IMG/VR virus record: IMGVR_UViG_3300035180_000968
Span: 1-36,728 of that record
DNA length: 36,728 bases
Strand: one strand, 5' to 3'
From: a virus
Shown here: piece after piece, positions 1 to 36,728 of the stretch
Layout: each line of letters begins with the position of its first letter
How positions within the stretch are numbered: the stretch's first letter is position 1
Made by a program: the position numbers and the translations under genes
Notes under the pieces: generated by a model
What the model saw: the letters and a program-made list of their open reading frames with translations, nothing else
The model's database searches: none
Told to the model about the DNA's origin: nothing

Positions 1-29
1 TTGATAAATTCTTTTGAGAGAATACTACG

Positions 30-1442
30 GTGAATGCAAGCGAAGAAAAACTATCTGGTGCGATCCAGGAAAATATCCTCATCCTGCTATGCTTCAGTGA
101 TGACTACTGCCAGACCATCAGGCACGCGGTGACCCCCAACCTATTTGGATCGGCAGTCTACCGTGAAGTGGCGGAACATGCCATCGACTTCATCGATCAA
201 TACGGTTCGGCAATCAAGGATCATATATCCGACTCACTAGAGAATATCCTGAACGGCAGTGATAAACGCAAAGCTACCAGTTATCAGCGACTGCTAGAGA
301 ACCTCTACGGAGCCAAGGATACAGTCAACGGCGACTATGTAGTTTCCCAACTACATCGATTTGTCAGGCAGCAGAGCCTGAAGTCAGCAGTCGTAGCAGC
401 GGTGGAGGCTATCGAGTCGGGTCATATTGAGAAGGCAGAGGTCGAGCTCCAGAAGGGTCTGGCCAATCAAGCGGTTAGTTTTGAGTTGGGCACTCAGTTC
501 CAAGACCCAGGCCAGGTATTAAAGTTTTTGGATAGTACGGAGCAGGGTATCCATACAGGTATCGCGGAACTAGACCGCCGGGATATCTGCCCCCGACCTG
601 GTGAGATGTTTATGTTCATAGCCCCAGCCAAGAAGGGCAAGAGCTGGGCTTTGATAAGTTTAGGTAAGTGGGCAATACTGCAACGCAAGCGGGTACTGCA
701 TATTTCTCTTGAGATGTCAGAGCAGAGGGTGGCGCAGCGGTACCTACAAGCTTTCTTCTCAGTGTCAAAGAGAGACCCGAAAGTTAAGGTTCCATTATTC
801 ACTAAAGATGATCGCGGCGTGCTGCTAGATATACACCACCAGGAGACCCAGCACCTCACCTTGAGCGACCAGGGCATCCGCTCTACCCTGACGAAGAAGA
901 TTAAAAAGGAATTCAGCAGACGCCCTCCGCTGATCATTAAGCAGTTCCCTACCGGTGCTCTTACCATCTCTGCATTGCGGGCCTACCTGGATGGTCTGGA
1001 GCGTTTCCATAAGATAATCCCGGACGTCATCATTCTAGACTATCCCGACCTGATGGATATTGATGGCAACCAGCTGAGGGTTGACACGGGTAAGATCTAC
1101 AAGGATTTGAGGGGTATCGCAGTATCAAAAAACTTAGCCATGGTGGTTGCTTCGCAGGGGAATAGAACCTCTGCTAGCGCCAAGATGGTTACCGACTCGA
1201 TGGTTGCAGAGGACTACAGTAAGATCGCCACAGCGGATAACGTGTTGACCTACAGCCAAACGCCGCAGGAGCACAAGCTAGGACTTGCTAGGCTGTTCGT
1301 AAGTAATGGGCGCAACGATGAGGATAAGTTCGTGGTACTCATTTCGCAGTCTTATACCACAGGTCAATTCTGTCTAGATAGTGCACTTATGAGTTCGGCG
1401 TACGAAGCTAAGCTTAACGGCCAACCTGAAGAGGGTAAGTAA
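30..1442 (+). CDS. DnaB-family replicative DNA helicase
   Basis: Probable replicative helicase that unwinds DNA ahead of the phage polymerase, 470 residues. The RecA-like core has a Walker A variant APAKKGKS near residues 198-205, the DnaB-type HISLEMS strand after it, a Walker B VIILDYPDLM, a SQGNR motif and a distal SNGRNDED segment in the place of the arginine-finger region. The N-terminal ~150 residues are helical and resemble a DnaB/gp41-type N-domain only loosely. Start is GTG at 30, preceded by GAGAG and by in-frame stops just upstream. The next gene starts two bases after the stop, and SNF2-helicase and primase genes follow, so it belongs to a replication operon. The family call is firm; the exact subfamily is not. 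Confidence 0.88.
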   Translation: MNASEEKLSGAIQENILILLCFSDDYCQTIRHAVTPNLFGSAVYREVAEHAIDFIDQYGSAIKDHISDSLENILNGSDKRKATSYQRLLENLYGAKDTVNGDYVVSQLHRFVRQQSLKSAVVAAVEAIESGHIEKAEVELQKGLANQAVSFELGTQFQDPGQVLKFLDSTEQGIHTGIAELDRRDICPRPGEMFMFIAPAKKGKSWALISLGKWAILQRKRVLHISLEMSEQRVAQRYLQAFFSVSKRDPKVKVPLFTKDDRGVLLDIHHQETQHLTLSDQGIRSTLTKKIKKEFSRRPPLIIKQFPTGALTISALRAYLDGLERFHKIIPDVIILDYPDLMDIDGNQLRVDTGKIYKDLRGIAVSKNLAMVVASQGNRTSASAKMVTDSMVAEDYSKIATADNVLTYSQTPQEHKLGLARLFVSNGRNDEDKFVVLISQSYTTGQFCLDSALMSSAYEAKLNGQPEEGK

Positions 1443-1444
1443 GA

Positions 1445-3004
1445 ATGGTTATGAAGAAGGGAGCTCTTGACGAGTATTTAAATCGCAAGATGAACTCATA
1501 CCAGTGGATTAAGAAGGTACCCCTCGACCAGCTTATGTCTGAGATGAAAACCTTCAAAGTAAAGCCTTACTTCAAAACAGAGCCCTGGGTCCATCAGGCA
1601 GCCTGCTTCTTGATAGGGATGACGGAGCCCCGATTCGGCCACCTGCTTGATATGGGAGCTGGTAAGAGTAAAATCGTACTGGATACAATGACTCAGTTGC
1701 AGCGCGAGGGGCGCCTAAAGAAAGCACTGGTGACGATACCCCGCTTGGTTAACTTTGCTTCTTGGGAAAAAGCATGTGCGGTACATTCCGACCTAGAACC
1801 TGAGATATGCACGGGCAGCATAGAAGAGAAGTGGGAACATCTGCTTACCAATAAAGCTGACCTGGCGATCATTGATTACACTGGGTTGCAGCTTGCCCTT
1901 TCAAAGAAGGTGGTGGGTAAGAAAAAGGTATTAGCCCCTGACCTAAAGAAAATCAATCAACTTAAAAAGATCTACAACTTCGCTGCTATTGATGAGAGTC
2001 ACAAGTTAAAGAATGCGGAATCCCTACGGTACCGGATACTAAGGCCTCTTACCAAGGACTTCGACAACGTCTACATAACCACGGGTACCCTGTTCGGCCG
2101 CAACCCGGAAGACCTATGGTCACAGTTCTTCCTGGTAGACCGAGGCGATACCTTCGGTGACTCCCTAGGTATGTTCCGGGAAGCCTTCATGGTGCGCTCG
2201 GATGGTTTCTGGGCCGGTCAGAAGTATGACTTTGATAAGAAGAAGACTCGACTACTTAATAAGTTTCTGCAGAATAGATCCATTCGGTATGATGAGAATG
2301 AGTTGGAGAGCCTGCCCGAGTGCGTGCCGAATAACTTAGTGCTCCGCTTTGGTGAGGAGCAGCGTGGGCACTATTTGAGAGCCTTGGAAGGTCTTATCAA
2401 CGCACAAGGTAAGTTAAGTGAAATCGATAGTGCGTTTATCAGGATGCGCCAGATAGTGTCTGGCTACTTGCAGTGGAAAGATTCTTACGGAGACCACGTT
2501 ATCCGCTTTAAGGAAAATCCTAAACTTGAGATGCTGCTAGGTATCATCGAGGATAGTGGTGACTCTAAGGTGGTGGTATCGACCGAGTACACGCAGACTG
2601 GTTCGTTGATAGTTGATGCACTAAAGGAAATGAAGATTGGTTATGAATGGCTGTATGGCAAGACGAAAGACCCGGTAGCCTGCATTAAGAGCTTCCAAGA
2701 GAACCCCAAGAAGAAGGTGCTCGTCATGAACAGTGATTGCGGGGGCACCGGAGTGGATGGTCTGCAAGAGGTGGCTCAATACCTTGTGTTCTACGAGAGT
2801 CCGGTATCCCCGGTAACAAGAAAGCAGACATTGAAGCGGATACATAGATCGGGTCAGTTGCATAGATCTTTCATCTACGACTTGACTATTGAGAAGAGCA
2901 TTGACATCCGCATCCTTGGATTCATCAAAGAAGGTAACGATTTACACAGCAGTGTAGTCAGTGGTAACTTTAACGTAGGCACTTTGTTGAGAGACCTCAA
3001 ATGA
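1445..3004 (+). CDS. SNF2-like superfamily 2 helicase/ATPase
   Basis: SF2 ATP-dependent DNA translocase of the SNF2 type, 519 residues. Visible motifs are motif I DMGAGKSKI (about residues 68-76), motif II DESHKLKN (about 183-190), motif III TTGTLFGRNPEDLW, and the C-terminal RecA lobe ending in the motif VI signature RIHRSGQ. Such phage proteins are thought to act in replication, recombination or origin remodelling, but the substrate cannot be read here. ATG 1445 has GAGGG about 10 bases upstream; a second ATG at 1451 is possible. The gene lies between the replicative helicase and the primase and overlaps the latter by 4 bp (ATGA), suggesting coupled translation. Confidence 0.88.
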   Translation: MVMKKGALDEYLNRKMNSYQWIKKVPLDQLMSEMKTFKVKPYFKTEPWVHQAACFLIGMTEPRFGHLLDMGAGKSKIVLDTMTQLQREGRLKKALVTIPRLVNFASWEKACAVHSDLEPEICTGSIEEKWEHLLTNKADLAIIDYTGLQLALSKKVVGKKKVLAPDLKKINQLKKIYNFAAIDESHKLKNAESLRYRILRPLTKDFDNVYITTGTLFGRNPEDLWSQFFLVDRGDTFGDSLGMFREAFMVRSDGFWAGQKYDFDKKKTRLLNKFLQNRSIRYDENELESLPECVPNNLVLRFGEEQRGHYLRALEGLINAQGKLSEIDSAFIRMRQIVSGYLQWKDSYGDHVIRFKENPKLEMLLGIIEDSGDSKVVVSTEYTQTGSLIVDALKEMKIGYEWLYGKTKDPVACIKSFQENPKKKVLVMNSDCGGTGVDGLQEVAQYLVFYESPVSPVTRKQTLKRIHRSGQLHRSFIYDLTIEKSIDIRILGFIKEGNDLHSSVVSGNFNVGTLLRDLK

Positions 3005-4026
3005 GAGTAATAGAGTGGCGTAAGGTACTGGATGAAAATCGGGTAAGCTACGTAGAAAGGGGCGCCAACGTATCCCGTGGTGAGATAAACATCAGGTGCC
3101 CGTACTGTGGCTCTGCGGATCCATCCTTCCACATGGGACTAAACCAGGAGACTGGGTGGTGGGCCTGCTGGCGCAATTCAGACCACCGAGGTAAATCACC
3201 GGTACGCTTGTTGGTGGCTATCCTAGGCGTTAGCTATCATGCAGCCCGGGATATCGCTGGCTTGGGCCCCGGGTACATAGACCCTGATGGCTTCGATGAA
3301 ATCGCATCGCGGCTACTCAGACCTAAGGTTACGCTCCCTGAAGCAGCCGAGAAGGATCTACAGCTGCCTAGTAGCTTTAGGCCTATTGAGTTGGATTCGT
3401 TAAGGGCTAGTAGGTATGTCAGGTACCTCATAGAGGACCGAGGCTTCACAAGAAGGGATTTACCTGGACTGGTGGCTGCTTATGGTCTTCAGTACTCCTT
3501 AACTGGCGATTTTAAAGATAGGATCATCCTTCCCTACTACCTAGCAGGTAAGCTGGTCACCTGGTCAGGCCGCTCCATTGCTAACTCCACTGTACGGTAT
3601 AGGGATTTAGATAGGGATTCCAGTACGGTGCCGGCCAAGGAGACCTTGTACTGCTTTGACTCTGCTGTTGGTGCGTCAGTGCTGGTGGTAGTGGAGGGAC
3701 CTTTCGATGCCTTAAAACTTGATTTTTATGGCAGGCGTTTTGGAGTTCGTGCGGTAGGACTATCCACCAACAGCATTACAGACAAACAAATATATTTATT
3801 AGAACAGTTAACGACAAGGGCGAAAAGAACTATAATCCAACTTGATACTTTAAGCAGTTTAGGAATAGTTGGATCCATGAGACTTAGAGATCGCATCGGG
3901 CATCTACCAAACCTAGAGATACTACCTGTACCCTATGGTAAAAAAGACGCAGGGGAATTAAGCCCGCGGGAAGCAACCGCGTACGCCCGAAGCTTATCTG
4001 CTGACCTAGAAGGAGAGTTGGTATGA
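3001..4026 (+). CDS. DNA primase (zinc-binding plus Toprim)
   Basis: Synthesises RNA primers at the fork, 341 residues. The N-terminus carries a CHC2-like zinc site (C33, C36, C56 and H62). A Toprim domain follows, with the glutamate motif VVVEGPFDA near residue 230 and a downstream strand IIQLDT. The usual second Asp of the Toprim DxD is not obvious (the sequence reads D-T-L), a small oddity. The protein is short and lacks a fused helicase; the separate DnaB-like gene at 30-1442 presumably supplies that activity. It overlaps the SNF2 gene and the next ORF by 4 bp each (ATGA), so translation is probably coupled. Confidence 0.85.
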   Translation: MRVIEWRKVLDENRVSYVERGANVSRGEINIRCPYCGSADPSFHMGLNQETGWWACWRNSDHRGKSPVRLLVAILGVSYHAARDIAGLGPGYIDPDGFDEIASRLLRPKVTLPEAAEKDLQLPSSFRPIELDSLRASRYVRYLIEDRGFTRRDLPGLVAAYGLQYSLTGDFKDRIILPYYLAGKLVTWSGRSIANSTVRYRDLDRDSSTVPAKETLYCFDSAVGASVLVVVEGPFDALKLDFYGRRFGVRAVGLSTNSITDKQIYLLEQLTTRAKRTIIQLDTLSSLGIVGSMRLRDRIGHLPNLEILPVPYGKKDAGELSPREATAYARSLSADLEGELV

Positions 4027-4409
4027 CCAGGTACAATGGGTTGTTTGTAAGTAAATTTCGAGGATGCAGACTGCTGGCCAGTTTTGAGGATGAGTACCAG
4101 AAGTGTCAAGTTAAGGTTTTTTTACTGCCGGGTGAGTACCATCTGGTAGGTGTGTCTGTAGGTGGTGATTGTCACATAGTAAGCCCTCAGTACTCCCTGC
4201 ATAAGGTTAGTAAACTGGTACTGGGGTTGCTAGAAAAAGCACAGCGTGGATTGGAGGTGGGTACGGAAGAACTAAAAAAGACGATAAGAGTGATATTGAA
4301 TCCAACACCAACACAAATAACCAGGAGAGAATTACATGCAAAGCCAAGAACCCGCACTGTCTTACGAGGGGCCAGTGGTCGGGTACGTCGTGAACTTTCT
4401 AAATCGTAA
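4023..4409 (+). CDS. hypothetical protein in the primase operon
   Basis: 128 residues, not recognised. It starts in an ATGA overlap with primase and ends 74 bp inside the next gene, in another frame. The first ~90 residues look like a compact beta-rich domain with alternating hydrophobic strands; the last ~40 are strongly basic (many Arg, TRTV/RRE runs) and lie largely in the overlap. No catalytic motif, signal peptide or membrane segment is visible. Its position suggests a role linked to replication or early gene expression, but that is inference from neighbours only. Confidence 0.6.
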   Translation: MTRYNGLFVSKFRGCRLLASFEDEYQKCQVKVFLLPGEYHLVGVSVGGDCHIVSPQYSLHKVSKLVLGLLEKAQRGLEVGTEELKKTIRVILNPTPTQITRRELHAKPRTRTVLRGASGRVRRELSKS

Positions 4410-4869
4410 CTACTGGCGCGTACAAAACACTATGTGCAGGGAGGATGTTATGCAGGAAGCATACCTAGTCTACCGTAGAGTAGTGGTAAAGTACCCGGGT
4501 CTTGAAGCACCCCATCTTATGGCGTTGTTTAAGAGAGCGTGGGCTAACCAATTTACAAACCTTACCAACCTAGACTCGGAGAAGCAGCGCGAGTTAGTTA
4601 GTTCAGAAGATATGGATCCAGGCCTTGAGTCTGCCAGTGATTTGGATAATGATGGCTATTTACGGGTGTTGTTAGGCCAAGCGCCCACCGAGATAAAGCA
4701 AGTACTCAAGCTGTTTCTATCAGCACCTATGGAAGTGTATAGTTTGTTTTTTGATGTTAACCAGAGGGAGTATAATTGTTACAAGAACCGTAACCGCGCA
4801 ATCAATAGAATGCTCGGTCTTGATTCGAATAGAGACATAATGGGAGAAGTGAAGGAGTATTTATCGTAG
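4336..4869 (+). CDS. sigma-70 region 2-like protein (possible phage sigma factor)
   Basis: 177 residues. Residues ~34-75 contain an EDVMQEAYLVYRR segment followed by a helix LMALFKRAWANQFTNL, which resembles sigma-70 region 2 (core-RNA-polymerase binding helix plus promoter-melting helix). The C-terminal part is helical but I cannot see a clear region 4 helix-turn-helix. Phage sigma-like proteins of this size redirect host RNA polymerase to middle or late promoters; whether this one does so is inferred. Start ATG 4336 has AGGAGAG eight bases upstream and lies inside the preceding ORF. An 82-bp gap with short tandem repeats follows. Confidence 0.5.
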   Translation: MQSQEPALSYEGPVVGYVVNFLNRNYWRVQNTMCREDVMQEAYLVYRRVVVKYPGLEAPHLMALFKRAWANQFTNLTNLDSEKQRELVSSEDMDPGLESASDLDNDGYLRVLLGQAPTEIKQVLKLFLSAPMEVYSLFFDVNQREYNCYKNRNRAINRMLGLDSNRDIMGEVKEYLS

Positions 4870-4891
4870 AGTGCGGTATATATTGCAAGTA

Positions 4892-4920
4892 GTGGTAGTA
4901 ACGGGTAGTAACGGGTAGTA
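4892..4920. repeat. short tandem repeat upstream of gene 4952
   Basis: Two perfect tandem copies of ACGGGTAGTA (4901-4910, 4911-4920) are preceded by a partial copy GTGGTAGTA. They lie in the 82-bp gap between the sigma-like gene and the SH3-repeat gene, just before an AT-rich stretch (CTTTTTAATTATT). A TATATATT sequence lies upstream at 4877-4884. The arrangement could be an operator or phage promoter region, but no convincing -35 element is seen. Confidence 0.5.
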
Positions 4921-4951
4921 GTATCTTTTTAATTATTGAGGAACTAAACAA

Positions 4952-5959
4952 ATGAGTGCAGCGTTGAAAAAAGAATTGGTGGGTGCCACTGGGGTAAAAG
5001 AGAAGCGCAATGAGGACGAACAGGATTTCCTTGGCCGCTTGGTTACCGGCGTCGCAAACCTGGACGATTCCGGTTGGGAGGAACTATCGCCAGAAGCGCA
5101 GGATTGGTATAACGATGCCGCTGGCGCAGCTAATAAGAACAAGCCCATTGCAAGTTTCGGCGATGAAGAGCTGGAAGCAGCACCGCCAGCACGCAGCACC
5201 CGTGGTGCTAAGAAGGATGTACCCGCTGCCCAAGATGACGACGACGCTGCCGATCCGGAAGTAGGGGATAAGGTCTTGGTAACCTCTAAGCGTGGCAAGG
5301 AAATCTCAGGCGAGGTTGTTGAAATCGACGACGACGTGATTGTGGTCAGCGATGCTGATGGGGAAGAGCACGAGCTTGATCGTGATAAGCAGGCCAGCGT
5401 CGAGGTTATCAAAGAACCCGCCAAGCCCGCAGCCCGCGGTAGTAAGAAGGATGTCCGCGCTGCCAAAGAAGAAGCCGAGTGTGATGACGATATTTCGGTT
5501 GATGACAGGGTAACCGCCGTTACTAAGCGCGGCAAGGAAATCTCAGGCAAGGTAGTTGAAATCGATGGTGATATCTTGGTCATCGAAACCGATCCCGATG
5601 GGGAAGAGCAGGAGCTGAATATCTCCAACCTGAAGTCCTTGGTTAAGCAGGAAGCTAAAGAGCCGGCACGAGCAGCCCGTGGCACCCGCCGCACAGCTGA
5701 CCGCGACGCCGAAGCTGCTCCTGACAAAAAAGCTCGCCCTACCAAGGTATCCAAGGAAGATAATGGCGGGGTGAGCGTAACCACTCGCATTCGCGAACTG
5801 ATCCTGGACGACCTGGAAGCCACGCCGGAGGCTATTGGTAAGTTGTTGGCTAAGGAAAAGCTGGCCTTCAAAGACAACACCCTCAAGCTTATCCACTCCG
5901 AAGTGCATCGTTTGGTGGATATGATGAAGGCCCGGAAGATGCTTAAAGTAGCCCGTTGA
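4952..5959 (+). CDS. acidic protein with duplicated SH3/KOW-like domain
   Basis: 335 residues, function unknown. Two homologous ~55-residue modules (about residues 105-160 and 172-225) share a KRGKEISG core followed by VVEID, an acidic strand and DGEE; the pattern looks like small SH3/KOW-type beta barrels. They are joined by acidic and Lys/Ala/Arg-rich linkers. The C-terminal ~70 residues (TRIRELILDDLEATPEAIG onwards) look like a helical, possibly winged-helix, domain ending in a basic tail. The start has GAGGAA ten bases upstream, and an intrinsic terminator follows. The modular, charged design suggests a nucleic-acid or RNA-polymerase-associated protein; that is inference. Confidence 0.75.
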   Translation: MSAALKKELVGATGVKEKRNEDEQDFLGRLVTGVANLDDSGWEELSPEAQDWYNDAAGAANKNKPIASFGDEELEAAPPARSTRGAKKDVPAAQDDDDAADPEVGDKVLVTSKRGKEISGEVVEIDDDVIVVSDADGEEHELDRDKQASVEVIKEPAKPAARGSKKDVRAAKEEAECDDDISVDDRVTAVTKRGKEISGKVVEIDGDILVIETDPDGEEQELNISNLKSLVKQEAKEPARAARGTRRTADRDAEAAPDKKARPTKVSKEDNGGVSVTTRIRELILDDLEATPEAIGKLLAKEKLAFKDNTLKLIHSEVHRLVDMMKARKMLKVAR

Positions 5960-5978
5960 TCTAATTCCATAGGCTTGG

Positions 5979-6012
5979 AAAGCCCTGCATAGTACCGCGG
6001 GGCTTTTTCTTT
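5979..6012 (+). terminator. intrinsic terminator after gene 4952
   Basis: The stem AAAGCCCTGC / GCGGGGCTTT (10 bp with one G-T wobble) has an 8-base loop and is followed by TTCTTT. An alternative small hairpin GGCTT-GGA-AAGCC at 5972-5984 shares the left arm and could compete with it. It ends the transcript just before the folE-fusion gene, whose ribosome binding site lies immediately downstream. Confidence 0.8.
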
Positions 6013-6027
6013 GAAAAGAGGTGATCC

Positions 6028-6993
6028 GTGAAGAAAGTAACATTAACGAATAGTGGGGTGGAAGCCCTAGCCGAGTCAATAGTTGAACAAATTGTGCGGG
6101 GTATGACTGATCCAAAGGGTTTCCGTATCTGGGGCATCCCTAGATCCGGGGTGCCCGCTGCCTTCGCTGTAGCTGCACAACTACGGAACTACAACATCGC
6201 AGCCCGTATGGCGGATTGTGCTGCTGATGCAAACTTGATAGTAGATGACCTGGTAGACTCCGGGAAGACGATGCAGTGGCACATGGATAATTACTGGAGC
6301 ACCGCGCAGTTCGCAGCCCTGCTTGATAAACGACGTAAGCCTCTTGACAGCACGCCTTGCGTGTTCGGGGGTGTATCAGACAGTGATTCTTGGGTGGTCT
6401 TTCCATGGGAAACTACCACTACTAAGGGTGAGGACACGGGGGATCGTAGTGCAGATGATGTTGTCGTGCGTATGCTGCAATACATAGGAGAAGACCCTAA
6501 ACGCGGCGGCCTGCTTGAAACCCCAGGTAGGGTAGTTAAGGCTTGGGGAGAATGGTTTTCGGGTTACCACAAGAACCCGAAAGACCTGTTGAAAGTATTT
6601 GAGGATGGTGCTGAGGGAGTTAAGGAGATGGTACTCCTTACAGACATTCCTGTGTTCAGCCACTGCGAGCACCACATCGCTCCCTTCACCGGGGTTGCTC
6701 ATGTGGCATACATACCCAACGGCAAGATCGTAGGCTTAAGTAAGCTGGTGCGTGTGGTTGATGCCTTCTCCCGCCGCCTGCAAGTACAGGAGCGCCTTAC
6801 TAATCAAATAGCCGACTGCCTGATGGAGGGCCTATCCCCTTTAGGTGCCGCCGTAGTTATCACCGCCAAGCATTCCTGCATGTCTAGCAGGGGAGTCAAG
6901 GTGCCCAACGTGGATACTACTACCTCAGCTATGCGAGGGGCCTTCATGGATGATCACGCGCTGCGAAATGAGTTCATGCAGTTGGTGAAGTAG
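6028..6993 (+). CDS. folE: phosphoribosyltransferase-GTP cyclohydrolase I (FolE) fusion
   Basis: 321 residues, two domains. Residues ~1-125 look like a type I phosphoribosyltransferase: [12 protein letters not shown] and the PRPP-binding loop [12 protein letters not shown] (about 70-81). Residues ~145-320 are GTP cyclohydrolase I, with zinc ligands C213 and H216 in HCEHH, C284 in KHSCM, and the SSRGV loop. FolE converts GTP to dihydroneopterin triphosphate, the first step of both folate and preQ0/7-deazaguanine synthesis. The adjacent dpdA-like gene favours the latter. The PRTase could feed GTP by guanine salvage (inference). GTG start with AGAGGTGA 5 bases upstream. All metal ligands are intact, so an active enzyme is expected. 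Confidence 0.9.
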
Positions 6994-6994
6994 T

Positions 6995-7822
6995 ATGAAG
7001 CCCAACATAATGCTGGACAGCGGAGCGTACTCCGCATGGAAGTCTAAAGCCGTCGTGGATCTGGATGAATACATCTGCTTCATCAAGGAAAATATGGAAT
7101 GGATAGACACTTACGTCAACCTAGACTTTATTCCGGGCGAGTTTGGTCGCATCCCATCAGCGGCAGAGGTGGAGCATTCAGCGGAGCTTAGCTGGAATAA
7201 CATGCTCTACATGGAGGAGTTCGACCTGCACCCCATTCCAGTGTTTCACATGGGCGAAAGGTTTTACTGGCTACGAAAGATGATCGCGCACGGCTGCCCT
7301 TATATAGGAATCTCTACAGCCAACGACCGAACCACTGCACAGAATATCGTATGGTTGGATCGGGTGTTCCGAGATATCGTGGATGAGAATGGACACGCAA
7401 AGGTTAAGACTCATGCCTTTGGGCAGACTACGCCCAGCATCCTATCCAGGTATCCATGGTATTCAGCAGACAGTGCCTCATGGATTTTCGTATCTGCAAC
7501 CGGGTCGATCATCATTCCCAAGTTCAGGAATGGCAAGCCTGACTACACCACCACCCCAACCACCCTATACATGTCAGACACAGGTAGAGCAGGGGCTAGT
7601 CAGAATAACGACTGGAAGCACCTATCGGCATCTGGCAGGAAGGCGGTAGCAAAGTACTTGAAGGAGTATTGCGGTGGGATCACAGTGCAGCAGTGCATCA
7701 CGGACTACTACTACCGCACTAGGGTGTGTGCTATCTACTTTCAAAATATAACCAATGCGTCCAAGGCTGGTCCCCCTACCCAGTTCTTTGGCGGCATGAA
7801 ACCAATCTTTGGTGAATACTGA
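6995..7822 (+). CDS. dpdA: DpdA-like DNA guanine transglycosylase
   Basis: 275 residues, related to tRNA-guanine transglycosylases and to phage DpdA, which swaps guanine in DNA for a 7-deazaguanine base. Signatures are MLDSGAYSAW with D8, YVNLDFIPG with D44, VFHMGE, YIGISTANDRTT, HAFG at 140-143, and SADSASW with D159. It begins almost directly with the DSGA motif and so seems to lack the N-terminal strand/helix many relatives have; the next ORF might supply it. It starts one base after the folE-fusion stop and overlaps the following ORF by one base. The enzyme class is likely; which deazaguanine is inserted cannot be read from sequence. Confidence 0.8.
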   Translation: MKPNIMLDSGAYSAWKSKAVVDLDEYICFIKENMEWIDTYVNLDFIPGEFGRIPSAAEVEHSAELSWNNMLYMEEFDLHPIPVFHMGERFYWLRKMIAHGCPYIGISTANDRTTAQNIVWLDRVFRDIVDENGHAKVKTHAFGQTTPSILSRYPWYSADSASWIFVSATGSIIIPKFRNGKPDYTTTPTTLYMSDTGRAGASQNNDWKHLSASGRKAVAKYLKEYCGGITVQQCITDYYYRTRVCAIYFQNITNASKAGPPTQFFGGMKPIFGEY

Positions 7823-8121
7823 TGAAGATCATCTTTACAATCCCGCTAAGTAACAGGCACATGCAAGCCCTCGCAGGCCTGCATGTGGAAGATATCCTCA
7901 TCTCATTTCTATACATCCGCAAGAACAGCAAGTACCTGAAGCAGCTTGCCCAGTTGGATCTTGACGATCCAACGCATATTACCCCACCAAAACCCAGAAG
8001 GAGAAAATTGAATGTCACAGCAAACAGTAAGCCGCTCTTCCCTATTAGAAGCAGTAAGTCTGGTAAGGCCCGCACTATCCAGCCAGTCATTCGTGCCGGT
8101 ACTAAGCCACTTGGTTTTTGA
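7822..8121 (+). CDS. small protein, possible detached DpdA N-terminal segment
   Basis: 99 residues, joined to dpdA by a TGATG overlap. Residues 1-45 (MKIIFTIPLSNRHM, then EDILISFLYIRKN) resemble, by eye, the strand-helix-strand that precedes the LDSGAF motif in full-length DpdA-like proteins. The rest is a basic Pro/Arg/Lys-rich tail (PKPRRRK), of which the last ~37 codons lie inside the sliding-clamp gene in another frame. If correct, the transglycosylase is split, with its N-terminal part encoded downstream of its C-terminal part. Otherwise this is an unrelated accessory protein. No independent Shine-Dalgarno site is evident, so expression would rely on coupling. Confidence 0.5.
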   Translation: MKIIFTIPLSNRHMQALAGLHVEDILISFLYIRKNSKYLKQLAQLDLDDPTHITPPKPRRRKLNVTANSKPLFPIRSSKSGKARTIQPVIRAGTKPLGF

Positions 8122-9082
8122 TGGGGCTACCATCACAGCATGTAATGACGTTTCCGCCATCTCAGTTCGCACTGACGTAGATATTGAGGGCTGCATCCCC
8201 GGTGACCTTATGATCAAGGCTTTAACCAGCTTGGGTGGTGCAGAGGTGGTTCTGGCTTTATCCGGCGAATCCTTGGTTATGTCCTGCGGAAGATCTAAGG
8301 TGAAGCTGCCCACTCTGCCGATTGATTCTTTTCCTTTCGATATGCCTGAGTTTGAAGGGAAGGGTCTCCAATTGAACTCCCAGATCCTGCAAGGTATCGC
8401 CAACTGCTTACCGGGCTCCGGTAATGACCCTACCCATCCGGCCCAGATGGGAGTGACCATGGCCCCAATCATGGGTAAGATAGGTTTGTACTCTACGGAT
8501 AACTTCACGGTAAGTAGATACCTTGCGAAGAGCCCTATTAAGATTCCCGGGGAGGTGCCAATCATCCTACCCACATTCTTCTGCCAACAGCTGCTGAGCC
8601 TAGCTAAGGCATACCCGGATCAAACCATTCGGTTGGATGCTAAAGCCGACTACCTGCTGGCTCAAATTGGAGAACACGTTAGTTTGTACAGTAAGATAGC
8701 CGTGCAGGTGGAGCCCCTAGATTTTGAGAGGGTGATTAGTAAGCATCTAGGTAGCGAGGAAGAGCTAGAGGACGAGCTCCAGTCTATCCCTACTGGGTTT
8801 GATGCAGCGGTGGATCGCTCCCTGCTGGTGGTAGGGAGCGAGGTAGATAAGGCTGCTACCTGCATTGTAGGTAAAGGGAAGCTGAAGCTGGATACCACTT
8901 CCGCTACCGCCGAAGCTAGTGACTCATTCGGGTATAAGTCTGCCTTGGAATTGTCGGTAAGGATTGATCCTACCTTTGTGTCACGCAGCTTGAAACTGGG
9001 CACCCATCTAGCGGTACTGGACAAATCCATGGTTATTACAGATGGGGGTAATTTCCTACATCTCATCTCCTACCAGTCCTGA
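8012..9082 (+). CDS. dnaN: DNA polymerase sliding clamp (DnaN-like)
   Basis: 356 residues, close to the length of bacterial beta clamps (~366). The N-terminus reads RSSLLEAVSLVRPAL then FVPVLSHLVFDGATITACND, the typical first-domain pattern of a beta clamp. Repeated beta-alpha-beta stretches follow, such as FPFDMPEF. The ring would tether the phage PolA-type polymerase encoded next. The start ATG has AAGGAGA seven bases upstream and lies inside the preceding short ORF. An acidic insertion (EEELEDELQ, around residue 250) sits before the third domain. A bacterial-type clamp in a phage with T4-like recombination genes is a mosaic feature. Confidence 0.82.
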   Translation: MSQQTVSRSSLLEAVSLVRPALSSQSFVPVLSHLVFDGATITACNDVSAISVRTDVDIEGCIPGDLMIKALTSLGGAEVVLALSGESLVMSCGRSKVKLPTLPIDSFPFDMPEFEGKGLQLNSQILQGIANCLPGSGNDPTHPAQMGVTMAPIMGKIGLYSTDNFTVSRYLAKSPIKIPGEVPIILPTFFCQQLLSLAKAYPDQTIRLDAKADYLLAQIGEHVSLYSKIAVQVEPLDFERVISKHLGSEEELEDELQSIPTGFDAAVDRSLLVVGSEVDKAATCIVGKGKLKLDTTSATAEASDSFGYKSALELSVRIDPTFVSRSLKLGTHLAVLDKSMVITDGGNFLHLISYQS

Positions 9083-9088
9083 TTCACC

Positions 9089-11662
9089 ATGGGTTACTTT
9101 TTTAACCAGGTTCGGGCGGTTGCTAAGAAGCGCCCCAAGCCGGCTACCCTCAAGCAGCTACCGACCGACACTCTTGCCAAACTGGGATGCAGCGCCTGCC
9201 CGCTGAACGTTGGTGGCGCTGCTAAGCTCGAACCAAAGAGCAGCTCAAGCCCACTAGTCTATATAGTCCGGGGCCGCCCCTCAGCCGTTGAGGATAATAA
9301 AGGGGTAGGCTTTATTGACGAAGCATCAAAATTTCTTGAGAAGTTCATTCCAGCTAAAATGAAGCGGTATATCCGCTACGGGTACGCGGTACGCTGCAAG
9401 GCTGACACTGAGAGCTCGGTGGAAATGGCCTGCTGTAGTAAGTACCTGTTGGAAGACATAGAGGCAACCAAGCCTGCCATTGTAATAGGTCTAGGAAATC
9501 TACCCTTGCAGGTACTGACCTCCCTACCCGGAGGTGTTTTTAAGTGGAGGGGTAGGCGGATAGCCTGCAAGGTAGGCGGCCATTCATTCTGGTTCTTACC
9601 TACCTACGAGCCTGAGTTCGTAATGGAAAAGCAGGGTAAGTATGGCTCCTCTGAGTTTGATGGGGTTTTTGCTTACGACCTGCGTAGAGTGCTGTTTAGA
9701 GATATCGACTGGGAACTACCCCCACCAACAGTGTACCAAGGTGAGTTTGATAAAGGCATAGATATTATCACTGGGCAGGAAGCAGGGGATTTGAACAGAC
9801 TGGTTGCAGCGTTCTCGAAGCTGCTAAGTCTCCCCAAGGTAGCTATAGATATAGAAACGTCCGGCCTACGACCATATAACAAGGATGCGGCGATCTATAC
9901 GGTGGCCATTGGTACCTTTGATTACACAGTAGCCTTCTCATTAGCCCATCCAGACGGTTGGAGTGCAGCTAATCAAGCGCGGGTATGGGATATGCTGGGT
10001 CAGTTTATTCTGTACTCAGGCGTGAAGATTGCCCACCACCTAGGCTTTGAGCAGGAGTGGTTATCTTACTACTACGGGCCGACCATATTAAGAAAGACTG
10101 GGTGGGGCGACACTCTAGCAGCCGCCCACACTCTGGATGAGACCCCAGGTACCCACTCACTAGATGTGCTGTGCCGGGAGTATTTTGGATTCTTCCTGAA
10201 GGACAAGTCTCCGGTGGATGTTAAGAAGCTGCTCTCCTATCCAATTCGGGAAGTACTTCGCTACAACGGCATGGATACCAAATGGACGCACCGCCTTGAT
10301 GGCTTGTTGGATTCGAAGCTTAGTGCAGAACCAAAATACCGGGCAGAGTACGATCGCAAGGTGAGCCTCTGCCCCACTTTGGTCAGAACTGAGCAGAAGG
10401 GACTGCGTCCTGACCTGGACTACGCCAAGCTAATGAGCGATAATCTTACCGAAGAGCTTCGACTCATCGAGACCAAGCTATACCGCTGCCCAGAGGTCAG
10501 GGAGTTCGAGAAGCGGTACCGCAGGAAGCTAAGTCCTACAGCGCCCGAGGATGCCTTAGTTATGTTGCGGGATATCTGCGACCGCTCAGAGGTGCGGAAA
10601 GGGGATGGCTATAGTAGCGATGAGTCCGTGCTCAGCAGCATACCGCCAGACGAGGTTCCATCGGCCTCCTTGATACTGGAGCATCGCGGAGCATCCAAGG
10701 TACTGGGCACCTACATCACTCCCATCCTCACCGGCGCTATGACGCATGATGATGGTCTAATCCACAGCAAGTACTCATCCATGAGAGCAGTTACCGGACG
10801 TCTATCATCGGAAGATCCAAACGTGCAGAACTTCCCCAAGCGGAAACGCAGGGAGATACGCGGTGTAATTGCAGCGCCTGAAGGTAGTTGGATGGTAGCT
10901 TGTGACTATGGTCAGATCGAAGCTCGGGTTATAGGCATGGCCAGCGAGGACCGAAACCTGGTTGACTATCTATGGACAGGTTATGATATTCACGGCTACT
11001 GGGCAGACCGCATCTTATCGGTACACCCTAAAACCAAGGACCGCATCATAAAAGATTACGGGGTGGATGGGGATGACGCGGCAGGTATTAGAAAGAAGCT
11101 GAGGGACGAGACCAAGAACAGGTGGGTCTTCCCTCAGTTCTTTGGTTCCAGCTTCCGTTCTTGTGCTTCTGGTTTGAGTCTTCCCGAACACCTAGCCGAA
11201 GACCTTGCCCGTGAGTTCTGGGATGAGTTCAAAGGAGTGCAGAAGTGGCAGAAGAAAATTATGGAGGGGTACAAGCAGAACCTGTACGTAGAAACCTTAT
11301 CCGGTAGAAAGCGCCGCGGTGCGATGTCTAAGAACGAATTGATCAACCACCCTATTCAGGGTACCGCCGCTGATATCGTTACGGAGGCCATGACAGCCCT
11401 GTCAGTACTTGCTGACCTGGAGGAGGATGATGAGTACCAGGCCGACCTGAACGTGCATGATGACCTGAGCTTCATGCTCCTGGATGCGAGTATGGATGTG
11501 AAGATACCCATCATTGCGAGGGAGATGTGCAGACATCGATTCCCATACATCATAGTACCATTGATAGTAGAGGTGCAGGTTGGGGTACGCTGGCATGAGT
11601 TGAAAGAGATAGGGGTATATCGCAGTAATGAGATGTTTAACTTGAAGGAGACTGGAAGGTGA
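9089..11662 (+). CDS. polA: family A DNA polymerase with N-terminal UDG-like domain and 3'-5' exonuclease
   Basis: 857 residues. Residues ~30-215 resemble a family 4/5 uracil-DNA glycosylase: CSACP (C34, C37), a GRPSAVED loop, RC at 103 and C115/C116 as possible Fe-S ligands, then PAIVIGLG. A DnaQ-type exonuclease follows: IDIETSG with D254/E256, HHLGFE and YNGMD. The polymerase domain has motif A DYGQIEARV (D606), a motif B-like KNRWVFPQFFG and motif C VHDDL (D791/D792). It is the main replicative polymerase. No obvious Shine-Dalgarno precedes ATG 9089; it follows the clamp stop by six bases, so translation is probably coupled. The Exo II Asp is replaced by Glu. Whether the glycosylase-like domain is catalytic is unknown. 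Confidence 0.9.
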   Translation: MGYFFNQVRAVAKKRPKPATLKQLPTDTLAKLGCSACPLNVGGAAKLEPKSSSSPLVYIVRGRPSAVEDNKGVGFIDEASKFLEKFIPAKMKRYIRYGYAVRCKADTESSVEMACCSKYLLEDIEATKPAIVIGLGNLPLQVLTSLPGGVFKWRGRRIACKVGGHSFWFLPTYEPEFVMEKQGKYGSSEFDGVFAYDLRRVLFRDIDWELPPPTVYQGEFDKGIDIITGQEAGDLNRLVAAFSKLLSLPKVAIDIETSGLRPYNKDAAIYTVAIGTFDYTVAFSLAHPDGWSAANQARVWDMLGQFILYSGVKIAHHLGFEQEWLSYYYGPTILRKTGWGDTLAAAHTLDETPGTHSLDVLCREYFGFFLKDKSPVDVKKLLSYPIREVLRYNGMDTKWTHRLDGLLDSKLSAEPKYRAEYDRKVSLCPTLVRTEQKGLRPDLDYAKLMSDNLTEELRLIETKLYRCPEVREFEKRYRRKLSPTAPEDALVMLRDICDRSEVRKGDGYSSDESVLSSIPPDEVPSASLILEHRGASKVLGTYITPILTGAMTHDDGLIHSKYSSMRAVTGRLSSEDPNVQNFPKRKRREIRGVIAAPEGSWMVACDYGQIEARVIGMASEDRNLVDYLWTGYDIHGYWADRILSVHPKTKDRIIKDYGVDGDDAAGIRKKLRDETKNRWVFPQFFGSSFRSCASGLSLPEHLAEDLAREFWDEFKGVQKWQKKIMEGYKQNLYVETLSGRKRRGAMSKNELINHPIQGTAADIVTEAMTALSVLADLEEDDEYQADLNVHDDLSFMLLDASMDVKIPIIAREMCRHRFPYIIVPLIVEVQVGVRWHELKEIGVYRSNEMFNLKETGR

Positions 11663-12633
11663 AACGAAACATGATTACAGCCAAAACCACTACGGTAGAT
11701 GAGGGCACCCTGCATACAAAATACCGACCCAGCACCCTCGCGGAGGTAGTCGGTCACAAGGAGGTGGTTAAATCGCTAGAGGCCGCACTATCAGACAGTG
11801 CTCGACCACATGCGTTCTTATTCACAGGGCCCAGTGGCACTGGGAAGACCACCCTCGCCCGCATCGTTGCAAAATCGGTAAACTGTGAGCCCGCCAATAT
11901 CATGGAGATTGATGCTGCTACTAATACGGGTATCGATGCCATGCGGGATATTACCAGTGCCCTCAAGTACCAAGGGTTCGGGGACTCCCCCAATAAGATG
12001 ATCATACTGGATGAGGTGCACGCACTTAGTAAACAAGCCTGGACTGCATTACTTAAATCAATTGAGGAGCCACCTCCCCATGTGTTCTTTGCATTATGTA
12101 CTACCGACTCAGGCAAGGTTCCAGTCACAGTACTGACCCGCTGCTTGAACTACAACCTCAAACCAATCCGCTATGATGACCTCATGGATTTATTGGAAGA
12201 CGTAGCAGACCGCGAGAACCTGGATACTCCAGCCCATATACTGGGTATGATAGGCAGGGCCTGCAATGGAAGCCCAAGGCAAGCTCTTGTGATGCTTTCC
12301 ATGCTGAAAGATGTCACCGACCAGCAAGAAGCGGCAACCCTGCTTGAGCAGCCCCTAGAGGACAAGGAGGTGATCGACTTAGCCCGCTTGCTGGTTAAAG
12401 GAGAGTTGGATTGGGCAGCTTTGCAGAAGACCTTGAAGTCGCTCACAGAATCAAATCCCGAATCGGTGCGTATAATTATTACGCACTACCTGAACGCTTG
12501 CTTAATGGGTGCGAAGTCAGAGCGTGATGTTCCTAAGCTGCTAGATTACTTGTATGCTTTTTCTAAGCCCTGCAACCCTACCGATAAGATGGCGCCCATA
12601 CTTCTATCTTTCGGTGATTGTATTTTCAAATGA
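11659..12633 (+). CDS. clamp loader ATPase (DnaX/RFC-like)
   Basis: 324-residue AAA+ ATPase that loads the sliding clamp. It shows the DnaX-like opening YRPSTLAEVVGHKEVVKSL, Walker A GPSGTGKT (about 58-65), Walker B IILDEVHALS and sensor 1 CTTDSGKVPVTVLTRC. GTG start 11659 overlaps the polymerase stop by 4 bp (GTGA) and has AAGGAG eight bases upstream, better than the ATG at 11671. The zinc-binding cysteines typical of bacterial DnaX are not present. With a single loader gene here, the complex may be a homo-oligomer or use a second subunit outside the window. Confidence 0.88.
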   Translation: MKRNMITAKTTTVDEGTLHTKYRPSTLAEVVGHKEVVKSLEAALSDSARPHAFLFTGPSGTGKTTLARIVAKSVNCEPANIMEIDAATNTGIDAMRDITSALKYQGFGDSPNKMIILDEVHALSKQAWTALLKSIEEPPPHVFFALCTTDSGKVPVTVLTRCLNYNLKPIRYDDLMDLLEDVADRENLDTPAHILGMIGRACNGSPRQALVMLSMLKDVTDQQEAATLLEQPLEDKEVIDLARLLVKGELDWAALQKTLKSLTESNPESVRIIITHYLNACLMGAKSERDVPKLLDYLYAFSKPCNPTDKMAPILLSFGDCIFK

Positions 12634-12641
12634 GGCACGAG

Positions 12642-13106
12642 ATGAAATTAGATTTACATGCGATAGAACTGAGCTTACCAATTAACAAGCACCGGTTGGA
12701 TGATGAGTTGGAAATTCAAGCAGACATCCACTACCGACTTGCCTCCAAGGTTGCGGACTTAAACGAGAAGGTATCAATCTCAAAGGAGGATTTAAAGATA
12801 TGCGAAGCTGGTATGGTCAAGAAAGTGACCAAGGATGATGTTAAACTGACAGTTAAGCAGATGGATGCGGCGGTGCAGCTTAGTGAGCGTTACCAAGAAG
12901 CCGCTAACGCATACCGCACAGCACAATATGAACTTGAGAAGGCACAGGGCTTATTGGACGCTTGGAGGCAGAAGGGGTTTGCCTTGAAGGTACTTGCAGA
13001 TCTCAGTATGGCCAGTTATTACGCAGTAGATAGTACCACCGAAAGGAAGGAGAGGCTAAGCGTAGCACGCACCGCTACCCGGAGCCGACGTTCACTGGAG
13101 AATTAA
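12642..13106 (+). CDS. UvsY-like recombination mediator (probable)
   Basis: 154 residues from ATG 12642, chosen because GAGG lies six bases upstream; an ATG at 12630 in an ATGA overlap is the alternative. The helical layout resembles T4 UvsY: a short N-terminal LPINKHRLDDELEIQADIHY, charged helices, then a C-terminal helix ending QKGFALKVLADLSMASYY, comparable to the SRSFAIKDIIDY end of UvsY. T4 UvsY loads UvsX onto gp32-coated DNA. The gene sits directly upstream of a gp32-like SSB and a RecA/UvsX-like gene, which supports the idea. The match is by eye and remote. Confidence 0.55.
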   Translation: MKLDLHAIELSLPINKHRLDDELEIQADIHYRLASKVADLNEKVSISKEDLKICEAGMVKKVTKDDVKLTVKQMDAAVQLSERYQEAANAYRTAQYELEKAQGLLDAWRQKGFALKVLADLSMASYYAVDSTTERKERLSVARTATRSRRSLEN

Positions 13107-13107
13107 A

Positions 13108-13242
13108 ATGGAAGGAATCAGCATCGCAGCGGCAGTAGTAGTGGGCATACCAGCAGCGTTGGTAGTTGTATACGCAGTAGTGCGTGTTACAGCCTCGGCG
13201 TTTTTTAATAGTAAGCGTGATTTTGAAAGGAAAGCAAAATGA
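13108..13242 (+). CDS. 44-residue single-pass membrane protein
   Basis: Short ORF with GGAG seven bases before ATG 13108 and an ATGA overlap with the SSB gene. It encodes an uninterrupted hydrophobic segment (residues ~5-32, rich in Ala/Val: SIAAAVVVGIPAALVVVYAV) followed by a basic tail (SKRDFERKAK). The topology is probably N-out, C-in. Good start signal and perfect fit between flanking genes argue that it is translated. Function is unknown; a membrane-tethering role near the recombination genes would be speculation. Confidence 0.65.
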   Translation: MEGISIAAAVVVGIPAALVVVYAVVRVTASAFFNSKRDFERKAK

Positions 13243-14345
13243 GTGAAGGTCGTCGTGGTTCCGTAAGAGAGCGTAGTGGTCATGAAGGAGACCGTAGTGG
13301 TTCTGGAAGAGAGCGTAGTGGTCGTGACAGCAAGGACTCAGGTCGCAGCCGGGGTGGGAAGCGTGAGTACCAAGCCCGCAGCCCAGACCAGTGGAAGAAG
13401 CGCGAAGAGCGGGGCGGTGATTGGGACCAGATGTTTATTGATGGAATCAAAGCCTTTAAGGTGAAGGATGGCAGTAACTGCATCCGCATCATTGAACCTA
13501 CCTGGGATGAGCCAGAGCACTTTGGTTTGGATATCTGGGTGCATTATGGCATCGGCCCCGATCGCAATACTTATCTCTGTCCAAGTAAGATGAAAAACGA
13601 ACCTTGCCCTATCTGTGAAGAGCGGGCAAAGGCTGCTCGCAGCGGTGACGAGGACTATGCAAAAGAGCTGGAACCCCGTAAGCGGGTTCTGGTATATTTG
13701 ATTGATCGAAATCTTGAGAAGGAGGGCGTGCTGGTCTGGGCTATGCCTAAGTCCTTCGATAACGACCTTATTGCCATTTCTCAGGATAAGCGCACTGGCG
13801 AGATACTGCAGATTGATGATCCAGTAGATGGTTATGATGTTGACTTTGAGAAGTCAGGAACTAAGGACCGCACCCGGTACACTGGTATCCAGGTAGCCCG
13901 ACGCTCCTCTGAGTTGGGGAACGATGACTGGCGCGACGCGGCCTTTGATCAGCCTCTACCTAAGATCCTGAACTTCTACAGCTACGAACATCTTGCCGCA
14001 GCATTCGGTGGCCAAGCAGCTAAGAAAGATAAGGACGAGGATGAAGAGAAGCCCCGCCACAGGGAGAGAACTTCCAGTGCTTCCAAGAGCAGGGAGCCTG
14101 AATATACCTTCGAGGCCATCCACGAAATGACATTTGACGAGATGTCAGATCTCATTGAGGAGCAGAATCTTGAGATTAAACCGGAAGACTCAGACAGTGA
14201 TGAAGATCTCGCTGATTGGATCTGTGAAGAGATGAAGCTTGAAGCAGCACCCAAGGGTCGCACTCCCAAGAAGAAGGAAGATGATGATGATGATTCTCCC
14301 GCTGGCAAGATGAGGGGTATGCGAGAGTCCCGGAATCGGAGATAA
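13239..14345 (+). CDS. gp32-like zinc single-stranded DNA-binding protein
   Basis: 368 residues. The core has a gp32-type zinc site H102-x11-C114-x8-C123-x2-C126, nearly the spacing of T4 gp32 (H64, C77, C87, C90). Aromatic and charged strands typical of an OB fold surround it. It would coat single-stranded DNA during replication and recombination. The N-terminal ~48 residues are an unusual Arg/Ser/Gly tract with repeated RERSG/DRSG units, encoded by repeated CGTAGTGGT at DNA level. The C-terminal ~110 residues are acidic (EEQNLEIKPEDSDSDEDL, DDDDD), as in SSBs that recruit partners, but end in a basic RGMRESRNRR. The next gene is a RecA-like recombinase. Confidence 0.85.
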   Translation: MSEGRRGSVRERSGHEGDRSGSGRERSGRDSKDSGRSRGGKREYQARSPDQWKKREERGGDWDQMFIDGIKAFKVKDGSNCIRIIEPTWDEPEHFGLDIWVHYGIGPDRNTYLCPSKMKNEPCPICEERAKAARSGDEDYAKELEPRKRVLVYLIDRNLEKEGVLVWAMPKSFDNDLIAISQDKRTGEILQIDDPVDGYDVDFEKSGTKDRTRYTGIQVARRSSELGNDDWRDAAFDQPLPKILNFYSYEHLAAAFGGQAAKKDKDEDEEKPRHRERTSSASKSREPEYTFEAIHEMTFDEMSDLIEEQNLEIKPEDSDSDEDLADWICEEMKLEAAPKGRTPKKKEDDDDDSPAGKMRGMRESRNRR

Positions 14346-14348
14346 TCG

Positions 14349-15419
14349 ATGGCGACCACGAGAGCTGTAAAAAAGCGGGTCGCCGTGAAGGCGGCCCCAG
14401 CACCTCGGGAACGTAAGCAGCTAGATGAGTCAAACATAAGCTACTTCGCTTCAGGGGACTCTAAGCCGGGTATGATGTTTGTGTCTACCGGCTGTGCAAT
14501 TCTAGACAGCGTGCTTGGAGGTGGTTATGTGCTGGGTCGTATTGCCAACCTAGTCGGGGATAAGTCAACGGGTAAAACGCTGATGGCTATTGAGGCCTGT
14601 GCTAACTTTGCCCGCACATATCCCAAGCTAGGCACCATTCGCTATGCTGAAGCAGAAGCAGCCTTCGATCTTAAATATGCAGCGGCACTGGGTATGCCCA
14701 CCAACAAGGTTACCTTTGCAGAGAACATGCTAACGGTAGAGGACTTTTATGAGGACTTACTTAGACACATTGAGGAGAACAAGGACAAGCCCTCGCTGTA
14801 TGTGCTTGATTCACTTGACGCGCTATCAGATCGAGCGGAGCAGGGGAGGACAATCGACCAGGGCTCTTACGGGGCGAACAAGCCAAAGAAGCTCGGAGAA
14901 TTATTTCGGCGCCTCACTCAGAAGCTTGAGCATTCTAAGGTGCTGCTCATCATCATTAGTCAGATCCGAGATAAGATCGGGGTCACCTTCGGGGAGACTA
15001 AGATGCGTACGGGTGGGCGGGCGCTGGACTTCTACGCTTCTCAAGTTCTCTGGCTGACTGAGATTGAGAAGATGAAGCGCACTATTGACAAAGTAGAGCG
15101 CGTGACTGGCATCCGGGTTAAGGCAATGTGCAAGAAGAATAAGGTTGGCCTGCCTTACCGATACTGCGAATTCCCCATTGTGTTTGGTTACGGTGTGGAT
15201 GATTTAACAGCAAACGTTGAGTGGCTCATCGACGTAGGTAAGGAATCCGCCTTGACTGCCTTAGGTCTCAGCAAAGCAGGGTACAAGGTAAGGCTCAATA
15301 ATCTACGCAACAAAGGAGGTGAAGAAGTTAAGCAGCTCAGAGAAGATCTACGCACCGTAGTTAAGCGGGAGTGGGCTCGGGTAGAGACCGGCTTCCTACC
15401 CAGCTCACCGAAATACTAG
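14349..15419 (+). CDS. RecA/UvsX-like recombinase
   Basis: 356 residues, strand-exchange ATPase. Walker A GDKSTGKT lies near residues 70-77, YAEAEAAFD follows, Walker B LYVLDSLDAL lies near 146, and IIISQIRDKIGVTFGE resembles the RecA loop L1/L2 region with RTGGRALDFYAS. Start ATG has GGAG seven bases upstream, three bases after the SSB stop. It works with the SSB, the UvsY-like mediator and the SbcCD-like nuclease in recombination-dependent replication or repair. The N-terminal ~30 residues are basic, a DNA-contact tail. Confidence 0.9.
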   Translation: MATTRAVKKRVAVKAAPAPRERKQLDESNISYFASGDSKPGMMFVSTGCAILDSVLGGGYVLGRIANLVGDKSTGKTLMAIEACANFARTYPKLGTIRYAEAEAAFDLKYAAALGMPTNKVTFAENMLTVEDFYEDLLRHIEENKDKPSLYVLDSLDALSDRAEQGRTIDQGSYGANKPKKLGELFRRLTQKLEHSKVLLIIISQIRDKIGVTFGETKMRTGGRALDFYASQVLWLTEIEKMKRTIDKVERVTGIRVKAMCKKNKVGLPYRYCEFPIVFGYGVDDLTANVEWLIDVGKESALTALGLSKAGYKVRLNNLRNKGGEEVKQLREDLRTVVKREWARVETGFLPSSPKY

Positions 15420-15444
15420 GTAAACCTCATTCGGAAGAAACTAT

Positions 15445-16023
15445 ATGGCGGTTAATGGAAAGGCCAAGGGTGGTCAGTTTGAAAGGGATATGAGCAAGTC
15501 CCTTTCACGCTGGTTAACTGGAGGTAAGAGCGAGGATGCACTGTGGCGCTCAGCTGGATCAGGCAGTCGGTCCACTAACTCTGTGAAGAAGGGTCGGGGT
15601 GCAATCCAGAACCAAGCCTCCGACCTGACCGCATCCGCAATAGAGGGATACCTGCTAATGGACAAGTTCACCGTGGAGTGTAAGTTCTACGCTGACTTGC
15701 AGTTCGGTAGCCTACTATTCAATGGCACCAGCAAGCTACTAACCTTCTGGAAACAAGCACAGCGCGACTCCAGGTCAGTTAACAAACATGCAATGCTCAT
15801 CGCAAAGCAAAACCGCAGGCCTATAGTCATAGTGCTGGATAACCAGGTTGTAGTTGACCTGCTTCCTGCTCATGCACCTAGGATGCACATTACCCACCAT
15901 GGGATCACCATTATTGAGTTGGATGTATTTCTCAAGCTAGTGCACCCCGACAAACTAAAGGATCTACGCCATGCGCCTACCAGCACTTGCCGTCAGCGAT
16001 CTACACTTAACCGCAAACCCTAG
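15445..16023 (+). CDS. PD-(D/E)XK endonuclease, Holliday-junction-resolvase-like
   Basis: 192 residues. KGGQFERDMSKSLSRW near the N-terminus, WRSAGSGSRST, D60 in ASDLTA, and E78-C-K80 in FTVECKFY form a restriction-like PD-(D/E)XK active site arranged as in archaeal Hjc-type resolvases and VRR-type phage nucleases. Junction cleavage would suit its place between recombinase and SbcD. Its last 53 bp overlap the SbcD gene in another frame, so the C-terminal ~18 residues may be dispensable. The nuclease fold is likely; the exact substrate is inferred. Confidence 0.75.
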   Translation: MAVNGKAKGGQFERDMSKSLSRWLTGGKSEDALWRSAGSGSRSTNSVKKGRGAIQNQASDLTASAIEGYLLMDKFTVECKFYADLQFGSLLFNGTSKLLTFWKQAQRDSRSVNKHAMLIAKQNRRPIVIVLDNQVVVDLLPAHAPRMHITHHGITIIELDVFLKLVHPDKLKDLRHAPTSTCRQRSTLNRKP

Positions 16024-17008
16024 GGATTCTTATCGGTGGGATATCTTCCCCTGGCTTATCAATACCTGTGCAAGGTACCAAGTCAAGACCCTGCTAGTTC
16101 TTGGAGACTTGACCGACGCAAAGGATTATCACTCAGCGGAGTTGGTTAACAAGGTCAGTGATGCCTTCGCAAGCTTTAGATCACAGGAAGCAGATTCAAC
16201 GATAGAGAAGATTTACATTCTTATGGGCAACCATGACTACCTGAAGACCGGCCAGCCTTTTTTTCACTTCCTGAACCACTACGACTATATTGAGTTTATC
16301 ACCGAACCTTTGATACGGTTGAGCGAGTACTCAACTGTAGCCCTGCTGCCCCATACTAAGACCCCTGCATCCGATTGGAGTAAGATCGACTTCCGTGGAG
16401 TTGACCTTGTGTTCATGCACCAGACAGTTTCTGGTTCAGTGGCATCAAATGGTATGGAGTTATCGGGAGAGCTTGATAATCAATTAAAAGCGGTACTGCC
16501 TAGAAGCCTGCCTAAAGATGCCCAGATATATTCGGGGGATATACATAAACCGCAATGTATAGGAGATGTTACCTACGTAGGGTCTCCCTATCCGGTGCAC
16601 TTCGGGGATACAGAGATCTTAAAGTACCGGGCGCTCCTACTTGCTCCTGATCTTAGCGTGCGCTCGCTGTACCCCCCGAACATCCACCGCATCAGCATCA
16701 AGGGAAATCTAACGCAGGTTAAAAGCTGGAAGCTTGATGCAGGCGACCAGGTCAAGATAAAACTTCAGCTAGGCTCCGAGGATAGGCAACACTGGGAAAG
16801 AATCAGACGAGAAGCTGAAGACCATTTTAAAAGGCAAGGAGTACAGATACTATCACTTGAGTTGAGTTCTGCAAGGCAGCGCGTACCACTAGTAAGTCGT
16901 GTTAAAGAGTCCCAACCATCCACTGCCAGCGATTTAATACTGAAGCATGTGGAGAGTGAGGGAATTGGAAGTTACCTTTATGAGCTGGCTCAGGAGATAA
17001 TAAAATGA
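15971..17008 (+). CDS. sbcD: SbcD/Mre11-like (gp47) nuclease subunit
   Basis: 345 residues, metallophosphoesterase. Metal-binding motifs in order are SDLHLT (D10, H12), LGDLTDAKD, MGNHDY, VFMHQ and YSGDIHKPQ. It pairs with the SbcC/Rad50-like ATPase encoded next to process DNA ends and hairpins. ATG 15971 has AAGGA eight bases upstream and lies inside the nuclease gene. The stop overlaps the sbcC start by 4 bp (ATGA), as expected for subunits of one complex. The C-terminal ~90 residues lack the nuclease motifs and probably bind SbcC. Confidence 0.88.
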   Translation: MRLPALAVSDLHLTANPRDSYRWDIFPWLINTCARYQVKTLLVLGDLTDAKDYHSAELVNKVSDAFASFRSQEADSTIEKIYILMGNHDYLKTGQPFFHFLNHYDYIEFITEPLIRLSEYSTVALLPHTKTPASDWSKIDFRGVDLVFMHQTVSGSVASNGMELSGELDNQLKAVLPRSLPKDAQIYSGDIHKPQCIGDVTYVGSPYPVHFGDTEILKYRALLLAPDLSVRSLYPPNIHRISIKGNLTQVKSWKLDAGDQVKIKLQLGSEDRQHWERIRREAEDHFKRQGVQILSLELSSARQRVPLVSRVKESQPSTASDLILKHVESEGIGSYLYELAQEIIK

Positions 17009-18897
17009 AAGTAAGACACCTAGCGTTACATAACTTTAAGTCTTTTGTGGGCAACCACGTTATGTCGTTCCCAGATGCACCCGGGTTGTTTTTTATGGCA
17101 GGAGAGAATAACAAGGAGCCGCGCCTGGAAGCGAACGGGGCAGGCAAGTCAACGGTATGGGATGCAATCTCTTGGTTGATCTACGGGAAGACCCCGAAGG
17201 GGCTCAAGGCTGGCGACATATCAAGCTGGGGCGTCACCCCTATCGGTACTTCGGTTGCCCTGCAATATAGTCATGATGGTCAAGAGTATGAACTCAAAAG
17301 AACCTGGAACCCCAACAGCTTCACGTTAACTTCAGCCGGAGGGGAACCAGAGGATTTGGTGCCGGATGAAACCAACACCTTCATGCACCACCTATGCAGC
17401 TCAGGCAAGGCGCTTGACATGACAGCCTTTCTAAGTTCGGTCTACTTTGCACAGGGGCAGCCGGTATTCCTTGATCTACTCCCCGCTGCGAAGGCCTCAT
17501 TGTTTGCGGAGATACTATCACTGGACAGCTGGTTGGAGTACAGTGACCGCTCGGCATCTCAGGCAGATGCACTGGCAAAGGACATATCACGATTGGAATT
17601 ACGGATCGCGGATAAGCAGGCCAGACTACGCACCTTGGTGGATTCCGATTTCAGCAGCTTCGCCGATAACTGGGAGAAAGAGAATCAAGAGGCCTGCCTT
17701 GATCTTAAGAAGAACGAACATGAGTTGGTAGAGGAAGCCCTCAGGTATGGTAGAACCGCAGAATCCGTTAAGGAGACTATAAGCAGACTAGAACTGGAGC
17801 TCGGGCAGCACTTAGATAAGGAGTTTCGAGCCCAGGGAAGTTTTGATAAGATTCAGGAGAAGGTCAACAATGCTCGTGATGCCGCTACAGCCTCCCGCAC
17901 TCGGTGCACGGATGCAGAAGAAAGGGCGGCAAGAGCCGGCACCAACAAGACATGCCCTACCTGCGGCCAATCAGTACGTGCGTTATTCACAGACCCTACT
18001 GTAGATATGAAGGAGTTTGCCCGGAGCCTAAGAATGGAGTATGTGATGGTTAGGGATAAGTATACTGAATCCCAGCGCCTGCTGTCCCAGTCCCAGGAGA
18101 CCTTGCTTGGTTTTAGCCAGCAAGTAAGCAACACCCGTGAGTTACTTCGTAATAAGAGGAATGAGTACCAGAGCGCGACTCGTGGATTTGAAAGCTTGGA
18201 TAATAAGATTGAGGATGCTCAGCGCCGGGTAGATGAACTCAAGCGTAAGCAGAATCCTTTCAAGGAGAAGCAGCAGGAGGTAGAAGCGGATATCAAACGT
18301 ACCTCCACGGACATTACAAATTATGTCCACGATATGGATGCCTTAGTTACGGCGCAGGCTGGATTCAGCTGGTGGGTTAAAGGCTTTAAGGATGTTAGGC
18401 TGAAGCAGATCCAGCAGGCCCTCACCCAGTTGGAGATAGAGGTCAATTCAAGCCTGGTGCAGCTTGGATTGATAGGCTGGAGTTTGAAGTTTGATATCAG
18501 CCGAGAGACCAAGACCAGCAAGATCAGTAAAGGCTTCTTCGTAACCGTGACCTCACCCAGTAATAAGAATCCCGTACCGTGGGAAGCTTGGTCTGGTGGG
18601 GAGGCGCAGAGGCTCCGCTTGGCAACCACCTTAGGCTTAGGCAACCTTATACGCAGCACCTATGGAATTCAATTAGACCTTGAGGTATGGGATGAGCCCA
18701 CAACCTACATGAGCAGTGCAGGGGTTGAAGATCTACTAGCAGCTCTTGCAGCGCGTGCCCAAGACGAAAAAAGGCAGGTATGGATAGTAGACCATCGCAC
18801 CTTGGGAAGCTCGGCATTTTCCGGCATTGTGTTAATATCAAAGAGCTCAAGAACATCCTCAATTGAGCAGCTAGTTCTGACTACAGAAGGGGAATAA
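17005..18897 (+). CDS. sbcC: SbcC/Rad50-like (gp46) ATPase subunit
   Basis: 630 residues, SMC-like ATPase. Walker A EANGAGKSTVWDAI lies near residues 41-54, long coiled coils occupy ~190-480, a zinc hook CPTCGQ sits at their apex near 316, the ABC signature WSGGEAQRLRLA and Walker B EVWDEPT come near the C-terminus, and IVDHRT provides the H-loop. It is shorter than bacterial SbcC (~1050) but typical for phage gp46. An insert (AGENNKEPRLEANG) lengthens the P-loop region. It functions with SbcD in end resection for recombination. Confidence 0.92.
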   Translation: MKVRHLALHNFKSFVGNHVMSFPDAPGLFFMAGENNKEPRLEANGAGKSTVWDAISWLIYGKTPKGLKAGDISSWGVTPIGTSVALQYSHDGQEYELKRTWNPNSFTLTSAGGEPEDLVPDETNTFMHHLCSSGKALDMTAFLSSVYFAQGQPVFLDLLPAAKASLFAEILSLDSWLEYSDRSASQADALAKDISRLELRIADKQARLRTLVDSDFSSFADNWEKENQEACLDLKKNEHELVEEALRYGRTAESVKETISRLELELGQHLDKEFRAQGSFDKIQEKVNNARDAATASRTRCTDAEERAARAGTNKTCPTCGQSVRALFTDPTVDMKEFARSLRMEYVMVRDKYTESQRLLSQSQETLLGFSQQVSNTRELLRNKRNEYQSATRGFESLDNKIEDAQRRVDELKRKQNPFKEKQQEVEADIKRTSTDITNYVHDMDALVTAQAGFSWWVKGFKDVRLKQIQQALTQLEIEVNSSLVQLGLIGWSLKFDISRETKTSKISKGFFVTVTSPSNKNPVPWEAWSGGEAQRLRLATTLGLGNLIRSTYGIQLDLEVWDEPTTYMSSAGVEDLLAALAARAQDEKRQVWIVDHRTLGSSAFSGIVLISKSSRTSSIEQLVLTTEGE

Positions 18898-18898
18898 G

Positions 18899-19300
18899 GT
18901 GCTAGAGGACTACAAAGTTGCAATCCTAACCAGTGCCGCTGGCCTATCCGTATTCCAAAGGCAGGACTTAGTACAACTGTGCAGGTTGCTTGGAGACAAC
19001 ACGCGGAATTCGATTTTACTGATACCCAGCTTCTACCCAAGCTCCCCCAACAAGCAGGTAGATCCAAGCCTATTGCAGCGTGAGGGGCCTGACTTAAAAG
19101 TGCATACGCATGGGTTCCATAAGAAATCCAGACCCTCTGCCATAGTTGCCTGGTTACTGGGTCAGGGATGTGATCAATTCGTTGCCTACCCAAACAGGAG
19201 GGACAGCGTAGTTACATGCAGGGTGTGGTCAGTGGTGAGTGAGTTAGATAACTTGGGTAAGCATGTATCCATAGTGCTGCCTTGGCGTTCACAAACTTGA
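18899..19300 (+). CDS. hypothetical, possible SLOG/Rossmann-like protein
   Basis: 133 residues from GTG 18899 with GGGGA five bases upstream, one base after the sbcC stop. The pattern YKVAILTSAAGLSVFQRQDL, then a middle helix SAIVAWLLGQGCDQFVAYP, then CRVWSVVSELDNLGKHVSIVLPW resembles the strand-helix order of SLOG-type Rossmann domains (DprA/YspA-like). The usual HGxCxGAD and RSGTW motifs are absent or degenerate. It is the last gene of the replication operon and is followed by a 290-bp gap with a promoter. Function unknown. Confidence 0.55.
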   Translation: MLEDYKVAILTSAAGLSVFQRQDLVQLCRLLGDNTRNSILLIPSFYPSSPNKQVDPSLLQREGPDLKVHTHGFHKKSRPSAIVAWLLGQGCDQFVAYPNRRDSVVTCRVWSVVSELDNLGKHVSIVLPWRSQT

Positions 19301-19304
19301 GTCA

Positions 19305-19333
19305 TTGGCTCTTAACGTTAACTACCATATAAT
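19305..19333 (+). promoter_or_regulatory. sigma-70 type promoter
   Basis: TTGGCT (19305-19310), a 17-base spacer and a perfect TATAAT (19328-19333). Transcription would start near 19340 and run into the structured leader at 19382-19569 and the mazG/thyX genes. This is the clearest host-type promoter I see in the window, at the boundary between the replication operon and the next block. Confidence 0.7.
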
Positions 19334-19381
19334 GGATCCAGTAGAATGAAGGAGTGTGGGTATATATAGATTAGTAAGGTG

Positions 19382-19569
19382 GGGGCAGGTTGGCTCTTGG
19401 GCCATATCTCCCTCGGTTTCCGAACCGGGCCCCTAATTCGGAGAAGGCAGGCCTGAGCTCCAGTTGGAGTAGTCCTATCAGGCCACTAAGGTAAGCAGCT
19501 TGACCAGCCGGGTAATGCCATAAGCCTCTACCCAGTAAGGTCTCTTACAAGCGATGGGTCAGGCTGCTT
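19382..19569 (+). ncRNA. highly structured leader or free RNA
   Basis: The 290-base gap 19301-19590 holds three consecutive folded modules on the + strand. Module A (19382-19433) is GGGGC/GCCCC enclosing TGGCT-CTTG-GGCCA and CGGTT-TCCG-AACCG, a three-way junction. Module B (19450-19484) is GGCCTGA/TCAGGCC enclosing CTCC-AGTT-GGAG. Module C (19493-19569) is a 13-bp stem AAGCAGCTTGACC / GGTCAGGCTGCTT enclosing GGGTA/TACCC and GTAAG-GTCT-CTTAC. The region follows a good promoter and ends 8 bases before the AGGAGG of gene 19591. It may be a riboswitch-like leader or a phage ncRNA; no known family is recognised. Confidence 0.6.
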
Positions 19570-19590
19570 TCCTTACATAGGAGGTTAGGG

Positions 19591-19908
19591 ATGATACGCA
19601 GAGGTACCAGCCACATGATCTACACTAAGACCGAGATCATGCAGAGGTTGAAGAACCCGGAAACAGCAGAGCTGCTAGAAAAGATGATGTGGTATTATGA
19701 ATGCTGGTCTCGACTTAATATGTTCCGGGAGCAGAAGATCACCGTTGCTATGGACCAAACTAAGGAGTTCAAGGAGTTGATGTCAGCCACCAAGAAATGG
19801 CTGGCACAACCTGATGCAGATGATGCAGATGAAGAAGAGGGCGTGGGCCTATTCCCACATCGTGGCTCTAGTAGAAAAAAACTCAGAGTCAAATTAAAGG
19901 AGAAGTAG
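19591..19908 (+). CDS. hypothetical small helical protein
   Basis: 105 residues, not recognised. AGGAGG lies seven bases upstream of ATG 19591, one of the best ribosome binding sites here. Residues ~12-70 are predicted helical (KTEIMQRLKNPETAELLEKM, then MMWYYECWSRLNMFREQK). An acidic stretch DADDADEEE and a basic C-terminus (SSRKKLRVKLKEK) follow. It opens the operon that continues with the MazG-like and thyX genes and is the first gene behind the structured leader. Confidence 0.7.
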   Translation: MIRRGTSHMIYTKTEIMQRLKNPETAELLEKMMWYYECWSRLNMFREQKITVAMDQTKEFKELMSATKKWLAQPDADDADEEEGVGLFPHRGSSRKKLRVKLKEK

Positions 19909-19909
19909 A

Positions 19910-20368
19910 ATGAGTATGAGTATCTTTATAAAAGAAATAGAGCAGATGAACGCTATGTACAAACTGCCCAACTTTAAGCCTCAGTCATTGACACATGAGC
20001 CGGGATGGGGCACTCGCCAGTCTGTGTTCTTAGAGAAGTTCAAATCCATATTGAAAGAAGAGGTTGACGAGATCGACCTGGTGTTAGATCACTGCCGCTT
20101 CGCGCAGCCCATCGACATCCTCACTGAGTTGGCCGATCTGTTGGGGGACCTGGTAGTGTACTGTCACTCGGAAGCGGTTAAGTACGGCATCCCTTTAGAC
20201 CAGGTATTGATGATCATCATGCAAAGCAATGCCAGCAAGCTTCCTGACGACGGGGTACCCGTCTACGACGAACGGGGCAAGTTCCAGAAAGATCCTAAAA
20301 ACTACTGGAAGCCTGAGTCTCACATCAAGGAAATGCTGGCCTACCGTTTCGCTTCACAGGAAGATTGA
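19910..20368 (+). CDS. MazG/PRA-PH-like NTP pyrophosphohydrolase
   Basis: 152 residues, all-alpha NTP pyrophosphohydrolase. The metal-binding pattern EEVDEIDLVLD (about residues 48-58) followed by ELADLLGDLVVYC (about 73-85) is typical, as is the C-terminal SNASKLPDDG then YDERGKFQKDPKNYWKPE found in phage members. Such enzymes hydrolyse (d)NTPs to monophosphates, cleaning the pool or blunting a nucleotide alarm signal. AAGGAG precedes ATG 19910; ATG 19916 is an alternative. The next gene, thyX, starts two bases after the stop, so nucleotide metabolism is grouped. Confidence 0.82.
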   Translation: MSMSIFIKEIEQMNAMYKLPNFKPQSLTHEPGWGTRQSVFLEKFKSILKEEVDEIDLVLDHCRFAQPIDILTELADLLGDLVVYCHSEAVKYGIPLDQVLMIIMQSNASKLPDDGVPVYDERGKFQKDPKNYWKPESHIKEMLAYRFASQED

Positions 20369-20369
20369 T

Positions 20370-21038
20370 ATGGAATTCAAAGTATTGGATCGTGGGTTAG
20401 TCAGGCTAGTAGATAGTATGGGCAGTGATCTATCCATAGTGCGGGCAGCTCGCGTAAGCTATGCAGCGGAGTGGCGCACAGGAGAGGATTCGGGTAAGGA
20501 TGAGAAGCTCATCAAGTACCTGCTGAATAACAAACACACAAGCCCCTTTGAGTCGGTGCAGTTCACCTTTGAGGTGAAGGCCCCCATCTTCGTATTGAGA
20601 CAGTGGCACCGCCACCGCACCTGGAGCTACAATGAAGTTAGTGCTAGGTACGCAGAGCTACCAGAAGAGTACTACGTACCGGAGCTGGCTCAAATAACCA
20701 CGCAAAGCAAGGACAATAAACAAATGAGGACTGAGGAAGTACATCCATTAGCCAGCAAATTCCAGCTGACTATCGATGCTGCCAACAACTCATGCTTTGA
20801 GGTATACCAGAGCCTCATCAGGGAAGGCTGTCCAAGAGAGCTAGCCAGGTCAGTACTCACTACGGGTACCTACAGCCATATGTTTGCCTCGGTCGACCTA
20901 CACAACCTCATGCACTTCTTGCGTCTTCGACTTCATGCACATGCCCAGTACGAAATCCGGGTGTACGCTGAGGCTTTACTGGAACTGGCGACTGCCGTCT
21001 GCCCAGTTACAATGAAGCACTTTAAAGAAACCCTGTAA
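20370..21038 (+). CDS. thyX: flavin-dependent thymidylate synthase ThyX
   Basis: 222 residues from ATG 20370 (AGGAAG six bases upstream); an upstream in-frame extension inside the MazG-like gene is not needed. The ThyX signature RHRTWSYNEVSARY is at residues 81-94, and the C-terminal RLRLHAHAQYEIRVYAEAL matches the family's substrate-binding helix. It makes dTMP from dUMP using FAD and methylene-tetrahydrofolate, raising the dTTP supply for phage DNA. This fits a phage whose polymerase carries a uracil-glycosylase-like domain and that encodes FolE. Confidence 0.94.
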   Translation: MEFKVLDRGLVRLVDSMGSDLSIVRAARVSYAAEWRTGEDSGKDEKLIKYLLNNKHTSPFESVQFTFEVKAPIFVLRQWHRHRTWSYNEVSARYAELPEEYYVPELAQITTQSKDNKQMRTEEVHPLASKFQLTIDAANNSCFEVYQSLIREGCPRELARSVLTTGTYSHMFASVDLHNLMHFLRLRLHAHAQYEIRVYAEALLELATAVCPVTMKHFKETL

Positions 21039-21058
21039 GTAACCCATAACCAAGGAGA
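21035..21058 (+). repeat. 24-bp direct repeat, copy 1
   Basis: Exact 24-base repeat beginning GTAAGTAACCC and ending CCAAGGAGA. It contains the thyX stop codon and the AAGGAGA ribosome binding site of gene 21065. The second identical copy is at 21712-21735. The two bracket a two-gene cassette. Confidence 0.95.
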
Positions 21059-21064
21059 AAGGAA

Positions 21065-21418
21065 ATGAGTGAAACGTGTAACTGGATTGAAGACGACGGC
21101 GGTGTTTGGGGTACTGAATGCGGAAACTTTTTTGACCTAAGAGATGGCACTCCACACGAAAATGGTATGCACTGGTGTCCGTACTGCGGCATGAGCCTGC
21201 AAGAAACCAAAGGGTCGTCGTTCTCGAATGTAGGGTTAGGTGGCACGATATGGGGATACGGTGAGGATAACGACGGCTGGTATGTCGGCCCACCGGGAGA
21301 GCAAATCGGCTACGCAATTTCTGAGTCCAACGCTAAGCGGATAGTGGCCTGCGTTAATGCCTGCATTGGGATACCTATAGATGTTCTCAATATCAATGGT
21401 GTGTCGCCTAACCCGTGA
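21065..21418 (+). CDS. small zinc-ribbon protein
   Basis: 117 residues. The N-terminal half has CNW, TECGN and HWCPYCG, a C-x14-C ... C-x2-C zinc-ribbon arrangement common in short phage accessory proteins. The C-terminal half (GEQIGYAISESNAKRIVACVNACIG) looks like a separate small helical domain often found in phage hypotheticals. AAGGAGA lies six bases upstream, inside the first 24-bp repeat. With the next gene it forms a cassette between direct repeats. Function unknown. Confidence 0.72.
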   Translation: MSETCNWIEDDGGVWGTECGNFFDLRDGTPHENGMHWCPYCGMSLQETKGSSFSNVGLGGTIWGYGEDNDGWYVGPPGEQIGYAISESNAKRIVACVNACIGIPIDVLNINGVSPNP

Positions 21419-21494
21419 TACGCACCAAGGGGCGACGGCGGCTTTATCGCTAGCATCTCGCTCGAAAGTATAGTTATGTCAACAGGGGAATAGG

Positions 21495-21719
21495 ATGACG
21501 AAAGATAAATACCCGCAATACCGAGTGGCGCAGTGGGTATCTAGCCGCCAGAGTGGGATGGCACGCATTCATGAAACCGTCCTTTATGGCGTGCAGGTTA
21601 AGTATGAAGAGGACGGCAGGTGGTCACATGTCGTCAGCAAAGAACCAATGTTTTTTAATTCGCCGGAAGAGGCTCAGGTCGCATGTGATGAGTTAGCAGC
21701 CTCCCCACCCCGTAAGTAA
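21495..21719 (+). CDS. hypothetical small protein in repeat-flanked cassette
   Basis: 74 residues, not recognised. AGGGGA lies nine bases before ATG 21495. It looks like a small alpha/beta domain: strands QYRVAQWVS and VLYGVQVKYEEDGRWSHV, then helix SPEEAQVACDELA. Its stop codon (TAA) is the first part of the second 24-bp direct repeat. The 76-base gap before it holds no recognisable gene. It seems to have entered together with gene 21065. Confidence 0.65.
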   Translation: MTKDKYPQYRVAQWVSSRQSGMARIHETVLYGVQVKYEEDGRWSHVVSKEPMFFNSPEEAQVACDELAASPPRK

Positions 21720-21735
21720 CCCATAACCAAGGAGA
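21712..21735 (+). repeat. 24-bp direct repeat, copy 2
   Basis: Identical to 21035-21058. Here it spans the stop codon of gene 21495 and the ribosome binding site of the J-domain gene. Loss or gain of the 677-bp segment by recombination between copies would leave a perfect gene junction between thyX and the J-domain gene. Confidence 0.95.
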
Positions 21736-21741
21736 TTCAAA

Positions 21742-22359
21742 ATGCTAGCGAGCTACTACGAAAGACTAGGTGTCGCACCCAATGCTACCCCCATTGAAAT
21801 AAAAGCGGCCTATCGACGCCTAGCAAGAATTAAGCACCCTGATAAGGGTGGGACCACCGAGGAATTCCAGTGGTTGCAGAAAGCATACGAAACTCTAATG
21901 GATGCAGACAAGAGAGCGGCCTATGATAAGTTTGGCCGGGATGCCAATTACGCCACCAATCTTGAAAAAGCACAACAGGAGCTAGTAGCTCTATTCACTA
22001 GCATGTCTGATAAGGCATCTGACGGACATTCGTTTCCCACAACATTGAACTTAGTGAATGAGGTGAGGCGCTTCATAATCACCTCCATCCTGAACCTTAA
22101 ACGAAGTATCGAGGGGCTGCTGGCAAAAAGTAATAAACTAAAAAAGATATCAAAGCGCCTGACCAGCGCGGGTGGTAACTCTATCCTGCATAACGCACTA
22201 CGTGAGCAGAGAAAGAACTGCCTACGCACAGTTAAGCATGTGCGAGAAGACCGCAAGCACCTAGTTATGATGGCTAGTCTGGTGGATGAATACAGCTACT
22301 CAACGGATATCCAAGTGCCTAGGGTAGTCAAAGAAATGGAATGGGTTACCACAGCATGA
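21742..22359 (+). CDS. J-domain (DnaJ-like) protein
   Basis: 205 residues. Residues 3-66 are a canonical J-domain: [20 protein letters not shown], the HPD triad at 32-34, then [21 protein letters not shown]. No Gly/Phe region, zinc domain or client-binding DnaJ C-domain follows; the remaining ~135 residues are helical and basic, with no family I recognise. It may hijack host DnaK for replication or virion assembly (inference). AAGGAGA is seven bases upstream, within the 24-bp repeat. The next small gene overlaps its stop (ATGA). Confidence 0.85.
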
Positions 22360-22568
22360 GACAACTGCACGGGTACCAGGCGCTGAAGTCAAAGGTACAC
22401 TTACACCTTGATGAGGAGGGAAAGTGGGTACGCTGCTACCATAGCACCAGGTCTGCACTAACATCATGGGGATTCTGGGTAGGTATAACCTTCAGCTTCC
22501 CTCTAGAGCACATGCTGTGGGAAAAGGTATGGCCTTTCAATGCAGTTGCTAGATGGATGGGCTTGTAA
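22356..22568 (+). CDS. small probable membrane-associated protein
   Basis: 70 residues, starting in an ATGA overlap with the J-domain gene. The N-terminal half is soluble ([20 protein letters not shown]). Residues ~35-60 are aromatic/hydrophobic ([18 protein letters not shown]), possibly one membrane-interfacing helix. No family recognised. Translational coupling to the J-domain gene suggests joint expression. Confidence 0.55.
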
Positions 22569-22611
22569 GTGCGTAGTACACAGTCCCTGTCATTAAACAT
22601 AGGAGATAAAG

Positions 22612-22896
22612 ATGAGATTATGGGTAGTTGAACGTAACTGCAAAGGCAGTCGGGTATGGCTTCCAGTCTACCAATCAATCAGGCTATCAATAGCAGAAGA
22701 CGAAATGATGAGGCTTCGTAACCGTGACCTCCTCACCAACCCAAACCGCTACCGGGTTATTGAGTATGTGGATGTGCGCTCTGCCATGCAATCATACGAG
22801 CCTCCAATGATCACTTACCTATCCCTGGTATCGATCTACCTGCTAGCAGGTATGTGCTTTGGTATGGGCTTGCAGTATGCCTACCAGGTATTCTAA
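22612..22896 (+). CDS. small protein with C-terminal membrane helix
   Basis: 94 residues with TAGGAGA seven bases before ATG 22612. The first ~65 residues are soluble and basic. Residues ~67-90 (ITYLSLVSIYLLAGMCFGMG) form one clear transmembrane helix, so it is probably a tail-anchored protein. The repeat array begins four bases after its stop. No function recognised. Confidence 0.62.
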   Translation: MRLWVVERNCKGSRVWLPVYQSIRLSIAEDEMMRLRNRDLLTNPNRYRVIEYVDVRSAMQSYEPPMITYLSLVSIYLLAGMCFGMGLQYAYQVF

Positions 22897-22900
22897 AAAT

Positions 22901-23090
22901 GGAACATCCTTAGAACATCCAAGGATCATGTGGATCATCCAGGATCATCCAAGGATCATGTGGATCATCCAGGAACTTCCAAGGATCATCCAAGGATCAT
23001 CCAAAGAACATATGGAACATCCAGGAACTTCCAAAGAACTTCCATAGAACAAGAGGAACAAGAGGAACATAAGGAACATGAAGAACAAAT
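22901..23090 (+). repeat. array of ~19 short 9-11 bp repeats (array 1)
   Basis: Tandem units of the form GGAWCATCCA/AGAACATCCAA (W is A or T), each 9, 10 or 11 bases with a mean of about 10.0, run from just after the stop of gene 22612. Typical units are GGATCATCCA, GGAACATCCA, GGATCATGT and GGAACTTCCAA; the 3' end decays to GGAACAAGA/GGAACATAA. A 24-base block recurs exactly with a 30-base shift (22921 and 22951). Units with GATC cluster in the middle. The last units run into the start codon of gene 23078. Related array 2 lies at 25561-25657. Confidence 0.9.
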
Positions 23091-23311
23091 GCCTAGAGAA
23101 AAAGCCAGTATACCCAATGAGAGCAGCAATCCTTGTATACAAACACAAACTCCCAACCAAGCTATTAGATAAAGCCCATAGCTATGGCTTAGCAGCGGGC
23201 ATATCCCCTGAGATCGTTACCCTAGTAGCCAAGACAGAGTCTGTAGAGGAACTGCTGGCATTGCTAATGAAAGCAGGGGCGCTGTATAAACGCAGGCCTG
23301 CACTAGGATAA
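23078..23311 (+). CDS. hypothetical small protein beginning in the repeat array
   Basis: 77 residues from ATG 23078, whose start lies inside a repeat unit (GGAACATGA). AAGG is only three bases upstream, so ATG 23117 (MRAAILVYKHKLP) is a possible alternative, though it lacks a ribosome site. The body is alpha-helical (LLDKAHSYGLAAGISPEIVT, then VEELLALLMKAGALYKRR). It is coupled to the next gene by TAATG. No function recognised. Confidence 0.55.
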   Translation: MKNKCLEKKPVYPMRAAILVYKHKLPTKLLDKAHSYGLAAGISPEIVTLVAKTESVEELLALLMKAGALYKRRPALG

Positions 23312-23550
23312 TGCTTTTAATAGAAGTCCTAAGTGAGCTCAACAGGGAGCTATGCAAAGGGTACCTGATGCTGCACCCAACCAGAAGGTACTGCTTGATA
23401 GTGGCTGCCACCCGCCCCAGCCTGAATACCACTAGAAACATAATAGAGAAGCATAGGCCTATAGGCATTGAAGTCGTGTATAGGCGTATAGGCGTATATG
23501 AGAGCATATTAACCACACGCTTTGTCTTTATCCCCAACAGGGCTAAGTAA
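23311..23550 (+). CDS. hypothetical small protein
   Basis: 79 residues, ATG overlapping the preceding stop by one base (TAATG). Short alpha/beta pattern: helix LLIEVLSELNRELCKGYLML, strand YCLIVAATR, helix TRNIIEKHRPIG, strand IEVVYRRIGV, strand TRFVFIPNR. No motif recognised. It is the last gene before the 300-bp structured gap upstream of terS. Confidence 0.58.
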   Translation: MLLIEVLSELNRELCKGYLMLHPTRRYCLIVAATRPSLNTTRNIIEKHRPIGIEVVYRRIGVYESILTTRFVFIPNRAK

Positions 23551-23601
23551 TGTAGGCAGGTTCTGCGGTAGTGCCTAAGAAAAGGCACACACAAGTAGTA
23601 G

Positions 23602-23631
23602 TTGGCATCTAGATAGATTATTGAATATTAA
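23602..23631 (+). promoter_or_regulatory. possible sigma-70 promoter upstream of terminase leader
   Basis: TTGGCA (23602-23607, 5 of 6 matches) and TATTAA (23626-23631, 4 of 6) are separated by 18 bases. It shares the TTGGC element with the stronger promoter at 19305 and lies at the same relative place, upstream of a structured RNA. The match is moderate. Confidence 0.4.
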
Positions 23632-23649
23632 AAGGTTAGGTGATAAACA

Positions 23650-23790
23650 GGGGTGTTACCCTTGTACCGACAGCATCCCCGGCCCTAGGATACGTTCCCA
23701 ATAGCTAGGCTGAAGTAGTAACGGATCCTAGCTAGGCGAGACATAGTAGGGCAGTCTCCTCCAGATGGGCCATAACCAATAGGCCTATCC
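23650..23790 (+). ncRNA. second structured intergenic RNA, upstream of terS
   Basis: The 300-base gap 23551-23851 has no gene. Stems visible include TAGGCA/TGCCTA (23553-23577), GGGG-TGTT / AGCA-T-CCCC (23650-23680), and two mutually exclusive helices that share 23727-23731: CTAGGAT (23685-23691) with ATCCTAG (23725-23731), or AGCTAGG (23703-23709) with CCTAGCT (23727-23733). A further GGGCC/GGCCT pairing lies near 23767-23784. An intrinsic terminator follows at once. The bistable pairing followed by a terminator resembles an attenuator or riboswitch layout; a free RNA is equally possible. Confidence 0.45.
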
Positions 23791-23792
23791 TT

Positions 23793-23834
23793 AAAGCCAC
23801 CTCTTGCAGCAATGCACTTGGTGGCTTTCTTTTT
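23793..23834 (+). terminator. intrinsic terminator upstream of terS
   Basis: Perfect 9-bp stem AAAGCCACC / GGTGGCTTT with an inner TGCA-GCAA-TGCA hairpin (GNRA loop), followed by CTTTTT. It ends 17 bases before the terS start, so terminase expression either reads through it, escapes by attenuation, or starts downstream. Confidence 0.85.
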
Positions 23835-23851
23835 GTCTAGGAGTTAGCACA

Positions 23852-24181
23852 GTGAAGCAGATAAAACCGACTGAGTCTGAGTCGGATCCAAAACCTAACC
23901 TCCCACGCAGGGAAAGCAAAGTTAATCGCCTTGCTATAGAAGCGGCCCATCGCACAGGCCTACTACCACATGAGTTCTTATTGAAGATAAGCCGGGGTGG
24001 TAGGATAGATGGAGTAAAACCGGACCTAGCCATGCGTATAGGCTGTGCTAAAGCAGCAGCACCCTACTACGCACCTAAGCTGTCAGCGGTAGAGTTGATC
24101 AAAGATCTATCGGATGATGAGTTGGCCTCAATTATTGAAGGTACCGCAAATGAAGCGGGTTTTGTTATTAAGCCCAAATGA
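23852..24181 (+). CDS. terS: terminase small subunit (putative)
   Basis: 109 residues from GTG 23852, chosen because CTAGGAG lies eight bases upstream; upstream in-frame codons run through the terminator hairpin. The central helices [18 protein letters not shown] and [20 protein letters not shown] resemble a widespread small phage protein encoded just before large terminases. It overlaps terL by 4 bp (ATGA). It presumably recognises the packaging site. The repeat arrays on either side of terS-terL are candidate targets. Confidence 0.68.
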
Positions 24182-25563
24182 GCTTAGTACAATCCTTTAG
24201 AGCCCTCCCAGCTAAGCAGGTGCTGGCGATAGCCCTAGCAGAGAAAGCGCGTAGGGATAAGTTCAGGGGACTCAGTCACGAAGAGCTAGTAGTAAGGCCT
24301 GAGTTTGCAGCGATTAACAGCCTGGTACTTGATAGTAGGCACCCGCTTAGCGATTTGATGCGGCCTTCCCGGTACAAGGTATTCTATGGGGGTCGGGGTA
24401 GTGGCAAGTCGTGGGGGTTTGGCGAGGCGCTCATAAGGCGTGCCTCGGTTGAGCCCATCCGCATCCTATGCACCCGGGAATACCAGAACAGCATTGCTGA
24501 CTCAGTGCACCGCCTGCTGACGGATACCATTGACCGCCTGGGTATGAATAGCTGGTTCAAGACTACCAAGAACAGCGTGGTATCAAGGTCTGGCGCCGAG
24601 TTCATATTTAAAGGCTTGCATAACAACATCCAGGAGATTAAGTCTACTGAGGGTGTTGACATATGCTGGGTAGAAGAAGCACAGGATGTAACGCATGAGA
24701 GTTGGGAAGTACTAGGGCCTACTATCCGAGGCGCTGACTCGGAGATCTGGGTTAGCTTCAATACCACGGATGAGCAAGCTGCGACCTATCAAAGGTTCGT
24801 CAAGCACAAGCCTAGGAATGCAGTAGTGCACAAGCTTAACTTTGACCAGAACCCACACTTCACAGCAGTGCTTGAGGGGGAGCGTCAGTACTACCTAGGC
24901 TTGATTGAGGATGCAACCAGCACCAGTGAGAGGGCAGATGCACAGGCAGCCTATGACCATATATGGCTTGGCTCCCCACGCAAGTATAATCAAGCAGTCA
25001 TCTTTGCAGGCAAGTTCGTCATTGAATCCTTCCCTGACGACTTGTATAAGATGGCAGATCGTCTGCACTTTGGCGCTGACTTTGGATTCTCCCAAGACCC
25101 GAGCACCTTGCTTCGTATGTTCATATTGGAGAATACCCTCTATGTCGAATATGAGGCCTATGGGGTAGGAGTAGAGTTGGATGAGATGGAAGAGTTCTAC
25201 GACGCTATTCCAGGCAGCAGGGAATGGCCAATTAAGGGTGATGGAAGTCGCCCTGAGACCATCAGCTACATCAAGCGCAAGGCCTTCAGCATTAGTGCAG
25301 CAGAGAAGTGGCCAGGCAGCGTAGAGGATGGCATCACCCACCTCAAAGGCTTTAAGAAGATTGTCATCCACACGCGCTGCAAGCATACAGCCAATGAGGC
25401 AAGGTTATATAGTTATAAAACTGATAGGGTCACCCGTGAGGTGTTGCCGATCGTTGTAGACGCGCACAACCATTGTTTTGATGCAATCCGCTACGGTCTT
25501 GATGGCTACATCCAGAGAAGGGGTAACCTCAATATGTGGGAGCGCCTGGGGAAATCAGAGTAA
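24178..25563 (+). CDS. terL: terminase large subunit, PBSX type
   Basis: 461 residues, packaging motor. ATPase domain: Walker A GGRGSGKS (about 72-79) and Walker [10 protein letters not shown] (about 160-168), with WVSFNTTDE as the coupling segment. RNase H-like nuclease domain: acidic motif [12 protein letters not shown] near residue 300, then [14 protein letters not shown] and a C-terminal [17 protein letters not shown]. The layout is that of Terminase_3/PBSX family proteins. The stop codon is the first part of repeat array 2. Confidence 0.93.
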
Positions 25564-25657
25564 CATCCAAGGATCATATGGAACATCCTTAGAACATCCA
25601 GGAACATATGGAACATCCAAGGATCATGGGGATCATCCAGGAACACGGGGAAACATG
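25561..25657 (+). repeat. array of ~10 short repeats (array 2)
   Basis: Begins at the terL stop codon and ends at the start codon of gene 25655. About ten units of 9-11 bases use the same words as array 1 (GGATCATAT, GGAACATCCTT, AGAACATCCA, GGATCATCCA). A 22-base string is identical between 25579-25600 and 22900-22921. The two arrays bracket a 2.5-kb block that contains terS and terL. Confidence 0.9.
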
Positions 25658-25867
25658 ACAAGCGATTATCAACCTAGTTTCTTCTTCGGGGTACTGGGCA
25701 GCTCACCAACAGATTGCGATGTAACGCTGCACCAGTTCTTCGAGTCGAGTGCGGAGTGCACTCACGCGGCGGAAATGACCAAACGCGACTACCCCACCTA
25801 TAGCTTCAGGATGTGGCAGCGGAACCAGCACGGTCAGTGGTATTCTTTTAACCAGTGGATAGTATGA
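25655..25867 (+). CDS. hypothetical small protein after terL
   Basis: 70 residues, ATG 25655 inside the last unit of repeat array 2, with GGGGA as a close ribosome site. The sequence is rich in Cys, His and aromatic residues (CDVTLHQFFESSAECTHAAE, then MWQRNQHGQWYSFNQW). No family recognised. An ORF open through the array itself extends upstream in frame but is judged not to be coding. Confidence 0.5.
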   Translation: MTSDYQPSFFFGVLGSSPTDCDVTLHQFFESSAECTHAAEMTKRDYPTYSFRMWQRNQHGQWYSFNQWIV

Positions 25868-25879
25868 GAGGAAATGATT

Positions 25880-26056
25880 ATGTCTTTTAAGATCGGCGAT
25901 GAAGTGAAGCCCAAAGTAACAGCCCCTGTAGGCGAAGTGCAGGATGCCCGCATGAATACAAGTGGTGGGGAACTGGAATACCTGGTTACCTACGCAGATG
26001 CAGACGGGGAAGCCCAAGAGCGGTGGTTCCTTGAATCACAAATCGAAGCAGTCTAA
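25880..26056 (+). CDS. small SH3-like (DUF2158-type) protein
   Basis: 58 residues from ATG 25880; GAGG lies eight bases upstream, whereas ATG 25874 would leave only two. The pattern FKIGDEVKPKV, GELEYLVTYAD, EERWF-like end (AQERWFLESQIEAV) fits a small SH3-type barrel similar to DUF2158 proteins. Function unknown. It sits between terminase and virion genes. Confidence 0.6.
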   Translation: MSFKIGDEVKPKVTAPVGEVQDARMNTSGGELEYLVTYADADGEAQERWFLESQIEAV

Positions 26057-26065
26057 GGAAACGAT

Positions 26066-26620
26066 ATGAAAGAACTATTCAAAATGAATGCAGCAGCAGT
26101 GGCAGTGGTTGCACAGGCAGGCGGCATTGGCGAGGCCCTAGCAATGGAGGGCTACTACGAGGTTGAGTGCTTCAACCCTGATGGTACCTTAGCTTGGCGG
26201 GACCAGATTCATAACCTGATCCCCACGGCAGGCAAGAACCTTGCGTTGGATACCCTGCTGTCAGGCAGTGCCTATACCGCTGCGTTCTATATGGGCTTGG
26301 TGGATGGCGCATCAGCACCCACCTTCAACACAGCTGATACCGCTGCTTCTCATGCAGGCTGGACTGAGAACCAAGGCTACTCCGCAGGCACAAGACCCGC
26401 GCCAAGCTTCTCGGCCGCATCAGCAGGGGTCAAGGCTACCAGTGCCGCCTTGAGCTTCACTGCGAACGCGACGGGCACTATTGCAGGCTGCTTCATTGCA
26501 ACCAGCAACGTGAAGGGCGGTGCCGCTGGTACGGTGCTTTCGGAAGGTGCATTCGCAGGCGGTAGCCAAGCAGTAACCAGCGGCAGCATCATCAACGTTT
26601 CTTACAGTCTGAGCGTGTAA
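26066..26620 (+). CDS. phage virion-associated structural protein
   Basis: 184 residues. The segment YYEVECFNPDGTLAWRDQIH followed by NLALDTLLSG and YMGLVDG is a recurrent pattern in phage structural or decoration proteins. The rest is Ala/Gly/Ser/Thr-rich beta structure with AATSNVKGG and GSQAVTSGS turns. AAGGA precedes the start by five bases. It opens a virion/host-interaction block between terL and portal. The exact location in the particle is not known. Confidence 0.6.
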   Translation: MKELFKMNAAAVAVVAQAGGIGEALAMEGYYEVECFNPDGTLAWRDQIHNLIPTAGKNLALDTLLSGSAYTAAFYMGLVDGASAPTFNTADTAASHAGWTENQGYSAGTRPAPSFSAASAGVKATSAALSFTANATGTIAGCFIATSNVKGGAAGTVLSEGAFAGGSQAVTSGSIINVSYSLSV

Positions 26621-26625
26621 GAACC

Positions 26626-26647
26626 CGGGGCTCTTGACTGAGCCCCG
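26626..26647 (+). other. strong hairpin without T-tract
   Basis: Perfect 8-bp stem CGGGGCTC / GAGCCCCG with loop TTGACT, just after the stop of gene 26066 and 23 bases before the next start. No T run follows, so it is more likely an mRNA-stabilising or processing site than a terminator. Confidence 0.6.
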
Positions 26648-26670
26648 ACCCCTGCACTAGAAAGGTAATT

Positions 26671-28131
26671 ATGACAGCTGTTAGCACCCAGTTAGCCCAT
26701 GGCATTAAGGCTACCACCACTACGGTAGGCACAGGAGCTTTAACCCTCGTCTCCCTAGCAGGTTTCATGCTACCCCTTGCCCGGTTCTCTGTGGGCAGTC
26801 TAATGAGCTACTCCCTGCAAGATGGCAACAACCGGGAATGGGGGATTGGTACCGTTGCAGCAGGTAACGTACTAAACCGGACTACCATCACAGGCACCCT
26901 GGTAGCCGGCACTTACACTACGGGTGGTGCAGCTCTTACCCTATCAGGAGGCACTTCTCTGTTAGAGTGCGTAGAGCATGAAGGATCTGCCCTAGATACT
27001 ATTGACAATGCCAACGCGTTGAGACTTAAAGTTTCCGACGTATACTCAGACTTCGTCGCATTCGGACTTGTCACTGGCACCAGCGCGTCCTTATCGGGCG
27101 TTATGACTCCTGGCGCTGCTTATGTGCTTGGCACGCGCGTCGAGAAGCTGATTGCAGACGCCACGCTGACCTTCACCTATGCAGTATCAAGTGATACCTA
27201 CAACGACATAAGCAATGCAGGCGTTATTACCCACGTTGCGGTTGCAAATGGTGCAGCAGCGCCAGCGGTAACGGCCAACTCAATGCGTCTTGAGAAGGTG
27301 GTGACCAGCGGCACTGCAATTACTTCCGTGGTGAGGTTGGTAGGTAGAAGTTTGCCAGTGGCGGTGAAAGATCCGGTTACCGGCACTACTGTATTGGAGG
27401 CGGGTGGCGTTGCTATCCCAACCCCAGGCAACTTGGCTACCAACGGATTCGCGGCACTCGGGGTTATCGTAGCGGGTGGCGTTCCGGGTACAGCTTTGGT
27501 GGACTCTACTGGTGCAACGCCACCCGCGATTCAAGCGCAATGGGTGCCGCGTACCGGTACCTTTTTGACCCTATCGACAACCACACTGAATCCCGGCGAG
27601 ATTGCCACGGCTACTGACCAGAAAGCCCTTTACGTTAACAACTCCACAGTTTCAGCCGTCGGCAGCGTATATCGCCAGAACTTGGGCTTGTGGACTGCTG
27701 GAGCCAGCCCACAGTCATCAGTAACCCTGACTGCCGCAAATACGAACTACGAGGTACCGCTGAAGACTGTTATATCAGACACGTCCTCAATGATGCAGGC
27801 AAGCACTGGCTACATTTTCCCTGTGAATGGGGCAAATGTTATCCAAGTTACGGGCGTATTTAACTTTACTTACGACTCTGGTGCAACTCGAACGAAATGC
27901 AAGGTCAGCTTGCAACAAGAGAGCCCGCTAAATTCCAGTACTTGGATAACCATAGATTCCATCACGTTTCCGGCTAATCAGTTAGGTGCGACCGGACCAG
28001 CGTTTTATATCGCGCTATCGATATATACGCCAGATACAGGGCGTATTCGCATAGTGGCGCAGCATGACATTGCTGGGGGCACAGTAAATACATCATTGTC
28101 CGGGCTCGTAATCAAACAAAGCGTAATTTGA
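26671..28131 (+). CDS. tail fibre-like virion protein
   Basis: 486 residues. The N-terminal ~105 residues (GIKATTTTVGTGALTLVSLA, then DGNNREWGIGTV and LNRTTI) match a common virion-anchoring module seen in many phage fibres and structural proteins. The remainder is a Ser/Thr/Val-rich beta region that changes base-use style near 27,030, suggesting a swapped C-terminal part. The last ~140 residues look like a compact beta-sandwich (receptor-binding or trimer tip). The next gene starts in a TGATG overlap, linking this fibre to the protease-like protein. Confidence 0.65.
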   Translation: MTAVSTQLAHGIKATTTTVGTGALTLVSLAGFMLPLARFSVGSLMSYSLQDGNNREWGIGTVAAGNVLNRTTITGTLVAGTYTTGGAALTLSGGTSLLECVEHEGSALDTIDNANALRLKVSDVYSDFVAFGLVTGTSASLSGVMTPGAAYVLGTRVEKLIADATLTFTYAVSSDTYNDISNAGVITHVAVANGAAAPAVTANSMRLEKVVTSGTAITSVVRLVGRSLPVAVKDPVTGTTVLEAGGVAIPTPGNLATNGFAALGVIVAGGVPGTALVDSTGATPPAIQAQWVPRTGTFLTLSTTTLNPGEIATATDQKALYVNNSTVSAVGSVYRQNLGLWTAGASPQSSVTLTAANTNYEVPLKTVISDTSSMMQASTGYIFPVNGANVIQVTGVFNFTYDSGATRTKCKVSLQQESPLNSSTWITIDSITFPANQLGATGPAFYIALSIYTPDTGRIRIVAQHDIAGGTVNTSLSGLVIKQSVI

Positions 28132-29456
28132 TGAAACTGCAATTTGACCTTGCCGGGCAGCAAATTCGAGGTCCGAATTCCGCTGACGACTTCATATATA
28201 CGATAACGCCCTTTAGTGTGGGCGCTACTGTCGGTACGCCTACTGTATCCAACAACTACGATGCTGTGGTGTATAACATCGTCAACACCGGAGCGCGGGT
28301 AGATTTGAAAATCGACGTTTCTCAGTCGTTTGCTAATTCAAATAAGAGTTTGTCGTTTGCAAGTCTCACGCCTTCGATTGCTACTGTAGATGGCACTGGC
28401 TATGTCACTGCCCTTACAGATGGGACTGCGACCATTTTGGCAAAGTCGGGCGGAATAGAGCGCCGTATTTCGCTAGATATGCAAATCGTGGCCACGCTTA
28501 ACACGCACACTCTTATTTCCTACCGAACCGATGCTGGCACGTCTCTAGGGGCACATGCGTCCGCGCAAATAAACGCACTCATCGCGGGGAAGGATGCCCA
28601 AGGCAATGTTAACAGTACGAGCGGTACTCAAACCATGTGGGCTTCTAATAACCACGACGCCGCTGCTCCGGTTGTTACGCGCAACAGCGGATTTTTTGGC
28701 GCTGGGCTTAATAACATCACAGCCATCGGTGCAATGAACGCATCGAACGCATTGAACGAAGACGCAAGGGTTCACCCCCCTTTGCTGGTGACTGCACGGC
28801 ACATATTCGGCGCAAATCATTACCAAACAAACAACGGGATTATTGGAGATAAGGTTGTTTTTGTTCGTACCGATGGCAGCCTGCAAACCGAAACACTCAT
28901 TGATAAGTGGTCAGACCCCGACAGCGACGACCATTGGATTGGCTTATTGAGCAACCCAATTACCGGATGCACTCCGTTTCAGATCATGCCGACAGGTTGG
29001 CAAAATTACATTAAGAGCTTGGATACAAACTATGGCAACGCGGACGGTACCTGGGTGGGTAACATACCAGTGCTTGCTCGCGTTTTTCATCGACCAGATG
29101 GAGTGGAAGATGAACGCGTCAATATATTATCGCTCGTTGGTCTGAGTTCGCTGGCCAATGTGCAGCCGTACGATAGGCCGTTTGTCGGCGTAGGTAGACA
29201 GCCGGACTACTTAACCTCTCCGCTTTATGGGTGGTTTGCGCCAATCATCGGTGGTGATTCAGGCGGTCCTGTGGCAATGGTTGTAAATAACAATCTTGTG
29301 TTGCTCACGACATTTCACTACACAGGGGGAGGAGTATCGATTGAGCGTGACGCAGCTGAATATGAAACTCAAATGAGGCGCATGGCGGCCTTGGTTGGTG
29401 ACAACACAGCGTATGCGTTTACCCGCGCTGATTTGTCTTCCTTCGCAACATATTGA
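28131..29456 (+). CDS. trypsin-like serine protease with Ig-like domain
   Basis: 441 residues from ATG 28131. Residues ~65-125 resemble a bacterial Ig-like (BIG2) domain (SLTPSIATVDGTGYVTALTD). The C-terminal part has the S1/trypsin catalytic pattern: LLVTARHIFG with H224 (compare VLTAAHC), a DSDDHWIGLL segment with D266 or D267 (compare DIALL), and IGGDSGGPV with S377. All three residues are in the right order and context, so an active peptidase is plausible. It may cleave host surface proteins or mature the adjacent fibre. No signal peptide is seen, consistent with a virion protein. Base use differs from neighbouring genes, suggesting recent acquisition. Confidence 0.75.
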   Translation: MKLQFDLAGQQIRGPNSADDFIYTITPFSVGATVGTPTVSNNYDAVVYNIVNTGARVDLKIDVSQSFANSNKSLSFASLTPSIATVDGTGYVTALTDGTATILAKSGGIERRISLDMQIVATLNTHTLISYRTDAGTSLGAHASAQINALIAGKDAQGNVNSTSGTQTMWASNNHDAAAPVVTRNSGFFGAGLNNITAIGAMNASNALNEDARVHPPLLVTARHIFGANHYQTNNGIIGDKVVFVRTDGSLQTETLIDKWSDPDSDDHWIGLLSNPITGCTPFQIMPTGWQNYIKSLDTNYGNADGTWVGNIPVLARVFHRPDGVEDERVNILSLVGLSSLANVQPYDRPFVGVGRQPDYLTSPLYGWFAPIIGGDSGGPVAMVVNNNLVLLTTFHYTGGGVSIERDAAEYETQMRRMAALVGDNTAYAFTRADLSSFATY

Positions 29457-29554
29457 CCTAGAGCACCACGACAGGCCCGCAGCACCTTGCTGGAAGCTTA
29501 AGAGGGTGACCTAGATCGAAGTTCATAGGCCTAGATGTCTGGGCCCGCGATAAC

Positions 29555-29568
29555 CCCGGGTACCCGGG
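29555..29568. repeat. 14-bp perfect palindrome
   Basis: CCCGGGTACCCGGG lies in the 140-base gap 29457-29596, about 30 bases before gene 29597. The gap also contains CAGCA-CCT-TGCTG near 29478. No T tract follows either; possible RNA processing element or protein-binding site. Confidence 0.5.
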
Positions 29569-29596
29569 TATTCTAACCAAGTAAAGGAGTATTACA

Positions 29597-29899
29597 ATGA
29601 GCAAAGCAGTTCTAGCATCAATCATCCTGGGCACATTCATAGCAGCAGAACCGGTCACCGGCATTCGCGTCACCTTGAAAGACTCTACTGGAGGCAACCC
29701 TGACTTGGTCGCTACAGAGTCACCGGGATCAGCCAATGCCCTTTTCACAGTCGAGCCTGGTACCTGGTCTGCCACCTACCAAGCCTTTGGCACAGTAGCT
29801 GACATCGGCCCCGCATTCACCACCGACCCCTTGGTGGTAGAAGCCATCGCAACAGTGGTCGTGCAGATCCCTGTAGGTGGGGCACTAGCAGCAGCATGA
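29597..29899 (+). CDS. small beta-rich virion-type protein
   Basis: 100 residues with AAAGGAG eight bases upstream. The first 20 residues are hydrophobic (AVLASIILGTFIAAEPVTG) but lack a basic n-region, so a signal peptide is doubtful. The rest is beta-sandwich-like (GIRVTLKDSTGG, FTVEPGTWSATYQAFG, VVEAIATVVVQIPVGG). Similar short carbohydrate-contact or decoration modules occur near phage fibres. Function unassigned. Confidence 0.65.
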   Translation: MSKAVLASIILGTFIAAEPVTGIRVTLKDSTGGNPDLVATESPGSANALFTVEPGTWSATYQAFGTVADIGPAFTTDPLVVEAIATVVVQIPVGGALAAA

Positions 29900-30081
29900 A
29901 GTACCGGCGAGCCCACCATCACCATCGCCATCATGGCGGGGCTGTGGATAACCCGGGATGCCTGTCTTTGTTTCTTCGCAAGATGCTCCGCTTGGATAGG
30001 GGCTTCTATGTACTGCTCCCGGTAGGTGGTTCTCTGAGGTTACTGCCTCAGCTAACCCACCGATGCCGTAGTAATGGTTGA
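29896..30081 (+). CDS. possible small His-rich protein
   Basis: 61 codons starting in an ATGA overlap, with no separate ribosome site. The N-terminus is AHHHHRHHGG; the rest is basic/hydrophobic. The 3' half coincides with a strong RNA hairpin at 30025-30061. It may be a real coupled gene, or a chance ORF over a structured leader of the next gene. Confidence 0.35.
   Translation: MKYRRAHHHHRHHGGAVDNPGCLSLFLRKMLRLDRGFYVLLPVGGSLRLLPQLTHRCRSNG
30025..30061 (+). other. long RNA hairpin
   Basis: Outer stem GGTGGTT / AACCCACC (one bulged base) and inner stem CTGAGG / CCTCAG with loop TTACTG. It precedes another hairpin at 30090 and gene 30129. No T tract, so not a typical terminator. Confidence 0.5.
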
Positions 30082-30089
30082 AATTGATT

Positions 30090-30107
30090 CTCCGGGGAAA
30101 CCCGGAG
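30090..30107 (+). other. GNRA-capped hairpin before gene 30129
   Basis: Perfect 7-bp stem CTCCGGG-GAAA-CCCGGAG, ending 10 bases before the AAGGA of gene 30129. It could protect the mRNA 5' end after processing. Confidence 0.6.
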
Positions 30108-30128
30108 TCTCTAACTAAGGAATTCAAT

Positions 30129-30908
30129 ATGGCTTTCGGAACTAGTAGCTTTGGTACCGCTGGGTTCGGCTCGCTCACCTCCGGGGGCATGGTAGTAGTC
30201 AGTACTGCTGAGGTAGGTGCACTGGCAGATGCCTCAAGCCAGGCCGCCTCGTTTAGTGGTTCGGTAGCAGAAGCAGGTACACTGGCAGATAGCTTCAGCA
30301 ACTCCCTTATATTTCCCCTCAGTGTTGTTGAGTCGGCAGCCCTGTTAGATTCGGTCACTGGGGTAACCACCTACTTCTTGCAGGTGTCAGAGGCAGGCGC
30401 CTTGGTGGAGCTTATAGGGGCGGGTGCGGTGTTGTCAGCAACCCAAGCTGATTCAGCTGCCCTTTCTGATTGGTTAGCAGCAGGTCAGATTTACGAAGTA
30501 GTTCAAAACGAGGTAGCTGCCCTTAGCGATGCCTCAGATGGGGTATTAGTAGTTTCGGTGGTACTGGTGCTGGGTACAGCACAGCTGTCGGATGGTCCTT
30601 CTGTAGCTAGTGGTCGCCGCAAGCTGATGAACTACTACGTGCTGGGTGGGGAGGTTACTATGATCTCCTCCTTTGCAGATGTTAATGGGCTCCCAGTTAA
30701 TCCCATCTCGGTATCAGCTGAGGTACTCAAACCTGACAACACGAAGGTGCAGTTCTCAGGGAGTCAGATAACAAGCTTGGGTGGTGGTTCATACCAAGTC
30801 AACTACACGCCCGACCAAACGGGCATCTACTTCTATCGCTTCACCGGCGTTGGATCAAACCAAGTAGTGGCAGAAGCTTACTTCCTGGTACAGAGGGCTT
30901 ACAACTAA
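30129..30908 (+). CDS. virion protein with exact 20-residue tandem repeats
   Basis: 259 residues from ATG 30129 (AAGGA seven bases upstream). A Gly/Phe-rich head (FGTSSFGTAGFGS) is followed by seven repeats with a period of 20: acidic residues at 28, 48, 68, 88, 108 and 128, each followed by L four later (32, 52, 72, 92, 112, 132) and an acidic residue six later (34, 54, 74, 94, 114, 134). The consensus is V-x-E-x-A-A-L-x-D. A seventh, slipped copy (GTAQLSD) ends the array. Residues ~165-259 form an Ig-like beta domain (YYVLGGEVTMISSFADVNG, VNYTPDQTGIYFYRF). It directly precedes the portal. Probably a fibre or neck component; function inferred. Confidence 0.72.
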   Translation: MAFGTSSFGTAGFGSLTSGGMVVVSTAEVGALADASSQAASFSGSVAEAGTLADSFSNSLIFPLSVVESAALLDSVTGVTTYFLQVSEAGALVELIGAGAVLSATQADSAALSDWLAAGQIYEVVQNEVAALSDASDGVLVVSVVLVLGTAQLSDGPSVASGRRKLMNYYVLGGEVTMISSFADVNGLPVNPISVSAEVLKPDNTKVQFSGSQITSLGGGSYQVNYTPDQTGIYFYRFTGVGSNQVVAEAYFLVQRAYN

Positions 30909-32384
30909 ATGGCAAAGCAGCGTAAGGTAAGCATTGTAGCCGCAGCTAACAAAGAAGCAGTAGCACAGGCAGAGGTGCTCAGGCAGGCTACCCAAGACAG
31001 CAAGGTAAGGCAGTCAACGACGGACTCCTTCATAAACCTAGCACAGCGGATGGGCATTGGGGCGGATAATGCACTGACCTCATCCTCGTATGGTTACAAC
31101 CCCATCACCCGCAACCGGGTCATGCTGGAATGGATTCACCGGGGAAGTTGGATCGGTGGGGTTGCAGTTGATGTGGTCGCTGACGACATGACCCGCGCAG
31201 GTGTGGACTTCGAAGGTGAGATTGATGCTGGGGATATGCAGTCCATGCGGGAGTCTGAAGTCAGTCTAGGTTTGTGGAACGCAATCAATGACGGTATCAA
31301 ATGGTCTCGCTTATATGGTGGGGCCATCGTGGTCATGATGATTGACGGGCAGGATATGAAAACCCCGCTTCGTCTGGATACCGTAGCGAAGGGTCAGTTC
31401 AAAGGGTTGATTACTCTTGATCGCTGGATGGTAGAGCCGTCGCTTAACGACCTAGTCACTGACATGGGCCCAAACATTGGGATGCCAAAGTTCTACCGCT
31501 GCAATAGTGGAGCGCCTGCATTCCAAGGGAAGCTGATTCACTTCTCCCGCGTCATCCGACTGGAGGGCTTAAAGCTGCCCTACTGGCAACGGGTGACGGA
31601 GCAGCTGTGGGGCCTATCGGTGCTGGAAAGGATCTATGATCGCATGGTAGCCTTCGACTCGGCAACTACTGGTGCAGCTCAGCTTGTATACAAAAGCTAC
31701 CTCCGCACTTTGAAGGTTAAGGATATGCGTGAGATCGTATCAAGCTCTGGAGCAGCGGTGGATGGTTTGGTCAAGTATGTGGAGATGATGAGGCGCTTCC
31801 AGGGTATTGAAGGCATCAGCCTTATCGACGCTGAGGATGATATCAGCTCGGAGCAGCACGGCGCCTTCAGTGGGCTGTCGGATGCACTTACCCAGTTCGG
31901 GCAGCAGCTTGCCGGTGCACTGCAGATTCCACTGGTAAGATTGTTTGGCCAGTCGCCCTCAGGCTTCAGCACTGGGGATGCCGATATGCAGAACTACTAC
32001 GACGGCATCTACCAAAAGCAGGAAAAGGAATTGCGGGTAGGCGTGACGAACATCTACCGATGCCTAGCTGCCTCAGAAGAGGTGGAGCTGCCAGAAGGCT
32101 TCCGCGTTAAGTTCAACTCGCTGTGGGAAATAGACTCCGAGAAGAAAGCTAACATCGCCACAAGCCTTACCAACGCGGTTATTGCAGTCCATACCGCTGG
32201 GCTTATCAGTGACCAGGTTGCTCTACAGGAGCTGCGGCAGTCATCGCATGAGACGGGCATCTTCACTAACATCACTGAAGAGCTTATTGAGCAGGCCAGT
32301 GAAGACCCAGTACCGCCAGCAGATCTTGCAATGGCAGAGGAAGGTGCAGACGATGGGAATGATGGTGCAGACAGTCAACCGTAA
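30909..32384 (+). CDS. portal protein (DUF1073-type)
   Basis: 491 residues. It matches the DUF1073-type portal pattern: SSYGYNPITRNRVMLEWIHR, SWIGGVAVDVVADDMTRAGV, WSRLYGGAIVVMMIDGQD, LRLDTVAKGQFKGL and a C-terminal QIPLVRLFGQSPSGFSTGD. It forms the dodecameric ring through which DNA enters the head. ATG follows the preceding stop without a gap. The C-terminal tail is acidic (AEEGADDGND) and overlaps the next gene by 32 bp. Confidence 0.88.
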   Translation: MAKQRKVSIVAAANKEAVAQAEVLRQATQDSKVRQSTTDSFINLAQRMGIGADNALTSSSYGYNPITRNRVMLEWIHRGSWIGGVAVDVVADDMTRAGVDFEGEIDAGDMQSMRESEVSLGLWNAINDGIKWSRLYGGAIVVMMIDGQDMKTPLRLDTVAKGQFKGLITLDRWMVEPSLNDLVTDMGPNIGMPKFYRCNSGAPAFQGKLIHFSRVIRLEGLKLPYWQRVTEQLWGLSVLERIYDRMVAFDSATTGAAQLVYKSYLRTLKVKDMREIVSSSGAAVDGLVKYVEMMRRFQGIEGISLIDAEDDISSEQHGAFSGLSDALTQFGQQLAGALQIPLVRLFGQSPSGFSTGDADMQNYYDGIYQKQEKELRVGVTNIYRCLAASEEVELPEGFRVKFNSLWEIDSEKKANIATSLTNAVIAVHTAGLISDQVALQELRQSSHETGIFTNITEELIEQASEDPVPPADLAMAEEGADDGNDGADSQP

Positions 32385-33144
32385 GACGATTGATGCTTAT
32401 CGCACCAGAGCCAAAATTGCCCGGGAGCGTTTCAACAACTCCCGCAAGGCGGAGAAGTCTTACGCAAGACAGTTAAGGCAGGTGGCTAAGCAGATCGGGA
32501 GCATCATCAATGGCATGACTGACCCCAACTTCTTGCCTAATGAATCCAAGATGCGGGCTGCCCTGCAAAAGTACAGCGAGCTGCTTAATCCATGGGCAAG
32601 GTCGGTGGCTAAGAAGATGCTAGATGAGGTAGGCCTGCGAGATGCTAAGGCCTGGGCTGAATACGGGGATGACCTAGGTAAGGCCCTACGGCAGGAGGTT
32701 TTAACAGCGCCTACTGGGGCCTGGTTGGTCTCAATGCTGGAAGAGCAGGTCACTTTAATCACAAGCCTGCCCCTCAAAGCTGCAAAGCGTGTGCATGACC
32801 TGACTTTGAATGGTTTGGCTGAAGGCACCCGCGCTGCGGATATTGCCAAAGAGATTATGAGGACAGGCAAGGTAACCGAAGGCAGAGCAAAGCTGATCGC
32901 ACGAACTGAGGTAGCTCGCACCGCTGCTGGCCTGACAATGGCACGCGCCACTCATGTTGGAAGCCCGGGTTACTTCTGGCGCACTGCAAAGGATGCAGAC
33001 GTCAGGCACAGTCACAAGCTTATGGAAGGGAAGTATGTGGAATGGGATAAGCCTCCCACCCTTGAAGATGGTACCGTTACCCATGCTGGTATGATTTACA
33101 ACTGTAGGTGTTATGCCGAGCCCTACTTACCGGAGTTGGATTGA
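32353..33144 (+). CDS. Mu F-like head morphogenesis protein
   Basis: 263 residues from ATG 32353, preceded by GAGGAAGG eight bases upstream; ATG 32359 or 32362 are alternatives. The C-terminal part has the Phage_Mu_F signature: ARTEVARTAAGLTMARA, then WRTAKDADVRHSHKLMEGKY and MIYNCRCYAEP, with a conserved Cys pair in NCRC. Such proteins are minor head components injected or placed at the portal. It overlaps the portal gene by 32 bp and the next gene by one base. Confidence 0.85.
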   Translation: MGMMVQTVNRKTIDAYRTRAKIARERFNNSRKAEKSYARQLRQVAKQIGSIINGMTDPNFLPNESKMRAALQKYSELLNPWARSVAKKMLDEVGLRDAKAWAEYGDDLGKALRQEVLTAPTGAWLVSMLEEQVTLITSLPLKAAKRVHDLTLNGLAEGTRAADIAKEIMRTGKVTEGRAKLIARTEVARTAAGLTMARATHVGSPGYFWRTAKDADVRHSHKLMEGKYVEWDKPPTLEDGTVTHAGMIYNCRCYAEPYLPELD

Positions 33145-33542
33145 TGAAACTACTAAAATTTATATTTTGCTCAGCGATTTGGCTCCTAGCATTTTTACCG
33201 ATGGTACTCCTGAGCTTTGCGGTAGTGCCTATTATGTGCCTGACTAACTGGGATGGTAAGACTACCTGGTTCGGTAACTTTAAATATGGTAGAGGGGATA
33301 CCCACTACAAGGCGCCCTCGAATGGCAAGTACTGGTTACAGCTGCGGTTCCTGTGCATTCGGAACCCAGTCAGCAACTTCGGGAAATGGGTGCTATCGGT
33401 AGTCGATGCCCCTTGGGTATGGTTGATCGATGCCAAGGTGTACAAGAACTTCTACTGGAAGTTCGGCTGGAAGGGTCCAGACCCCAACGCAGCTATTAAG
33501 TTACGCACCTTCGTCTACCGCCCTTGGCTTCACAGGAACTAA
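33144..33542 (+). CDS. conserved phage protein with N-terminal membrane segment (DUF7338-like)
   Basis: 132 residues, starting in a TGATG overlap. Residues ~5-32 are hydrophobic (FIFCSAIWLLAFLPMVLLSF), one membrane anchor or signal. The rest is aromatic (FYWKFGWKGPDPNAAIKLRT, FVYRPW) and resembles a phage family of unknown function found near head genes. It is odd to find a membrane protein among head genes; it may assist assembly or be a late accessory gene. Confidence 0.6.
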   Translation: MKLLKFIFCSAIWLLAFLPMVLLSFAVVPIMCLTNWDGKTTWFGNFKYGRGDTHYKAPSNGKYWLQLRFLCIRNPVSNFGKWVLSVVDAPWVWLIDAKVYKNFYWKFGWKGPDPNAAIKLRTFVYRPWLHRN

Positions 33543-33545
33543 ATC

Positions 33546-34184
33546 ATGGCAAAACATATTCACATCCACCTCCCCAAGAATGCCATCCCGGCTCTGCTGC
33601 TCCCTAAGAAGACGCAGGACGCGGAAGCATACAAGGCAACCTACGAGCAGTCGAAGTTCGGTAAGAAAGGGTACCGGCCGAAGGTTCTGGGCAGCGACGG
33701 CAGAACGGTGTTCCTGAGCCAGGCTTCCTTCCTCACCGAGATGGAGGCTATTCGGGTAGCCCAGAGCTACGCCGACCAGCTGAAGCGCGGGGTAGGCGAA
33801 CCAAGAACCCCGTTCCAGGGCACCGCCGATTCCGACAAGACCGGAAACGATGCCTTGGGCGAGTTGCGTCGGAAGCGCCAGCGCCTTGAAGAGGAGCTGG
33901 ACAAGTCTGACGACTCAGGGGACAACCGGCAGATGGACCGCATCAAGAAGGAGCTTGCCCAGGTCAACAAGTCCATCAAGGAGGTGGAGAAGAAGGATAC
34001 CAAGGATGCCGACCACAAGTCATTCACTTCGATCTACTCTACCGCACGCGATAAGGCTGCCGGGAAGGTGTATAAGGTGGTGGCGCAGGATGCCAAGAGT
34101 AAGGACCAGGTTAGATACCTGCTCCTGAAAATGCCCCATGCAAACGTTTGGTGGTCTATCGATAAACTGGAGCCCGTGATATGA
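33546..34184 (+). CDS. hypothetical protein with coiled coil
   Basis: 212 residues. AGGA eight bases before ATG 33546. The N-terminal ~80 residues are basic (KKTQDAEAYKATYEQSKFGK, GYRPKVLGSDGRTVFLSQ). Residues ~105-155 form a charged coiled coil (ELRRKRQRLEEELDKSDD, then QMDRIKKELAQVNKSIKE). The last ~50 are alpha/beta. It overlaps the protease gene by 4 bp (ATGA). Position suggests a capsid-assembly accessory role; no family recognised. Confidence 0.65.
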   Translation: MAKHIHIHLPKNAIPALLLPKKTQDAEAYKATYEQSKFGKKGYRPKVLGSDGRTVFLSQASFLTEMEAIRVAQSYADQLKRGVGEPRTPFQGTADSDKTGNDALGELRRKRQRLEEELDKSDDSGDNRQMDRIKKELAQVNKSIKEVEKKDTKDADHKSFTSIYSTARDKAAGKVYKVVAQDAKSKDQVRYLLLKMPHANVWWSIDKLEPVI

Positions 34185-35605
34185 AATACAGATTCCATTC
34201 AGTGGAGCAGCTAGGCAAGAAGCGCAGTCTGACGCCGGAAGGCTTCTTGGTCTGCGAGGACGTGCCCATCTCTCGCACTGGCACGATGATGTATGGGCCT
34301 GACGAACTGCCTATTGATGGCAGTAAACAAGGCTACGTGAAGATCAAGCGGGATGCAGCCGACCTGTTCAATGAAACCACTATTGCCAGCTTCATGGGCA
34401 AGGCAGTTACGATCAACCATCCAGAGGAGGATGTAAACCCTAACAACTGGCATGACTTATCAGTGGGCGTAGTCCATAACGTGCGGCGAGGAGTAGGTAT
34501 TGAGGACGACCTACTACTGGCTGATTTATTCATCACCAACAAGGATGTCATCGCCCAGCTATCAAACGACCTGATAGAAGTATCGGCTGGGTACGATGCA
34601 GACTATGAGGAGACTGGACCAGGAGAAGGAGCCCAAACAAACATTGTAGGGAATCACGTAGCGTTGGTTGAATCGGGTCGTTGTGGACCACGCTGTTCTG
34701 TAAGAGATAGCGACGACCCATCACTTGTAGTTGTTAAAAAGGAGCTTCACATGAAGTTAAAGAAAAAGGGTTTCACCCTTGACGCTTTGCTAAGGCGAAT
34801 CCGTAAGGCCACAAAGGATGAGGATCCTGAGGCACTGGAAGCAGCACTAGCAGAAGCTGAAGAGGGTGGCGTAACTGAAGACGACGCCTTGCCGGAAGCA
34901 GCCGATCCCGGTGACATCCATGTTCACATTCACAATGGTGCTGCCGAGACTCTGGGCACGACTACGGTGGAGGATGAGGTACCGCCTGCGGATGAAAAGA
35001 AAGGCACCTATGATGATGAACTCGGTGGTCGTATTGATGCACTAGAAGCTGGGCATACAGAAATCCTTGCCCAGCTGGCAGCCATCAGCGAGAAGCTTGG
35101 CGGCGGTGGGGGCAGCACTGACGATGCAGAGAACGAAGAGCTGAAGGAAGAGATGAAGAAGGAAGATGAATCTGGGGCTACGAATGATGCAGCCTTTAAA
35201 TTCACGGACTCCGCATTCCTATCCAAGTCCTTCCGTGATACGATGTCGAAGGCTGAAATCCTGGTACCGGGCATTCGTGTTCCGACCTACGATGCCAAAG
35301 CACCGGCCCACATCACCTTCCGCAAGATCTGTGGCACCCGCCGCACTGCTCTTGACTTAGCCTACGCTCAGCCTGCTACGCGCAGTGTCATTGATGATGT
35401 GTTGGATGGAAAGCATCTCGACACTCACAAGATGACCTGTGATGCAGTTCGCCAAGCTTTTGATGCCTCGGTACTGGTGCAGAAACGTTCCAACAACCAC
35501 CAGTCTCAGCACTCAGGCTCTCAACCAGCCAAACAAGCCGGGGCTACTATCACAAGTATCTCTGACCTCAACAAGGCCAATTCTCAGTTTTGGGCCGACA
35601 AATAA
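34181..35605 (+). CDS. DUF2213-type prohead protease fused to scaffold
   Basis: 474 residues. Residues 1-~170 match DUF2213-type phage proteases: GFLVCEDVPISRTG, FMGKAVTINHP, SVGVVHNVRRG, LIEVSAGYDADYEE and the terminal NHVALVESGRCG. Residues ~190-335 are acidic and low-complexity with coiled-coil stretches, typical of scaffold, and the C-terminal ~135 residues form another domain (GIRVPTYDAKAPAHITFRK). A strong internal ribosome site and in-frame ATG at 34751 suggest the scaffold is also made alone. Confidence 0.82.
   Translation: MKYRFHSVEQLGKKRSLTPEGFLVCEDVPISRTGTMMYGPDELPIDGSKQGYVKIKRDAADLFNETTIASFMGKAVTINHPEEDVNPNNWHDLSVGVVHNVRRGVGIEDDLLLADLFITNKDVIAQLSNDLIEVSAGYDADYEETGPGEGAQTNIVGNHVALVESGRCGPRCSVRDSDDPSLVVVKKELHMKLKKKGFTLDALLRRIRKATKDEDPEALEAALAEAEEGGVTEDDALPEAADPGDIHVHIHNGAAETLGTTTVEDEVPPADEKKGTYDDELGGRIDALEAGHTEILAQLAAISEKLGGGGGSTDDAENEELKEEMKKEDESGATNDAAFKFTDSAFLSKSFRDTMSKAEILVPGIRVPTYDAKAPAHITFRKICGTRRTALDLAYAQPATRSVIDDVLDGKHLDTHKMTCDAVRQAFDASVLVQKRSNNHQSQHSGSQPAKQAGATITSISDLNKANSQFWADK
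34751..35605 (+). CDS. nested in-frame scaffold protein (probable)
   Basis: ATG 34751 is codon 191 of the protease gene, preceded by AAGGAG with a six-base spacer, as good a signal as for most genes here. The product (284 residues) starts MKLKKKGFTLDALLRRIRK and comprises the acidic coiled-coil and C-terminal parts without the protease domain. This is the arrangement of lambda C/Nu3 and many other phages, where excess scaffold is made from an internal start. Confidence 0.6.
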   Translation: MKLKKKGFTLDALLRRIRKATKDEDPEALEAALAEAEEGGVTEDDALPEAADPGDIHVHIHNGAAETLGTTTVEDEVPPADEKKGTYDDELGGRIDALEAGHTEILAQLAAISEKLGGGGGSTDDAENEELKEEMKKEDESGATNDAAFKFTDSAFLSKSFRDTMSKAEILVPGIRVPTYDAKAPAHITFRKICGTRRTALDLAYAQPATRSVIDDVLDGKHLDTHKMTCDAVRQAFDASVLVQKRSNNHQSQHSGSQPAKQAGATITSISDLNKANSQFWADK

Positions 35606-35614
35606 AGGATGAAC

Positions 35615-36157
35615 ATGAAAACTCGATTCAAGACTCGTGACGTAGCTTTCCAGTTCCGTATGGGCGCTGGAAATCCCGGTGACGTCAACCGCACCCACCC
35701 CGCTGGCATTGAAGCGGCCCTCCAAAACGCTACCAACCCCAACCTGATCTTCGGCGGTGCGGCGGTAGTTGATACCACAACGCAGACGGTGCGTCGGACT
35801 ATTGCAGGTGATTCTGCAATTACCAACGTGTACGGTTTCACAGTGCGTTCCTACCCGACTCAGTCGCCTGCTGGCGGCCAGTTCGGCTCGGAAACGCTGG
35901 GTTCAGCCGTGCCCCCTGCTACGGGCGTCATTGACATCCTTCGCAGTGGTTACATCATGGCGAAGCTGCCCTCCGATGCTGCCGCTGCCAAAAAAGGCGG
36001 TCAGGTATTCATCTGGGTAGCTGCAAGTAGCGGCACCCACACTCAGGGTGGAGTAGAAATGGTTGCCTCTTCTGGCAATACCGCGGCTCTTGCCAACACG
36101 ACTTTCAACGGCACCCAAGATGCAAACGGTGTGGTTGAAGTCGCTCACAACATTTAA
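35615..36157 (+). CDS. capsid cement/decoration protein
   Basis: 180 residues from ATG 35615; TAAAGGA lies five bases upstream, whereas ATG 35609 overlaps that site. The sequence (AFQFRMGAGNPGDVNRTHPA, GVIDILRSGYIMAKLP, KKGGQVFIWVAASSGTHTQG) fits the phage gp24-type structural cement family encoded next to major capsid genes. It probably binds the capsid surface in large copy number. Confidence 0.72.
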   Translation: MKTRFKTRDVAFQFRMGAGNPGDVNRTHPAGIEAALQNATNPNLIFGGAAVVDTTTQTVRRTIAGDSAITNVYGFTVRSYPTQSPAGGQFGSETLGSAVPPATGVIDILRSGYIMAKLPSDAAAAKKGGQVFIWVAASSGTHTQGGVEMVASSGNTAALANTTFNGTQDANGVVEVAHNI

Positions 36158-36171
36158 TAGAGGGTAATACT

Positions 36172-36728
36172 ATGAGCAAGATTTTTGTTCCTAAACGCCG
36201 AGTCCGCACGCTGGATATCCTGACTTACGATGCAGTAAATACAATTGACTCTAGCGGTAATGCCCTGGGTCGTCGGCTGCAAAACGCAGTTACTACTCAC
36301 GATGGTCGCACTGTTGACTCCACCGGCTCCTTTATGGTCGGCGAGTTAGAGCGCCTCGATCTGACCCTGCATCAACCGCTGGCTGCTGTAACCTGGTCGC
36401 GTGACATCGACTTACGTGAAGATGTGACCATTGCTGATGAGATCTCAGCTTTCACACAATCCAGCTTCGCTTCTGCTGGCGGCCTGGGTACCGGTAACGC
36501 TATTGGTAACGGCAAGGCTTGGATCGGCAAGAGCACCGACCAGGTCACCGGCATCTCGGTTGATATCGCCAAGACCCCGCAACCCCTGCGTCCTTGGGGC
36601 ATGGAGTTGAAGTACACGGTACTGGAGCTTGAGTCCAGCGCCCGCCTTGGTCGTCCGATTGATGACCAGAAGTTCCAGGCACTGCAACTGAAGTACCAGA
36701 TGGACATCGATGAGCAGGTTTATATCGG
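36172..36728 (+). CDS. major capsid protein, DUF2184-type (partial, runs off window)
   Basis: Open from ATG 36172 (GAGGGT upstream) to the window edge, 185 complete codons, no stop. The N-terminus MSKIFVPKRRVRTLDILTYD, then FMVGELERLDLTLHQPLAAV, WSRDIDLREDVTIADE and WGMELKYTVLELESSARLGR matches the DUF2184 major capsid group (HK97 fold). Position after protease, scaffold and cement is the expected one. Confidence 0.85.
   Translation, partial: MSKIFVPKRRVRTLDILTYDAVNTIDSSGNALGRRLQNAVTTHDGRTVDSTGSFMVGELERLDLTLHQPLAAVTWSRDIDLREDVTIADEISAFTQSSFASAGGLGTGNAIGNGKAWIGKSTDQVTGISVDIAKTPQPLRPWGMELKYTVLELESSARLGRPIDDQKFQALQLKYQMDIDEQVYI

Follow-up and report, generated by a model that had tools for sequence, protein, structure and literature searches.

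A predicted trypsin-fold serine protease encoded beside a fibre-like gene in an IMG/VR phage, and the family to which it belongs

What would a protein resembling trypsin do among the virion genes of a phage? The question is raised by a gene in IMG/VR virus record IMGVR_UViG_3300035180_000968, of which a stretch of 36,728 bases, here called the window, was analyzed (Table 1). The start codon of this gene shares one base with the TGA stop (28129-28131) of a fibre-like ORF, giving the sequence TGATG; the ORF list also offers a TTG at 28128, which is no more than an alternative start. The N-terminal part matches the Pfam family Big_2 (PF02368; residues 50-104, E 2.9e-7, above cut-off). Both the coupling to a fibre-like gene and the attached Ig-like domain, claimed in the original prediction, are thus borne out.

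Table 1. Features of the window discussed in the text, with the basis for each assignment.
Feature	Position	Strand	Basis
Terminase large subunit (terL), left flank of insert	24178..25563	+	Pfam Terminase_3, E 3e-34
184-aa protein, phrog_8123; distant homologues among KPP25-like phage structural genes	26066..26620	+	
486-aa fibre-like protein	26671..28131	+	ORF; weak Mtd_N match
Ig-like (Big_2) and predicted trypsin-fold serine protease, 441 aa/codons	28131..29456	+	ORF, Pfam, AF2, Foldseek
Ig-like (Big_2) domain, residues about 50-117	28278..28481	+	Pfam PF02368; model beta strands
Predicted S1-fold protease domain, residues about 181-421	28671..29393	+	Family alignment, AF2 model, Foldseek
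H224 (TARH), catalytic His of the original prediction; chymotrypsin position 51	28800..28802	+	Alignments, model
H230 (GANHY), most likely catalytic His; H57 equivalent	28818..28820	+	Profile alignments; 54/54
D267 (DDHWIGLL), predicted catalytic Asp; D102 equivalent	28929..28931	+	54/54
S377 (GGDSGGPV), predicted catalytic Ser; S195 equivalent	29259..29261	+	54/54
C-terminal motif YAFTRADLSSFATY, outside classical S1 core	29412..29453	+	Two family alignments
100-aa protein, same insert, function unassigned	29597..29899	+	ORF list
276-aa protein, same insert, C-terminal part possibly Ig-like	30078..30908	+	ORF, Pfam
Portal protein, right flank of insert	30909..32384	+	phrog_146, E 1e-123
Head maturation protease, separate gene	34181-35605		Profile match

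The protease domain was recognised by none of the profile libraries searched, and PF00089 (peptidase family S1) gave no match to the window protein at E 1 and hence none above the Pfam gathering cut-off. A structure was predicted with AlphaFold2 (AF2) from an alignment of 54 homologues found by sequence, with no trypsins used. When the resulting model (pLDDT 81, pTM 0.78) was compared to the PDB with Foldseek, trypsin-fold proteins accounted for all 50 of the matches listed (best E 1e-6, probability 1.00, TM up to 0.62 on target). According to the model, the domain has the two-barrel chymotrypsin fold, the outcome on which the original prediction had staked its reading.

All 54 non-redundant family members keep H224, H230, D267, D376, S377 and P380, so the proposal of a complete S1-type triad, including S377 in GGDSGGPV, holds in that a serine, an aspartate and a histidine are invariant, but the residues named for it need correction. 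The aspartate had been given as D266/267, and only D267 is conserved, D266 varying among the 54 members. The histidine had been given as H224, which is invariant too and lies in a TARH motif resembling TAAH. However, the family profile stretch aGtLvtprHvigAaHy pairs with GGTLITPNHVLTAAHC of chymotrypsinogen C, and likewise with a trypsin, and these profile alignments match H57 with the second histidine, H230, and put H224 at position 51. The model agrees, since H224 begins a strand (224-228) that is followed, as in chymotrypsin, by a short helix (229-231) containing H230; one further strand comes just after D267, and another after S377. That H224 serves as the catalytic base is very improbable, and the predicted triad, intact and in the order His-Asp-Ser, is most likely H230-D267-S377.

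Common to the window protein and peptidase family S1 (PF00089) are the double beta-barrel, the H-D-S order, GDSGGP, D194, and the strand and short helix around H57. In contrast to S1, it goes unrecognised by PF00089 and is without the IVGG (Ile/Val16) activation N-terminus, none being present ahead of H230 in its sequence. It also has an extra invariant histidine six residues before H57, and adds conserved RN and E328 motifs, an N-terminal Ig domain and a C-terminal tail with the consensus YxLTExDLSxF. Among relatives, three of 18 match PF00089 (best E 2.9e-4), and one (L139) scores 17.7 bits, below the cut-off of 20.6.

Direct searches with the single protein returned only a near-identical sister contig from viral_contigs and zero matches among phages or plasmids (0/50,697 named phage records), and a pattern scan for GGDSGGPV gave unrelated S1 proteins and chance frames only. 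The family was reached by scanning IMG/VR for the pattern GGDSGNP[AV]F and testing the candidates by phmmer and BLAST. Each of the 24 loci found encodes a protein homologous to that of the window, with phmmer E values from 3e-27 to 5e-6 and up to 426 aligned BLAST columns that included the Ig region. A search with the family alignment gave 97 relatives in IMG/VR; 28 family loci are found in bacterial genomes or MAGs, largely of Verrucomicrobiota and Planctomycetota. In the alignment, the protease row of virus record L132 is identical to that of locus L176 in Anabaena lutea FACHB-196. A search with a relative found a member in one of the 50,697 GenBank phage records: UOF78081.1 of the Manatee Spring podovirus (MW202510), which lies beside virion structural genes. 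The rarity claimed for chymotrypsin-fold proteases in phages thus holds for cultured phages and fails for uncultured ones. The near absence from cultured phages may also explain why profile libraries miss the family. From end to end, the model is matched by A0A6J7XEP5, an uncultured-phage protein in BFVD (E 1.2e-18); for this protein, as for UOF78081.1, annotation goes no further than uncharacterised or hypothetical.

The window protein is a divergent member, with about 20–30% identity to its relatives and a long branch (2.45 changes per column) in a tree where viral and bacterial sequences are intermixed. It carries the residues by which members are recognised (N185, H224, H230, D267, D376, S377 and P380) and the C-terminal DL motif, but in the 54-member alignment it alone has GDSGGP, nearly all the others having GDSGNP. 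Five short (about 250 aa), lipoprotein-like relatives (L193, L197, L199, L189 and L185) form a deep Verrucomicrobiota branch that is apparently cellular rather than phage, and another member (L155:1788-3374) is fused to a galactosyltransferase domain (Pfam E 1.3e-11). A different S1-like set on viral contigs (L015, L030, L033, L040 and L047) has TA[RG]H, ARGGDSGGPV and long C-terminal extensions, ending in a hydrophobic segment in several, and is not significantly similar to the present family by BLAST. No description of the family was found in the literature searched; a cluster of alphaproteobacterial phages has an annotated trypsin-like protease (PMC10783043). The 'serine protease' of DLP3, which sits between the portal and major capsid genes (PMC7326821), looks like a different case.

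The neighbours of the relatives provide the stronger connection to tail fibres. In 34 of 45 relatives the gene starts no more than 25 bases from an upstream ORF on the same strand, although such spacing alone is weak evidence, as tightly packed genes are common in phages. The upstream protein has an Mtd_N domain in 6 of 32 cases, with one case each of BppU_N, YadA_head, collagen, Laminin_G, phage tail repeat, endosialidase barrel and baseplate gp6, while a few neighbours are of non-fibre type (glycosyltransferase, sulfotransferase, AAA ATPase). Some family members are themselves fused to other modules: a baseplate wedge domain (L172), a T4-gp15-like tail sheath stabiliser (L128, with a GTG start) and fn3/DUF285 modules (L106). 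The case for fibre and protease as a functional pair is best made by two large phage contigs (L112:5858-11185 and L126:2460-7607), both with the order fibre-protease-fibre-protease. Their second cassettes are 92–97% identical between contigs. The first cassettes differ, with a likeness among fibres confined to about 100 N-terminal residues (39–55% identity), and the proteases share 33–41% identity over their length, within and between cassettes. Judged from these sequences, one of the fibre-protease cassettes is exchanged as a unit. In the window itself, the product of the upstream gene has an Mtd_N match at residues 296-322 that falls below the cut-off (E 0.021), and no homologues of it were found among phage records, so it is called fibre-like on weak grounds.

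The position of the window gene is less typical. A sister record, IMGVR_UViG_3300035181_000611, matches window positions 20896-36728 at 100% identity and continues for about 21 kb, encoding tail sheath, tape measure, baseplate, tail fibre and endolysin, a gene set that marks a contractile-tailed phage. Edwardsiella phage ZHS, together with further phages that are mostly proteobacterial, has the portal and terminase proteins nearest to those of the window. In Edwardsiella phage ZHS and Bordetella phage IFTN9 terL and portal lie near each other, while in the window five main genes, starting at 26066, 26671, 28131, 29597 and 30078, separate them. A protease at the corresponding place is absent from related phages with a similar portal, and by this sequence comparison the gene appears as part of a five-gene insert. 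The fourth of these genes has no family match in Pfam and phrog searches, and the fifth has a TTG start with an in-frame ATG further downstream. By the gene order of the sister contig, the main tail-fibre module lies elsewhere. The setting among fibre genes that had been claimed for the protease is thus found in its relatives, with their tail and fibre neighbours, whereas the window gene lies between terL and portal. As this location is unusual, a head- or neck-attached fibre is also conceivable.

Short imperfect repeats (type GGAACATCCAAGGATCAT) are arrayed at 22901-23088 and 25559-25660, flanking the terminase gene, and are possibly a packaging site, a regulatory site or a trace of insertion. 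A thymidylate synthase gene is present at 20229-21038 (phrog_85, E 4e-67). Among the long repeats of window positions 20000-36728, no template/variable repeat of a diversity-generating retroelement was seen.

By a crude score of N-terminal hydrophobicity, no signal peptide is seen in the window protein, and a strongly hydrophobic N-terminus is absent from 46 of 48 testable viral members. The same score finds one in 13 of 29 bacterial ORFs, and many bacterial members look lipoprotein-like or secreted. Lacking an export signal, a viral protease would have either to travel with the particle or to be released when the cell lyses.

Taken together, these sequence and model data suggest a virion protein that serves an adhesion fibre as its enzymatic partner and cuts a host surface protein, a reading to which we give about an even chance. 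The Ig-like domain would fix or space the protease on the particle, beside the fibre-like product, and the C-terminal domain would be an active enzyme. Once the fibre had bound the host, the protease would trim a cell-surface protein, whether a receptor, S-layer, pilus or other proteinaceous coat. The original prediction had likewise put forward receptor cutting and cleavage of a capsule or S-layer, along with fibre maturation, as possible roles. It would be the protein counterpart of polysaccharide depolymerases (tailspikes), which offer an analogy as enzymes on adsorption fibres that open the host surface, but these cut glycans, and no homology to them was seen. For the window phage we infer the presence in the virion, the catalytic activity and the substrate. 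In favor of the proposal are the fold, the 54/54 triad, the fusions to tail proteins, the fibre-type neighbours, the tandem cassettes and the lack of a signal peptide. Against it, every strong link to the virion comes from distant relatives, the window gene lies away from the tail-fibre module, and there are the long branch, the lone GDSGGP, the sub-threshold fibre match, the non-fibre neighbours of some relatives and the tight packing of genes.

The main rival is a fibre-maturation protease that makes one cut in its partner fibre, or in itself, during assembly and has no host substrate. The pairing evidence fits it as well as it fits host-surface cutting, since tight coupling with a fibre-type gene and joint cassette exchange are consistent with a protease suited to the one fibre it accompanies. 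The Peptidase S74 intramolecular chaperones of endosialidases and tailspikes likewise link a protease activity to phage fibres. However, S74 differs in fold and mechanism and, being part of the fibre's own C-terminus, works in cis, whereas the present protease is a separate gene, without a Pfam match to S74 in the window protein. The upstream partners are so diverse in sequence that a common cleavage site is not obvious, and relatives joined to a baseplate wedge or to a sheath stabiliser are better explained by a resident enzyme of the virion. We consider maturation unlikely, at perhaps half the weight of the host-surface reading.

A soluble enzyme freed at lysis, or a cargo gene of bacterial origin with no relation to the particle, is less probable again. 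The often secreted or lipoprotein-like bacterial homologues, the mingling of viral and bacterial sequences in the tree, and the place of the window gene within an insert are in keeping with it, but the fusions to tail proteins and the coupling to fibre genes across many phages, as well as the location inside a morphogenesis gene cluster, speak for a role in the particle. Slightly more doubtful still is an S1 fold that only binds a ligand, as in hepatocyte growth factor (HGF), on a protein whose Ig domain decorates the virion. Structures of the HGF beta-chain are among the Foldseek matches, and Ig-like domains are common decorations of phage surfaces, yet pseudo-proteases normally lose the triad and the D194-S195-P198 equivalents that all 54 divergent members retain. 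Phage head maturation proteases are likewise encoded within morphogenesis gene clusters, but they belong to different families, and a prohead role is unlikely because the window phage has its own separate enzyme of this kind.

For the preferred reading, a protease that acts with its fibre on the host surface, the implications extend to the whole family. Most of the enzymes known from phage fibres have polysaccharides as substrates, and the present findings suggest that what some phages bring to bear on the cell surface includes a protease besides enzymes that cut sugars. More tentatively, and with somewhat less confidence than we place in the role of the single protein, the family may represent widespread phage 'protein depolymerases': trypsin-fold proteases in exchangeable fibre and protease cassettes that would cut host surface proteins at entry and help to set host range. 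If this is true, many uncultured phages would attack protein barriers or receptors, and the family would be a sequence marker for finding the targets of those phages.
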